DNA from: Anaerostipes sp. MSJ-23
GTDB taxonomy: Bacteria; Bacillota; Clostridia; Lachnospirales; Lachnospiraceae
DNA length: 53,401 bases
Reading direction: 5' to 3'
Assembly: GCF_018918155.1 (NCBI RefSeq)
Contig: NZ_JAHLPY010000019.1
Span: forward strand, 1-53,401
In this document: in pieces, positions 1 to 53,401 of the stretch
Position numbering within the stretch: position 1 is the stretch's first letter
How the letters are laid out: each line of letters begins with the position of its first letter
Program-made: the position numbers and the translations under genes
The notes under the pieces: generated by a model
Databases searched by the model: none
What the model saw: only the letters and a program-made list of their open reading frames with translations
What the model was told of the DNA's origin: nothing

Positions 1-140
1 CTTTATCCTTGTTATTACTGTTCTTAAAGAACGTTCGTCGATTTTTACTAAAATCGTCTGAAAAATTCAATTGAATTTTCAAGGTTGTCTTATTGTTCAG
101 TTGTCAATGTTCTGTGATTTGCTTCTGTGTGTAAGAAGCT
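1..140 (-). other. Probable rRNA operon leader (16S gene itself lies left of the window)
   Basis: Read on the minus strand this stretch holds AGAACATTGACAACTGAAC followed by an A-rich run. This closely resembles the conserved leader found just upstream of 16S rRNA in Firmicutes (the TTGAAAACTGAAC type). It lies directly downstream of four tandem strong promoters. No mature rRNA sequence is inside the window, so the identity of the operon is inferred; a tRNA cluster is the alternative. Confidence 0.65.
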
Positions 141-145
141 TTTCT

Positions 146-452
146 ATTATATCACTCTGTTCTTTGTTTGTCAAGAACTTTTTTTATTTATTTTTTTGCT
201 TTTGATGTTTTCTCATCGCCAGCAACTTTTATATCATACCATCTCAATTCTTATTTGTCAAGAACTTTTTCTTTGATATTTTAGAATGTTCTGATCATCT
301 CTGTCAGCAACTTTTATAAGATATCATAAATACTTCGTTCTGTCAAGAATTTTTTCCTTCTTTTTTCTATAAGAAACGATGTCTGATTTTGTTTTTTTGT
401 GTCACTTTCTCAGCGACTTGACTATCTTATCATTTCATTTCATTCTTGTCAA
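146..452 (-). promoter_or_regulatory. Four tandem sigma-A promoters, rRNA-type
   Basis: Four perfect TTGACA -35 boxes on the minus strand lie at 169-174, 256-261, 341-346 and 447-452. Each has a 17-base spacer to a -10 box: TATAAT at 146-151, TATGAT at 233-238, TATCTT at 318-323 and TAAGAT at 424-429. The -35 boxes are spaced 85 to 106 bases apart. Multiple near-consensus promoters in series are characteristic of rRNA operons. All point left, out of the window. There is no protein gene in this 500-base gap. Confidence 0.85.
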
Positions 453-474
453 CCATTAATTTTATTTTATAAAA

Positions 475-511
475 AAAGGAGAGTATATCCCTTTTCCATA
501 TACTCTCCTTT
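475..511 (-). terminator. Rho-independent terminator after hypE
   Basis: A perfect 14-base stem (475-488 with 498-511) has a 9-base loop. On the minus strand it runs into a T tract (A tract at 471-477). It closes the hyp operon just before the rRNA-type promoters and may also act on the plus strand. Confidence 0.85.
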
Positions 512-515
512 ATGG

Positions 516-1520
516 TTAGCAAATTCTTGGAAGTAATTCTCCACCTGGTTGCGGTAATAAAGTTTCTGCTCCAATTTCAGTTGTCATAACAACCTTTCCT
601 TCATTTTCTTCTGTAATTTCACCAATGATTGCTGCATTTTTTGAATATTTTCCTTCATGTAAAACATCTAGAATCTTTGGTGCCGTCTCTTTTGATGTAA
701 TAACAACCAACGTTCCTTCATTTGCAAGATAAAGCGGATCAAGTCCTAACATGCCACAAACACCTTTCACTGCTCCATCAACTGGAATTGCTTCGGAATC
801 AAGGCGTACTCCAACATGACTTTCCGCAGCAATTTCATAAAGGACCGTACCAACACCACCTCTTGTTGCATCACGAATTACATGAATATCTTTACTTGCT
901 TCAATCATAGACTCTACAGTTCCCCATAAAGGTGCGCAATCACTCTGAATATCTGCTTCAATTCCAAGATCTTCTCTCTCAAGAAGAATTGTACATCCAT
1001 GCCGTCCAATATCTCCCGTTACGATTATAATGTCTCCTGGTTTTGCAAAAGCTCCAGATGTATGAACGCCATCTTGTAATTTTCCAATTCCTGTTGTTGT
1101 AATAAAGACCTGGTCTACTTGTCCCTTCCCTGCAACTTTTGTATCTCCAGCTACAATCTTCACACCAGCTTCTTTTGCTGTTTTTTCCATATAAGACGCT
1201 ATTTTTTCCAGTTTTTCAAATGGAAATCCTTCTTCTATAACAAAAGAACATGTCATATACATTGGTTTTGCACCCATGCATGCCAAATCATTTACTGTTC
1301 CGCAAATGCTTAACTTCCCAATATTTCCTCCTGGAAATTCAAATGGAGAAACGATAAATCCATCCGTTGTCATTGCAATTTTCCCGCTTCCAACATCTAA
1401 AACTGCAGCATCATCTGCCGTAAATTCTGGATTTGAAAAATGTGCCTTAAATACTTCTTCTATTAACTGTGCTGTTTGTTTTCCGCCCGCACCATGAGCA
1501 AGTGTTACTACTTTTTCCAT
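516..1520 (-). CDS. hypE: HypE, carbamoyl-dehydratase of Fe(CN)2CO assembly
   Basis: HypE uses ATP to dehydrate a thiocarbamate on its C-terminal cysteine to a thiocyanate, which is passed to the HypC-HypD complex as the cyanide ligand. The 334-residue product starts with the typical TLAHGAGGK glycine motif, has PurM/AIR-synthase type segments (TADDAAVLD, DATRGGVGTVLYEIA) and ends in PRIC. The conserved last Cys that carries the carbamoyl group is therefore intact. The ATG is preceded by a GGAGAG site, 11 bases after hypD stops. It is the last gene of the 11-gene operon and follows hypF, hypC and hypD. Nothing looks broken. In [NiFe]-hydrogenase producers the partner genes hypA and hypB are normally near; they are not seen here. 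Confidence 0.96.
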   Translation of the reverse strand: MEKVVTLAHGAGGKQTAQLIEEVFKAHFSNPEFTADDAAVLDVGSGKIAMTTDGFIVSPFEFPGGNIGKLSICGTVNDLACMGAKPMYMTCSFVIEEGFPFEKLEKIASYMEKTAKEAGVKIVAGDTKVAGKGQVDQVFITTTGIGKLQDGVHTSGAFAKPGDIIIVTGDIGRHGCTILLEREDLGIEADIQSDCAPLWGTVESMIEASKDIHVIRDATRGGVGTVLYEIAAESHVGVRLDSEAIPVDGAVKGVCGMLGLDPLYLANEGTLVVITSKETAPKILDVLHEGKYSKNAAIIGEITEENEGKVVMTTEIGAETLLPQPGGELLPRIC

Positions 1521-1531
1521 TGTTCTCTCCT

Positions 1532-2581
1532 CTATTCATTTCCACCATATTGATAATAAGCTGAACATGCACCTTCATTTGATACCATACAAGCACCAAC
1601 CGGATGTTGTGGGTTACAAGCTTTTCCAAATACCTTACAATCTGACGGCTTACATTTTCCCTGAAGAACCTCTCCACAACGACAAGCTGGATTACTTCTT
1701 CCTTCAATCTTTGGAAGCTGAAATTTCAAACGTGCATCGTAAGATTTATATTCTTTTCGAAGTTTCTGTCCAGAATTTTTAATAATTCCAAGGCCCCTCC
1801 ACTCAGAATCACAGGACTCCATGACTTCCGCAATTAATTTCTGAGCCGGAAGATTTCCTTCTGATTTTACAACTCTTGGATAGCAATTAACAAAAAACGG
1901 TTTTCCTGTTTTTGATTTTTCAATAATCACTGCTAATGCTGTCAAAAGTTCTTTTGCTGTAAATCCAGCTACCACACCAGAAACACCTTCTTTCGTCAAT
2001 TCCTCGCAAAGTTTTGTTCCAGTAATTGCATTGACATGACCTGGATAAAGAAACGCATCTGCACTCCCTTTCAATGCCTCATAAGCATTTGGCATTGTTT
2101 TATTTGCCACAAGTAATGAAAAATTTGAAAGATTTTCTTCTTTTGCACGCTTTACTGCTAAACAAGCTGCAGGAATCGTTGTTTCAAATCCAACCGCAAG
2201 AAATACATACTGTTTTTCTGGATTCTTTTTTGCAAGTTCTACTGCATCCAATGGAGTATATACAATTTGAATTTTTGCCCCCTTGGAACGCGCATCTGAA
2301 AGACTCATCTTTGTTCCAGGTACTCGAATTAAATCTCCAAAAGTACAGATAACCGCATCTTTTTCCAGTGCAAGCATAACTGCCTCATCAATATATCCCA
2401 CAGGTGTTACACAGACTGGACATCCTGGTCCTGAAATCAATTCAATCTGTGGTGGAAGAATCTTACGAATTCCTAAGCGAAAAATTTCATGCGTATGTGT
2501 TCCACATACTTCCATAATTCGAATTTTTTCACCATCATAAGATTCTATGATCTCTTTTGCTGTTTTTTTCTTTTCTTCCAT
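1532..2581 (-). CDS. hypD: HypD, iron-sulfur scaffold for the Fe(CN)2CO group
   Basis: HypD and HypC together hold the iron that receives two cyanides and one carbon monoxide. The 349-residue protein shows the invariant family motifs: CGTHTHE around residue 26, GPGCPVC around residues 51-57 (the CxxC pair), and a C-terminal cysteine-rich stretch (residues ~299-340: CRCGEVL, KPSDCKVFGKAC, GACMVSNEGACS) that carries the [4Fe-4S] cluster. Length is close to the usual ~370. It lies between hypC and hypE with short gaps. All catalytic cysteines are present, so the protein is expected to be active. Confidence 0.96.
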   Translation of the reverse strand: MEEKKKTAKEIIESYDGEKIRIMEVCGTHTHEIFRLGIRKILPPQIELISGPGCPVCVTPVGYIDEAVMLALEKDAVICTFGDLIRVPGTKMSLSDARSKGAKIQIVYTPLDAVELAKKNPEKQYVFLAVGFETTIPAACLAVKRAKEENLSNFSLLVANKTMPNAYEALKGSADAFLYPGHVNAITGTKLCEELTKEGVSGVVAGFTAKELLTALAVIIEKSKTGKPFFVNCYPRVVKSEGNLPAQKLIAEVMESCDSEWRGLGIIKNSGQKLRKEYKSYDARLKFQLPKIEGRSNPACRCGEVLQGKCKPSDCKVFGKACNPQHPVGACMVSNEGACSAYYQYGGNE

Positions 2582-2597
2582 ATCAACTCACCACTTA

Positions 2598-2804
2598 TTA
2601 TAAAAGATCCATAATCTCATCTGTTTCATCTTTATCATCGTCTGTTATTTTTGCAATGGCAATTCCTGCATGTACCATAACATATTCTCCTGGTTCTAGA
2701 TTTTCAATCAATTCTGCAGAAACTTCCCTTTTTGCACCAGAAGCATCTACTACTGCCATTCCATTTTTTACTCCTACAACTTTTGCTGCTAATCCAACAC
2801 ACAT
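2598..2804 (-). CDS. hypC: HypC, small chaperone of Fe(CN)2CO assembly
   Basis: This 68-residue HypC/HupF family protein begins MCVGLAAKVV, so the essential Cys2 that binds iron with HypD is exposed once the first Met is removed. The OB-fold signature GEYVMVHAGIAIAKI is present. The length is on the short side of the family (70-90) but complete. It starts one base after hypF stops. HypC normally hands the finished iron group to the large subunit of a [NiFe] hydrogenase. No such subunit is in the window, so its acceptor is open. Confidence 0.95.
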   Translation of the reverse strand: MCVGLAAKVVGVKNGMAVVDASGAKREVSAELIENLEPGEYVMVHAGIAIAKITDDDKDETDEIMDLL

Positions 2805-2805
2805 G

Positions 2806-5133
2806 TTATTTCTCCTCCTTATTTATCCTTGCCATAGCTGCTACTGCTTGTCCAAGAGCAATTCCTCCATCATTCGGTGGAATCAAACTATGACGTAATA
2901 CGCTAAATTTATTTTTTACTAATTGTTCTTCACATAGTCTCAAAAGAAGCTGATTTTGAAAAACACCACCACTTAGTGCACAGGTTTTTATCCCCGTCTG
3001 TTTTGAAACCATTTTACATCCTTCTACAATCTGATCGGCCAAAATTTTATGGAAGAAATAAGCTAATTTTCCTACACTTTCTCCATTTAATTTTCGTTCT
3101 ATTATCTCCTTTACCAAAAGATTCGTTGAAAGACGCGCCGGTTGTTTTTCATCTTCTTCCTCGTTTATTACTAAAAGCTGTGGCTGCTTTTCTTCTTCTC
3201 CGTTACACTCCTCCCATTCTTCTGCTGCAAACTGAAGCGAAGTAGAAGCTTCTCCTTCAAAGGTCGAAGATGTTCGAATTCCTAAAATAGCACTAACCGC
3301 ATCAAACAACCGGCCTGCACTGGTGGATTTTACACAATTAATCTTTCTCTGTGCCATTTTTTCATATAATCTCTGCATCTTTTCGTTACAAAGATTTAAA
3401 CGATTACAAATGTCTGCCGCCTGATCCTGATACAAATCATTTATCATAGAAACTGCAATTCTCCAACCTTCTTTTGCAGAAATATCTCCTCCAATTTGCC
3501 AAAATGGATGAATGCTTAATTTCCTTTGAAAACCATAAAAATCAGCGACAAGAATTTCTCCACCCCAGATACTTCCATCCAATCCATATCCAGTTCCATC
3601 AAAAGAAACCCCTATCACAGGATCACAATAATCATTTTCTGCCATACATGATACAATATGTGCATAATGATGTTGCACCTGTATCATTGGAATTTTTTGT
3701 TCCTGCGCTACTAATGTTGTGTTGTACTTTGGATGCATATCACAAACAACAACATCAGGTTTTGTTTCTAATAATTCTTCCATCCTCTGAATAGATTCTT
3801 CCAAAGCCTGCACCGTTCTCAAATCTTCCATATCTCCCACATAAGGCGACGGATAAAACAATTGATTTTTTCCAATACAAAATGTATTTTTCAACTCTCC
3901 ACCAACTGCCAAAACCTGCCCTTGAAATTTTTCTGACAACATCACCGGAAGTGGCGCATATCCTCTAGAGCGACGAATCATATAAGGTTTTCCTTTATAA
4001 AAATCCATCACCGAATCATCTGCTCGCAGGCGAATCTTACGATTATTCGAAAGAATTAAATCGCAAAAATGAGATAATTCTTTGATTGCATCTTCATCTG
4101 TACGACAAATCGGTGCACCAGAAACATTTCCACTTGTCATCACAAGGCAATCTGTTCCAAGATCTATATCATCACCATAATCAAAAATAAGCATCTGAAC
4201 GGGTGCATATGGGAGCATTACTCCTATTTTTGGATTTCCTGGTGCAACATCTTTTGCTAAAGTCCCTTTTTCCCCTTTTTTTAAAAGAAGAATTGGTTTT
4301 TGATGACCATCTAGGATTTCTTCTTGTGCCGTTTCTATCATACATTCTCTCTTTACGGTATCAAGGTCTTTCATCATAACTGCAAAGGGCTTTGCTGGTC
4401 GATTTTTTAACTTTCGAAGTCTCAACACTGCCTCCTCATTTTTGGCATTACAGCATAAATGAAACCCTCCAATTCCTTTAATTGCCACAATTTTTCCATC
4501 TTTAATTGCCTGTCTTGTTACTCGAATTGCTTCCTGACCTCTTTCATTTCTTCCTATTATATAAACTTCCGGTCCACAATCATTACAACAAACCGGCTGA
4601 GCATCGTATCGTCTTGTTTCAGCATGTGTATATTCATATGTACACTCCGAACACATTGGAAACTCTTTCATACTCGTTCGCTCTCTATCATAAGGCATTG
4701 CATCAAGAATCGTCAATCTTGGCCCACAAGCCGTACAATTAATAAATGGATGCAAATATCTTCGATTTTTTGGATCATACAATTCCTGCTTACATTTCGG
4801 ACAAGTTGCAATATCTGGTGAAACAAAAATATCTCCCTCTTCTTTCTGACTTTCAACAATCTCAAAGGAAGAAAATACAATATCCTCACAATCTGAAAGA
4901 TCAATTTTTAAAATAGCAGAACGTTCTGGTGGACATTCTTTTAAATCACGATAAAACGTTTTTAATTGTTTTTCATTCCCACGGGCATAAATTTCAACAT
5001 AAGAACCTTTATTAGCAACACTTCCTGTAATACCGGAGGCATCTGCAATCCTACTAACAAACGGTCGAAAACCAACTCCCTGTACAATTCCATAAACCCG
5101 GATAACTTTTGTTTTTTTCTTATCTTCCATCAT
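2806..5133 (-). CDS. hypF: HypF, carbamoyltransferase for cyanide ligand synthesis
   Basis: HypF converts carbamoyl phosphate and ATP to carbamoyl-adenylate and carbamoylates the C-terminal Cys of HypE. Domains in order are an N-terminal acylphosphatase (GIVQGVGFRPFV), two zinc-finger blocks (CPKC...CTAC and CSEC...CNDC), a YrdC-like domain (KIVAIKGIGGFHL) and a Kae1-like C-terminal domain (HHYAHIVSCM, FDGTGYGLDG, LSGGVFQN). I chose the ATG at 5133 because GGGGA lies about 8 bases upstream; the reading frame is open to 5154. An adjacent ATG at 5130 is equally possible. The start lies inside the 3' end of the upstream nitrogenase-like gene, indicating translational coupling. The length of about 775 is normal. 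Confidence 0.95.
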   Translation of the reverse strand: MMEDKKKTKVIRVYGIVQGVGFRPFVSRIADASGITGSVANKGSYVEIYARGNEKQLKTFYRDLKECPPERSAILKIDLSDCEDIVFSSFEIVESQKEEGDIFVSPDIATCPKCKQELYDPKNRRYLHPFINCTACGPRLTILDAMPYDRERTSMKEFPMCSECTYEYTHAETRRYDAQPVCCNDCGPEVYIIGRNERGQEAIRVTRQAIKDGKIVAIKGIGGFHLCCNAKNEEAVLRLRKLKNRPAKPFAVMMKDLDTVKRECMIETAQEEILDGHQKPILLLKKGEKGTLAKDVAPGNPKIGVMLPYAPVQMLIFDYGDDIDLGTDCLVMTSGNVSGAPICRTDEDAIKELSHFCDLILSNNRKIRLRADDSVMDFYKGKPYMIRRSRGYAPLPVMLSEKFQGQVLAVGGELKNTFCIGKNQLFYPSPYVGDMEDLRTVQALEESIQRMEELLETKPDVVVCDMHPKYNTTLVAQEQKIPMIQVQHHYAHIVSCMAENDYCDPVIGVSFDGTGYGLDGSIWGGEILVADFYGFQRKLSIHPFWQIGGDISAKEGWRIAVSMINDLYQDQAADICNRLNLCNEKMQRLYEKMAQRKINCVKSTSAGRLFDAVSAILGIRTSSTFEGEASTSLQFAAEEWEECNGEEEKQPQLLVINEEEDEKQPARLSTNLLVKEIIERKLNGESVGKLAYFFHKILADQIVEGCKMVSKQTGIKTCALSGGVFQNQLLLRLCEEQLVKNKFSVLRHSLIPPNDGGIALGQAVAAMARINKEEK

Positions 5134-6181
5134 ATAATTTCCCCGAAACTGCAAAATGTGGAATTGAAATATACGTTCCTTTAAATTCTTTTAATGGACG
5201 ATGTAATAATGCATCACCAATAATAACATCATATTGTTCCTCTTCTACATGTTTTATAAATCCGTCTTCTGTTTTAAATACAAGATCTCCTTCTTCTTTC
5301 AAATCTTTTGGCTGCATAAACCATGTACCAACGTTCAATTCCATTTTCTCTCCCTTATGAGATAATCGAATATTTTCTCGAATTTCATTTGCTGCCACCT
5401 GTTGATGTACGATCAAAACTTTTTTCCCTGAAATTTGCTTCAATTGATTTAAAAAGTTCTCTCCCAAAAATGGATATGTGACTTCATATGGTATTCCAAA
5501 ATTTTTTTCCATATATTTTGCAGGTTTTAATCCTGCAGGAGCTACAACCAAATTTTTTTGTACACTTCCGGCAAGTTTCACTTCTTCAAGACCACTTCCC
5601 ATTCCGTAACTATAAATTCTTTCAAAGCCTTCTTTTTGAAGCTTTTCTTGTAAAAAAGTATCCCCTTGCGTCAGACTAATATCAAGTGGGGTCATTCCAA
5701 TGACACCTACTGCTTTATCATCTCGTTCCACATCTTTTCTTGCAAATTTTCGAAACAAAGCAAGGTAAGTCTCTTCTTCTCCTTCATCATATAAACGAGT
5801 ACCAGTACACTCTATCGCAATGACTGGCATCTGACATCGTTTTTCCCCCATACGTTCCAGTGCCCGATAGTCGGTTGCAATCACAGCTGGCACCGGTGTT
5901 CCAATCACAGCTGCAAACTTCGCATGAACTTTCTGAGCAGTATCTTTTAATTTATCTACTAAACGATCATCTCTTCCAAGAATTGCATCCATATCACGAA
6001 GCCCTGCACTAAAAATTGCACTCTGATGTTCAAACCATCGCGGTTCATCAAAACCACAAATATTTCCTGTACATCCACCGGCATCACAAATGACAGTAAT
6101 CCCTTCTAAATCATATAAAACAGATGTTGCTCCGGACTGATCAGGAGCAAATGGTGATAAATACTTTAATAATCCTTTCAC
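5120..6181 (-). CDS. Nitrogenase component-1-like subunit, short K/B-type (first pair)
   Basis: The 353-residue protein belongs to the nitrogenase/protochlorophyllide-reductase component 1 superfamily. N-terminal features are GATSVLYDLEGITVICDAGGC (given in two parts: GATSVLYDLEG then DAGGC) and DEPRWF; the C-terminus has VIIGDALLHRP and PHFAVSG, as in NifK/BchB. Only Cys37 is shared with its paralogue at 8238-9395. The third P-cluster-type Cys seen in nitrogenase is replaced by the TPVPAVIATD segment. It overlaps the preceding gene by one base and hypF by 14. It probably forms a heterodimer with the 432-residue protein and takes electrons from the NifH-like ATPase. The substrate is unknown; it is not a nitrogen-fixing NifK, being far shorter and lacking its ligands. 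Confidence 0.85.
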   Translation of the reverse strand: MKGLLKYLSPFAPDQSGATSVLYDLEGITVICDAGGCTGNICGFDEPRWFEHQSAIFSAGLRDMDAILGRDDRLVDKLKDTAQKVHAKFAAVIGTPVPAVIATDYRALERMGEKRCQMPVIAIECTGTRLYDEGEEETYLALFRKFARKDVERDDKAVGVIGMTPLDISLTQGDTFLQEKLQKEGFERIYSYGMGSGLEEVKLAGSVQKNLVVAPAGLKPAKYMEKNFGIPYEVTYPFLGENFLNQLKQISGKKVLIVHQQVAANEIRENIRLSHKGEKMELNVGTWFMQPKDLKEEGDLVFKTEDGFIKHVEEEQYDVIIGDALLHRPLKEFKGTYISIPHFAVSGKLYDGR

Positions 6182-7479
6182 TATACATTCCTCCGATCCA
6201 TTGCTTCTTTTAACTGTTCAAATAAATGCTGCAAGCCACAATAACCAAATGGCTGCCTTTCTTCATTCCATGACACATTGACTGCATCCGGATGATAATA
6301 ATTAGCATCCATTCCAATAGTCATTTCAACTTTGCTGTCACTACAATCATAATACATCATTGTCGGCGAAAGGTTTGTATATATTTTTGTGTGTGGACTT
6401 AATTGTGCTATCTTTTTAATATAAACAAACTTTTCCGGAGTTACTGTTCCATAAATTTCTTTTACCTGATGGCCATAACGAAGCAGGGCAAGAGCAAGCT
6501 CAAAAGTATCTGCATTTAAACATTCTCCAATTGCAAATGATGTTGATGGATATGCATTTGTAAAAGCATTGATAGCTTTCTTTGCCTGATCATAATATTT
6601 CTGATCATCAATTTTAATTCCAAGTGCTGCTGCAAACAACTCATATTGCCGCTTGATTTTATCAATTTGATATAAACGGGTTAACTCAATGGAAGGAATT
6701 TCAAGGCGTTTTTTTATATCTTCTGCTGCCAAACGACATTCTGGATTTAACACAAGATTAAAATTAGCTTCAGCCATAGACATATATTCTTCAAAGTCTT
6801 TACATCTTGAAATTTCATTGATTTTTTTCACACCAGCAGATCTTAAGATCTCATATAATTCCATATCATCAAAAAATGGTGCAAATTCTCCAAGAAGATT
6901 TACTGTTGTTCCAACTCTTTTGCGTTTCTCAAGTAAGGAATATACCGATTTACGAACAGCTGTCATTGGTGGAACTCTTCCTTCTCTTGTCAGTGCATAC
7001 ATATAGCATGGAAGTACCGGTATTCCAACCGCATCCGTCGCCTTTTTACAAACGCGCTCCATATCGGTCCCCAGCAATGCATCTACACAAGTAATACAAA
7101 TCATAACCGCAGATGGTGGCATATCCAAAGAATCAACAACCTCTTTCACTGCCTTTGAAATCTTATTCAAATGACGTCCGGTAACAATATCTGTATCATC
7201 CATTAATAGATAAAAAAATCGTTCTCCATATCCGCCAAGCTCACTAAGCATCGTTGTATTTCTTCCGCAGCAACCAGGTGCAACCAGTAGCTCCACAGAA
7301 CCAGGAATCGCAAGTCCTGCTCTCTTTACCCCAAATCCTTGGGCCCCAGGAGAGTTAAAAGATAAAGTTGCCGGAGAACTATAGATCAAATGCTTTGATG
7401 ACTTTAATTCATCTGGAATCTGATCTTTTCCACACTCTGCCAATTCTTTTGCCTCAATATAATAAACTTCTTTTTTCAT
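6181..7479 (-). CDS. Nitrogenase component-1-like subunit, longer D/N-type (first pair)
   Basis: The 432-residue protein is of the nitrogenase component 1 superfamily. LLVAPGCCGRNTTML (Cys70, Cys71) matches the second cluster-ligand region of NifD/BchN, and MICITCVDALLGTDME (Cys128, Cys131) the third. The first ligand position reads NSPGAQG with no Cys. Cys70 and Cys131 are conserved in the paralogue at 9392-10729. Classic FeMo-cofactor ligands cannot be assigned. It begins directly after the NifH-like gene and overlaps its partner by one base, so the two subunits are likely made together. It is best described as an uncharacterised nitrogenase-like reductase subunit of unknown substrate. Confidence 0.85.
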   Translation of the reverse strand: MKKEVYYIEAKELAECGKDQIPDELKSSKHLIYSSPATLSFNSPGAQGFGVKRAGLAIPGSVELLVAPGCCGRNTTMLSELGGYGERFFYLLMDDTDIVTGRHLNKISKAVKEVVDSLDMPPSAVMICITCVDALLGTDMERVCKKATDAVGIPVLPCYMYALTREGRVPPMTAVRKSVYSLLEKRKRVGTTVNLLGEFAPFFDDMELYEILRSAGVKKINEISRCKDFEEYMSMAEANFNLVLNPECRLAAEDIKKRLEIPSIELTRLYQIDKIKRQYELFAAALGIKIDDQKYYDQAKKAINAFTNAYPSTSFAIGECLNADTFELALALLRYGHQVKEIYGTVTPEKFVYIKKIAQLSPHTKIYTNLSPTMMYYDCSDSKVEMTIGMDANYYHPDAVNVSWNEERQPFGYCGLQHLFEQLKEAMDRRNV

Positions 7480-8235
7480 TTACTCTTTATCCTCCAGAAG
7501 ACGTTTGGCAAGATCAAGATAAACCTTGCTCACTTGTAGCTGTGGATCTCCCTCCACTACAGTTTTTCCAAGATCTTCATAATGTATAATGTCCTGGCTT
7601 CTTGGAATATCCGCTATGATTTCAAGACCACTGTTTTTTGCAAATTCTTCTACTTTTTCTCGCTCATTTTCTACATTTCTTCTATTTAAAATAATTCCCT
7701 TCACCGTAGCATATCCACGATCTTCAAAATTATTAACTGCCGTATTGATATTATTAGCCGCATAAAGGGCCATTTTTTCTCCAGAAGTCACAATCAAAAT
7801 TTCACTTGCATATCCTTCTCTAATTGGTGCTGCAAATCCACCACAAACAACATCTCCAAGGACATCATAAAGGACTACATCCGGCTTATATATCTCAAAT
7901 AATTCCAAATCTTCCAACAAACTAAATGTAGTAATAATTCCTCTCCCTGCACATCCAAGACCAGGTGTTGGACCTCCAGTTTCAATACAAAGAACTCCAC
8001 CAAAACCCTCCTTGGCAATTGGATCAAGCGTTTCTGGTTCTTCGTCAAATTCTCGAATATAATTCATAACAGGTTTTACCGGATCTCCATTTAATAAATT
8101 AATCGTAGAATCTGCTTTTGGATCACATCCTATCTGAATGACCTTTTTCCCAAGAGTCGCAAATGCCGCTGCAAGATTACTAGTTGTTGTAGATTTTCCA
8201 ATTCCACCTTTCCCGTAAATTGCTAATTTTAACAT
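7480..8235 (-). CDS. NifH-like ATP-dependent electron donor (first triplet)
   Basis: The 251-residue NifH/BchL family protein has all functional motifs. They are the P-loop GKGGIGKST at residues 8-16, switch [10 protein letters not shown], the first cluster Cys in GLGCAGRG, and switch II with the second cluster Cys in [13 protein letters not shown] homodimer would carry one [4Fe-4S] cluster between subunits and pass electrons to the component-1-like pair encoded just downstream. Length is slightly below NifH (about 275-295) with a shorter C-terminus. It starts two bases after the upstream gene ends. A second, divergent copy is at 10726-11478, suggesting one reductase per component-1 pair. Confidence 0.92.
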
Positions 8236-8237
8236 AC

Positions 8238-9395
8238 TTATCTTAAACCTCCTGTTTCTTCAAATTCCCGGTCTATCAGATCCGGTATCTTATTTTCATA
8301 AATTCTTCCAGAAAATGCAATATGACCGAGTGGATAAAAAGATGCTTTCTTTGGACATAAAGGTTTGTATAATGGATCTGCAATCACTATATCCATCCCT
8401 TCTAATGCCTCCATAAGATCATCTTCCTCCGGTGTCTGTTTATCCATAGACCGAAGGATCATTTCCTCTGTCTCTAATGGACATAAAACTTCACACGAAA
8501 TACCATATTGCTGTTCTATCTCACCTGCAAGAGATGTGGCATAAACACTTTCTCCAATAATCGCTGCTTTTTTTTCTGATCTAATATCTGCTTTATATTT
8601 TTGACAGACAACCTGGCTTTTTCCTGTCTCCAATGATTCTTTCAGACAATGCTCAACTGTCGCTGCAAATAATTTTCCAACCGGAACTCCAACCACATAT
8701 GGAATATCAAATTCCTCTTCCATTTTTTTTGCAATTTCCATTGCTCCATAAGAAATAACAAGATTCACCTGAGCTTTTCCTGCCTTAGAAAGTTCTTCCA
8801 GTGAACTTCCCATCGCAAAACACGCTCCTGTTTGCATCCCTATATTTTTTATCCAACGCCGAATAGAATCAATACTTCCATTAAGTGAAAAATCAAGCGG
8901 TGTTGCTCCTAAAATATTAACTTTGGTTTGCGTACTTTTTAAAACTTCTTTTTTACAAAAACGGTCCACAATTGCATCAAACGCCATCGATATTCCACTT
9001 AAATATCCATTCATTCCGTTTGCTTCCAATCCAAAAGAAGGAATCCCTGTCTCTTCTTCTATGACCGCTGCAATTGCTTTTAAATCCGTTCCAATCATAT
9101 ATGGAATAGGGGCACCGACAAGTGCAATAAATTTTGGCTTCATCTGCTGTGCCGTCTCAATAACGTCATGAATTAACTTATCGTCATCTCCCATGATCGC
9201 TTCCATCTCAGAAATTGCTGAAATATAAATCATGCTTTCCATATCATACCATCTTGGTTCATCATGTGTTGTATATGTTGAATTGCATCCAGATGCATCA
9301 TGCATCACAACCATTCCGCCAAGTTCATACAAAGCGGAACAAATGCCAAATTCATCCGATGAATATGTTGAAATTAATCCTGCTACCTGTTTCAT
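8238..9395 (-). CDS. Nitrogenase component-1-like subunit, short K/B-type (second pair)
   Basis: This 385-residue protein is the paralogue of the one at 5120-6181. The shared backbone includes [19 protein letters not shown] (Cys37), [20 protein letters not shown], a central [13 protein letters not shown] like GMGSGLEEVKLAG, and the C-terminal [10 protein letters not shown] and HIAFSGRIY. Asp33 and Cys37 are the polar positions kept in both copies. The ATG overlaps the upstream stop (ATGA), a sign of coupled translation. It is predicted to pair with the 445-residue protein. Its C-terminal tail ([11 protein letters not shown]) is longer than in the first copy. Function unknown; the family assignment is firm, the reaction is not. 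Confidence 0.84.
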
Positions 9396-10729
9396 ATGCA
9401 GCTTTCACACCCGTATCCCTTTCTCTGAATCAATATCTTTCTATCTTTTTTATGACAAAATGCTTCCTTCATTTGATTTGCGATCTGAAAAATTCCATCA
9501 AACCCATACAATCCACCGCTTTCCACGACATTGACAAAATAATCTGTGCCTGTAAAATAAGCCGCTTTCTGTCCAATCGCTAAAACTTTTTCTTCTGATT
9601 TTTCTACCAGAAAACGCATCTGTGGACGAGATGTAGGAGAAATCACCATTTCCGGATAATGCTCCTTAATCCAAAGAAAGTCTTCTTTTTCCTCTGGAAG
9701 AAACATATCCGCAAAAATTTCTCTAACAAAAAATCCATGTTCTAAAAGCATTCTCACAAAACTTAAAATTCGAAATGTAAATGTATAATCCACTGCAATC
9801 GGTGTATTTCCAATCACCTGATAAGCTTCTTTTAATGCTTTTTTCGCACTTGCTTTCTCCTCTTTAAAATCTGGCTTTTGGATACCAAGCTTTTGCGACA
9901 GTTTTTCATAAGCATTTTCTATCCGATCTTCCTGATAAACAAATGGAAGATAAAACGCTTCCTGTCCAAGTCTTTGTTTCAGATCTTCTGCTGCCATTTT
10001 TGCAAGCGGCTCATAATAAAGGTTCAAAGACGCCTGCGCCATATCAAGATATTCTTCATATGTCTTACACCAGTTAATCATTTGAAGATTGGCTCCTGCA
10101 GCCTTTACTATTCGAAACAATTCACAACTTTTACTAATTGGAAGATTGCTCCCTATCAGATTAATCTTATCTTTTCTTTTTTCTTTTGGAGAAAGAAGAC
10201 TATACAACTGAATTCTCATCTTTTGGTCTGGCGTCAACCCACTTTTTCTTAAAGTTGGTATCATATAACAATCTGTGAATGAAATATCTGGAAAACGTTT
10301 TCTTAATTCACGAAATACCATATCCTGATCATATGCCAGAAAAAAATGTTGACAGCTGATAAAAACAAGCACCGCTTTTGGTTTATATGAAAGTTTTTTT
10401 AATACATCTGTAATACCATCGATCATAAACTCTTCCATATTACCTTCCAAAACATTTTCTTCCCGTATTGCAACAGAAGAATAACGTCCCATAGCATTCA
10501 TCTCCGCTGCTGTTAAAACAACACCACGAAGACATCCTTGCGCACAGACAAAAATCTGATGAGACTGTGGAATCAGCATTCCTGTATGCACGATATTCCA
10601 TGTTCCCCTCGCTGGAGAACTAAATTCCAATCCCTCCTTAAATGGAGCTGGAAAAGATACTTCTTTCATTGGTTTCTTCGTCTCTTTCAAAGATGGTTCT
10701 TCACCAATTCTTCTTAACATATTCTTCAC
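9392..10729 (-). CDS. Nitrogenase component-1-like subunit, longer D/N-type (second pair)
   Basis: The 445-residue protein is the counterpart of 6181-7479. [11 protein letters not shown] (Cys62, Cys66) and [10 protein letters not shown] (Cys126) match Cys70 and Cys131 of the other copy; the first ligand site (SSPARGT) again has no Cys. The C-terminus keeps the [18 protein letters not shown] segment corresponding to FELALALLRYG, then diverges, so the two pairs may act on different substrates. It also has an extra Cys-rich tail (GYGCESCI). It overlaps the NifH-like gene upstream and the partner downstream by four bases each (ATGA). It could be mistaken for NifE/NifN-type scaffolds, but no NifB or NifDK is present. 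Confidence 0.83.
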
Positions 10730-11478
10730 CCCTGTCTGGAAAGAATCTTATCTGCAAGTTTTCGATATTCCTCTGCCATTTTACTTGTACCAAATGCTTC
10801 TATCACTGTTTTTTTCATTGGTTCTGCATCTTGCACTGTCTCACTAAAAGAAAGTTCCCCAACAATTTGTGAATGAATATCCTCACAAAGTTCTTCTACC
10901 TTTGCCCGTTCACTTTTTACATTTTTATGATTTAAAATGATACCTCCCAGCTTTGCATAACCACGTCCTTTAAAATTATCAATTGCCATTGCAATATTGG
11001 CTGCTGCATGAATCGACATATTCTCTCCAGACGTAATAATATAAACAAGATCTGCATAACCGCTTCGCATTGGCATCGAAAATCCCCCACAGACAACATC
11101 TCCCAATACATCATAAAATACAATATCTGGCTTTACGACATCATAAATTCCCTTTTTTTCAAGTTTTTCAAGAGCTGTAATAATTCCACGTCCAGCACAT
11201 CCAAGTCCTGGTATTGGACCACCTGCTTCCACACAAGCAACTCCTTGATATCCTATGCACATAACATCATCTAATGTAAAATTATCCTTTTTTTTACGAA
11301 TGGTATCAAGAACTGTTGAAAGTTCCTTTCCGTGCCTTAAACTAATTGTTGAATCCGCTTTTGGATCACAGCCAATCTGGAGAACCTTCTTCCCTTTTTG
11401 TGCAAGGGCTGCTGACAGATTAGACACCGTCGTTGATTTTCCGATTCCGCCTTTTCCATAAACTGCTATTTTTATCAT
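10726..11478 (-). CDS. NifH-like ATP-dependent electron donor (second triplet)
   Basis: The 250-residue NifH/BchL family protein has P-loop [18 protein letters not shown], a first cluster Cys in GLGCAGRG and a second in [17 protein letters not shown]. It is clearly homologous to the NifH-like protein at 7480-8235 but diverged through the C-terminal half, which fits separate partners. Its stop overlaps the start of the 445-residue component-1 gene and its start overlaps the stop of the TM1266-type gene. It is the first enzyme gene of the operon. Both ATP-binding and iron-sulfur ligands are complete, so an active reductase is expected. Confidence 0.92.
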
Positions 11479-11738
11479 TTTTCCACCTGCTCAGATATTT
11501 TTGAATATGTTGTTTTTGCACTAATTCCCTTAATTTTTCCAAGTTTTCCTGCTAACGTATTGATTACATCCTGTGGCGCATCAATTGCAATACTAATAAT
11601 GTTTAATCCTTTTTCATGATAAGGAATTCCCATTCTTCCTAAAATATACATTCCATAATCATGTAAAATATCATTAACTTCCACCGATGCATCAATATCT
11701 TCCACAATAATTCCTATAATTGCAATTCTGCTTTCCAT
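11475..11738 (-). CDS. TM1266-type small ACT-like regulator
   Basis: The 87-residue protein [18 protein letters not shown]... matches the family annotated as putative iron-only hydrogenase system regulator (TM1266 family). This is a stand-alone ferredoxin-fold domain similar to the ligand-binding part of NikR and ACT proteins. Typical features are the opening [11 protein letters not shown], the HDYG and [21 protein letters not shown] segments, and a short basic C-terminus. The family is usually found next to hydE/hydF/hydG of [FeFe] hydrogenases. Here it heads a nitrogenase-like/hyp operon instead, which is unusual. The start is an ATG with GGAGG about 7 bases upstream. It lacks an obvious DNA-binding domain, so a regulatory role is by family only. 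Confidence 0.85.
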
Positions 11739-11800
11739 CTAGAACCTCCATCTTTATTTATTATGATAGAACAACGTCCAACCGTATTATGAAATAAAAA

Positions 11801-11905
11801 AACCACATCCAAAGATGTGGTTATTGTATACAAGTTTAAGAGAGCATTCTCTTCCCTTCCCATAAAACACATCTTCAATCTCAATCATAATTTCGATTTT
11901 AGATG
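11801..11905 (-). promoter_or_regulatory. Operon leader with terminator and competing pairing (attenuator-like)
   Basis: The RNA made from the promoter at 11911-11939 has about 100 bases before a perfect intrinsic terminator: a 9-base stem at 11801-11822, loop TTTG, then seven T on the minus strand. Upstream in the leader, AAGATGTG (minus strand, 11868-11875) is exactly complementary to CACATCTT (11812-11819) in the 5' arm of that terminator. An antiterminator could therefore form. A small hairpin (AGAGA/TCTCT near 11838-11853) lies between. The same RNA could encode a 34-codon peptide starting at the ATG near 11893-11891, but without a clear ribosome site. No known riboswitch class was recognised. 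Confidence 0.55.
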
Positions 11906-11910
11906 ATTTT

Positions 11911-11939
11911 ATTGTAACACTATTGACTTTCTTTTTCAA
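11911..11939 (-). promoter_or_regulatory. Promoter of the nitrogenase-like/hyp operon
   Basis: TTGAAA (11934-11939) is followed after 17 bases by TACAAT (11911-11916) on the minus strand, about 170 bases upstream of the TM1266-type gene. It is the only good sigma-A promoter seen ahead of the operon. Confidence 0.65.
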
Positions 11940-11987
11940 TTCTTTTTCCCTTGTTTCCAAGATGACAATAATGACACTGATTTCTTC

Positions 11988-12016
11988 TGGACATTTCTAA
12001 AAAATTTCGGTAAAAT
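11988..12016 (+). promoter_or_regulatory. Promoter of the antiporter gene
   Basis: TGGACA (11988-11993), a 17-base spacer and TAAAAT (12011-12016) stand 36 bases before the ATG. The site is divergent from the operon promoter at 11911-11939. Confidence 0.6.
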
Positions 12017-12051
12017 ATGACTCTAAAAAACTTTTGAAAGGAAAATTTATT

Positions 12052-13548
12052 ATGAATATTTGGCAGCGAATTGCTTATTACATGAATCCCAAACGCATTG
12101 ATCCGAAGCGATTTAAACTCTGGGTATTCTGGATTATTTTTCATATGATTTTATGGTTTTTGCCAAATCATCTTGTAAAAGACAGCATCTTAATTTTACT
12201 TCCGCTAGCCGGATTGTTTGTGTATGCTCTTGTTAGTAAAAATGTCATTGAAACACTTGTTATGGGAACTCTTTCCATGTATGTGATGTGGTATAAACAA
12301 GGTGCTCTTGTTGCTTTCATTAAAGACCTTTCTTCTAACTTACAAGATGAAGAAACTATCAGTATGTATATGTCTTTTATGTTGTGTGGAGGAATCATCA
12401 TTGCTTTACAGCGAAGCGGTACCATGAAAAATTTCACAAAAATTGTAACAGAAAAATTTGGCCATAATGAACATCTTGTCCTTGGCTCTGCTGCGATTTA
12501 TACTGGCGTCATGTCCATTGACGACTATATTTCAGCCTTAACCTGTGGTGCTGCATTTTCCGGCCTTTTAGAAAGTATGAAAAAACCTAGAGTTGCTCTT
12601 GCCTATATTATTCGTACTTATTGTACCTGTGTATCTCAGATCCTTCCATTTGGTGCTTGGGGCTACTTTGTTATTTATCAAATTGAAGAAGCAAAAACCG
12701 TAAAAAATATGGCACAAGCCGCTCACATTTTTTATCAAACCATCCCTTATATGTTTTTTGCTTTTATTGCATGTATCATTGCCTTTTTATTTGCGATTGG
12801 TCTATTCCCTAAAATTGGCCTGATGAAAAAAGCATATCAAATGGCCGAGAAAGGATTTCAGATGGGGGATGATGAAAGCGGTACCGATCCAGAAGAGGAA
12901 GAATGGACGATGAATCCAAGACGTCAAAATGTCAGTTTAATCAATTTGATTCTCCCTATGGCCGCCAGCGCCTTTTTCCTTGTCTATTTTGAATACAATG
13001 CTTTCCTTGCCTTTGGTGTTGTTACATTTTTAACTGGAGCTATGTTTGTCATTCAAGGAATTTTTACCATTGAAGAATATATGAAATGTATGGTTGATGG
13101 TTGTATGGATATGATGGAACTTACCATCATTCTTGTCATTGGATATGCCATGCAAACTGTTATGTATGATATGGGAATGGAAACTTTTGTCAGACATGTA
13201 TGTTCTGCAATTCCATATGTTAGTTTGATTCCATTTATTTTCTTTGTGTTTTTCTCCTGTACAGAATACTTATGTAGTTTGAATTACACTTTATACCAGA
13301 TTGCATTTCCGATTTTAATTGTTGTTTTACCTTCTATTGGAGCAAACGTCCCACTAACCCTTGGAGCAGTGATTTCTGCAAGTCTTTTTGGAGCAAATGC
13401 ATGTGTTATTTCTGACGCCGGTGTCGTATCTGCAAAAGGTGCAAGAGTACGACCATATGCACAATATGTTGTTTCACAACCATATTTTTTCATCGGTGCG
13501 CTTCTTACGGCTCCTCTCTATCTCATTGCCGGATTCATTATCCATTAA
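12052..13548 (+). CDS. NhaC-family Na+/H+ antiporter-like membrane protein
   Basis: This polytopic inner-membrane protein of about 498 residues has roughly ten to twelve hydrophobic segments. The segment VMSIDDYISALTCGAAFSG matches the DDY...LT.G signature of the NhaC/ArsB-like antiporter group, where the Asp pair sits in the ion path. A charged cytoplasmic loop (DDESGTDPEEEEW) divides two halves. I chose the ATG at 12052, preceded by GAAAGGAAA; the frame extends to a TTG at 12034 but that one has no ribosome site. It is transcribed alone, divergent from the nitrogenase-like operon, with its own promoter and a long terminator after it. The substrate could be Na+/H+ or an amine/organic acid exchanged with Na+. 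Confidence 0.8.
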   Translation: MNIWQRIAYYMNPKRIDPKRFKLWVFWIIFHMILWFLPNHLVKDSILILLPLAGLFVYALVSKNVIETLVMGTLSMYVMWYKQGALVAFIKDLSSNLQDEETISMYMSFMLCGGIIIALQRSGTMKNFTKIVTEKFGHNEHLVLGSAAIYTGVMSIDDYISALTCGAAFSGLLESMKKPRVALAYIIRTYCTCVSQILPFGAWGYFVIYQIEEAKTVKNMAQAAHIFYQTIPYMFFAFIACIIAFLFAIGLFPKIGLMKKAYQMAEKGFQMGDDESGTDPEEEEWTMNPRRQNVSLINLILPMAASAFFLVYFEYNAFLAFGVVTFLTGAMFVIQGIFTIEEYMKCMVDGCMDMMELTIILVIGYAMQTVMYDMGMETFVRHVCSAIPYVSLIPFIFFVFFSCTEYLCSLNYTLYQIAFPILIVVLPSIGANVPLTLGAVISASLFGANACVISDAGVVSAKGARVRPYAQYVVSQPYFFIGALLTAPLYLIAGFIIH

Positions 13549-13555
13549 TAAAGCT

Positions 13556-13627
13556 AAAAAATCGCCCAGGCCATTATGATATCTGTCCAGTATTCTGGGT
13601 ATATATCCATGCCTAAGCGATTTTTTT
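13556..13627 (+). terminator. Long bidirectional terminator with an internal hairpin
   Basis: AAAAAATCGC at 13556-13565 pairs with GCGATTTTTTT at 13617-13627. Inside are AGGC...GCCT and an inner CCAG-TATT-CTGG hairpin. The T run closes the antiporter transcript; on the other strand the A run gives a T run for the CAP pseudogene. The 70-base, three-tier shape is larger than a usual terminator. Confidence 0.75.
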
Positions 13628-13661
13628 AGGATCGTTTTTTGCAACACATTTCTTTCTATCC

Positions 13662-14598
13662 TTATCCTTTTGTTGTTACTGCTTTACTCTTTGTCCAATT
13701 AGAAAAGATCGTATACATTTCTCCATTATAGTTCATATTTTTATAAGATCGAATCTGTATGTAATATTTTTGCTTTCCTTTTAAATTCGAAATTCTTTTT
13801 TGTGTTATTTTTCTTGAATTTCTGCAATATTCTCATTTTCTATATCCCATGCATCATCCTCTGAAACAGAAATATAATCTTGTGGCCAATGATCCTCCAC
13901 ATAAATTTTAGAAGAAATCACTGGAAGTGTAATTAAATCTCCGCAAAACATTTCACATTGTTTTTTATTGACTGATATGTTCTGTTTTTGAATTTTCTTA
14001 TCAGATATTTCAATCTGAACCTGTGTTTTGAAATCTTTTGCCTTTGTTTCTTTCGAACTTCCTATTTTACTGCTAAATTCCTGAACCCAATAATCATATC
14101 CATCATAATACGCATGTCCAATTCCAACTGAACAAAAATCGGAAGAAAGCATATTCCTTCGATGTCCCTGTCCATCATAATCCTCGTTGTCTTCTTTCCA
14201 CATCTCAAATACATCTTGTGCTGTTAATATTCCTGCAGCAATATTTTCTCCCATATAAGTATTTTGATAAATTTTTGAATATGCACTCCATGGATCTTTT
14301 CCATTGGGCCTTGTATGATTAAAACTGACCGCAATTTCAGCCGCTCTTTTCATAGCAACTTTTTCCAGCTCATAATCATATCTCACCTTTTTTAAATTTG
14401 AATATGTTTTTTTCCGTTTGAAGTCCAAGCCCAAGCATTTTTTCCCGTCCGAAAAGTATTCATCATCTTTTCCATTTCCCGTGCATTTGTCTGTCCATAC
14501 TGTACATCCATCTTTACATTTATACTTGCCTGAACATCATTCTTTTTCATACAAAAAATAAATAGGATCATCACAGCCACACATAAGATTTTTTTCAT
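13662..14598 (-). pseudogene. Decayed CAP-domain secreted protein (frameshift and internal deletion)
   Basis: This is a broken copy of the next gene (14618-15802). A signal peptide and the start of a CAP domain are read from 14598; the frame shifts at a run of seven A (14407-14413), where one more A would restore GKKTYSNLKK and join the main CAP part (HTRPNGKDPW, GENIAAG, RRNMLSS, GIGHAYYDGYDYWVQEFS). After NIAEIQEK a stop follows and about 100 residues present in the intact copy are missing. The fibronectin-like tail (KYYIQIRSYKN, IFSNWTKSK) resumes in another frame near 13800 and ends at the TAA at 13662-13664. Two independent lesions argue for real decay, not a single read error. Confidence 0.88.
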
Positions 14599-14617
14599 AA
14601 ATTATATTTCTTCTTTC

Positions 14618-15802
14618 TTATCTTTTTGTAGTAACTTCTTTTCTTTCTGACCAGTTAGAAAAAATTATATATGTTTCCCCATTATATTTTGTATTTTTAT
14701 AAGATCGAACTTGTATATAATATTTCTTTTTTTTGTTTAAATTAGCTATTTTTTTCTTTGTTGTCTTACTGGAAGTGAGCATGATACTCTTTGAAGATTT
14801 CATATCTTTCCTCAAAGAATATCGAATTTCATATCCTGAAACGATGGGATCTTTTGTCCATTGCACTACAAATCCTCTTTTTACAGCATCTGTCGCTTTT
14901 ATTGATACATTCTTTGGTGTTACAGTAAGCGAAATTTTAATATCTTTTCCAGATACCGTTGTCATAAGTTCTGTAATTCCAATGCTCTTTCCAATTAGTT
15001 TCCCATTTACAATTTCCGCAATTTCTGGATTTTTTACTTTCCAAGAAACATTTTCTAAAATAGAGAGATAGCCCCATGGCCAATTATCATATAAATATAT
15101 TTCTGAAGAAACTCCTGGAACTGAGACTGCCTGTCCAGAAACAACCTGATATTTGGTCTGATTAGCAAATGTAGCCTTACCCTGAATCTGATCTTCAGAT
15201 ATTTCCATTGGAATTGACATTTTGGAATCATTCGCAATTGTTTCTGTCAAATTACCAGCTTTATCGCTAAATTCCTGTACCCAGTAATCATATCCGTTAT
15301 AATAAACATGTCCGATCCCAACAAACTGAAATTTTGAAGACAACATATTTCTTCGATAGTCCTGTCTATCATACTCTTCATCACTTTCCTGCCACATTTC
15401 AAAAGTTTCCTTTGCTGTCTTTGTTGCACCGGCAAGGTTTTCTCCCTTGATTGCATTTTCATAACTAGAAGGATATGCGCTCCATGCATTGCTTCCATCC
15501 GGTCTTGTATGGCTAAAATTAATAGCAAGTTCCACCGCTCTTTGCATAGCAATCTTTTCAAGTTCATAATCGTAAGTCAATGGTTTAAGATCGGTATATA
15601 TTTCTTTTTCATTTTCCGAATTAAAAGCCCACGCATCACTTCCCGTACGAAAATTGTTGATCATTTGCAGCATCTTTCTTGCTTCCGTCTGCCCATATGT
15701 TACATCAACAGTCACATTCTCTCCGTTCTCTTGTGCTCGAATGTTTTTTCCAGGCCAAAGGACAAACATCATAATCATTGCGAAACATAAAAACTTTTTC
15801 AT
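14618..15802 (-). CDS. Secreted CAP (SCP/PR1) domain protein with Ig-like and FN3 domains
   Basis: The 394-residue exported protein has a signal peptide at residues 1-24 (basic MKKF, hydrophobic core, cut near RAQ). A CAP domain at about 40-180 shows SHTRPDG, GENLAGATKT, RRNMLSS and GIGHVYYNGYDYWVQEFS, the family cavity motifs. A bacterial Ig-like (Big_2) domain follows at about 235-300 (SWKVKNPEIAEIVNGKLIGKS, two halves of one strand pattern), and a fibronectin type III-like domain at 305-394 (KKYYIQVRSYKN). The start has GAGAGGTGA just upstream. CAP proteins of Clostridia are extracellular with unclear function. A decayed paralogue lies directly downstream, a tandem duplication. Confidence 0.88.
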   Translation of the reverse strand: MKKFLCFAMIMMFVLWPGKNIRAQENGENVTVDVTYGQTEARKMLQMINNFRTGSDAWAFNSENEKEIYTDLKPLTYDYELEKIAMQRAVELAINFSHTRPDGSNAWSAYPSSYENAIKGENLAGATKTAKETFEMWQESDEEYDRQDYRRNMLSSKFQFVGIGHVYYNGYDYWVQEFSDKAGNLTETIANDSKMSIPMEISEDQIQGKATFANQTKYQVVSGQAVSVPGVSSEIYLYDNWPWGYLSILENVSWKVKNPEIAEIVNGKLIGKSIGITELMTTVSGKDIKISLTVTPKNVSIKATDAVKRGFVVQWTKDPIVSGYEIRYSLRKDMKSSKSIMLTSSKTTKKKIANLNKKKKYYIQVRSYKNTKYNGETYIIFSNWSERKEVTTKR

Positions 15803-15892
15803 AATGTCACCTCTCTTTCGGCAAATTGATCACTTTCTTATAGTTTTATTATATAATTTTTTGTAATTTTTCACAATCAAAATATGTTGAAT

Positions 15893-16540
15893 TTACTCTA
15901 ATATTTTCTCAACAATATTTTCTTCAAAATCATGAAGGATCCAATCTGCTTGATGAATATCTTGCTTGACTGCCTGCCTTGGTGCATAACCAACGCACTT
16001 CATTCCTGCTGCTTTTGCAGCCTGCACTCCTGCTGTAGAATCTTCAACTACAACACAATCCTTTGATTCTTTTCCAAGCATCTTTGCTGCTTTTAAAAAT
16101 ATCTCCGGATCTGGTTTCCCATTCTTACATTCTGAACCACTAACAAAGGCTTGAAAACAGTCTTCAATCTGAAAAGCCTTCATATTTTCCATAATATCCT
16201 CCTTGAGCGAAGAAGATGCAACTGCCAAGGAAATCTGACGCTCTTGTAATTTATGAATCAAGTTTATCACTCCCGGCATTGGCTGGATACCTTCCTTATT
16301 CACTAGCTCTTTTCTTGTCTTTACCCATTTCTGAATATAATAAGGAACATCCTGTTTTAAGTTGAATTCTTGTTTCATTTTTGTCCACATAAATTCATGT
16401 GTGGTTCCAAAATACTGATCATGATAATGCCAATCTACCTCAATCCCTTCCTGCTTCAGCATCAAATGTTTCGCTTTTACGTTTAAATATTCCGAATCTG
16501 CAATCACACCATCCATATCAAAAATAACTGCTAATTTCAT
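15893..16540 (-). CDS. HAD-superfamily phosphatase, beta-phosphoglucomutase-like
   Basis: About 215 residues of a subfamily I HAD hydrolase. Motif I is VIFDMDGVIADSE at the very start (nucleophile Asp and acid/base Asp), motif II is AVASSS, the motif III lysine lies in CKNGKPDPEIFLKAAK, and motif IV is VVVEDSTAGVQAAKAAGM. The ATG at 16540 is preceded by GGAGAAAAAAAG; the frame is open further upstream but without a better site. Likely substrates are sugar phosphates (phosphoglucomutase or phosphatase), which the sequence alone does not decide. It is transcribed away from oleate hydratase and is not obviously part of an operon. Confidence 0.9.
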   Translation of the reverse strand: MKLAVIFDMDGVIADSEYLNVKAKHLMLKQEGIEVDWHYHDQYFGTTHEFMWTKMKQEFNLKQDVPYYIQKWVKTRKELVNKEGIQPMPGVINLIHKLQERQISLAVASSSLKEDIMENMKAFQIEDCFQAFVSGSECKNGKPDPEIFLKAAKMLGKESKDCVVVEDSTAGVQAAKAAGMKCVGYAPRQAVKQDIHQADWILHDFEENIVEKILE

Positions 16541-16664
16541 CTTTTTTTCTCCTCTCTTTTTTAGTTTCTTTTGCATCTTCATTATAACAAAAAAATGATT
16601 TTTTTATGGAATAAAAATTTTTCTTTTTACCAATACTTAAACAAAAAAGAAAGGTGGTTTTTTT

Positions 16665-18617
16665 ATGGGGAAAAAAACTTTAAAATTTGCAACATCTCTT
16701 GCTCTTACCGGTGCCGGCATTGCTTTATGGAAAAAAAAGAAAAAACGAAACAGTCCATCATCGGTTTCCACAACGAAAAACACATCCCATTGCCATTATA
16801 AAAATACAGAACTTGGAAAATATAAGAAAAATAAAAAAGGAATTTATTATGCCAGCGGAAATTATGAAGCCTTTGCACGACCTAAAAAGCCTAAAAATGT
16901 TGACAAGAAATCAGCTTATCTTGTCGGAAGCGGACTTGCTTCTCTAGCCGCTGCCTGCTTTCTTGTCCGTGATGCACAGATGGATGGTAACAGAATTCAT
17001 ATTTTAGAAGCATCCGATATTGCCGGCGGCGCCTGCGATGGTATTTATGATCCATCTAGAGGCTATATTATGCGTGGCGGTCGTGAAATGGAAGACCACT
17101 ATGAATGTTTATGGGATCTTTTCCACAGCATTCCATCCATAGAAAACCCAGAAATTTCGGTTCTTGATGAATATTACTGGTTAAATAAAGAAGATCCAAA
17201 CTATTCTCTTTGCCGTGCAACAATTCATCGCGGACAGGACGCTCATACTGATGGAAAATTCGGCTTAAGTCAAAAAGGCCGTATGGAAATTATGAAACTG
17301 TTTTTCACTTCTAACGAAAAACTTTATGACAAAACCATTGAAGATGTGTTTGATGAAGAAGTGTTTGATTCTAATTTCTGGCTTTACTGGAGAACTATGT
17401 TTGCTTTCGAAAACTGGCATAGTGCATTGGAAATGAAACTATACTTACAGCGATTTATTCACCATATTGCCGGCCTTCCAGATTTCTCTGCTTTAAAATT
17501 TACCAAATATAATCAATATGAATCTCTCATTCTTCCAATGATTCATTATCTGGAAAACGCCGGAGTTAACTTTCAATTTGGAACACAAGTTACCAATGTC
17601 ACCTTTTCCTTCGAACAAGACAAAAAGATTGCAAAAACAATTGAATATAAAAAAGATGGAGAAGAAAAGATTCTTACACTTACCGAAAATGATCTTGTCT
17701 TCGTAACAAATGGAAGTTGTACAGAAAGTACAATTTATGGAGACCATCATACTGCTCCAACCAAAAAAAGCCATGTTCAAACGGCTGGTTGCTGGAATTT
17801 GTGGAAAAATATTGCAAGACAAGATCCTGCTTTTGGTCATCCGGAGAAATTTTGCAGTGATATTGAAAAAAGCAGCTGGGAGTCCGCAACAATTACAACA
17901 AGTAACGAGGAAATTATAAATTATATCATGAAAATCTGCAAACGAGATCCTAGATCTGGAAATGTCGTTACTGGAGGAATTGTATCTTGTAAAGACTCCA
18001 ATTGGCTATTAAGCTGGACGATTAATCGTCAAGGACAATTTAAAGGCCAGGATAAAGGAGAAATTTGTGTTTGGATTTATAGTCTTTTTTGTGACCGTCC
18101 AGGAAATTATATTAGAAAATCAATGAGAATGTGTACCGGAGAAGAAATTACTGCAGAATGGCTATATCATATTGGAGTTCCAATCGAACGAATTGATGAA
18201 CTCGCCAAAAATCATACAAATACGGTTCCAACCATGATGCCTTATATTACTGCCTTCTTTATGCCACGCGCAAAAGGGGACCGACCAGACGTTATTCCTG
18301 ATGGATGTATCAATTTTGCTTTTCTTGGCCAATTTGCAGAAACCCAAAGAGATACCATTTTTACCATCGAATATTCTGTTCGAACTGCGATGGAAGCTGT
18401 TTATGGATTACTTGGTGTCGACCGCGCCGTCCCAGAAGTGTGGGGTAGCGTTTACGATATCCGAAGTCTTCTAGATGCCAGCGTCCGCCTTATGGACGGA
18501 GCATCTCCACTCTCCATGAAATTACCAGAACCATTAGAAACAATCAAAACCAGGATTCTAAAAAGAATTGCAGACACCGATATAGAAAAAATTCTGCGTG
18601 ATTATCACGTCCTATAA
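16665..18617 (+). CDS. ohyA: Oleate hydratase (MCRA family)
   Basis: The 650-residue FAD-dependent hydratase adds water to the cis-9 double bond of oleate or linoleate to give 10-hydroxy fatty acids. The FAD-binding motif YLVGSGLASLAAACFLV is at about residues 84-100, followed by EASDIAGGACDG and the signature RGGREMEDHYECLWDL. It ends at the usual family length. The first 30 residues are unusual: a short hydrophobic stretch (FATSLALTGAGIALW) followed by KKKKKRN, which could act as a membrane anchor; classical members start later. RBS AAAGGTGG sits 8 bases before the ATG. The gene stands alone. It is probably a detoxification enzyme for host-derived unsaturated fatty acids. Confidence 0.94.
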   Translation: MGKKTLKFATSLALTGAGIALWKKKKKRNSPSSVSTTKNTSHCHYKNTELGKYKKNKKGIYYASGNYEAFARPKKPKNVDKKSAYLVGSGLASLAAACFLVRDAQMDGNRIHILEASDIAGGACDGIYDPSRGYIMRGGREMEDHYECLWDLFHSIPSIENPEISVLDEYYWLNKEDPNYSLCRATIHRGQDAHTDGKFGLSQKGRMEIMKLFFTSNEKLYDKTIEDVFDEEVFDSNFWLYWRTMFAFENWHSALEMKLYLQRFIHHIAGLPDFSALKFTKYNQYESLILPMIHYLENAGVNFQFGTQVTNVTFSFEQDKKIAKTIEYKKDGEEKILTLTENDLVFVTNGSCTESTIYGDHHTAPTKKSHVQTAGCWNLWKNIARQDPAFGHPEKFCSDIEKSSWESATITTSNEEIINYIMKICKRDPRSGNVVTGGIVSCKDSNWLLSWTINRQGQFKGQDKGEICVWIYSLFCDRPGNYIRKSMRMCTGEEITAEWLYHIGVPIERIDELAKNHTNTVPTMMPYITAFFMPRAKGDRPDVIPDGCINFAFLGQFAETQRDTIFTIEYSVRTAMEAVYGLLGVDRAVPEVWGSVYDIRSLLDASVRLMDGASPLSMKLPEPLETIKTRILKRIADTDIEKILRDYHVL

Positions 18618-18728
18618 AAAAAGCCCACCAGCCGGAGCGTGTTTCTAAGAATAATCTTTAAGTGAGCTTAGACACCTCCGATACAAAATCCGTAAGATTT
18701 TGTACTCTGTCAGGAACTGATGCGACTG
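18617..18728 (-). ncRNA. Probable small structured RNA, about 110 nt
   Basis: No protein frame lies here, but on the minus strand the segment has a promoter (TGTTATAAT, extended -10 at 18735-18743), a perfect hairpin TACAAAATC/GATTTTGTA, a second two-part stem (CGGAG...CTCCG enclosing CTAAG...CTTAG and GTGT...ACAC) and a terminator-like GCTCCGGCTGGTGGGC followed by TTTTTT at 18616-18638. The 3' end abuts the stop codon of ohyA on the opposite strand. I do not recognise the family; it is not an obvious 6S, SRP or riboswitch RNA. Alternatively, it is only an elaborate convergent terminator. Confidence 0.55.
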
Positions 18729-18734
18729 CATTTT

Positions 18735-18743
18735 ATTATAACA
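18735..18743 (-). promoter_or_regulatory. Extended -10 promoter for the small RNA
   Basis: TGTTATAAT on the minus strand is a TGn-TATAAT extended -10; no strong -35 is seen (CGTCAA near 18757-18762). Transcription would begin near 18728. Confidence 0.45.
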
Positions 18744-18783
18744 TAAAAAAAGATGTTTGACGATACCTCTTCAAATTTTTAAA

Positions 18784-18831
18784 TATAGCCAAGAAAACTC
18801 GTGACTTTCACCGTGAGTATTCTTGGCTATA
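18784..18831. repeat. 48-base inverted repeat
   Basis: TATAGCCAAGAA at 18784-18795 pairs with TTCTTGGCTATA at 18820-18831, and ACTC with GAGT inside. There is no T tract on either side, so it is not a standard terminator. It lies between the small RNA and the secreted metallopeptidase gene and could be a protein site or an RNA stem in that gene's leader. Confidence 0.6.
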
Positions 18832-18963
18832 CATCTGTTAAGAAAGTTAAAGTTGAAAGATTGAAAATCCTATATTTTTTAATATTCATATGTGTTAAAA
18901 TATCTATATTATTATAGAAATAACAGAATACAGATTTAAGGAAATTTAAAGGGAGGGTAACCT

Positions 18964-19830
18964 ATGAAAAAATTATCAAAAACACTTTTTCTTTTTTTTC
19001 TATCATTGAACATGCTTGGGTTTCCTTTTGGTTTTCCAGTCATTCAAAGCCAAAATCTGACCAGTGTAGAAGCAAAAGCCAAAAATCTTGGCTCTGCAAA
19101 AAAACTAAAGGGCAATACAATTATTATATCGATTTTCGCCAACGATAAACAAACGAAATGGAACATTAAGAAAAAAGAAGATACCACTTATATGTCTAAT
19201 ACTTTAAAAGATTTAAGAATAGCAACTACCTGGATTAGCACAAAAGCCAAAAAGTATAAGACTACTTCAAAGTTTGTATATGATTGGTCAAAAAATAAAG
19301 ATTTAAAATACCATGCCGTTTTTAAAAACAATCTAATCGAACCATATGGTGCTTATTATCATAAACAAATCAATTATATTAAAAAGAATATCAAAATCAA
19401 TGCATTAAAGAAAAAATATAAGGCAGATAATGTTATTTTCATGTTTTTCTTTAATACAACTCATACAAAAAACGATGTAAGATCTTGGACATATTCCACG
19501 ATCTGTGACTCATCTATATATTATGAAATAACAAATATTTATAATTATTTTGACAATGGAAATTTTTCATATTTTACACCAGCTGCGACTTATGCTCATG
19601 AAATTTTACATTCCTTTGGAGCTCCGGACTTATATTATTCTAACAGTATGATTTCTCAAAAATATGTAAATTATTTAAAAAGCATTGGTTCCCATGATAT
19701 TATGTATACTGTAAATCTTGGTGATAAAATTACATGTCAATTTACAGAACTTGATGCCTATTATACTGGTCTAAAAAAAACTGCAAAAGACGTAAAAAAA
19801 TGGAATCTTGGAAAAAGTGAACATTTTTAA
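18964..19830 (+). CDS. Secreted HExxH protein, probable zinc metallopeptidase
   Basis: The 288-residue exported protein has an N-terminal signal peptide (MKKLSKTLFLFFLSLNMLGF..., cleavage likely near VEAKA). The central motif TYAHEILHSFGAPDLYY at about 209-225 is HExxHxxGxxD, as in M6-type and related zinc peptidases, where the two His and the Asp bind zinc and Glu is catalytic. A later SHDIMY may be the Met-turn. The start has GGAGGG 7 bases before the ATG. I see no known propeptide or binding domain. It is shorter than immune inhibitor A. Role as an extracellular protease is inferred from the motif; the overall family was not recognised with certainty. Confidence 0.75.
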   Translation: MKKLSKTLFLFFLSLNMLGFPFGFPVIQSQNLTSVEAKAKNLGSAKKLKGNTIIISIFANDKQTKWNIKKKEDTTYMSNTLKDLRIATTWISTKAKKYKTTSKFVYDWSKNKDLKYHAVFKNNLIEPYGAYYHKQINYIKKNIKINALKKKYKADNVIFMFFFNTTHTKNDVRSWTYSTICDSSIYYEITNIYNYFDNGNFSYFTPAATYAHEILHSFGAPDLYYSNSMISQKYVNYLKSIGSHDIMYTVNLGDKITCQFTELDAYYTGLKKTAKDVKKWNLGKSEHF

Positions 19831-19840
19831 TCATTTCCTA

Positions 19841-19872
19841 AAAAATTCCCGGAAAATCTTCCGGGAATTTTT
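19841..19872. terminator. Bidirectional intrinsic terminator
   Basis: AAAAATTCCCGGAA at 19841-19854 and TTCCGGGAATTTTT at 19859-19872 form a perfect stem with a 4-base loop. It separates the convergent metallopeptidase and PNPOx-family genes and has T runs for both. Confidence 0.9.
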
Positions 19873-19881
19873 AAATTAAGA

Positions 19882-20406
19882 CTATGATTCAAACTTTATA
19901 TGTTGTCTAGCATCATATCCAAGATTTTTTAATTTTGCATTTAAATAATCCATTTCTTTTGGCACAATTTTTATTAAATGGATAGGAGTCGGTAACTTTT
20001 TCATTGCTTCTTTGGATAACTTTTTATAATCAAGGAATTTATTATATTCTTCACCAAAAGGTTTGAGAATTTCTGCCACACCCATCACCTGCAATCCCCC
20101 AAGTTTTCCAAAGCCTTCATAATGATCAAAAACAGCTAATGATACATTTTTATTTTTAGAAAGTGCCAGGAATTTTTGTCCTCCTTCTGAAAAAATATAA
20201 AAGGCACCTTGAATATAATGATACTCAATTGGTGTACATCTTACAAAATCACCAAATCCAGTCGCAAGTGCACATGTATTATGTTCCTTTAAAAAATCTT
20301 CTATATGGGACAATAATGCTTCTCGCTCCATATGCTTTGAATTTTTATCTTTTTCTATCCAATAATTTGCTGCTTTTTGATAATCCATCTCAAACTGTTT
20401 GACCAT
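19882..20406 (-). CDS. Pyridoxamine 5'-phosphate oxidase-family FMN-binding protein
   Basis: About 174 residues of the split-barrel flavin-binding family. LATGFGDFVRCTPIEYHY, FYIFSEGGQKF and NKNVSLAVFDHY follow the FMN-binding strand order of PNPOx-like proteins, with a PKEMDYLNAKLKNLGYDARQ tail. In this subfamily the reaction is unknown; members are small heme- or flavin-reductase-like proteins rather than true PdxH. I chose ATG 20406; a GTG at 20418 is in frame but overlaps the likely ribosome site GTGGTG. It is a single gene, convergent with the metallopeptidase, with a short AT-rich region upstream. Confidence 0.8.
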   Translation of the reverse strand: MVKQFEMDYQKAANYWIEKDKNSKHMEREALLSHIEDFLKEHNTCALATGFGDFVRCTPIEYHYIQGAFYIFSEGGQKFLALSKNKNVSLAVFDHYEGFGKLGGLQVMGVAEILKPFGEEYNKFLDYKKLSKEAMKKLPTPIHLIKIVPKEMDYLNAKLKNLGYDARQHIKFES

Positions 20407-20541
20407 AAAAATCACCACTTTCTATTAATTTATTATTCATATTTTAATTCTTTCGCTTAGATCAAATCTGATTTTTTGTACTACGCATCCGTTTTTTCAG
20501 ATGGTAAAAAAGCTTCTTACGACTCCTGTTTTTGTAAAGCA

Positions 20542-20586
20542 AAAGGCAAGTCTTTATAAAAGTAAATAAAGACCTGCCTGTTTTTT
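20542..20586. terminator. Terminator after cooS
   Basis: GGCAAGTCTTTAT pairs with ATAAAGACCTGCC with one bulged base and an 8-base loop. It is followed by TTTTTT on the plus strand and by TTTTGC on the minus strand. It lies 34 bases after the cooS stop. Confidence 0.75.
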
Positions 20587-20619
20587 ATTTAATTAATGAT
20601 CAAATAATGATTTTAGTAA

Positions 20620-22752
20620 TCAATCCCATCCCAACGCTTTACGTTTTGCTTTTATATCTTCTACCATCTTCTCGCCAAGAGCTACCGGATCTACATCTAC
20701 ATACATTACAGAGCCTAAAGTTTCTTTTGTAGAATCTTTCAAGAATTCCATAACGTTCTGAGATGCATGGATCTGTGCCTCTACGCAGTGATAAGAATTA
20801 ATACCCATCAGGCGGAAACCAAGTGCTGCATCAATACCTTTTTCATTAGACCATTCTGGAGAAGTAAATGCATATGGCATTTCATATAATTTATGTCCTG
20901 CTGCACCTGCAACACCAGCAAAAATACCTGAAGATCTGGCATTATCAATACATTCGCCAACATGCCATACCGGCGGTAAATCATCTCCAAGGAATTCTTT
21001 CAGATTGTCGCCAACTCTACTGTATGCAAGTTCAGATGTCTGACAATATCCCATTTTCATTAATGGGAAAGAAGCGCATCCATTTGTCAAGATCAGTACA
21101 TTATTCTTCAGCAGAACATCTGCTACATCACAAATGGCTTTTTCATACATAACTTTTGGATTATTACATCCGACCATATTTACGATACCAAGAATTTTGC
21201 CTTCTTTTAAAGCATCTGCTAACGGCTTCATACTTCCAAATCTCTTACATACATATTCTACAGAGAAACCGACTTCAGCTTCTACTTCATATGGAGGGAT
21301 CACTACCGGGATTCCTCTTCTTGCCTGGAAACTTTCGATCGCGCGTGTTACGATCTTCTCTGCAATTTCATGTGTTTCGGAAATATTTGTGTGATTATGA
21401 TCATAACCAATATGTTCTGCACCTGGAAGACGTCCTGAATCGTGTGTCGTTACAACTGTTGTTTTGAAACATTTTGCTACATCCATAATAGACGGATAAA
21501 CTTCCTGTACATCTGCTACCCAAAGATCCAGCGCTCCTGTTCCGATAACCATTTCCGCACTGACTGCATTGGAAAGCGGAATAACACCTGCATAACGATA
21601 CATCGCAGAAAGTCCTGAACAGCAGATTCCATAGAACTGAATACCTTTTGCTCCTGCATCTTTCGCCATTTTCTGGAATTTTTCACTGTATCCGGTTTTT
21701 ACGATTTCTTTCACAAGCACTGGTAAGTGTCCGTGAACTGCAATATTAACATATCCTTCTTTCAAAGCCCCCACATTTGTCTTTGCAGTGGTTCGGTCAC
21801 CAACACCAAGAAGAGAATCTGTTGCAATAGAGGTACCGACAACTCCACTGAACGTAAATGCAAGGCCACAGCGTAAAAACTGTTTCATAATACTCTTCCA
21901 GTCACCACCTGTCGCACATCCACTGGTATGGTATGCTTCAAAAACCTCATGGTATGCACTGATCGGAAGAATATCCATATCTTTCCATACTTTCTGTCGT
22001 TCTGGAGGTGCACAGGCCGTAATCGTTTTGTATTCGCCTGGCTCCGTTCTAGATAAATCTTCCAGTAATGCATCACAAAGATCAATCGTGATATTCTTTA
22101 ATTGACGATTTTTAATCTTGATTCCAAAGGCCTCTGCCATGGTACGGATCTTGTATTCTCCTACGATCGGAACATCCAGTTTTCCTTCTGCTGCCCATTT
22201 TAGAGAAAGGATGACCTCTCTTGCATGCATACCGTGCTGTGCAGCACCAGCAGCAGCTCCACGCAATAACTGTCTCGAAACGATCAGATCGACATCAGCA
22301 CCACAGACTCCTCTTGGACTCTTTGGTGTGATACGACATGGACCCATTGTACAGATTCTGCAACATGAACCGCTCAAGCCAAAGGAACACTGAGGCTGCT
22401 GTGCGTCAAAACGATCAAAAACTGTATTAATTCCAAGCTGTTCTGCTCTTAAGATCATTTCTTTTACTGCTGGATCAGGAGTATTATCAATTACATCTTG
22501 TTTAGACGGGAAAGTTTTTCTGTAAGCTGCCACTGCCTGCATATAATCTGCCGTTATACTGTCTTCATGAGTATGCTCAATTACATTTCCATTCTCATCT
22601 ACATGAGTATGGGAATGGACATCTGCCGGTACTAATACTTTCGGAATTCCATTTTTGTCAAAACCGATAATTGCTCGATGATGATGTTCTGGTATTGTTG
22701 TTTCCTGATGTGCCTGTGAATTATGATGTTCATGTCTGATATCGTATGCCAT
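20620..22752 (-). CDS. cooS: Anaerobic carbon monoxide dehydrogenase catalytic subunit
   Basis: The Ni-Fe-S CO dehydrogenase interconverts CO and CO2 with ferredoxin-level electrons. About 710 residues from the ATG at 22752 (RBS GGAGAAAAGGAA). The iron-sulfur motif QCSFGLSGSCCRICTMGPCR gives Cys122, 130, 131, 134 and 139, with Cys150 in GVCG: complete D- and B-cluster ligands. C-cluster regions HTSGCATGGDW, GICCSGLS, NMVGCNNPK and GCASFPLMKMGYC are present. The first 65 residues are unusual, with two His clusters (HEHHNSQAH, EHHHR and HSHTHVDENG, EHTHEDS), probably a nickel-binding extension. No cooC, cooF or acetyl-CoA synthase gene is beside it, so a stand-alone CO-oxidising role is likely. 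Confidence 0.95.
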   Translation of the reverse strand: MAYDIRHEHHNSQAHQETTIPEHHHRAIIGFDKNGIPKVLVPADVHSHTHVDENGNVIEHTHEDSITADYMQAVAAYRKTFPSKQDVIDNTPDPAVKEMILRAEQLGINTVFDRFDAQQPQCSFGLSGSCCRICTMGPCRITPKSPRGVCGADVDLIVSRQLLRGAAAGAAQHGMHAREVILSLKWAAEGKLDVPIVGEYKIRTMAEAFGIKIKNRQLKNITIDLCDALLEDLSRTEPGEYKTITACAPPERQKVWKDMDILPISAYHEVFEAYHTSGCATGGDWKSIMKQFLRCGLAFTFSGVVGTSIATDSLLGVGDRTTAKTNVGALKEGYVNIAVHGHLPVLVKEIVKTGYSEKFQKMAKDAGAKGIQFYGICCSGLSAMYRYAGVIPLSNAVSAEMVIGTGALDLWVADVQEVYPSIMDVAKCFKTTVVTTHDSGRLPGAEHIGYDHNHTNISETHEIAEKIVTRAIESFQARRGIPVVIPPYEVEAEVGFSVEYVCKRFGSMKPLADALKEGKILGIVNMVGCNNPKVMYEKAICDVADVLLKNNVLILTNGCASFPLMKMGYCQTSELAYSRVGDNLKEFLGDDLPPVWHVGECIDNARSSGIFAGVAGAAGHKLYEMPYAFTSPEWSNEKGIDAALGFRLMGINSYHCVEAQIHASQNVMEFLKDSTKETLGSVMYVDVDPVALGEKMVEDIKAKRKALGWD

Positions 22753-22836
22753 TTCCTTTTCTCCTTTTTTATTTATCCTATCTGTTTTATATGAAATGAT
22801 TATAATGTTTATGAGAAAATATGTCAATAAGAAAGA

Positions 22837-22863
22837 ATCCTCCAGTATTAAAACTAGAGGACT
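22837..22863 (-). terminator. Terminator after the TDT transporter gene
   Basis: On the minus strand AGTCCTCTAGT pairs with ACTGGAGGAT around a short loop, followed by TCTTTCTT. It separates the transporter transcript from cooS, so cooS probably has its own start site in 22753-22836. Confidence 0.6.
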
Positions 22864-22881
22864 CTCTTCTTGATTCAAATA

Positions 22882-23805
22882 TTATTTTTCTCCGCCAAAT
22901 AAAAATCCCATATAGCGTAAAAACGTATAAACTACAAAGATAACTGCAAGCACAGTTTCAATCAGAACCACATACTTTAAAAATGGTATCGGGCGTCCCA
23001 TATTTGCAACACATGCCATTGTTTGTTTCGATGCAATGGCACTGATCACAAATGGGAATGTAAATGCCGCATAACTTGGATAGAATGGCATTTTCAAATA
23101 TGTAACGGCTTTTACCAGTGCAAAAATGTAAATTACCGTTGCAACTATCATCATGCCAATCAAAAATTTATAAGACTTCGGAGTTACAGACTGTACATAT
23201 CCTGCAATACAAAGACTTGTCGGTGCTGCATAAATGCAGATCAGTGGTTTCGCCGGATCCGGTACTTCTTTAAATTTCACATATCTGTAAGTTATCAGAA
23301 CTAGAAGCATCACCAATGTAATAAATCCAAACCAGAATGCTGCAGTTCCGATAGATGCGGCTTTCTCATAAGCAGGAGCTGTAACAGATGCCACTACAAT
23401 TCCAACATACACAATAAAATAACTTGCAAAAACTTTCGTCATCTGTAATTTCAGCAGAAATTTTGCTGTAAAATATATAATCAGCATCACATGCAGACAA
23501 ATGGCAAGAAGCCAGATAAAATAAGCTCCTTTTCCAATAAATGGCTTTACATAAACACTAAGAAGCATCAGTGCCATAGGAAATGTCCCGCATACACTTG
23601 CCATGATAGGATTATTCATATCTTTTTGGACCATTTGATGGAATATGATTAATTTCAACAAAACAAGTACCAGCAAAAATGCTGCTAGGATTCCGCAGAT
23701 ATAACGAATTCCCTCTGAGTAACTTTGTAACAGATTTCCCAGTGCCGCCAGGCCAAGCATTACACCACACAGCGGAATAGGGATTTTTTTAATTATGTCT
23801 TTCAT
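22882..23805 (-). CDS. TDT-family (TehA/SLAC1-like) membrane transporter
   Basis: The 307-residue integral membrane protein has ten hydrophobic helices. IPIPLCGVMLGLAALGNLLQ at the start, PIMASVCGTFPMALMLLSVY and the final MGRPIPFLKYVVLIETVLA are typical of the tellurite-resistance/dicarboxylate transporter family, whose members are anion channels or transporters for sulfite, malate or formate-like anions. It starts at an ATG that follows a GGAAAGGATAAG stretch. It lies upstream of cooS, in the same direction, with a hairpin between. The transported anion cannot be told from sequence. Confidence 0.82.
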   Translation of the reverse strand: MKDIIKKIPIPLCGVMLGLAALGNLLQSYSEGIRYICGILAAFLLVLVLLKLIIFHQMVQKDMNNPIMASVCGTFPMALMLLSVYVKPFIGKGAYFIWLLAICLHVMLIIYFTAKFLLKLQMTKVFASYFIVYVGIVVASVTAPAYEKAASIGTAAFWFGFITLVMLLVLITYRYVKFKEVPDPAKPLICIYAAPTSLCIAGYVQSVTPKSYKFLIGMMIVATVIYIFALVKAVTYLKMPFYPSYAAFTFPFVISAIASKQTMACVANMGRPIPFLKYVVLIETVLAVIFVVYTFLRYMGFLFGGEK

Positions 23806-23916
23806 TGTTGTCTTATCCTTTCCTGTCTCGAATCAGTACATCGTAAGCAGCCGCCCTTCACAGTAAAAATGGCAGTTATCTTATCTTTCATACACTGATA
23901 GTATCAAATATTTTCA

Positions 23917-24441
23917 TTATATTTCTACAATTGTACGTCTCTCTGCTGGTTCATCAATCTCATCCAGATTTTTGATACCTAGCTCACGACAGACGATCTG
24001 AGCTACTTTCCATGCACATAATCCGGTAAAATAGATACACTGTTCTTTATGTTGTCCCAGTCCCATATTAAATTCTTTTGTCAGAATGCGGCAACAGATT
24101 GCGTTTTTGCCATTTGCTTTCTTAAACCAGTCATGAAGTTCATGTGTTAGTTCCATACATTTGATACTCTTTGGATCTGTCGGTCCATTCTGCTCAGTTC
24201 TACCAAAAAACATTCCAAGTGCAAGGATTCCTCCGTTAAATGCGCCACATGCGCAACCAGATTTCCCAGCTCCCACTGCCATCCCAGATGCCATTGCGAT
24301 TACTTCTTCCGGAACGTCCAGTTTGAATTCTTCTCTGATTGCACTCATCAGAGCTTCACAGCAATAATAACCACCTTTAAATTTTTTCTCTGCTGCCCAC
24401 TGGATTGCTCTTGGACTTACTTCTGTTGCTCCTATGTTCAT
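23917..24441 (-). CDS. C_GCAxxG_C_C family redox protein
   Basis: The 174-residue cytosolic protein carries the signature CACGAFNGG inside GKSGCACGAFNGGILALG, preceded by YYCCEALMSAIREE and followed by NAICCRILTKEF, HKEQCIYF and GLCAWKVAQIVC. The spaced Cys pattern defines the C_GCAxxG_C_C family. It is a presumed iron-sulfur or redox-active small protein of anaerobes whose function is not established. AGGAGG stands 7 bases before the ATG. The gene is upstream of and codirectional with the TDT transporter, 111 bases apart. Nothing looks truncated. Confidence 0.9.
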   Translation of the reverse strand: MNIGATEVSPRAIQWAAEKKFKGGYYCCEALMSAIREEFKLDVPEEVIAMASGMAVGAGKSGCACGAFNGGILALGMFFGRTEQNGPTDPKSIKCMELTHELHDWFKKANGKNAICCRILTKEFNMGLGQHKEQCIYFTGLCAWKVAQIVCRELGIKNLDEIDEPAERRTIVEI

Positions 24442-24598
24442 AAATACCTCCTTTTCTCCTGCTAACTTTTATCTGTGTTGCTATCTCATAGTTAGATAAA
24501 AATATTTAAGATACTGCCAATAAATTTATATATCTGAAAATCAAATAGATTCGCAATGACAGAAACAGTTTATCACGATTACCCAACAAAGAAATCTC

Positions 24599-24952
24599 TT
24601 ATTGTGGCTTTAATAAATCATCCATCTCTTCCAATGCATCCATATAATTTTCCATCCATTCGGCTTGCCAGTTTCCCTGTTGTTGTAAACAAATCCCAGG
24701 AATCTCCTGTTCCTCATCTAACATTCCAAGATTCTCGGCCATAGAAAGCGGAAACAAATTTCCATCCGGCCCAATTACAACTTTTGAACCTTTTTGGAGT
24801 TGTCTTTCATACATTAACGACTCTTCCATAGAAATAATTTCTTCCATTCCCTCCTGATCTTCCAAATATATTGTCAGCATCGGAATGTTTCCTTCTTCCA
24901 GAAGATCCTTCTCTATTCCTTTAATTTCATAAATCATTAACTTATCTATCAT
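24599..24952 (-). CDS. Small acidic protein, paralogue of the N-terminal domain at 38271-39380
   Basis: The 117-residue protein is unrecognised by family. It contains IPMLTIYLEDQEGMEEIISMEE, better read as IPMLTIYLED then EEIISMEE, followed by VVIGPDGNLFPLSMAENLGM, W-Q-A-E-W-MENYMDALEEMDD. The same order (IPMLTFYVKED, VIIGPDETLFPLDMAENLGM, WQMEWMDNYMDVLEELED) forms the first 110 residues of the esterase fusion at 38271. It is cytosolic with no signal peptide and strongly acidic. The shared domain may be a binding or immunity-like module; I do not assign a function. It stands alone between the C_GCAxxG protein and uridine kinase. Confidence 0.7.
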   Translation of the reverse strand: MIDKLMIYEIKGIEKDLLEEGNIPMLTIYLEDQEGMEEIISMEESLMYERQLQKGSKVVIGPDGNLFPLSMAENLGMLDEEQEIPGICLQQQGNWQAEWMENYMDALEEMDDLLKPQ

Positions 24953-25020
24953 TTTTTATTTTCTTCTTTCTATTTTTGATGATCTATGGATTAGCTATAA
25001 ACTTCATTTAAACCAATCCG

Positions 25021-25638
25021 TTAACCTAGATTTTCCAATAGCTGTCCAATCTTTGACACAAATAGATCAAATGCTACATCATTCTTTCCACTGTTTATTA
25101 CAATGTCTGCTTTTGCTCTTGTAGGTTCCACATACAAATAATGCATTGGTTTTACTGTAGTCAGATACTGTTGAATGATTCCATTTAAGTCTCTTCCACG
25201 TTCCTCCACGTCTCTGGAGATACGTCTTAAAATTCTCTCATCTGCATCTGCTTCTACATATACTTTAATATCCAAAAGCTCACGAATTCTTGGATCTGCT
25301 AAAAGTAAAATACCCTCCACAAGAATGACTGGTCTTGGTTCAATATGAAGCACTTCTGAGGATCGATTGTGCTGACTATAATCATAGACTGGACATTCAA
25401 TCGTTTTTCCAGCTTTCAGTTGTTTTAAATGCTCCACAAGAAGATCTGTTTCGAAAGAGTCTGGGTGATCATAATTGACTGTTACACGTTTTTCAAATGG
25501 AATTCCATCCTGTCTGCGGTAATAATTATCATGATAAATTACCGCTACATCATCTCCAAAATATTTTTTTATTCTGTTTGTAAATGTAGATTTACCAGAT
25601 CCAGATCCTCCGGCAATCCCAATAATAATACTTTCCAT
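25021..25638 (-). CDS. udk: Uridine kinase
   Basis: The 205-residue kinase phosphorylates uridine or cytidine to UMP or CMP in the salvage pathway. The P-loop GIAGGSGSGKSTF is at residues 6-18, the uridine-binding stretch YHDNYYRRQDGIPFEKR follows, then NYDHPDSFETDLL and the acceptor-site RPVILVEGILLL. LID-type arginines lie in RRISRDVEERGRDLNGI. Length is standard. It starts 6 bases downstream of the PfkB-kinase gene and so is co-transcribed with it. The decayed nucleoside transporter upstream fits a former nucleoside uptake and salvage operon. Confidence 0.95.
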   Translation of the reverse strand: MESIIIGIAGGSGSGKSTFTNRIKKYFGDDVAVIYHDNYYRRQDGIPFEKRVTVNYDHPDSFETDLLVEHLKQLKAGKTIECPVYDYSQHNRSSEVLHIEPRPVILVEGILLLADPRIRELLDIKVYVEADADERILRRISRDVEERGRDLNGIIQQYLTTVKPMHYLYVEPTRAKADIVINSGKNDVAFDLFVSKIGQLLENLG

Positions 25639-25644
25639 TTTTTA

Positions 25645-26565
25645 CTACCTCGCAAGTCCGAACTCTTCCGGCATAAATCTCGGACAAATATTTTCTGATG
25701 TACAAATAACGGTTGACGCAAGTCTGGTGCCGATTCCACAGGCTTCACGTAAAGATTTTCCATAAGTAAATCCAATGCATACTCCAGCAAAAAAGGCATC
25801 TCCAGCTCCTGTTGTATCAACGACATCTACTTTAAGTGCCGGGTAAACACCTTTTTGTCCATTCTCATCTGCGTAAACAGCACCTTTTCCACCCATCGTC
25901 ACTACCATCTGTGGAATTTTTGCAGAATGAATACGCTCCAGAAGAATTTCAGACATTTCCTCTGCTGTCATATTTTCATAGTCTTCTGAAAAAAGAATTC
26001 CTGCTTCCTGCTGATTGCATACAAAACATGCCGTTCTTCTAATAAAATCTCTTCTTTCAATCGCAATACTCATATTGGATACAATTGCATAAACTTTCTT
26101 ATGATATTTCTCTGCATAATGAAATGTTTTTTTCACAATTTCTTTGTCAATATCAATCTCGATTACAATACTATCTGCATCTTTAAAAATTTCATCTCCA
26201 TGCTCATCAAGGATTTGTTCAATCGGTCTATGATCTGGTCTTTTCGAAATGGATGCAACGACATCTCCTTCATGATCAAAAACCGCAAGCCATGTTCCCA
26301 TTCCATTTTCCACTTTTTTCATATAGTGGGTATCCACTTTATGGCGATTCAATTTCTGAATGACATCTTCTCCCATTGCATCATTGTCCACCAAACTAAT
26401 AAATGTCGGCTCCAGCTCCACATTTGCGATGTCTTCCACTACATTTCTTCCGACTCCACCGTGAATTTGTACAATTGTTCCGGCGTTTCTTCCATATGGA
26501 ATATATGGGGATGTGGAATACCCCTTCACATCAATAAATACATCTCCAATGACTACAATTCCCAT
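25645..26565 (-). CDS. PfkB-family sugar or nucleoside kinase
   Basis: The 306-residue ribokinase-type kinase has an N-terminal substrate region (GGVGRNVVEDIANVELEPTF, cut here as GGVGRNVVEDIANV) and the C-terminal PfkB signature DVVDTTGAGDAFFAGV at about 245-260, with the catalytic Asp and anion hole. The central strand AVFDHEGDVVASIS is the lid-side region. Its place between a nucleoside ABC transporter remnant and uridine kinase suggests a nucleoside such as pseudouridine (PsuK-like) as substrate, but no psuG is present, so this is inference. The RBS GGAGAAAATACG directly follows the old permease stop codon. Confidence 0.88.
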   Translation of the reverse strand: MGIVVIGDVFIDVKGYSTSPYIPYGRNAGTIVQIHGGVGRNVVEDIANVELEPTFISLVDNDAMGEDVIQKLNRHKVDTHYMKKVENGMGTWLAVFDHEGDVVASISKRPDHRPIEQILDEHGDEIFKDADSIVIEIDIDKEIVKKTFHYAEKYHKKVYAIVSNMSIAIERRDFIRRTACFVCNQQEAGILFSEDYENMTAEEMSEILLERIHSAKIPQMVVTMGGKGAVYADENGQKGVYPALKVDVVDTTGAGDAFFAGVCIGFTYGKSLREACGIGTRLASTVICTSENICPRFMPEEFGLAR

Positions 26566-26578
26566 CGTATTTTCTCCT

Positions 26579-26665
26579 TTATCTTTGTCCCTTATCGTAA
26601 GGAATTCCTTCTGCTTTTGGTGCTCTCGATTTCTTAGAGGAAACGGCCAGCACTAACAGAGAAAT
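26579..26665 (-). pseudogene. C-terminal remnant of a nucleoside ABC permease
   Basis: Read in the frame ending at TAA 26579-26581, the sequence gives IISLLVLAVSSKKSRAPKAE then GIPYDKGQR. This is a terminal membrane helix and the basic, proline-containing tail typical of the second permease of BMP-type nucleoside transporters. It is joined out of frame to the broken substrate-binding protein. The ATPase, first permease and most of this permease have been deleted. The stop sits in front of the ribosome site of the PfkB kinase, as in an intact operon. Confidence 0.7.
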
Positions 26666-27532
26666 GATGTAATGGTCATTCCTTTTCCATAAGAATCAAT
26701 GATTGGTGATTGATCGGAATCTACACCAATGATCTTTCCTCCAACTTTTGCCGCTGCCTCTGCTGCAGAAGTAAAGATTCCTCCACCACAAGCAAACACA
26801 ACTTCTGTTCCATTGCTATACCATGTGTCCATCGCTGCTGTAATCTCTGTGGAGCCATAAAATTGTCCCCCATATGCATACTCAACAGTCACTTTATCTG
26901 TGATTCCCATCTCCTTTGCTGCCGCATTAATTCCTTGTATATAACCGTAACCATACCTCATAACTCCAGGCACAGCCTGTCCTCCAAGGAATCCGAGATG
27001 ACGGTATCCAAGCTTCACTGCTGTATATCCTGCAAGATATCCAGGAATTGCCTCCTGATAAATTGCCAAGTAAGTATTTTTTGTATTATAATATTTTGAT
27101 ACATCATATGCGTTTGGATTTTTGTAATAAGCATTTCCCACAGCTGCCGCACCAATATCACTGGCACTCATATCAAGAACCATAAATTTAATATCTGGAT
27201 ATTTTTGTATCTATCACTGTCTGTGCAAAAACATACCCTGGCATAACGATAATATTATAACCTTCTGCTACCGCTACATCTACCATCGCTGTTCTGGCAT
27301 AATCGGTATCACTATCCGGCTTTTTATAAGTAAAATCAATATGTTTGGATTTACAATAATCTCTGCAGGCTTCATATGTTGTCTGATTAAATGACTGATC
27401 TGTGATGTCTCCCGCGTCCGTAATCATACAGACTCTGTATTTCGAACTGCCTGTATTCTTCGTGGTTACTGTTTTTCCTCCACATCCCGTCAACATAAGT
27501 GCTATCATAGCAACTACCAACAGTATGGGCAC
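26653..27532 (-). pseudogene. Broken BMP-family nucleoside-binding lipoprotein
   Basis: The N-terminal part encodes a lipoprotein signal (LLVVAMIALMLTGCGGK, lipobox LTGC) and the domain YRVCMITDAGDITDQSFNQ, typical of BMP/PnrA/Med proteins of nucleoside ABC transporters. At a run of five A (27202-27206) one extra base shifts the frame; removing it joins TVIDTK to YPDIKFMVLDMSAS. The second part (GYLAGYTAVKLG, GFLGGQAVPGVMRYGYG, GGGIFTSAAEAA, GVDSDQSP) is normal until MTITS, where it meets the permease remnant. No in-frame ATG follows the GGAG at the start; only a GTG at 27532 remains. There are at least two lesions, so the transporter is dead. Confidence 0.9.
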
Positions 27533-27656
27533 TATCTTTTGCCATTTCTTCTCCTTTGTTTGTCATTCTTTTATCTCATTCTTTTGATTCTATCATAATG
27601 GCTTCCTATCGTCTAGAACAAACTTCTAACGTTTAAAATGTTTCAGGTACAGAAAA

Positions 27657-27692
27657 AAGGAGAGATATTATATCAGAAAATATCTCTCCTAT
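27657..27692 (-). terminator. Terminator after the large surface protein gene
   Basis: AGGAGAGATATT pairs with AATATCTCTCCT around a 9-base loop, with an A run at 27653-27658 giving T residues on the minus strand. Confidence 0.85.
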
Positions 27693-27712
27693 ACTTGTCA
27701 ATCTTTAAATTC

Positions 27713-30211
27713 CTATTTTACTCTTAATCCTTTAAAGATTGCCTGATATGTTTTCTTTACTTTTTTCGGTACTGTTAAAGTAAGTTTTTTATTTACTTTA
27801 TTGAAGCATTTTTTGCTAGCTTTTCCTTTTTTGAGTAAGACAGTTTTAATATCAACACTCTTTAATGCTGGGCACTTATAGAAAGCATCTGTAGAAATAC
27901 TCTTTACATTCGCCCCAATTGTTACCTTTGTTAATTTCTTATTTCCATTAAATGCTTTTTTCGCAATCGATGTTACTTTATAAGTAATTCCATCTGCTTT
28001 TACTGTAGAAGGAATGGTAACAGATGCTGCATCTTTCTTTGCCTGAATAAAGCTTGCTTCTGATCCTTTCAGTTTGTAAACATGTCCGGAAATTGTCACA
28101 TTCTTTTCTTTGATGATAGGGATGGTTACTGTTTTTGTTTTTCCACAAGATATACAAGCATATGTTTTAACCCCTGCTGTTTTTGTTGTTGCTTTTTTTG
28201 TAACAATTCCATTATTCCATGTGTGACCAGTTGCAGGAATTGTTTGTCCCTGTACAAGTTCTTTTCCACAGTCTGTGCAATAAGTATCTCCGGTATATCC
28301 AGCTTCTTCACAGGTTGGAGCTTTCTGGTTTTTAATCTGTTTGTTCTGATGACCAGTTGCTGGAATGTCTTCCGTTTTTGTCTTTCCACATACGGAGCAA
28401 GTATAAGTTTTTGTTCCTTTTTCCTCACATTTTGCTTCTTTTGTAATCTTTCCAGCATCCCATGAATGACCTTTGGCTGGAATTGTTTCTCCCTGTTTTA
28501 ATACTTTACCACACGCTTTACAGCAAGTATCTCCAGTATATCCAGCTTCTTCGCATGTTGCTTCTTTTACATTTTTAATTTCTGTCTCTTTATGTCCAGT
28601 CGCTGGAATTGCTTCTGTTCTTGTTTTTCCACATACCGTACAAGTAAATGTTCTTACTCCATCTTGCTCGCATTTTGCTTCTGTTGTAACTTTTCCAGCA
28701 TCCCATGAATGACCTTTGGCTGGGATTTTTTCTCCACTGGCTAATTTTTTATCTCCACCTACATAATAAGTGTCTCCAGTATATCCTTCTGTTTCACATG
28801 TTGGGTCTTTTTGATTTCTAAGTTCTGTTTTTCTGCCATCTGTTCCAGTAGCCGGAATGACTCTTGTTTCTGTTTTTCCACATACCGTACAAGTATATGT
28901 TGCTTTTCCCTGTTTATTTTCTGTTGCAGGAACGATAACTTTTTCACTCCATTGATGTCCAGTCGCTGGAATTTTTTCTCCATCAGCAATCTTTTTCCCG
29001 CAATCTTTGCAATAAGTATCTCCAGTATACCCTTCTTTTTCACAAGTTGCTGATTTTGCACCTTTAATTTCTGTATGTTTATGTCCTGTTTTTCGTGGAA
29101 CTGTTTCATCTGTTCTTGTCTGTCCGCAAACAGTACAAGTATAAACGGTTTTTCCAGGTTTTTCACAAGTTGCTGGGGTAACAACCTTACCATTATCCCA
29201 TTTATGAGTATGTGTTACTCTTAAATACGCTGATGCTTTAATATCGTCTCCTTTTTTGAATTCAATATCACAGCCACCTGCATTCTTAATGGTTACTTTT
29301 CCGCTAAGATTGTAAAATTTATTAGAAGCATCTTGTGTCGAAGTATCTTGTACTGTAGCAACATCAGTATCTGAAGAATTCCATTTAATATTTGATTTTT
29401 CTAAAAAGACAATTTTTCTTTTATCGTTATTATTTACTTGAGCTACTACTTTTGCTTTTATTTTTTTATCCTTGATTTCCGCTGTATTTTTATCTAAGGA
29501 AACAGAACATAAAATCAAGTCTTTTTCTAATTCAATTTTCTGAACACCTTTTACACTGCTATTATTTGCATCCTTTGCTGGATCATCTGTTATATCATTT
29601 GTATTTGTATCTTCTGTAGAAAATTCAATAGATGTTGTATTTTTTTTCGTTTCACTGTTGGTAAAAGTTCCAACTCCTACATAGAGATTTTTTGGATTGA
29701 TCAATTGTGAATAATTGGAATCTTTTTGAGCTTCCCATTGTTCCAAAGCATCTGAAAAACTTCCCTTAGCAATTAACTCTCTAGAACTTTTTACTTTATT
29801 CTTTGAACCACTCCATACATCACTCCATATTTTTCCATTTGGACGTACATAACCCCATACAAGAGATAATTCTGCAGCACGAATTTTTGCACTAGATCCA
29901 AGGTCTTTAGACCATTTTACTGGACGATAATCATTGCTTGTTAATTTTACATCTGGGTTCTCTGGATTTGGAACTCCATTTTCACAAGCTTGTTTTCGCA
30001 TACTATTAATCTTACTTAAAATAGCTTTCGTCTGCTTTATATAAGCTCCCTCAACGCCGACCAAACTACAATTTGCAGATGCTGTTTTTACATCTGTCTC
30101 ACACAAAATTGATTCTGTTTGTTTAGATGTAGCCGCCCAAGTTACCTGCACAGGCATTGCAAGAACAATACAGCATAAAACTGCTACGAATGACATTACT
30201 ATTTTTTTCAT
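27713..30211 (-). CDS. Large secreted protein: CAP-like domain, Cys-pair repeats, BspA-like LRR
   Basis: The 832-residue exported protein has a signal peptide at 1-27 (AMPVQVTWAA). A divergent CAP-like domain covers about 55-195 (ILSKINSMRKQA, VKWSKDLGSSAKIRAAEL, GYVRPNGKIWSDVW, NLYVGVGTF). A linker with an Ig-like strand pattern follows. About six imperfect repeats at ~335-690 alternate TYTCTVCGKT-type and EGYTGDTYCKDCGK-type units, each with a CxxCG pair and a TGH boundary. A BspA-type leucine-rich tail (AFNGNKKLTKVTIGANVKSI, KCPALKSVDI) ends the protein. One repeat has lost its Cys pair (TYYVGGDKK). Likely surface-bound or adhesive. The RBS is GGAAAGGAGAAAGAG. Confidence 0.85.
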   Translation of the reverse strand: MKKIVMSFVAVLCCIVLAMPVQVTWAATSKQTESILCETDVKTASANCSLVGVEGAYIKQTKAILSKINSMRKQACENGVPNPENPDVKLTSNDYRPVKWSKDLGSSAKIRAAELSLVWGYVRPNGKIWSDVWSGSKNKVKSSRELIAKGSFSDALEQWEAQKDSNYSQLINPKNLYVGVGTFTNSETKKNTTSIEFSTEDTNTNDITDDPAKDANNSSVKGVQKIELEKDLILCSVSLDKNTAEIKDKKIKAKVVAQVNNNDKRKIVFLEKSNIKWNSSDTDVATVQDTSTQDASNKFYNLSGKVTIKNAGGCDIEFKKGDDIKASAYLRVTHTHKWDNGKVVTPATCEKPGKTVYTCTVCGQTRTDETVPRKTGHKHTEIKGAKSATCEKEGYTGDTYCKDCGKKIADGEKIPATGHQWSEKVIVPATENKQGKATYTCTVCGKTETRVIPATGTDGRKTELRNQKDPTCETEGYTGDTYYVGGDKKLASGEKIPAKGHSWDAGKVTTEAKCEQDGVRTFTCTVCGKTRTEAIPATGHKETEIKNVKEATCEEAGYTGDTCCKACGKVLKQGETIPAKGHSWDAGKITKEAKCEEKGTKTYTCSVCGKTKTEDIPATGHQNKQIKNQKAPTCEEAGYTGDTYCTDCGKELVQGQTIPATGHTWNNGIVTKKATTKTAGVKTYACISCGKTKTVTIPIIKEKNVTISGHVYKLKGSEASFIQAKKDAASVTIPSTVKADGITYKVTSIAKKAFNGNKKLTKVTIGANVKSISTDAFYKCPALKSVDIKTVLLKKGKASKKCFNKVNKKLTLTVPKKVKKTYQAIFKGLRVK

Positions 30212-30340
30212 TCTCTTTCTCCTTTCCTTTTCCCATTACATTATTATGCATTTTTCATATATTTTTATTATGCTACATAAAAATGGCAAATACAATAGAA
30301 ATTTAGAAGTTTTTAAAAATAATTATAGTCATAAAAAAAC

Positions 30341-30374
30341 AGCAGGAAATTTGATTTTCATCTACTTTCCTGCT
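30341..30374 (-). terminator. Terminator after the flavodoxin gene
   Basis: AGCAGGAAA (30341-30349) pairs with TTTCCTGCT (30366-30374); the A run at 30333-30339 supplies the T tract on the minus strand. Confidence 0.85.
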
Positions 30375-30392
30375 ACTGATATCATTCTAATT

Positions 30393-31055
30393 CTATTCTA
30401 AATTTAAACTTTTTATCCAGTCTTGTATTTCTTCCTCTGATGCATCGGATGAGAATCTTTTTCCTTCCTGCCATTTTCCTGTTCCTGCCATTTGTGAAAG
30501 TTTTTTACCACTATCACCAATTTCTGATGAAGCTGATGTACAAAATGGAATCACTGTTTTTCCTGTGAAATCATTATTTTTCACAAAATTATTTACAGGC
30601 CATGCAGCTTTGCCCCACCAAATTGGATAACCTAGAATCACAACTTTTGCTTTTTTAAAGTCTTTTACCGTAGTTTCAGATAACTTCACATCCTGCAAAT
30701 TTACATGATCATGTTCCTTACAGACACGACTTTTGGGATTATTATAATCAAGATCTTCTGTTGTGTATTTCTTTGCAGGTTGTAATTCAAACAATACTCC
30801 ATTGGTTTTCTTAGCTATTTCCTTCGCTACCTTTTTTGTATTTCCCGTTGCTGAATAATAAACAATAAGCGTTTTTCCTTTCTTACCATTTTGTGCATTT
30901 GTCTTATTAAAACTATTGACATTGTCTTTTTTAGATTCTTTTATCGATGTAGCAGCACCATTCTTTTTATCAGAAGATGAGGAACTGCATCCTACAAGCA
31001 ATCCAGATACAAAAATACCTAACAAAAGAATCGAGATCAGTTTTTTCATTTTCAC
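30393..31055 (-). CDS. Flavodoxin-domain lipoprotein
   Basis: The 220-residue protein has a lipoprotein signal (LISILLLGIFVSGLLVGC, lipid Cys at about 23), a Ser/Lys-rich linker and a flavodoxin fold. The FMN phosphate loop is IVYYSATGNTKKVAKEIAKK; LGYPIWWGKAAWPV provides the aromatic residue stacking on the flavin; PFCTSASSEIGDSG is the third loop. It would act at the outer membrane face as an electron carrier or quinone/NADPH-type reductase; the partner is unknown. The likely start is GTG at 31055, nine bases after GGAG; an ATG lies two codons later. Its promoter carries two palindromic operators, so it is probably stress-induced. Confidence 0.9.
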   Translation of the reverse strand: MKMKKLISILLLGIFVSGLLVGCSSSSSDKKNGAATSIKESKKDNVNSFNKTNAQNGKKGKTLIVYYSATGNTKKVAKEIAKKTNGVLFELQPAKKYTTEDLDYNNPKSRVCKEHDHVNLQDVKLSETTVKDFKKAKVVILGYPIWWGKAAWPVNNFVKNNDFTGKTVIPFCTSASSEIGDSGKKLSQMAGTGKWQEGKRFSSDASEEEIQDWIKSLNLE

Positions 31056-31139
31056 AGCAAAGAACTCCTTTCTTAATCCAAAGACCTTTTCTATTTATTT
31101 AAGCCCCTTTTTCTTTCTGATCATCTATTGTTTTTTATT

Positions 31140-31190
31140 TTGACACTGTGTCAACACTTGCATTATATCTATTTTCTGACACATTGTCAA
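31140..31190 (-). promoter_or_regulatory. Consensus promoter flanked by two palindromic operators
   Basis: On the minus strand TTGACA (31185-31190), 17 bases and TATAAT (31162-31167) form a perfect promoter for the flavodoxin gene. TGACA-CAT-TGTCA at 31177-31189 overlaps the -35 box. The perfect palindrome TTGACAC-T-GTGTCAA at 31140-31154 covers the start of the transcript. The centres are 36 bases apart. The layout suits a dimeric repressor (TetR type likely) that is not encoded nearby. Confidence 0.8.
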
Positions 31191-31211
31191 CATTATCCTT
31201 ATATCCAAATA

Positions 31212-33263
31212 TCAAATGAATTCATTTAATGTTTTTAGAATTTTATCAACTTCAAATGGCTTTGCGATAAAGCCATTTATTCCAGCCTCATATGCTTGTT
31301 TCTTATCTTCTTCATAGACATTGGCCGTGATAGCAATGATAGGAATCTGTGCTTTTGCACCCTTGAGCGTTCGAATGATTTTTGTAGCCGAATATCCGTC
31401 CATATTTGGCATCTGAACATCCATCAGAACCGCATCATAATATTGATCTGGCTTTTTTTGCAATTCGGCAATACACATAATACCATCTTCCACATGTTTT
31501 ACCTGAATTCCATATTCTGTAAGAATTGTTACTGCAATTTCCGCATTTAAAAGATTATCTCCCGCAAGCAAAATTCTCTTTCCTTTTAATTTTTCTGGAA
31601 TTCCCTGCTTTTTTGTTTCCTGTTTCATTGACAATTGTTCTGTCGTTGGAAGTTGGAAGGATAGATGAATAACAAATTTGGTTCCTACATCCACTTTACT
31701 CTCAACTTCAATGGTTCCACCCATCAATTCAACAAGAGATTTCACAATCGGCAATCCAAGACCAGTACCGGCAACTTTGATCTCCGTTGTTGTATGTTCC
31801 CTGGAAAATTCTTCAAATATATGAGGAAGATAATCTTTACTCATACCAATTCCATTATCTTCTACAATAATAGAATAGCAAGCGGTCCCTTCCTTTTCTG
31901 AACTTCCTTCCTCAATCGATAATGTAATATTTCCATATTGTCGTGTATATTTCATAGAATTTCCAACAATATTCAGAACAATCTCTTCAATTTTTGTTTT
32001 ATCACATAAGATATCATCATGTTTGATATGAATATTGCAATTATAATTCAGATCTTTCTCATAAACGATCGGTTCAAAAACTGTATTCATCGAATTAACG
32101 GCTTCTCTAATATTCATCAGTTCCGTATTTAACGTGGTCTTTCCGCTTTCAATTCGAGTCATCTCAAGGATCTGATTAATAATTGTCAAAAGAATATTAC
32201 CAGATGACTGGATCTTTTTAATATATTCTCTGCTTTTTTCTTCATTCTTTATATTTTTTTCCAAGAGGTTGGAAAATCCAACAATCGCATTCATTGGTGT
32301 ACGAATATCATGACTCATATTGAAGAGAAATCGTGTTTTTGCTTCGTTGGCAATTCTAGCTTCTTCCGCGGATTTTCGAATTTTCTCCGAATATTGTATT
32401 TCTTTATATCGCTTTATTTCCAATTGCCAACAGGTGATCATTGTCAAAATTCCTAAAAGAAACGAAATCAAAAAGGTAATAAATTTTTGAGTTGTCGTTA
32501 TCCATCCTTTTTGTGGAGCGATTTCAAAATACCATGTATCATTTGGAACAATACAGGTAACTTTCAATGCATTCTTCGGCAATTTTTCTTTTCCATGTGC
32601 AATGATACTTTTTTCATTCGCACTATGCTTCTGTTTCCAAATTTGATAACAATAGGAAACATCACTTAATCTGTCAATTTTAACTTCCTCAATAAATTTA
32701 TCCCAGTTAATTACTGAAATTGAAAATCCCCAAAACTTTTTCTTCCCTTTGGAATCTTTTGTATAAATAGGATCAAATAATAAGGCACCTAGACCACCCT
32801 GCTTCAATTCATAAGGACCTGCAATTGTATACTGTCCACTTTTCATTGCTAACTTTGCTTCATATTTTCTCTCAGGATTTCTCAGCATATCAAGGCCAAC
32901 GGCTTCTTTATTTCCCTTCAATGGATAAACCTTTGTCACAACCCCATCTTTTGCTAACTCCACTGCTTTTATAACATTGGCATCATTCGGTAATAACTTT
33001 GCCAAAGAAACGAATTCCTCGCTTTTCATCTCATGACCAGATTTTACAATATTTTTCAGGAAATTAGAAACTTCCAAATATTTATTCAGCTGAGATTCTA
33101 CTCGATTCACTGTTGATTCAGCCGTATAAGCGGCTTGTAATTTTTCCTCTTTTGTCATATTTTGATTCAAAAAATAACCGCAGCTGATCGCAATGAAAAG
33201 CGTAATAAAATATACAGCTATACAACGAATCTTTATGATCGTTGGCATGCTCACTTTCTTCAT
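31212..33263 (-). CDS. CHASE-domain hybrid sensor histidine kinase
   Basis: The 683-residue membrane kinase has a first transmembrane helix at about 10-30, an extracytoplasmic CHASE-type sensor at about 40-260 (MLRNPERKYEAKLAMKSGQ, FWGFSISVINWDKFIEEV) and a second helix at about 262-283. HisKA follows with the phosphorylated His in FNMSHDIRTPMNAIVGF, then HATPase (DNGIGMSKDYLPHIFEEFSR, GTGLGLPIVKSL) and a C-terminal receiver with the acceptor Asp in DAVLMDVQMPNMDGYSATK. There is no output domain or response regulator next to it, so the phosphorelay target is elsewhere. It stands alone between the flavodoxin promoter and a terminator. Confidence 0.93.
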   Translation of the reverse strand: MKKVSMPTIIKIRCIAVYFITLFIAISCGYFLNQNMTKEEKLQAAYTAESTVNRVESQLNKYLEVSNFLKNIVKSGHEMKSEEFVSLAKLLPNDANVIKAVELAKDGVVTKVYPLKGNKEAVGLDMLRNPERKYEAKLAMKSGQYTIAGPYELKQGGLGALLFDPIYTKDSKGKKKFWGFSISVINWDKFIEEVKIDRLSDVSYCYQIWKQKHSANEKSIIAHGKEKLPKNALKVTCIVPNDTWYFEIAPQKGWITTTQKFITFLISFLLGILTMITCWQLEIKRYKEIQYSEKIRKSAEEARIANEAKTRFLFNMSHDIRTPMNAIVGFSNLLEKNIKNEEKSREYIKKIQSSGNILLTIINQILEMTRIESGKTTLNTELMNIREAVNSMNTVFEPIVYEKDLNYNCNIHIKHDDILCDKTKIEEIVLNIVGNSMKYTRQYGNITLSIEEGSSEKEGTACYSIIVEDNGIGMSKDYLPHIFEEFSREHTTTEIKVAGTGLGLPIVKSLVELMGGTIEVESKVDVGTKFVIHLSFQLPTTEQLSMKQETKKQGIPEKLKGKRILLAGDNLLNAEIAVTILTEYGIQVKHVEDGIMCIAELQKKPDQYYDAVLMDVQMPNMDGYSATKIIRTLKGAKAQIPIIAITANVYEEDKKQAYEAGINGFIAKPFEVDKILKTLNEFI

Positions 33264-33386
33264 TTTCGACCGTTCTTTTCTTAATTAAAATAAAGCAAAG
33301 AAATATACATTCAAAAGCTTTTTATGCTTCTTATCTTATCATAACATAAAATTTACGGTTTCGACTTCTTAATATTCAATAAAAAA

Positions 33387-33427
33387 GAAGACAGCTTGTG
33401 TCATCTATCATGCCATAAGCTGTCTTC
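33387..33427. terminator. Terminator beside the MetE remnant
   Basis: GAAGACAGCTT (33387-33397) pairs with AAGCTGTCTTC (33417-33427); an A run at 33381-33386 and a CTTTC run lie on either side. It serves the minus-strand MetE remnant. Confidence 0.75.
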
Positions 33428-33463
33428 CTTTCATTTTCCTATTAATCTATGATCAATTCTTAT

Positions 33464-33589
33464 TTATCCAAGAAAATCTGCACATGAAACTAACAGATCA
33501 ATTTTTTTCCACTGAGTTTCTTCATCAATGCAGTTTCCTTCTTCCACAGACGCAAATCCACACTGCGGTGATAATGCAATCTGATCTGC
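33464..33589 (-). pseudogene. C-terminal remnant of a MetE-like methyltransferase
   Basis: The minus strand reads ADQIALSPQCGFASVEEG, then NCIDEETQWKKIDLLVSCADFLG and a stop (42 codons). This is the zinc-ligand C-terminus of cobalamin-independent methionine synthase-like proteins (the LSPQCGFAS box with its Cys). It begins exactly where the transposon end is placed; the first ~330 residues are absent. The gene was cut by the IS607-type insertion, with loss of the remainder. Confidence 0.8.
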
Positions 33590-33850
33590 TACTCAAAATG
33601 TGATTAAACATACTCACATCGAGATAATGTAGACTCTCATGAGTTCTACTTACTATTTCATCGTGTATGCTTTGGATTGACCGAAATCATATCTACTCAC
33701 AAGTTCTTGTACACTCCATAGTCGTAAATTCCCGAAATAGCCTTCGGTACATACCTACGTTTGCGTTTATTTATGCAATTTCGTAAGTCGTAGCATCTCT
33801 CAAATTAAGTGCAGCATTGAAATCTCTATCTTCGGTATAACCACAATCAC
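33590..33850 (-). ncRNA. Probable omega RNA (reRNA) at the tnpB 3' end
   Basis: The noncoding end downstream of tnpB has several stems on the minus strand (CCGAA-GGCTAT-TTCGG, ACAAG-AA-CTTGT, AACTCATGAG) up to the transposon boundary. In TnpB systems this region is the scaffold of the guide RNA, and the guide is the flanking DNA, here the MetE remnant beginning near 33589. The exact ends are inferred from known TnpB systems. Confidence 0.5.
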
Positions 33851-34934
33851 ATTTGAAAATTCTATCTGAAAGTTTTAAATTTTTCTTGATTGCTCCACAA
33901 CAGTGACAGGTTTTAGATGATGGATACCATCTGTCTACAACTCGAAGTTCAATTCCGTTTTCATTGCATTTCGCCTGAAGCTTTATTCTGAATTCATAAA
34001 ACTTCTGCGAAGCAACTGCCTTTGAAAGATGTTTGTTCTTCATCATTCCTGATATATTTAAATCTTCAATCGTTATATAAGATGGTTTGGTTTTCACTAT
34101 CTCTGCGATTGTTTTATTGATGTGATCAGTACGAATGTTATCAATTCTATGATGAAGTTTCTGTACTTTAAGCCTCTGTTTTTGTATATTTGCTTTTTGA
34201 GTAGATTCTCCTTTCTTTAAATTTTCATACTTTCGAGAAAGATTTCTCTGTTCTCGAATAAGTTGTTTTCCAAGTTTTTTTAATCTTACTGATTTGTTAA
34301 TGTTCTTATAAGTTTTACTATTGGAAACAATAGCAAAATCCTTTATCCCTAGGTCGATACCAATTCCTTCATTAGAACTATTAGCTATCTTGTTATTTGG
34401 GATTTCTATAAGAGCTGAAACATAGTATCTACCAGCTTTTATTGACACATGACCGCTTTTAATTACATATCCATCTTTTGTTGTTGGAATATATCCTTTT
34501 TCTTTAATGCGAACCCAACCAAGTGATGGAATATTGATCCTGTGTCTTTGACAACGGCAATCTTTTGGATTGTTCTTTACAAAATACATTTTCACATCAG
34601 ATCTATTCTTCTTTTTGAATCTAGGGAAACTACTCTGATGTTTAAAAAATCTTATAAATGCGGCTTGTCCATTATTTACTGCTTGTGTTATTGCTTTTGA
34701 ATAAGCTTCCTTCATCCAAAAACATTCTGGATGCTTTGGAAGATACTCATTGTTAAGCCATACTCTAAATTGGTTACTACTCATAAACTTTTCGCCTTTA
34801 TTATAAAGCTCTTTATTATGAGCAAGGTAGAAGTTGTAAATATATCTACAAGTTCCTATTGTTTTACGAATTTTGGCTTTCTGTTCCTCTGTTGGATTTA
34901 TTTCTGTCTTGAAGCTCTTTAGCAATTTCCTCAT
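33771..34934 (-). CDS. tnpB: TnpB RNA-guided nuclease of an IS607-type element
   Basis: The 387-residue IS200/IS605-type accessory protein is an ancestor-type relative of Cas12 that cuts DNA guided by an RNA from the transposon end. The RuvC triad is intact: GIDLGIKDFAIVS (Asp), ITIEDLNISGM (Glu) and DRDFNAALNLRDA (Asp). The zinc ribbon is TCHCCGAIKKNLKLSDRIFKC (cut: TCHCCG ... CDCGYTEDRD). The N-terminal HTH region FKTEINPTEEQKAKI is standard. It overlaps the end of tnpA by 71 bases, typical of IS607. Length is usual, so the nuclease may be active. Confidence 0.93.
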   Translation of the reverse strand: MRKLLKSFKTEINPTEEQKAKIRKTIGTCRYIYNFYLAHNKELYNKGEKFMSSNQFRVWLNNEYLPKHPECFWMKEAYSKAITQAVNNGQAAFIRFFKHQSSFPRFKKKNRSDVKMYFVKNNPKDCRCQRHRINIPSLGWVRIKEKGYIPTTKDGYVIKSGHVSIKAGRYYVSALIEIPNNKIANSSNEGIGIDLGIKDFAIVSNSKTYKNINKSVRLKKLGKQLIREQRNLSRKYENLKKGESTQKANIQKQRLKVQKLHHRIDNIRTDHINKTIAEIVKTKPSYITIEDLNISGMMKNKHLSKAVASQKFYEFRIKLQAKCNENGIELRVVDRWYPSSKTCHCCGAIKKNLKLSDRIFKCDCGYTEDRDFNAALNLRDATTYEIA

Positions 34935-35535
34935 CCCTTTCTATTTGTTTTTTATACTTACGAAGCCCATACAGCCTACAAGAGAATACATGGAGTATTG
35001 AAACAATATCCTGCACAAGTTCTTCTTGTGGTGATAGTTCCTCATTGTTTACTACCACTATAGTCGTATTAAACTTCATGCAGAATTTTTCAAACCAATC
35101 ATAACCAAATCTAATAAATCTATCTTTATGGGTTACTATTATGGTTTTAATTTTTTGTTCCATTACTTCATCTAATAATTTGTTCCACTTTTTACGGTTG
35201 TAATTAAGACCACTTCCATAATCTTCCATACACTGGTCTACAATAATTCCTTTTGCGTTACAAAATTGTCTTAAAAATGCAACTTGATTTAGTAAATCAT
35301 CTTTTTGATTTCTTGTAGACACTCTAGCATAAATAACTACCTGACGCTTATCATTTTCAGTATTTATACCTTTAAATTGTAGATACTGATCATAAGTGTA
35401 ATATCGTCTATTAGTTGGAGTTCGGTTTGCTTTTAGAGTTCCTTCTCTGTCCCAACGTTGTAATGTCTTAACAGATACGCCTAAAAGTTCAGCAAAATCT
35501 TTTGGCTTATAATTTGTGATATTTGATGTATTCAT
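34864..35535 (-). CDS. tnpA: IS607-family serine recombinase (TnpA)
   Basis: The 223-residue transposase has an N-terminal MerR-type helix-turn-helix (YKPKDFAELLGVSVKTLQRWD) that binds the element ends, followed by a serine resolvase catalytic domain: VVIYARVSTRNQKDDL with the nucleophilic Ser, GIIVDQCMEDYGSGLNYNRK and IVTHKDRFIRFGYDW. The C-terminal helix (LFSCRLYGLRKYKK region) is Arg-rich as usual. RBS GGAGAGTGC precedes the ATG. It is complete and probably functional. Confidence 0.93.
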   Translation of the reverse strand: MNTSNITNYKPKDFAELLGVSVKTLQRWDREGTLKANRTPTNRRYYTYDQYLQFKGINTENDKRQVVIYARVSTRNQKDDLLNQVAFLRQFCNAKGIIVDQCMEDYGSGLNYNRKKWNKLLDEVMEQKIKTIIVTHKDRFIRFGYDWFEKFCMKFNTTIVVVNNEELSPQEELVQDIVSILHVFSCRLYGLRKYKKQIERDEEIAKELQDRNKSNRGTESQNS

Positions 35536-35591
35536 TATAGCACTCTCCTTTGAGTATATTTAAACACACTTAATCACATTTGTCAATTGTT

Positions 35592-35663
35592 TTAGGTTCT
35601 TAATATCACCTCCTGTGTTCTTAGGTTTTCAATTGCTGTTCTTTCTGTCTCTTTTAATACCAT
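35592..35663 (-). pseudogene. 23-codon 5' fragment of an unknown gene at the transposon edge
   Basis: An ATG with AAAGGAAC upstream opens MVLKETERTAIENLRTQE and stops after 23 codons at the transposon border. The helical, charged start resembles the N-terminus of a small helical protein, possibly spore-coat-like, but that resemblance is weak. It is most simply the front of a gene cut by the IS607 insertion. Confidence 0.4.
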
Positions 35664-35754
35664 GATATAAGTTCCTTTCTACTTTGGAAATTTTTATGAT
35701 GGTATTATCTGCTGTTTGATGCATTTCTATTCAACAAATGGCGAAAATTTAAAT

Positions 35755-36444
35755 TCAATTACATTGAAATTCCATCGTACCATCCGTCTGTAATTCTGCT
35801 TGATCGGATAAGTAAAATTCCAAAGTCATAATATCTTTTTCATTCAATTCCAGTTTTTTCACTTGATACTTTACCATTTCACTTATAGAAAATTTACCAT
35901 CTTCTTTATAAATCGTTGTCAAAATTCCTTCTGTCTTTCCATTGTTGCTTTGTAATCGGATATTTGCAAATCCTCCGGAGGTATTTTGCTGTAACAATGT
36001 TATCGTTGCTAGTTTTCCAGCTTTTGTTTTTTCATAAAATGTTTTCAATTTCTCACCATGACTTGTCTTGGATGGTTTGAATTTTACTGGTGCATTTTTT
36101 GTACTATGTTTTTCTTCCCCGATCTGGGCAACTGGATAACCTTTGGATGTTAATGTATCATATAGCGTTTGTAAGTCTTTTTTTGTAACTTTATTCTCAT
36201 TGATTTTTATGTTTTGACAAATGTTTGAAATTTGCTTAACTTCTTTTTGTGCTTGAGTTTTTTCTCGCTTTGTTATCACCAATGGTTCCCATTTTTTTGC
36301 CTTATGATCTGTTTGTTTTGTTGTTTCTTTTATATTTGATGATCTACATGCTGTAAGTGTTATGACACTTGCGAGTAACAAAATAGCCAGCATCAATCTA
36401 CTACATATATTCTTCTGATATTTTCTTTGCTTTTCTGACCACAT
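35755..36444 (-). CDS. Lipoprotein of unknown function
   Basis: The 229-residue protein has a clear lipoprotein signal: basic start MWSEKQRKYQKN, hydrophobic LMLAILLLASVITLTAC, lipid Cys at about 33, then a Lys/Gln-rich linker. The mature part has a predicted beta-rich C-terminal domain (GGFANIRLQSNNGKTEGILT, FSISEMVKYQVKKLELNE). I do not recognise a named family; it resembles the small exported lipoproteins common in Lachnospiraceae. RBS AGGATAGAAGAA lies before the ATG. It follows the HNH gene by 23 bases but the two have no evident functional link. Confidence 0.7.
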   Translation of the reverse strand: MWSEKQRKYQKNICSRLMLAILLLASVITLTACRSSNIKETTKQTDHKAKKWEPLVITKREKTQAQKEVKQISNICQNIKINENKVTKKDLQTLYDTLTSKGYPVAQIGEEKHSTKNAPVKFKPSKTSHGEKLKTFYEKTKAGKLATITLLQQNTSGGFANIRLQSNNGKTEGILTTIYKEDGKFSISEMVKYQVKKLELNEKDIMTLEFYLSDQAELQTDGTMEFQCN

Positions 36445-36467
36445 ATTCTTCTATCCTTTTATAATCC

Positions 36468-37643
36468 TTATGAATAATCCCATATTTCATAGCCCTGTCG
36501 ACGTGCGGAATCATATACAGGTATCATATTCTTTTCCAGTATATTATAAAACATCTCTTTTGAATTACCTTTTCGATATAATTCTTGTCCTGCCCAAATA
36601 GAATGAAGATTATCTTTATAACAACCCTTAAATCTGTTATAGATTCCCATATCATCATAAATCATTTGATACATCAGATATTGATTTTGAGCGAAATTTT
36701 GAAAAAATGGAGTCCATTTTGGCAGTCGATTGCTCTTCGATGAATTTAAAGAAGAATCCATTGGCATCAGATTCCAGAGTTCATCGTTCATAACAAATGA
36801 CCATGGAATGAAATGGTCAATATCGTATTTTCCTTTCATAGGTTGTCCAGTAAAGACATCTCTGATTTCTTGAACTTCCATGATATCTTGCCAGAGATCT
36901 CTTACTTTTTTGAGCTTTCGTACCTTTTCTTCTGTTGGAGTTAATTTATATACCAGACCGGGGACTTCTGGATTATTGTTCTGCAGCCATTTTACTTTTT
37001 CGTATTGAATCCAACCCAAAATATTGACTGTATGATCTTGGATCATCTTAATCCAGTCTTGTTGGAAATATACTTCTTTTTTTAACTTGCTGTTTGTTCC
37101 TAATATGTATGGAAGAGTTAAGACTTCTTTATTGAATTTCTGAATATACGCTGTCATTCGATTCGCACTATTCCAATTTACTTTTTCATTACTCCTCGTA
37201 AAAAAGCCTGCTAATGCTCGGTATGGAACCATATGAGTCAGCTGTTCTTTCGTCGTTTTTAATTCCTTGTTATACTGCTTGATCGCGTTTTTAATCTCTA
37301 CTTTCGAAGCATTCGCCGATAACTCACTGAGTTCTGTTAGCAAAAGGACTGCTCTCTCCAATCCATCCTTGATCTGCCCATCCAGTGGCATTCCACTTAA
37401 GTGAATATGGAACTCTCTTTCAGAATACCATGCATTTGTGATCATCTCATCTATGATCTCATCAAATGTCGATTCTGTTTTTCCCTCAGAGATTAACTGT
37501 ATGATCGCTTCCAGCCAGTAAAATTTATAGCAATAGGAGGGACTTTTCATCATTTTAGAAAATCCATCAATATTTAGATTGTTATAATATTTTGGCTCAA
37601 TTTCTAGGATATTTTTCCCTTGCAAATCAGGATATTCAACCAT
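36468..37643 (-). CDS. HNH endonuclease-domain protein
   Basis: The 391-residue protein is recognised by a C-terminal HNH nuclease module at about 262-310: FTGQPMKGKYDIDHFIPWSF (His-based metal site in DIDHFIPWS), NLMPMDSSLNSSKSNRLPKW (the Asn and following residues). The N-terminal two thirds are all-alpha (SYCYKFYWLEAIIQLIS) and resemble the lead region of an HNH family found widely in gut Firmicutes. Its frame starts inside the end of the methyltransferase gene, overlapping by 40 bases; a later Met (MMKSPSY) is a possible alternative start. Pairing of a nuclease with a methyltransferase suggests a restriction-like or defence role, but the methyltransferase is not DNA-type. Confidence 0.78.
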   Translation of the reverse strand: MVEYPDLQGKNILEIEPKYYNNLNIDGFSKMMKSPSYCYKFYWLEAIIQLISEGKTESTFDEIIDEMITNAWYSEREFHIHLSGMPLDGQIKDGLERAVLLLTELSELSANASKVEIKNAIKQYNKELKTTKEQLTHMVPYRALAGFFTRSNEKVNWNSANRMTAYIQKFNKEVLTLPYILGTNSKLKKEVYFQQDWIKMIQDHTVNILGWIQYEKVKWLQNNNPEVPGLVYKLTPTEEKVRKLKKVRDLWQDIMEVQEIRDVFTGQPMKGKYDIDHFIPWSFVMNDELWNLMPMDSSLNSSKSNRLPKWTPFFQNFAQNQYLMYQMIYDDMGIYNRFKGCYKDNLHSIWAGQELYRKGNSKEMFYNILEKNMIPVYDSARRQGYEIWDYS

Positions 37644-38203
37644 CGTTCATCACCTCGTCCTTCTCTGACATCTCCTGTTGTCCATATTTCTTTGATCTGT
37701 AATTGAGGGATTTGCAAGATAAATTCTTTCAATGAATCTTCTGTAAAATCCGTAAAATAACGCCCATTTCTCTCCCCTTCGAATTCACCATACTTAAATG
37801 ATGTATAAATGATTCCATTTTCTTTTAATGCTTTGTTCATCTTATGAAATACACGCAAAAGATCATTTGTTGATAAATGAAGGATTGATGCACATGCCCA
37901 GATTCCATCATAAATATTCTGGTCATTTAATTCTTCAAACAGCATTTGTTTTACTTTGATTCCTGTATATTTTGAAGCTTCCTTACAAATCTCTTCGGAT
38001 CCGTCAATCGCCGTTACATTATAGTTTCGCTTTAGGAAATATTTTGTATCACGACCAGAACCGCAACCAAAATCCAAAATTGATGCACCCGATGGAAGAT
38101 AAGATAAAAATTTATTTTGTATGTTTGTAAAGTCTACGGATCTTGTTGTTTGTATGAATGATTTTGTGTATTTGTTGTAATAGTTTATGGTTTTGTTGTT
38201 CAT
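37604..38203 (-). CDS. Class I SAM-dependent methyltransferase, small-molecule type
   Basis: About 199 residues. Rossmann motif I is SILDFGCGSGRDTKYFL, motif II is NVTAIDGSEE, followed by GIWACASILHL and a C-terminal GEFEGERNGRYFTDFTEDSL. These match the TehB-like/UbiE-like family that methylates small molecules, not DNA bases (no NPPY or PC motif). I chose ATG 38203 with GGAGAGGATTCC upstream. Its 3' end overlaps the HNH gene by 40 bases, so the two are co-translated. The substrate is unknown. Confidence 0.85.
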   Translation of the reverse strand: MNNKTINYYNKYTKSFIQTTRSVDFTNIQNKFLSYLPSGASILDFGCGSGRDTKYFLKRNYNVTAIDGSEEICKEASKYTGIKVKQMLFEELNDQNIYDGIWACASILHLSTNDLLRVFHKMNKALKENGIIYTSFKYGEFEGERNGRYFTDFTEDSLKEFILQIPQLQIKEIWTTGDVREGRGDERWLNILICKGKIS

Positions 38204-38270
38204 TGGAATCCTCTCCAAACTACTTGTATATTATATTGATTTGCCCATTTCATAAGCACGTTCTGCAAAT

Positions 38271-39380
38271 TTAAGTACATTCTAACAACCATTTGACAGC
38301 TTTCGCTAATCTCTTTTGGGCATCAGCAAAATGCCCGCCGCTGTTAAATTCTAATGTTGTTTGCTTTACCTTAGGATCATTGCGCAAAATTCGTTCCTGT
38401 GTTCTAGTTCGATCTCCAACTCTTGCCATGACCGGATTCTTTGTTTTTTCTTCTTTTCCTCCAAGGCTTAAGTAGATATTGCTTTCATGCTTTATTTGAT
38501 GATGTAACACATATTCATCCCATTGTTCGAACCATAAAGAACCGGAGCAGCTTGCAATTGCTGAGAAGATATCCGTTTCATATGCTGCCCATAGAGCAAA
38601 CAATCCTGCAAGGGAATATCCGATCAGATAAATTTCTCTGTCTACCCCGTAATCTGCTTTTAATTCTGGAATCAAATCATTCATTAACCATTGTAAAGTC
38701 TTTGGACCATTTCCTTTAAAATCTTCATCTCCAAAGGCAGCAGGTGACTTCCATGGAGAAAAATCAGCATTCCAATCTATTACCTGAAATGCACAGAAAA
38801 GAAAATCTTGATCATTGACTGCCTCCATCAGACAATCCCACATATGTGCTATTTCATTTCCACGATGAGGGTACATTCCCCATAAAATGATCGGACCACC
38901 GGAACCATTTTGCTCTATATAACATGCTTTCTGTTTTATCTGTAATTTCTGCATAAATAATTCATCTCCATAAATTTTTCTGCTTTTAATGGATTTATTT
39001 TCATGAATTTTGGCTTGTTCCCTAGTTGTAGAATCCTCCAGTTCTTCTAACACATCCATATAATTATCCATCCATTCCATCTGCCATTGTCTGGAATCTG
39101 TTTCTGACATCTGGCTTAACGGATCGATTTCGTCAAACATTCCAAGATTCTCTGCCATATCTAGCGGAAACAAAGTTTCATCTGGACCGATTATTACCTG
39201 ATCTCCAATCCCTAGATTCCTGTCATAAGCTGTTAATTCTTCCATTGAAATCTCTTCTGGTTCATCCATAGAATCTTCTTTTACATAAAAAGTTAACATT
39301 GGAATTTCTGTTTCTTCCGCTTCTATTTTTATGATCGTATAAATTGGTATTTCATTCATTGTTTTATTTTCCTCAATCAT
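38271..39380 (-). CDS. Alpha/beta-hydrolase esterase fused to a small acidic N-terminal domain
   Basis: About 369 residues. The first 110 are homologous to the stand-alone protein at 24599-24952 (VIIGPDETLFPLDMAENLGM, MEWMDNYMDVLEELED). The rest is an esterase D-like alpha/beta hydrolase: GGPIILWGMYP for the oxyanion region, the nucleophile elbow YLIGYSLAGLFALW, and a late GGHF likely providing the catalytic His. No signal peptide. The ATG at 39380 overlaps the deformylase stop (ATGA) and is preceded by AAGGGG. The fusion suggests the acidic domain helps binding or localisation of the hydrolase. Substrate unknown. Confidence 0.82.
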   Translation of the reverse strand: MIEENKTMNEIPIYTIIKIEAEETEIPMLTFYVKEDSMDEPEEISMEELTAYDRNLGIGDQVIIGPDETLFPLDMAENLGMFDEIDPLSQMSETDSRQWQMEWMDNYMDVLEELEDSTTREQAKIHENKSIKSRKIYGDELFMQKLQIKQKACYIEQNGSGGPIILWGMYPHRGNEIAHMWDCLMEAVNDQDFLFCAFQVIDWNADFSPWKSPAAFGDEDFKGNGPKTLQWLMNDLIPELKADYGVDREIYLIGYSLAGLFALWAAYETDIFSAIASCSGSLWFEQWDEYVLHHQIKHESNIYLSLGGKEEKTKNPVMARVGDRTRTQERILRNDPKVKQTTLEFNSGGHFADAQKRLAKAVKWLLECT

Positions 39381-39787
39381 ATCACAATCCCCTTGCAATG
39401 ATCAATTTCATGCTGTATGATCTGTGCTGTCCATCCAGAATATTTTCCGTGCTGTTCTTTAAAATCCTGATCCAGATAATCTACTTCTATCTCCTTATAT
39501 CTCTTACAAGGTCTCACTCCATCCAAAGATAAACATCCTTCTTCTGTCTCAAATACGCCTGATTTCTTTGTAATCTTCGGATTGATCATTGCAAACTGAA
39601 ATGGCCCAACTGCTACTACGATAATGTTCTTTTTAACGCCGATCATATTTGCTGCCATTCCAACACAATGATCCAAATTAGCTCTTAGTGTATCTAACAG
39701 ATCAACTACTACCTGTTGATCTGCTTTTGTTGCATCTGTTGATTTCTGTGCTAGAAACAGTGGATCTTTCATTATATCTTTTATCAT
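39377..39787 (-). CDS. def: Peptide deformylase-like protein
   Basis: About 136 residues. The three deformylase motifs are present: GMAANMIGV (normally GxGLAAxQ), EEGCLSLDG with the metal Cys, and QHEIDHCKGIV with the HExxH zinc/iron ligands and catalytic Glu. The first motif is altered (MAANM), typical of a secondary deformylase subgroup of Firmicutes. I chose ATG 39787 with GGAGTT upstream. It couples through an ATGA overlap to the esterase fusion. An accessory enzyme is likely; the housekeeping copy should be elsewhere with fmt. Confidence 0.87.
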   Translation of the reverse strand: MIKDIMKDPLFLAQKSTDATKADQQVVVDLLDTLRANLDHCVGMAANMIGVKKNIIVVAVGPFQFAMINPKITKKSGVFETEEGCLSLDGVRPCKRYKEIEVDYLDQDFKEQHGKYSGWTAQIIQHEIDHCKGIVI

Positions 39788-39834
39788 TTTATTTTTAACT
39801 CCTTCTAATTTTAATAATCTCACAACCCTTGAAT

Positions 39835-40905
39835 TTATCTACTTATCTCAAATACATTCTTCTCCCCGGTCTCAATAATCTCACCTGTCTTCCGTCCATA
39901 TTTTAAACCTCGCTCTACTGCTGATACAAGCACATTACTGCTTCGAGCATATCCCATCGTTCGGATTGTTGCTTTTATTAAGTCATCCTTTTTCATTCTG
40001 CCATTTTCAAGGAGTGTCATACAAACTGCATTCTTTAACTCCTGCTGGCAGATATCATTTGCTGATCTTCGGGTATTGGCGTTCTTATCTTCTCTGAAAC
40101 TGTAATAAGCAGACGGATCTTGATCATTCCGCCAATAAAATTTTACTCCCTGTTGTTTGTTCATTTTTGTGCAAGCAGCTTTTAATGCTTTTTCTGTCGC
40201 TTCTAATGTCTTGGGACTTGATCTTGCAATATTGAAAGAGCGTAATGTTTTCTTTACCAAAGTATCATAGGAAACTGGTGCTTCTATATCGACAATCTGT
40301 TGTATTTTTTCAGTGATTCTTTTCTTGTTTTTACTTTGTACATATTCATCTGTAGATATATCTTCAACTGTTACATCTGCAGGTATGTATGGTTCTTTAC
40401 GATACAATGAATTTACATCTTGCTTCTGCTTTGTAAGATTCATATTAGATTTTACAACATGATCTTGTTCTGTAGAATACTTTATTATCACAGGTTCTTG
40501 AACAGAAATATCTTTTATTTTTTCAATAATCTGCATATCTTCTATACATTCAGACTCTTCCGTACTTACTTCTTCCTTTGCACACACATCGTACGCAGCT
40601 TCCTTTTTATGATCCAGACATTCTATCAGTTTCTTTAATTCTTTTTCTTTATTATCCCACCAATCCATGGTCCAGATACGATAAATATCCCATCCAAGTC
40701 CTTTTAAAACACTGATCTGTGCTACTTCGCGATCTTTCGTATTTGATGACTGCCGGTAGGATTCTCCATCTAACATAATACCTAATAAATATTCTTCTTC
40801 GTTATATGGATTCATGACAGCGATATTAATCTTAAATTTTGAATGTCCTACGGATATTTGGTACTTGTAGCCATGCTCATTTAATGTCTGACAAATATGT
40901 TCCAT
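39835..40905 (-). pseudogene. 5'-truncated DUF4011/DUF3320-type helicase, nuclease-like C-terminal part
   Basis: The 356-residue frame begins in the vicinity of an ATG at 40905 without a ribosome site. It matches only the C-terminal part of large helicase/nuclease proteins: a REase-like segment (VGHSKFKINIAVMNPYNEEEYLLGIMLDGESY cut short here as VGHSKFKINIAV and LLGIMLDGESY, then DREVAQISVLKGLGWDIYRIWTMDWW) and a winged helix-like DUF3320 tail (ARSSPKTLEATEKALKA). The helicase itself (usually over 1000 residues upstream) is missing and its place is taken by a methyltransferase remnant. It is probably a decay product, possibly still expressed. Confidence 0.7.
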
Positions 40906-41051
40906 ATAATGCCTGTATTTGCTAATCGTTGCAGTACAGAATATGGGGTTGGTTCGTATGGATAGCGGTATTGATCGGATTGAGAGTCATCTCTGCCCAT
41001 GGTTTTGATGTGCAATAGTTTGTCCCATTTGTTGTCTTGTGTATCGTTCAT
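40881..41051 (-). pseudogene. N-terminal remnant of a class I methyltransferase
   Basis: From an ATG at 41051 the frame reads MNDTQDNKWDKLLHIKTMGR then DDSQSDQYRYPYEPTPYSVL and QRLANTG, the typical entry region of a Firmicutes SAM methyltransferase (...YRYPYEPTPYSVLERLANSG). The Rossmann part that should follow is absent; the frame ends after about 56 codons where the helicase fragment begins. The junction lies near 40906. A large deletion fused the two remnants. Confidence 0.65.
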
Positions 41052-41093
41052 AAATTGATATCCCTGCCTTCCTGTTTCAATTATTGCAGCAAT

Positions 41094-41132
41094 CTAAAAG
41101 ACCCAGAAGTCCATGGTCCCTGAGTCTTTTAG
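41094..41132. terminator. Bidirectional hairpin terminator
   Basis: CTAAAAGACCCAG pairs with CTGAGTCTTTTAG (one mismatch) around a 13-base loop; AAAAG/CTTTT flanks act as T tracts. It lies just after the zinc-ribbon gene stop. Confidence 0.7.
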
Positions 41133-41143
41133 AAAATACATTT

Positions 41144-41413
41144 TTAAATCCAATTGCAGTCTCCACCCGTGATTGCAAGGCTTAGTAAAGCATCCATCTT
41201 TTCGACTTCTTCTTCACCCTCGATTTTCTGAAGTAACTGTGCAGTATCTAAAATATCTTCCATATTTTCATCTGGTCCAATCTCATAGTCAATCTCTGCC
41301 TCACAGTCTGGACATGGAATCTTCTCCATCATCTGTAATGAGAGGAATCTATTCCCGCATTTTTTACATTCATAATATCCGCATTTTTTTGTTCCATCTG
41401 GTACATAATACAT
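41144..41413 (-). CDS. Small zinc-ribbon protein
   Basis: The 89-residue acidic protein has two CxxC pairs, CKKCG (about 16-20) and CPDCEAE (about 34-40), forming a zinc ribbon of the rubredoxin/ZnR type, followed by an acidic helix (DENMEDILDTAQLLQKIEGEEEVEK). RBS AAGGAGATAGGAAC precedes the ATG. No named family is recognised; such proteins often bind partners or nucleic acid. It is isolated between two truncated genes and may be a real small gene or an accessory leftover. Confidence 0.7.
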   Translation of the reverse strand: MYYVPDGTKKCGYYECKKCGNRFLSLQMMEKIPCPDCEAEIDYEIGPDENMEDILDTAQLLQKIEGEEEVEKMDALLSLAITGGDCNWI

Positions 41414-41474
41414 TGTTCCTATCTCCTTTTTTGCTTTATTATCACATATTATACATCTAATCTGGTCTATTGTC

Positions 41475-41630
41475 TTAGTTTTTTTGTGAGATTACAAGCC
41501 CAATAAGGATTAATACAGTTCCAATGATAGAAATCACTGTTATTTTTTCATGTAAGATCAACACTGAAAGTATTACGGTTATAACTGTATTTTGGTAAAA
41601 CAGAACGTATTTGAAATAGATACAAAAGCA
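41475..41630 (-). pseudogene. C-terminal remnant of an EamA/DMT transporter
   Basis: The minus-strand frame ending at TAA 41475-41477 reads YFKYVLFYQNTVITVILSVL and then HEKITVISIIGTVLILIGLVI and SQKN. The terminal helix pattern with HEKIT is typical of the last two helices of EamA family permeases. The remaining ~250 residues are absent. It marks a deletion border at about 41630, next to the defence-like operon. Confidence 0.65.
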
Positions 41631-41638
41631 ATTGCAGG

Positions 41639-41664
41639 TCATGAGCAATTTTAGTTGCTCATGA
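41639..41664 (-). terminator. Hairpin after the large helicase
   Basis: TCATGAGCAA pairs perfectly with TTGCTCATGA around TTTTAG, 25 bases after the helicase stop. The T tract on the minus strand is poor, so it may be a stabilising hairpin rather than a full terminator. Confidence 0.5.
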
Positions 41665-41688
41665 ATAATTCAGGTTATAAACATATTT

Positions 41689-44600
41689 TTAAATTTCATC
41701 TAAAATCTTTTGTACCGCATATGGCTTTGCATATTTAATATACGCATCGCTAATAAATATTTTCTCTTTGTTCTTTGGTTCTACTAACATCGCTGGATAT
41801 ACAACTATCTGCTTTTCATGATTTTTATTTTTTACCCATATTCCTGAATTATCAATTTTTACATTACAACCGGATAAACTCAATATATTTTCTAATGGAT
41901 AAATGTATTCTTTCTGTTTTTCTATTTTTATATCGTTTGCGAGTTTGCTTTTTTCACCCCAATCTAATAATTCTAACGCAGCAAATCTATCTAACATTCC
42001 ATGAACATATTGATTTCTGTAATGTTTTAAGCAATTATGACAAGCATCTCCACATGAACATTCTGTAAGTATTTCACGAATAATCTTAAGTAATTTGGAT
42101 ATCTCATTGGCTACATTAACAGCATATCCTGCACCACTTGATAAACTATCATATAAATATATATCTATATATGCACATGTTGAATTGCTTCGAAGTCTAT
42201 AACCCGTTACAAGTTCAGAAAATTCAACATCTAAATATTTACTTGCTGCAAGCCTTAGAGCTTCTGCTAATGACTGTGCTGCTCTAGGTAACCATGGATT
42301 GCAATTTCTAGTTACATCTATTTTGCTACTGTCTATATTAAATTCCAATACTAACATGTCTGTAACAAAATCATAACCTAAATTTACATTTTTTAAATTT
42401 CTATGTGAACATTTTCCCCTAGCAAATTTAGTAATATATGGTCTCTGCACACCTTTAAGAACACGTGCTTCATCTCCTGGCATCGCCGCACCACAATCCT
42501 CGCATACAGTGAATCCTCTATCTTCAACACCTTTATTCATCATAATAATTCTTTGATTTTTTCTTGGCGACATTCTAATATTTAAAGTCCCTTCAACGTC
42601 AAATATTTCATCTGCATCTGGCAATGTAGAATACAATGGTTGTTGAACGGCTGTATATTCTTCCGTCAATTGTGCGTCTTGGATTGCTCGTGCATTTTTA
42701 GGTGCAAATCCCCAAGGCCTAAGCATATTTTTATCTAAAGTCAAGTCTTTATTACCACAAAATGGACATTTTTTTACATTTTCTTCTTCTAATCCAAACC
42801 AACCACATTCTGAACATGAAAGGATTGACTTCATATAATTTCCATCTTCCATATATGATTTTGCTGGAGATAACAACTGGCCCTTCTTTTTTTCACTCCC
42901 TGGATAAAATAATCCACCAATCTGATAAGTTTGTTTATCAACAATAATTGCTCGTCCTGGAGCATACTCTCCAATGGCTACATCTAAACCTCTTTCAACT
43001 TCATACTTAGTTCTACCATAATTATCAGTTATATATGTACTCACAACATTTTTGGGAAATGAATATGTTGGAATAATTCCCTCTTCATATAAGGCATCCA
43101 ACAAAGACTTTGCTTCAACATCATTAATATTTTCGTCTTCAACACCAAATAATTCTGGATGATCTTCACGTTTTTTCTTAAGTTTTTGCAGATCTCTTTT
43201 TATAGAATCCAAAAATTTTTGATAATTAAATTCAATATTAGGCATTAATATGTCGTCTCTCTCCACACGATATTTTTTTGTATATTCAATAAAATTTTCT
43301 AAATAATTATCTAAAAACTCAACTGCTGACATCATATCAATATTATTTTCTCTACCTTGTAGATACTCTTGAAAAACTACCATAGCTATATGTCTTTGCA
43401 TTAATTTTTCACTTTGTACATCTATCCATGGTCTTCTTGGATCTCCTCTGAACATAGGAACAGGATTATTAAAATATAACGTGTCATGTGGTCCATCCTC
43501 ACAAAATGTTACTATCGTTGAAAGACTAGCTCCATGTCTACCAGCTCGCCCAGCTCGCTGTTGATAATTTTCACGCATTGGTGGAATATTACGAAGTCCA
43601 ACTGCTACCAATGAACCTATATCAATTCCAACTTCCATTGTAGTTGTACTACTTAAAATATCGACTGGTATCTCTCCTTCTTGAGTTAAATCTTGAAACC
43701 GAAGTTCATACTGCTCTGTTTTACTCCACATATCATCACGCTGGTCTTTATGAGAAAGTTGAGCTGTATGCTCTTCAGTATCAATAACATGTATTGATTT
43801 TCCATTCAAAGCATCAATAACAGGTCTTCTCCAAAAATCCAACGAATCAAATTCCTTTTCTGTCATTTTATGTATATTAGTTGAACCACAACTTGGGCAA
43901 TGTTTCTTTAGCATATATGGTGTAATCTCCGAACATTGATCACAGCGATACCATTCTTTTTCTATTTTGAATCTTGGTTTTACTCTCGCTAAATCAACAT
44001 ATAATTTTCCATTGTCTGGCTGGGCCGAATCTAAAAATGCCTCTCTCAATACACTTTTCCATATATTCATTTCTGTAGAATTATTATCCCAATTCATAAT
44101 CTCCATAATATTCTTTGAAAATTTCCATTCCTTATCAAAACCATACTCTCCATATTTAGGTCTCACATTTAATCGTATATCGTCTGAAATTGTATGCCCC
44201 AGAAAAGTCGCCGTGTCACAACCTGATATCATCCACGCATTAAAAAATTCTATAAATTCATTTTCATCTACCCTAATTCCTTCTTCTCCCAATAAATCAA
44301 TTGCATCGAACATTGCATGATCTGTGGGGTCTATCCAACATAAAGCAGAATCATATAGTGTATTATAACCACCAGAAAATAATCTAAGTAAATAATTTTG
44401 CATCTGAACAGGTGCATTATATATTTTAAATCTAGGTGTATATTTCATTCGACGTTTATTATATCTATTATAATTTTTAATAGTTGATTTACAATCTTTA
44501 ATAAACTTTTCTCTTTCCGGATTATGGAAAATCTGTAAATGTTGTTGTCCTGCAACCAAGCAAAAATAATCATATAAATCATTCATCGATAGCTGCTCAT

Positions 44601-46947
44601 CATCGGATTCTTCCATCATATTAATTGCCATTACAAATAATTGTCTTACTGCCATAATATCAGAAGAATCAGACATATCACGAGCCAATTTTGCCGCTCT
44701 TTGTCTACTATCAGAAAACAATAATACCTTTCTTCCTTCATTAGGAAATCTGTCAGGATCATTGTCTTTTCCTACTACAGGAGGTTGATTTTGAAACTGT
44801 GCCTGAATCAAATTAAAAAATGATTGGTTACCCCGTGTGCTAAATGAAGTAAGTTGTGTAGAAGAAAGCTGATGTCGACAGTGTGGACAAGTTGTAAAAG
44901 TCACTATCTGAGGTCTTCCTTTTGCAGAGTAATTACAATAATATAATTTTCTAATGCCTGGTTTCCCTGCTTGAGAATCATCCTTAAAATTTATAAAACC
45001 ACTTTTAATATCTAAATAACATGGTTTAATAGCATTTTTTCCTTGTTTTTTAGGAAGAATATAACCATGCGGAGGAATATACAAATGAACTTCCTTCATT
45101 CTTCTATCCATCATTTGTCCCGAATAATGCCACAGGTATGCATTTCTTTTAAAATCTGTATCATCTTCAAGTATATATCCTTTATAAAACAAAGCTCCAC
45201 ATCTTCGGTCATTATATAATTCATAAACAACACTCTGACAATATGGACATACCAATTTCCCATCAGATAAAAATATCTCTCCTAAATCTAAAGTATCATC
45301 ATGATGAGAATGACTACACTCTGGATTTGCACAAGCATAGACACCTTTTATTCCCTTAAACAACATGTGCATTCTAGCGGGAAACAAAACCATGCCTTTT
45401 CTATTTTTCGCCATAGGCGCAATTGCTAATAAAACACCTACTGCTTGTAAGGCCTTTTCGTTTTCTACATTTGGAAATATAATCTGTGCTAATTCATTTA
45501 AAGATACAGCTTCCCCTCTGCAACTGCTAATTAACAATGAAAAAGGTTCATACTCCATCAAATGATCATACATCCAATAATATATCTCTTCTAAATTTAA
45601 AAATTCACTTGATACACCATCAAGTCCTTTCCAAAAATTTCTTAATTCTTTTAAACGTTCTTTTTCATTTCCTTCAAACATATCAGGATTCACTTTTTCA
45701 TATTTATTAAATGGAATCTTAAATTTTTGATAACTTTGTATACTTTCTCTGATTCCCGTGAGATAAGAAAAATCCAACTCTTTATCCGCAGCTGTTAACT
45801 CACTAGCAAATTTTATTACTGCTTCTTTATCTTTATTGTTCCTATCCGGCATACTAGCTGTAGTTAAAATAAATTGAACCCTATCTCTAGAAATACCCAA
45901 TTTGTGAAATAATCTTCTTATGAGAAAAGCGACCTCACCTCCCGATGAACCTCTATACATATGAGCCTCATCAATTACAAATAATAATTTATTTGACGAA
46001 TCGACGTTTAACCATTTTTTTGTATCAGACCAAATTTTTGCTTCTTTAGGTCTTAATAACATATATTCAAGCATAGAATAATTTGTTATGAGTATATCTG
46101 GACAAAATTGTTGCATCTCAAATCGTGTTATAAGTTCCGCATCCTCATCATCTGGAATATGTTTACTTTCATATAACCCTTCCAAAAAATCTTCCATATT
46201 AATCTTCGCAGGTATCTTTCCTTCTTTTGAGAGTTGATCAAAAAAAACCTTTTCACTTTCTGATGTAGGAAATGACATCCTTCTTAGAGTTTTTTCTAAT
46301 CTTCTATCCTGATTTTTATTAGGTTGCAAACCTGAATATGGTGTTCTACCCGTATACATTCCAAATTGTGGACGTCTCACATTACTTCCACATATTTCTC
46401 TAAAAATGTTTATAAATTTATTTTCAGAATCACCAATAAGTCTACGTAAACGGCTTACTTGATCGGATACAAGTGCATTCATTGGATACATGATAATTGT
46501 CCTAACACCTCTCATCTGCCAAGTATCCGATGAATTTCTCGCCTCATCTGCAAGTTTTGCCAATAAAGGCCACATAAAACATTCCGTTTTACCTGAACCT
46601 GTACCAGTAGCAACAAATAAATCTTTTCCCTCAGTTGCCTTCTCTAATGCTTCTATCTGATGAATAAATGGCGTTGGATATACCCCAATTCCAGCCTTGC
46701 TCAGTTTTTCAAAATAATCTTTCATCCAATCTGGAATTTTTGAATAACGAATTCCTTCTTCCTTACTTTTATACGCAGGAGAAGATTCTATATAAGGTTT
46801 TTGATACAATACACCTTCTTTATCTAACTGTTCACTAACTGCCGAAAGCAGAATGGGTGATTTAGCAAAATATTGTGATTTTATGTAATTTTCTAGTTCT
46901 GCACGTAATTCTTTATGTACAGAATTTGCTCCATTCGACATTTTCAT
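41689..46947 (-). CDS. Large DEAH-box helicase with zinc sites and DUF1998-type C-terminus, DruE-like
   Basis: The 1752-residue protein is a superfamily 2 helicase. Walker A ATGTGSGKTE is at 113-122, YPMNALVSDQ follows, and the DEAH motif is FVIDEAHMYRGSSGGE. The second RecA domain has VLLFSDSRQRAAKLA, MEVGIDIG and the motif VI block YQQRAGRAGRHGA. Between and after are zinc ribbons (CPYCQ, TTCPHCRHQ, CDQCSE...CPSCG, CSECGWF...CPFCGN, CEDCGAA). The C-terminus SLSSGAGYAV, CSCGDACHNCLKHYRNQ is the DUF1998/MrfA-type zinc domain. This fits DruE of Druantia or DrmA-like/MrfA helicases. The start overlaps the preceding stop (ATGA) behind GAGGAG. It ends the four-gene operon and is probably its motor. 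Confidence 0.88.
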   Translation of the reverse strand: MKMSNGANSVHKELRAELENYIKSQYFAKSPILLSAVSEQLDKEGVLYQKPYIESSPAYKSKEEGIRYSKIPDWMKDYFEKLSKAGIGVYPTPFIHQIEALEKATEGKDLFVATGTGSGKTECFMWPLLAKLADEARNSSDTWQMRGVRTIIMYPMNALVSDQVSRLRRLIGDSENKFINIFREICGSNVRRPQFGMYTGRTPYSGLQPNKNQDRRLEKTLRRMSFPTSESEKVFFDQLSKEGKIPAKINMEDFLEGLYESKHIPDDEDAELITRFEMQQFCPDILITNYSMLEYMLLRPKEAKIWSDTKKWLNVDSSNKLLFVIDEAHMYRGSSGGEVAFLIRRLFHKLGISRDRVQFILTTASMPDRNNKDKEAVIKFASELTAADKELDFSYLTGIRESIQSYQKFKIPFNKYEKVNPDMFEGNEKERLKELRNFWKGLDGVSSEFLNLEEIYYWMYDHLMEYEPFSLLISSCRGEAVSLNELAQIIFPNVENEKALQAVGVLLAIAPMAKNRKGMVLFPARMHMLFKGIKGVYACANPECSHSHHDDTLDLGEIFLSDGKLVCPYCQSVVYELYNDRRCGALFYKGYILEDDTDFKRNAYLWHYSGQMMDRRMKEVHLYIPPHGYILPKKQGKNAIKPCYLDIKSGFINFKDDSQAGKPGIRKLYYCNYSAKGRPQIVTFTTCPHCRHQLSSTQLTSFSTRGNQSFFNLIQAQFQNQPPVVGKDNDPDRFPNEGRKVLLFSDSRQRAAKLARDMSDSSDIMAVRQLFVMAINMMEESDDEQLSMNDLYDYFCLVAGQQHLQIFHNPEREKFIKDCKSTIKNYNRYNKRRMKYTPRFKIYNAPVQMQNYLLRLFSGGYNTLYDSALCWIDPTDHAMFDAIDLLGEEGIRVDENEFIEFFNAWMISGCDTATFLGHTISDDIRLNVRPKYGEYGFDKEWKFSKNIMEIMNWDNNSTEMNIWKSVLREAFLDSAQPDNGKLYVDLARVKPRFKIEKEWYRCDQCSEITPYMLKKHCPSCGSTNIHKMTEKEFDSLDFWRRPVIDALNGKSIHVIDTEEHTAQLSHKDQRDDMWSKTEQYELRFQDLTQEGEIPVDILSSTTTMEVGIDIGSLVAVGLRNIPPMRENYQQRAGRAGRHGASLSTIVTFCEDGPHDTLYFNNPVPMFRGDPRRPWIDVQSEKLMQRHIAMVVFQEYLQGRENNIDMMSAVEFLDNYLENFIEYTKKYRVERDDILMPNIEFNYQKFLDSIKRDLQKLKKKREDHPELFGVEDENINDVEAKSLLDALYEEGIIPTYSFPKNVVSTYITDNYGRTKYEVERGLDVAIGEYAPGRAIIVDKQTYQIGGLFYPGSEKKKGQLLSPAKSYMEDGNYMKSILSCSECGWFGLEEENVKKCPFCGNKDLTLDKNMLRPWGFAPKNARAIQDAQLTEEYTAVQQPLYSTLPDADEIFDVEGTLNIRMSPRKNQRIIMMNKGVEDRGFTVCEDCGAAMPGDEARVLKGVQRPYITKFARGKCSHRNLKNVNLGYDFVTDMLVLEFNIDSSKIDVTRNCNPWLPRAAQSLAEALRLAASKYLDVEFSELVTGYRLRSNSTCAYIDIYLYDSLSSGAGYAVNVANEISKLLKIIREILTECSCGDACHNCLKHYRNQYVHGMLDRFAALELLDWGEKSKLANDIKIEKQKEYIYPLENILSLSGCNVKIDNSGIWVKNKNHEKQIVVYPAMLVEPKNKEKIFISDAYIKYAKPYAVQKILDEI

Positions 46948-47951
46948 TTCTCCTCTATAAATTCATAGCCTTGCTTTTTCATAAGTTCGACAATCCCCTC
47001 AAATACATATCGTGTACAAATTCTATTAAAATCTCTTGGAAGCTCATAAAAAGATGTTGGCCAGCTATATAATTTCCATAAATATAAATTTGATGGCGAT
47101 GGCAAATAACCAAACTTAACATATACAATATCTCCATCATATCTATATGTTGTTGGAGGAAGTACTCCTTCATAATACAGACATGCATTTGCTAAACTTC
47201 TATAATTATAATCTTTTACAATCCATGTCGGCAATTGACATACAAGCAAATTTGCGTCCAGATTTTCTTTGTACAAATAATACAATTTATTTTCCTTAAA
47301 TCCTGTACGCAACAAAGAATTTCTTCCATCTCCATTCGGTTTATTTACCCAATAACCACCTGTAAAAGGTGGTTTCAATCTTAAGTATTCTATATCTCCT
47401 TCAACGTTAAGCTCTGTCCATTCAACATTTTCAGTCCAAATTTTCCATCTATCTTTAAGATTTGTCATATCAAGATGAAAAATATTTTTATACGATGCAT
47501 TATAACTTGTATTATCTTTTCTCATATATGTACCCAAACCACTTATATTCTGTTGAATATTAAGTTCATAACCTCTTGTAAATATTATATTATTAATAAA
47601 ATCTTCTGTTTTTTTTGCTGGCACAATTCGATTGGGTATATGATAAAAAACACCTGTGTGTAAATAAATATCATAAATTTCGTCTGCTAAATTCCCCAAT
47701 TTCTCAGGTAAAAATCCATTTATCTCTGGATATATTTTACGATAACTCTCAAGTACATCAACTATGCGATTTTTCATATGAGTAATCGATGTCATATCTC
47801 CCTCAATATCATCAAACAATGCTGCTATAGCCATTCTTCCAAGTAAGGAGTATATGACACGCATTTTCCAATTATTTATAGGCTCTAATTTTCCCTTTTC
47901 TATATTATATTCATCTGCTATCTTAACAATAAGGCTATCGTATTTATTCAT
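46944..47951 (-). CDS. Uncharacterised operon protein of the helicase cluster (about 335 aa)
   Basis: I do not recognise the family. The protein begins with an alpha-helical part (KYDSLIVKIADEYNIEKGKL, SLLGRMAIAALFDDIEGD, GFLPEKLGNLADEIYDIYLH) and ends in a beta/aromatic-rich domain (WTELNVEGDIEYLRLKPPF, GGYWVNKPNGDG, PTTYRYDGDIVYVKFGYLPS). It lacks Cys motifs, P-loops and membrane helices. I chose ATG 47951 with GGAG six bases before; an upstream ATG at 47963 is in frame. It overlaps the 922-residue gene by 8 bases and the helicase by 4, so all three are translationally linked. Likely a dedicated subunit of the same complex. Confidence 0.75.
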   Translation of the reverse strand: MNKYDSLIVKIADEYNIEKGKLEPINNWKMRVIYSLLGRMAIAALFDDIEGDMTSITHMKNRIVDVLESYRKIYPEINGFLPEKLGNLADEIYDIYLHTGVFYHIPNRIVPAKKTEDFINNIIFTRGYELNIQQNISGLGTYMRKDNTSYNASYKNIFHLDMTNLKDRWKIWTENVEWTELNVEGDIEYLRLKPPFTGGYWVNKPNGDGRNSLLRTGFKENKLYYLYKENLDANLLVCQLPTWIVKDYNYRSLANACLYYEGVLPPTTYRYDGDIVYVKFGYLPSPSNLYLWKLYSWPTSFYELPRDFNRICTRYVFEGIVELMKKQGYEFIEEK

Positions 47952-50712
47952 CAAATTCTCCATATATTTCTGTTATGTATTTCATCATCATTTTTGATAT
48001 ATTGATTTTCTTTTTATCATTATCTTTCAATATCTTAAACAAACGTGACATCTGCATTGTTGAATATGCATAAGGGAGTATTGCAAATAAGACATCAAAA
48101 TCTTCATTATCATCCTCTAACATGATATGCATATTAGCTATAGATATTTGAATGTGTGACTTGGTTAAAACAGGTAAATGAAATTCTTTTAGTACCCTTT
48201 TATAATTATTTTTATAATCTAATTCAAATTCATTAAAATCTTCTGTTTTTTGCGAACACATAAATATTGTTCTAGGCTTTTTATCTACAATGCAATCCGT
48301 AAACAATGGTATCATATAATTGAAATAACTCTTTGGTTCAATCTGTAAATCCTCAATAAATGGATGTACCCCTATATAAAATACCTCCGTATTCGACATA
48401 ATAGATGGAAGTTTATTTATCCATTCTGAATTAAATAGATCATCAATAATGATAATCTCTCCTTTTCTGATCTGCCTCTTATATTCATTATTTCCTATAG
48501 ACTTTCTATAAATTAATTTTCGTCCGGGTTTACCTACTACTGCACATGAAAATGCTTGTGCTATCGCTTCAGCATTTGGTCCAGCCAATAACAGATTGCT
48601 TTTATTTAGATAACTTGCATACAAATATGCTGCCACTGGCCGTGCTAACCTATCAATAACTCCAGCTTCCATTAATTCATATTCAATAGAATCCAATGTC
48701 ATAATCCAGTCTTCATTAAGCTCTTCTTTTAATTGCGTACCTATTATTGCATCATCATTTTCAAAAAAAAGCTCCTTTTTAGCTATAATTTCTTCATAAT
48801 CCGAATCATACGATGATTTAACTGGTGCATTAACAAATGCCATTTCCGCTATAAAATCTGCAGCTTTTGTTTGTGCATTTTTTATACGATTGGTTACTGC
48901 GTTTTCTACATCTTCTGCAAGTTGTTCTTTTAATTCTAATTTATCTTTAAATTCAGATAATTCTTTCTCGCATTTCTTTTTGTCATTCTTTATAAACAAT
49001 AACTCTTTCTTCGCCTCAGATAATTTAATATTCATATTTTCTATTTCATTCTGTTTGTTTTGAATAATAATTTTATTTTCTTCTTCCCACTCTTCATGTA
49101 TAACATTTTTAAATCTCAATAATGTTTTTTCATCTGATAAAATTACCTCTTTAATAAGATCATCTGATACAGTGGTTCCATTAATATAATTATTTGCTAT
49201 AGAAATAAAATCTTTTAACTTTTTCTCAGCAATCATCAATGAACAATTTAACTTTTCTACAATTTCACTACAAATCGAATCTGTGTCAAGTTCTTGCAGA
49301 AAATTTTTCAAAAATCGCCACTCTTCTTTTTTTGTTTTTCCTGCCTTTTTAAATAAAGACCAAGAATTCCTATCGATTATAATATTTTTGATTAATTCCA
49401 TTTCATCAATAATCGAAACCACTTCTCTCGGAATTCCAAGTCCCATCTTATAAAAAAAACTTCTATCATTAGCTAATTTAAAAAAATCATTTTCTCCAAA
49501 TTCATACTTATTCAATGTAATCACGGATGATTTAAGTTTATATTTATTCCCCATTTTTTCAAAATCATATACATTACATAAAAATCCGACATATTTCCCT
49601 TTTTCTACATAAACTGAATACATACCAAGATTCGGTAAACCGTTTTTTTCAAATCCATCTTTCAGTAAGTTAATCATTCCTTCCTCATCTTTCTGATGAA
49701 AAAAAAGAATTTCTATTGGATTTAGTTCTTTAACAAATTTTGATGATATAAAATCCTTATCTCTGTTGTTAATGTTTTGAGTTGCCTTCCACATCCATAT
49801 GCCCATGGTTCCAATATCACGAGGTCCGTCATTCAAATATAATTTATTCCTATTGGCATATTGTCTAGATTCACTTTCATCACAATAGAACACTTCGAAT
49901 TCTCCAGATTCTGTAAGATCCGCATATCGTTCAATCATTTTAATTCCTTTATAGTCCGGTGCTAATACCTCACATAAAGATATAAAATCATACTCTTTGG
50001 ATTTAATTTTTTCCTTATCGACAACAATTTCATGATTTGCTCGTTCTCTTAAATTCTTCAATTCTTTTTCATTTTTTTTATATTCTTCTTCTAATTTTTC
50101 TAATTTATTTTTGTATTCGGACAATTGTGAACCAACATCATTTTTATCTTTTATTAATTCTTTAATTACTTTATCATTATCTAATTTATCTTTTTCAAGA
50201 TTTTTTATTTTGACAAATAGTTTTTCATTTTTTTTAATATCTTCATCATAATCATTATTCTTTTTAGTTTCTCTGTCATATTCATTTATCTTATTCTGCA
50301 TGAAACCAATTATTTTATTACAAACATTTAGTAAATATGATGATCCCTTTTCCTCTCCTATAAGTTTAAAATATAACTGTACATTATCTACAAAATACGA
50401 ATCAATTAAAGTAAGTGCAACAGCATCTTCATGATTTCTATTATTCTGTTCTAACTTCTCAATATTTACTTGAATCTCTGCAATCCACTTCTTAAGCATT
50501 ATATCAATATATCCACTAATAAATCTTTTACTAAAATTTTTAATCGCCAAATCTACAGCTTCTTTATCCGACATACTATATGGCCTGAATCCTGGTTTTA
50601 TTTTTGAAAATTCTTTAGAAAAAGCTGCAAACTGTTTTTTTAATACTTTTCCAGAAATAGCTTTACAAATGTACTCGACATCTTTATCTGTTAATACTTC
50701 CGTATATTCCAT
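47944..50712 (-). CDS. Coiled-coil protein with degenerate ATPase-like C-terminus, defence-operon subunit
   Basis: The 922-residue cytosolic protein has no recognised family. Long coiled coils cover about 165-240 (NEKLFVKIKNLEKDKLDNDK) and 545-610 (NKQNEIENMNIKLSEAKKEL). A middle domain (FEVFYCDESESRQYANRNKL, MGIWMWKATQNINN) resembles a nucleic-acid or protein binding unit. The C-terminal 730-900 looks AAA-like: NLLLAGPNAEAIAQAF in the Walker A position lacks the GKT, while GEIIIIDDLFNSEW resembles a Walker B, then PRTIFMCSQKTEDF. It could be a pseudo-ATPase. RBS GGAGAAAAAGG before the ATG; the upstream gene ends 13 bases away. Probably a sensor or scaffold of the helicase system. Confidence 0.75.
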   Translation of the reverse strand: MEYTEVLTDKDVEYICKAISGKVLKKQFAAFSKEFSKIKPGFRPYSMSDKEAVDLAIKNFSKRFISGYIDIMLKKWIAEIQVNIEKLEQNNRNHEDAVALTLIDSYFVDNVQLYFKLIGEEKGSSYLLNVCNKIIGFMQNKINEYDRETKKNNDYDEDIKKNEKLFVKIKNLEKDKLDNDKVIKELIKDKNDVGSQLSEYKNKLEKLEEEYKKNEKELKNLRERANHEIVVDKEKIKSKEYDFISLCEVLAPDYKGIKMIERYADLTESGEFEVFYCDESESRQYANRNKLYLNDGPRDIGTMGIWMWKATQNINNRDKDFISSKFVKELNPIEILFFHQKDEEGMINLLKDGFEKNGLPNLGMYSVYVEKGKYVGFLCNVYDFEKMGNKYKLKSSVITLNKYEFGENDFFKLANDRSFFYKMGLGIPREVVSIIDEMELIKNIIIDRNSWSLFKKAGKTKKEEWRFLKNFLQELDTDSICSEIVEKLNCSLMIAEKKLKDFISIANNYINGTTVSDDLIKEVILSDEKTLLRFKNVIHEEWEEENKIIIQNKQNEIENMNIKLSEAKKELLFIKNDKKKCEKELSEFKDKLELKEQLAEDVENAVTNRIKNAQTKAADFIAEMAFVNAPVKSSYDSDYEEIIAKKELFFENDDAIIGTQLKEELNEDWIMTLDSIEYELMEAGVIDRLARPVAAYLYASYLNKSNLLLAGPNAEAIAQAFSCAVVGKPGRKLIYRKSIGNNEYKRQIRKGEIIIIDDLFNSEWINKLPSIMSNTEVFYIGVHPFIEDLQIEPKSYFNYMIPLFTDCIVDKKPRTIFMCSQKTEDFNEFELDYKNNYKRVLKEFHLPVLTKSHIQISIANMHIMLEDDNEDFDVLFAILPYAYSTMQMSRLFKILKDNDKKKINISKMMMKYITEIYGEFDE

Positions 50713-50725
50713 CCTTTTTCTCCTC

Positions 50726-52276
50726 TTAATTTCTTATTTTTCTTTCTATAATGAAAATTAAATACTTATAGGCTTGTTCATTAATACTATTTTCTCTTAT
50801 TCTTTTATACAACCACATTTTGATTTTCGGATATTCATCTAATCTTGCTGCCAAACTTCCTATAGTATGTGAAACTTTAATTTTTTTACCTGAAAATGAA
50901 TTTAATTTTTCTAAAATAGAATTTTCATCATTAATTGTCTGAGTATGAACTTTCATAAACTTAATTTTTTTAATTAAATCCAATCCTACAAAAATGGAAA
51001 TTTGTGTCCCCCATGTAATCTGATCAATCTCTACTCGTCTATCTCCATTGATAAGCCTTTTATCAACAATCTTATCATTCTTAATAATTTCGACAAACCC
51101 ATCATATTGTGTTTTTATAAGAACTTTCCCGTTTTCTGGTAATGTACTTATTTGTTCCGAATCAATAAAATTACCTCTTATATCTGTAATTTGTGCTTTG
51201 GTATTATCTCCTAAACCATCCAATTCTTCTTTCCAAAAATAAGCATAATTTAAGGCTTTTGTTCTACCTGCAGAAATCAACTGTTGTCTTGAGTTGCATT
51301 CAATCTTTAATATCGTTTCATCATAACAATCAAATTTCTGCTTATAAGCTTCAGGAAAAGCCACTATATTACTAGCATTCCCTTTGATATGTAAAAACAT
51401 ATTTCTTTGGTTATGCTTTATTACATATTTATTTTCTATATAGATTGGCCAAATCTGTTGAATATCAATAGGTGACTCTGTTAATCTGCAATGATACTCT
51501 AAAAAAAATTTTGCAGATTCTTCACTATAATCATTTGCCACAACTTCAAATATTTTCCAATTTTCTGATAAAATCTCTTTACATGAAATTTCTTTTATAC
51601 TTACATGCCCACTTTGAGAATTATCAATTCTATTTATACAAAGAATAAAATATTTTTTCCCAATAATAACATCTGCATCATAAACCATCTTTCTACCTGT
51701 GTTAGCATCAAATACCGTTCCACTAGATATAATTCCATTATTTTTTCGAGGCCAAAATTTATAAATATCATCCTTAACACCTTCAACATTAACAATAAAT
51801 TCTGTAGATGGATTTTCTCCGATTGAAAGATACGTAATACCATCAATATTTAACCTTTCACCAGAATATATATATTTATTTTCTTCAAATCCTTTCGATG
51901 TAATTATTATTTTCATCTGTTTAGAATTTAGGTTATATGGAACTGGAATAAATCCCAACTCAAATTCAAAATTTTTTCTTGTAATATTTTTTATTCGCAT
52001 TGGTAACTCATGATCTGAAAAATCATATGTCATTGAAACATGTGCACCTAAAGCACGTTCTGGACAATCTTTATTTTTCTCCGAACGACTATGTTTAAAA
52101 TATCTATTTCGACAGCTACCATTAGTTAGCGATACATACTGTCCACATAATTCACACATAAATAATCCACTGTTCGCTGACACTCCACCAATTGGATGTA
52201 ATTTAGCAGCCTCAGCTGCAGTAATCCTTTCCCATCCTTTATTTTTCCACATACAAACATGAGTTAATGAAGTCAT
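50726..52276 (-). CDS. First gene of the helicase operon: zinc-finger/beta-domain protein
   Basis: The 516-residue protein is unrecognised as a whole. Residues ~35-75 hold a CoiA-like zinc finger: FMCELCGQYVSLTNGSCRNR and YFKHSRSEKNKDCPERALG, with Cys/His/Cys ligands, as in proteins that examine or process nucleic acid. The remainder is predicted beta-rich (NFEFELGFIPVPYNLNSKQM, GSCRN aside), ending in a basic helical tail (KMWLYKRIRENSINEQAYKY). RBS AAAGGTGGAG lies 8 bases before the ATG. It is followed after 13 bases by the coiled-coil gene. Order: zinc-finger protein, coiled-coil/AAA-like, 335-residue protein, DUF1998 helicase. Confidence 0.75.
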   Translation of the reverse strand: MTSLTHVCMWKNKGWERITAAEAAKLHPIGGVSANSGLFMCELCGQYVSLTNGSCRNRYFKHSRSEKNKDCPERALGAHVSMTYDFSDHELPMRIKNITRKNFEFELGFIPVPYNLNSKQMKIIITSKGFEENKYIYSGERLNIDGITYLSIGENPSTEFIVNVEGVKDDIYKFWPRKNNGIISSGTVFDANTGRKMVYDADVIIGKKYFILCINRIDNSQSGHVSIKEISCKEILSENWKIFEVVANDYSEESAKFFLEYHCRLTESPIDIQQIWPIYIENKYVIKHNQRNMFLHIKGNASNIVAFPEAYKQKFDCYDETILKIECNSRQQLISAGRTKALNYAYFWKEELDGLGDNTKAQITDIRGNFIDSEQISTLPENGKVLIKTQYDGFVEIIKNDKIVDKRLINGDRRVEIDQITWGTQISIFVGLDLIKKIKFMKVHTQTINDENSILEKLNSFSGKKIKVSHTIGSLAARLDEYPKIKMWLYKRIRENSINEQAYKYLIFIIERKIRN

Positions 52277-52414
52277 GAGTTTTTACTCCACCTTTCCTAT
52301 CAAAACCATAATTTTATCCTATAGCTAGAAACATAAAACAAGAAGATATTTTCAAACTCCATCATCAGAAAATGAAGAAATCTTCTATTCAAGATGTGAA
52401 TTTGAAAAATAGTA

Positions 52415-52451
52415 CATCAGCTAGTAGTTTTAAATAGGCCATTAGCTGATG
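52415..52451. repeat. Inverted repeat upstream of the helicase operon
   Basis: CATCAGCTA (52415-52423) pairs with TAGCTGATG (52443-52451) around a 19-base loop. It is about 140 bases upstream of the first gene of the defence-like operon and could be a leader hairpin or a terminator of an older upstream transcript. Confidence 0.55.
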
Positions 52452-52772
52452 TGATTTTAAATCATATTCCCATGACAGTTATATGATTACTATCCAAAGT
52501 ATTAATCTTTAACATTATATTTCTATGTGTAAAATTTACTGATTAGATAATACGTTACAAGAGCAAGCTCACATTCTTTATAGTAGCTCAACCGCCTAGA
52601 TAAATGCTCAGTCCATACTAAACAGCCAACTATCCCATATAAGAATATGCTATATTCCAATAAGTCTTTTTTATTTATAATTTTCTCGGATTTTACGTCA
52701 TTGTATTTTTATCTGATTAGTTTTTATTATTTTTAACAAATTATATTTATTATACCATATATTTGTTGATTT

Positions 52773-52955
52773 TCAACAACTGAACGTAAACCCATCTGCC
52801 TGCTTTATCGTAAATAAATGGGCTTTGTTATTATAATGTAAACGCACAATAGCACGTACCTTTTTTATTAAAATTACTCTGCGGTCATTTTCCTATCCAA
52901 GTATTAAAATTGATTCTGTGACTTGTTCAAGCTGTTCATTCTATGTATAATTCAT
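52773..52955 (-). pseudogene. 60-codon gene interrupted by two in-frame TAG codons
   Basis: An ATG at 52955 with a perfect GGAGG seven bases upstream opens a frame MNYT-stop-NEQLEQVTESILILG-stop-ENDRRVILIKKVRAIV, RLHYNNKAHLFTIKQADGFT and FSC, ending at TGA 52773-52775. Both interrupting codons are TAG (52941-52943 and 52893-52895) and the frame is otherwise unbroken and protein-like. I do not recognise the family with certainty. Either it has decayed by two point mutations (CAG to TAG is one step) or it comes from an element that reads TAG as an amino acid. Confidence 0.5.
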
Positions 52956-53113
52956 TATACGGACCTCCGATAATTAAGATGTTTTTCATCCGCCAAGATG
53001 ATATTTTAATTATACTGTGAGGTTCTTCTTTCGTCCATTGACATTATTTATTAACTCAACTTTCCTACCAATAAAATTGGCATAAACCGTTGATTTATCA
53101 ACTAAATTTTTAA

Positions 53114-53233
53114 AATAATTGGTATCTTGACATAAAAATAGCACCTAATGCGAGAACTACCCAGAAAGAATTAGAAAAACTAGCACCGTGGAATGAAGAA
53201 GTGCAAAAGATGTTTGCTAGGAAAATGAAGTAA
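53114..53233 (+). pseudogene. C-terminal fragment of an unrecognised gene
   Basis: A plus-strand frame, open after a stop at 53111, reads NNWYLDIKIAPNARTTQKEL, then EKLAPWNEEVQKMFARKMK and a TAA. The charged helical tail looks protein-like, but there is no start codon or ribosome site. It suggests one more truncated gene in the degraded 52.3-53.4 kb stretch. Confidence is low. Confidence 0.3.
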
Positions 53234-53401
53234 AGTACTAGCATTCTATTATTCTAGCAACACCCTAAGATAAAGCGCTTACCATCGTAAACGGTAAATC
53301 AGTGTTCCCTACAAAATCCTAAAATAATCTGAGATAATTAACTCAAGATTTTAAACAGTGTCAAAAATGTTAAGCCTTAACTTTTTTGACTTGTAAAAAA
53401 G

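Follow-up and report, generated by a model that had tools for sequence, protein, structure and literature searches.

An operon of nitrogenase-like and Hyp proteins in Anaerostipes as a probable HydG-independent route to the [FeFe]-hydrogenase H-cluster

What product calls for HypF, HypC, HypD and HypE together with two triplets of nitrogenase-like proteins? The window, the whole stretch of 53,401 nucleotides from Anaerostipes sp. MSJ-23 analysed here, carries an eleven-gene operon of this composition on the minus strand, from position 516 to 11738 (Table 1). All of the genes are present in the order first described, and the coordinates confirm their tight spacing: neighbouring genes overlap by 1 to 4 bases or are separated by gaps of 0 to 16 bases. 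The exception is HypF, which overlaps K2 by 35 bases when read from its first possible start, and by less if translation begins at a later ATG. A hairpin resembling a terminator was found by eye 3' of HypE, at about 471 to 510. The family names held, as the TM1266-type protein, HypF, HypD and HypE exceeded their NCBIfam cut-offs and HypC that of Pfam, and the Pfam assignments Fer4_NifH (H1, H2) and Oxidored_nitro (D1, K1, D2, K2) fit the labels NifH-like, D-like and K-like. From comparison of sequences, we consider that the operon probably encodes a HydG-independent maturation pathway for the H-cluster of [FeFe]-hydrogenase, with a probability of roughly 0.78.

Table 1. Genes of the operon and features of its leader (positions in the window)
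Feature	Position	Strand	Evidence
TM1266-type protein, putative [FeFe]-hydrogenase system regulator	11475-11738	-	TIGR03959 114.5 bits, cut-off 60.8
H1, NifH-like ATP-dependent reductase, module A	10726-11478	-	Fer4_NifH (Pfam)
D1, NifD/E-side component-1 subunit, module A	9392-10729	-	Oxidored_nitro (Pfam)
K1, NifK/N-side component-1 subunit, module A	8238-9395	-	Oxidored_nitro (Pfam)
H2, NifH-like reductase, module B	7480-8235	-	Fer4_NifH (Pfam)
D2, NifD/E-side subunit, module B	6181-7479	-	Oxidored_nitro (Pfam)
K2, short NifK/N-side subunit, module B	5120-6181	-	Oxidored_nitro (Pfam)
HypF, carbamoyltransferase (cyanide precursor)	2806-5154	-	TIGR00143 768 bits, cut-off 466.1
HypC, Fe(CN)2CO scaffold/chaperone	2598-2804	-	PF01455 75.9 bits, cut-off 28.5
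HypD, [4Fe-4S] scaffold	1532-2581	-	TIGR00075 411.6 bits, cut-off 192.8
HypE, thiocyanate-forming enzyme, C-terminal PRIC	516-1520	-	TIGR02124 429.8 bits, cut-off 251.6
Promoter-like TTGAAA-17-TACAAT, TG ahead of second hexamer	11911-11939	-	consensus scan, 10/12 matches
Conserved leader hairpin, two GA/GA internal loops, candidate regulatory RNA	11867-11908	-	model R1
Intrinsic terminator within leader, upstream of TM1266 start	11801-11822	-	

The block H2-D2-K2-HypF-C-D-E is kept in all 12 D2-bearing genomes among 200 of Lachnospiraceae, a set drawn from one family with its own genus code for each genome and not fully independent; in two of the 12 the block is split over two contigs. In the genome collection 491 candidate stretches encode a D2 relative, and among the best 80 of these, the named loci, the block was found in 52 of the 52 whose sequence continues downstream of D2 for 8 kb or more. 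Three genomes are shared by both sets at identical places (G124=G209, G159=G211 and G183=G213). The genome-context search suggested with the original prediction thus places Hyp beside component-1 genes in 12/12 genomes and 52/52 loci, counts that rule out chance co-occurrence, and the 491 stretches contradict a gene set that arose by chance in one genome.

The operon Hyp proteins resemble those of the HypABCDEF system for [NiFe]-hydrogenase maturation. HypC, HypD, HypE and HypF are all present at normal length, and the HypC, HypD and HypE motifs are intact. The C-terminal PRIC of HypE was found in 11/11 in one comparison. In the named loci it was found in 56/56 matches reaching the C-terminus, the N-terminal Met-Cys of HypC in 61/61 matches reaching the N-terminus, and the HypD motifs in 57/58 matches. 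The operon HypD is 40-45% identical to two [NiFe]-linked HypD of the same family (G003, G050). The operon genomes differ from that system in their clients and accessory proteins: a [NiFe] large subunit (PF00374, PF00346) is absent in 11/12, the window's genome included, and HypA exceeds its cut-off in 2/12. Of the 200 genomes, 12 have HypD but no PF00374; 11 of these are operon genomes, and they lack PF00346 as well. A [NiFe]-hydrogenase as the client of Hyp is ruled out by this absence, and because 11/12 genomes show no such enzyme, the Hyp unit does not appear to be destined for one. Could Hyp instead serve a nickel enzyme, of [NiFe] type or otherwise, that has escaped recognition, with the nitrogenase-like triplets as co-transcribed bystanders? 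A HypA-oxidoreductase-HypB cluster is present at another site in the genome of the window, and Table 1 of PMC9431212 gives a group 1a [NiFe]-hydrogenase for operon-bearing acetogens, so that Hyp may there serve both [NiFe] and [FeFe] enzymes. The lack of PF00374 and PF00346 in 11/12 genomes, and of HypA over cut-off in 10/12, nevertheless makes this explanation highly improbable, and in the remaining genome (G069) a large subunit assigned by eye to the Ech type shares its contig with a second, separate HypD. The inference that Hyp and the nitrogenase-like proteins form one conserved unit, with no [NiFe] client in 11/12 genomes, therefore stands, and it is the end product proposed for that unit that probably has to be revised.

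HydG is the known source of the CO and CN of the H-cluster. PF02906 [FeFe]-hydrogenase, HydF and HydE are each present in 12/12 operon genomes (HydE was searched in 36 genomes), and HydG exceeded its cut-off in none of the 12. Among 119 genomes with strong HydF matches, HydG was found in 0/12 with the operon vs 97/107 without it (Fisher p 6.8e-11); the tally over cut-off is 118, as HydF of G085 is split and falls below. Ten HydF-bearing genomes, including G117 and G134, have neither HydG nor the operon. The family often lacks maturases: 69/185 of its PF02906-bearing genomes have no HydF. Beyond the family HydF was used as a stand-in for [FeFe]-hydrogenase. In the genomes of 50 named loci (of the best 80 of 491) HydF exceeded its cut-off in 48 and HydG in two, Clostridium drakei and C. 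thailandense; the 48 without HydG over cut-off include C. ljungdahlii, C. ragsdalei and C. carboxidivorans, for which the literature already notes the lack of hydG as puzzling. Three of the sub-threshold matches in operon genomes were scanned for a hidden HydG, and all three were ThiH. The [FeFe]-hydrogenases of the HydG-less operon genomes G025 (L207) and G091 (L049) have the complete H-cluster motif set. The operon genomes thus share with HydG-HydE-HydF maturation its presumed product, HydE, HydF and [FeFe]-hydrogenase, and have TM1266 in the operon, but they possess Hyp and nitrogenase-like proteins instead of HydG. This pattern suggests that the operon probably replaces HydG.

Linkage points in the same direction. 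In 25 loci of the best 80 of 491, HydE, HydF or both are encoded within the operon or close to it (HydF in 20/80, on the opposite strand in two of them, and HydE in 12/80), and in L176 and L185 both lie between D2 and K2. HydG was near the operon in 0 of these 80 loci, and 55/80 have neither HydE nor HydF within the flanks examined. The genome of the window itself encodes HydE and HydF on other contigs. Given the linkage to HydE, HydF and TM1266 and the lack of HydG, the destination indicated is the H-cluster rather than a cofactor for some new end enzyme of the nitrogenase superfamily, so the destination in the original prediction was probably wrong. According to such an explanation, D2K2 (or D1K1) would itself be the end enzyme, a new reductase with a Hyp-made CN/CO iron site, and HydE/HydF would share only its regulation. 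A catalytic site is common in component-1 folds, and Hyp and D2K2 are always found together in the genomes and loci counted above. However, an end enzyme explains neither the absence of HydG (0/12; 2/50) nor why HydE-HydF separate D2 from K2 in two loci, and no recurrent neighbour family apart from HydE/HydF was recognised in the named loci, where a minority of the neighbour clusters were annotated; a further cluster covers 13 loci. We regard an end enzyme as unlikely.

The two triplets behave as modules. Module A (H1-D1-K1) and module B (H2-D2-K2) are separable across genomes, and in L145 D2 is followed by H1-D1 instead of K2. Natural gene fusions of D2-K2 were found in four and of D1-K1 in three of the named loci (best 80 of 491). 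The earlier suggestion that one triplet reduces a precursor for the other is upheld to this extent, that a division of labour fits triplets that are separable. In G117 and G134, module A occurs with HydF and an importer of FecCD type and Hyp is absent, so Hyp is not required everywhere; G175 has module A, with HydF not over cut-off. G117 and G134 bear on another explanation, in which the triplets only reduce an iron complex, imported by FecCD in some species, to free iron or ligands, and the Hyp unit goes directly to HydE/HydF. A related triplet on the Treponema plasmid pTS1, after which comes an ABC importer annotated as iron-type, is also consistent with it. In contrast, close D2 was found only together with Hyp in the 12 genomes and the named loci, and no importer family was recognised among the recurrent neighbours of the Hyp-bearing loci, where a minority of the clusters were annotated. 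Iron-complex reduction as the sole task of the triplets is unlikely.

H1 and H2 are NifH-type Fe proteins in the broad sense: Fer4_NifH is over its cut-off, and the P-loop and both [4Fe-4S] Cys are kept in 54/54 H1 matches of more than 90% length and in 76/76 H2 matches in the named loci. Their NCBIfam scores (H1/H2) are below the equivalog cut-offs for NifH (326.9/305.6; 394.35), CfbC (318.3/303.6; 402) and BchL (203.9/207.7; 345.15). The D/K proteins reach no cut-off of the NCBIfam equivalogs for NifD/K/E/N, BchN/B/Y/Z or CfbD. Their top scores are 82.4 vs a cut-off of 505.1 for NifE and 26.8 vs 268.4 for CfbD; K1, D2 and K2 score 40-82 bits with the NifE model, and no NCBIfam model matched D1 at E 0.01. 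The phylogeny proposed earlier was drawn with the NGR234 Nif proteins as its only verified references, Bch, Cfb and Mar lying outside that set, and to this extent it sets the operon proteins apart. The D proteins group towards NifD/E, a branch of 100/99 setting them apart from these NGR234 sequences. The K proteins group towards NifK/N, and here the dividing branch has 100/100. The D1 and K1 clades are supported at 100/100 and 97/87. The missed cut-offs and the tree placement rule out the known nitrogenase-like families that have NCBIfam models. The component-1 pair of L244 has a long branch in the tree.

The NifEN scaffold with NifH is similar in its component-1 fold, and a biosynthetic rather than catalytic role fits the operon D/K proteins, although these are far below the NifE cut-off and separate in the tree. 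CfbCD, BchLNB, BchXYZ and Mar likewise combine a NifH-like protein with two component-1 proteins, whereas the operon proteins miss the NCBIfam cut-offs of CfbC/CfbD and the Bch systems; we know of none of the four working with Hyp or Hyd maturases. NifE was the top solved-structure sequence match of D2, K2 and D1, and methylthio-alkane reductase (9fmg_A, Mar) was among the matches and not the top one. The AlphaFold2 model of K2 (pLDDT 86.7) had a protochlorophyllide reductase chain as its top Foldseek match (TMq 0.75). Cys 70, 71, 128 and 131 of D2 and, in a 45-sequence alignment, Cys 37 and 42 of K2 are invariant. Inspection by eye found no conserved Cys in D2 at the place of NifD Cys275.

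Family membership and intact motifs suggest that HypFCDE do their known job here. HypF and HypE would convert carbamoyl phosphate to a HypE-bound cyanide donor, and HypC-HypD would build an iron unit bearing CN and CO as ligands. The Hyp unit has two CN and one CO, and the diiron site of the H-cluster two CN and at least three CO. The iron unit might pass to H2/D2K2, encoded beside hypFCDE, which as a scaffold and ATP-driven reductase would rebalance its ligands; CO made from CO2 may perhaps be added during this conversion. A later reductive or scaffold step could fall to D1K1, partnered by H1 or, if H1 is absent, by H2. In module A, D1K1 travels with TM1266, HydE and HydF, and its product would go to HydE and then to HydF, which would load the apo-hydrogenase. 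We tentatively propose that the Fe-CN/CO made by Hyp is bound first by D2K2 and next by D1K1 and is converted, with ATP and electrons from H2/H1, to an Fe(CO)(CN) synthon that HydE/HydF finish, though the odds lie somewhat against this exact scheme. The D/K chemistry within it is possible rather than probable, and the order of the steps, the ligand chemistry and the binding of iron-CN/CO to the D/K proteins are all what we infer.

Such a pathway may be a clue to the missing hydG of acetogens. According to PMC9431212, five of eight acetogens have HydE and HydF but, by its motifs, no HydG; five possess HypCDEF and lack HypAB. The paper offers no straightforward explanation for the missing hydG. 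The alternatives given there are an atypical radical-SAM protein acting as HydG, or free CO/CN, the latter because about 1% activation was obtained in vitro with just HydE and HydF. In C. autoethanogenum the hyp genes are CLAU_RS01730-01745. Main-text passages of a transposon study (PMC9004356) make no mention of these operon genes. The open-licence library searched contained no description of a combination of Hyp with nitrogenase-like proteins, in agreement with the original prediction. If our reading is correct, a second, HydG-free H-cluster biosynthesis links the cofactor biology of nitrogenase, [NiFe] and [FeFe] enzymes, operates in many gut Lachnospiraceae and syngas-fermenting acetogens, and would answer why several acetogens are without hydG. 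The Hyp set would gain a role outside [NiFe]-hydrogenase, for which we know of no precedent, and organometallic cofactor assembly would join the possible roles of nitrogenase-like proteins. The question can be tested in cultured strains such as C. ljungdahlii, which is genetically tractable, Eubacterium ramulus and Anaerobutyricum hallii.

The operon is preceded by a conserved attenuator-like leader RNA, a candidate regulator of its expression. The region has six promoter-like sites vs a shuffled mean of 3.4, so the promoter match by itself is not evidence. The leader model R1 matches the window hairpin at E 2.4e-13, with the window, added by hand, in its training set. An Rfam search of the window's leader matched no family (best E 0.33). 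The left arm of the terminator can alternatively pair with the 3' side of the leader hairpin as a candidate antiterminator. Over 12 sequences, some of them near-copies and the same from which the structure was drawn, the antiterminator pairing is found in 98.8% of cells, with changes on both sides at 2/7 pairs.

The original prediction of eleven genes in the order TM1266-H1-D1-K1-H2-D2-K2-HypF-HypC-HypD-HypE was borne out, and Pfam and NCBIfam confirmed the families. H1 and H2 are NifH-like, yet fall under the NCBIfam cut-offs for NifH, CfbC and BchL. D1, K1, D2 and K2 are component-1 proteins with scores far under the NCBIfam cut-offs for NifD/K/E/N, Bch and CfbD, and no NCBIfam model matched D1; HypF, HypD, HypE and TM1266 are all over their own cut-offs. 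The window is one entire contig (C19) of a 2.5 Mb genome that is 99% complete. No description of the Hyp and nitrogenase-like combination was found in one open-licence library, most subscription papers being outside its scope. Below, TM1266-H1-D1-K1 is called module A, and H2-D2-K2, which adjoins hypFCDE, module B.

With D2 as query, a match was found in 34 of 200 genomes of one family (Lachnospiraceae, each with its own genus code), and 12 of the 200, the operon genomes, have a close orthologue (55–100% identity). A scan of named genomes gave 491 stretches encoding a D2 relative. The best 80 of these 491 were retained, and include Lachnospiraceae, Anaerobutyricum hallii, Eubacterium ramulus, Blautia massiliensis, Clostridium ljungdahlii, C. 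ragsdalei, C. carboxidivorans, C. drakei, C. luticellarii, C. muellerianum, C. thailandense, Coriobacteriaceae, Lentisphaerae and one Synergistaceae bin. The genome-context search proposed earlier showed that the Hyp block recurs beside component-1 genes: H2-D2-K2-HypF-HypC-HypD-HypE is kept in 12/12 operon genomes, two of which are split over contigs (G136 inside HypF, G091 inside K2), and K2-HypF-C-D-E is in order in 52/52 of those among the best 80 loci that extend 8 kb or more downstream of D2. The other 28 loci have shorter downstream sequence, and 27 are without any conflict. The odd one is L145, where D2 (70% identical) is followed directly by H1 and D1, not K2, in either an assembly chimera or a rearranged operon. 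D2-K2 is a single reading frame in L160, L178, L180, L196 and G071, and D1-K1 in L134, L138 and L154. The position of module A relative to the H2 block is variable: it can precede H2, follow HypE or lie on a separate contig (G071, G091). G069 and G083 have D1-K1 without H1, so H2 may serve both D/K pairs.

A role of the Hyp set in [NiFe]-hydrogenase maturation is very unlikely given the missing large subunit, PF00374, in 11 of the 12 operon genomes; a PF00346 search agrees for these 12. Across the 200 genomes, HypD is over its cut-off in 31 and PF00374 in 20. Of the 12 genomes that have HypD but no PF00374, 11 are operon genomes. In the other one, G051, HypD and HypE are on a contig from which nitrogenase-like neighbours are absent. 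G069 is the one operon genome with a [NiFe]-type large subunit, which shares contig C22 with a second HypD. As a counter-result, the acetogens that carry the operon have a group 1a [NiFe]-hydrogenase as well. HypA is over its cut-off in 2/12 operon genomes, including that of the window. There, at L115 on another contig, HypA and HypB flank a 937-aa NADPH-glutamate-synthase-like oxidoreductase (HypB and the oxidoreductase named by eye), and no nickel enzyme was recognised near this cluster.

We propose that the operon is probably a HydG-independent route to the H-cluster of [FeFe]-hydrogenase, HydG being the known source of its CO and CN. Among neighbour-protein clusters of the best 80 loci, HydF is the largest (20 loci) and HydE the third (12 loci); the second (13 loci) is unnamed and most smaller ones are unannotated. 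HydE-HydF lies between D2 and K2 in L176 and L185, L182 has the order TM1266-HydF-HydE-H1-D1-K1-H2-D2-K2-HypFCDE, and in the family set the operon has HydE, HydF or both next to it in G071, G083, G069 and G025. HydG was found near the operon at 0/80 loci. Genome-wide, PF02906, HydF and HydE are each present in 12/12 operon genomes, and HydG is over its cut-off in 0/12, versus 97/107 other HydF-bearing genomes (Fisher p 6.8e-11). Three of the weaker HydG matches were scanned, and all three were ThiH. Of the genomes behind 50 named loci, 48 have HydF over its cut-off and 2 have HydG over its own. The HydG-less operon genomes match a published puzzle of hydG-less acetogens: PMC9431212 describes five (C. 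carboxidivorans, C. ljungdahlii, C. sp. AWRP, C. coskatii and C. ragsdalei) that have HydE and HydF but in which HydG motifs are absent, and five species with HypCDEF that lack HypAB. It suggests that an atypical radical-SAM protein may stand in for HydG, or that free CO/CN may be used, and offers no firm explanation; in that text "nitrogenase" occurs once, within a reference title. It also lists two HypCDE sets in C. carboxidivorans, which would fit with the operon having its own set.

Counter-examples were also found. C. drakei and C. thailandense have both the operon and HydG, and in 2/50 operon genomes, from L161 and L193, no HydF exceeds its cut-off. Among HydF-bearing genomes, ten lack HydG as well as the operon. 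Of these, G047 contains a fragment of HydG, G117 and G134 have module A, HydF and a FecCD importer with HypD absent, and in G011, G122 and G128 HydF is only 40–43% identical to the query; G048, G114, G142 and G181 make up the rest. In the family set of 200, 69 of 185 PF02906 genomes are without HydF over the cut-off, and the one protein checked from these, L205 (G172), has three of three H-cluster motifs. Three of the 69 (G021, G092, G129) carry HydG.

D1, D2, K1 and K2 each form a single clade (support 100/100, 100/100, 97/87 and 100/100), with the D proteins on the side of NifD/E and the K proteins on that of NifK/N. The nearest solved sequence is NifE for D2, K2 and D1, and NifD for K1. AlphaFold2 models of D2 and K2 (pLDDT 87.5 and 86.7) both have the component-1 fold. 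Invariant cysteines are 70, 71, 128 and 131 in D2 (12- and 46-sequence sets; Cys 144 in the 46-sequence set only), 37 and 42 in K2 (45 sequences), 62, 66 and 126 in D1 (35 sequences) and 19 and 37 in K1 (34 sequences). These would be enough for an interface [4Fe-4S] cluster, and by eye D2 has no conserved cysteine of the FeMo-cofactor type. The D1 clade is sister to seven D proteins from further, uncharacterised NifH-D-K triplets (L051, L052, L215, L225, L226, L227, L245). The L245 triplet is on Treponema saccharophilum plasmid pTS1, where an annotated iron-type ABC importer comes next, and some of the others adjoin unannotated ORFs of similar sizes.

The Hyp unit has 2 CN:1 CO and the diiron site 2 CN:3 CO, which is the basis of a stoichiometric argument that the ligands would have to be rebalanced; a NifH-type system making CO from CO2 is a possibility. 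Module B lies beside hyp genes and module A beside HydE/HydF/TM1266, module A occurs with HydF but without module B in G117 and G134, and no genome showed module B without module A. Together, this gene linkage and distribution suggest that module B may act early and module A late. Hyp-less module A is found at three loci (Table), accompanied in G117 and G134 by FecCD-type importer genes and HydF. Could the importer provide an alternative precursor supply?

The 3' side of the hairpin in the leader ahead of TM1266 (Table) can pair with the left arm of the terminator as an antiterminator. In the same 12 sequences from which the structure was drawn, 94.7% of cells are paired for hairpin and terminator, where six pairs vary on both sides and the outermost pair fails in 6/12 sequences, and 98.8% for the antiterminator, where two pairs vary in this way. 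The hairpin model matched 13/100 sources at E <1e-9, every one upstream of TM1266; 12 of the 13 are training sequences and the thirteenth, L175, is similar to L127. Besides the window, these are L117, L119, L120, L127, L128, L133, L134, L137, L138, L143, L150 and L175. Weak matches lie about 100 bases before TM1266 in L228 (E 0.03), between TM1266 and HydE in L193 (E 0.018) and away from the operon in L130 (E 0.15). At E up to 1 there was no match in the H2-first operons searched or in L182, L187 and L194, which have TM1266 in front, and no Rfam family matches the window's leader. The conserved leader may act on H-cluster maturation as a riboswitch or a protein-bound switch.

Table. Positions of the features discussed.
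Sequence	Positions	Strand	Feature
Window	1-470		Promoter-like repeats
Window	516-11738	-	Operon
Window	11801-11939	-	Attenuator-like leader: hairpin with two GA/GA internal loops, then intrinsic terminator
Window	41692-47963	-	Druantia type I-like anti-phage defence locus
Window	47947-52276		Two more genes
L115 (G000:C16)	8095-11981		HypA-oxidoreductase-HypB
L213 (G117)	7532-16623		Hyp-less module A
L214 (G134)	5562-13654		Hyp-less module A
L228 (G175)	7436-13153		Hyp-less module A

In the rest of the window, the defence locus has DruE1 (1769.6 bits) and a weak DruD1-like match (25.9 bits), and the two more genes gave no Pfam or PADLOC match. The repeated promoter-like sequences are strong and run past the operon terminator up to the contig end; by eye, they are an rRNA operon leader at an assembly break.
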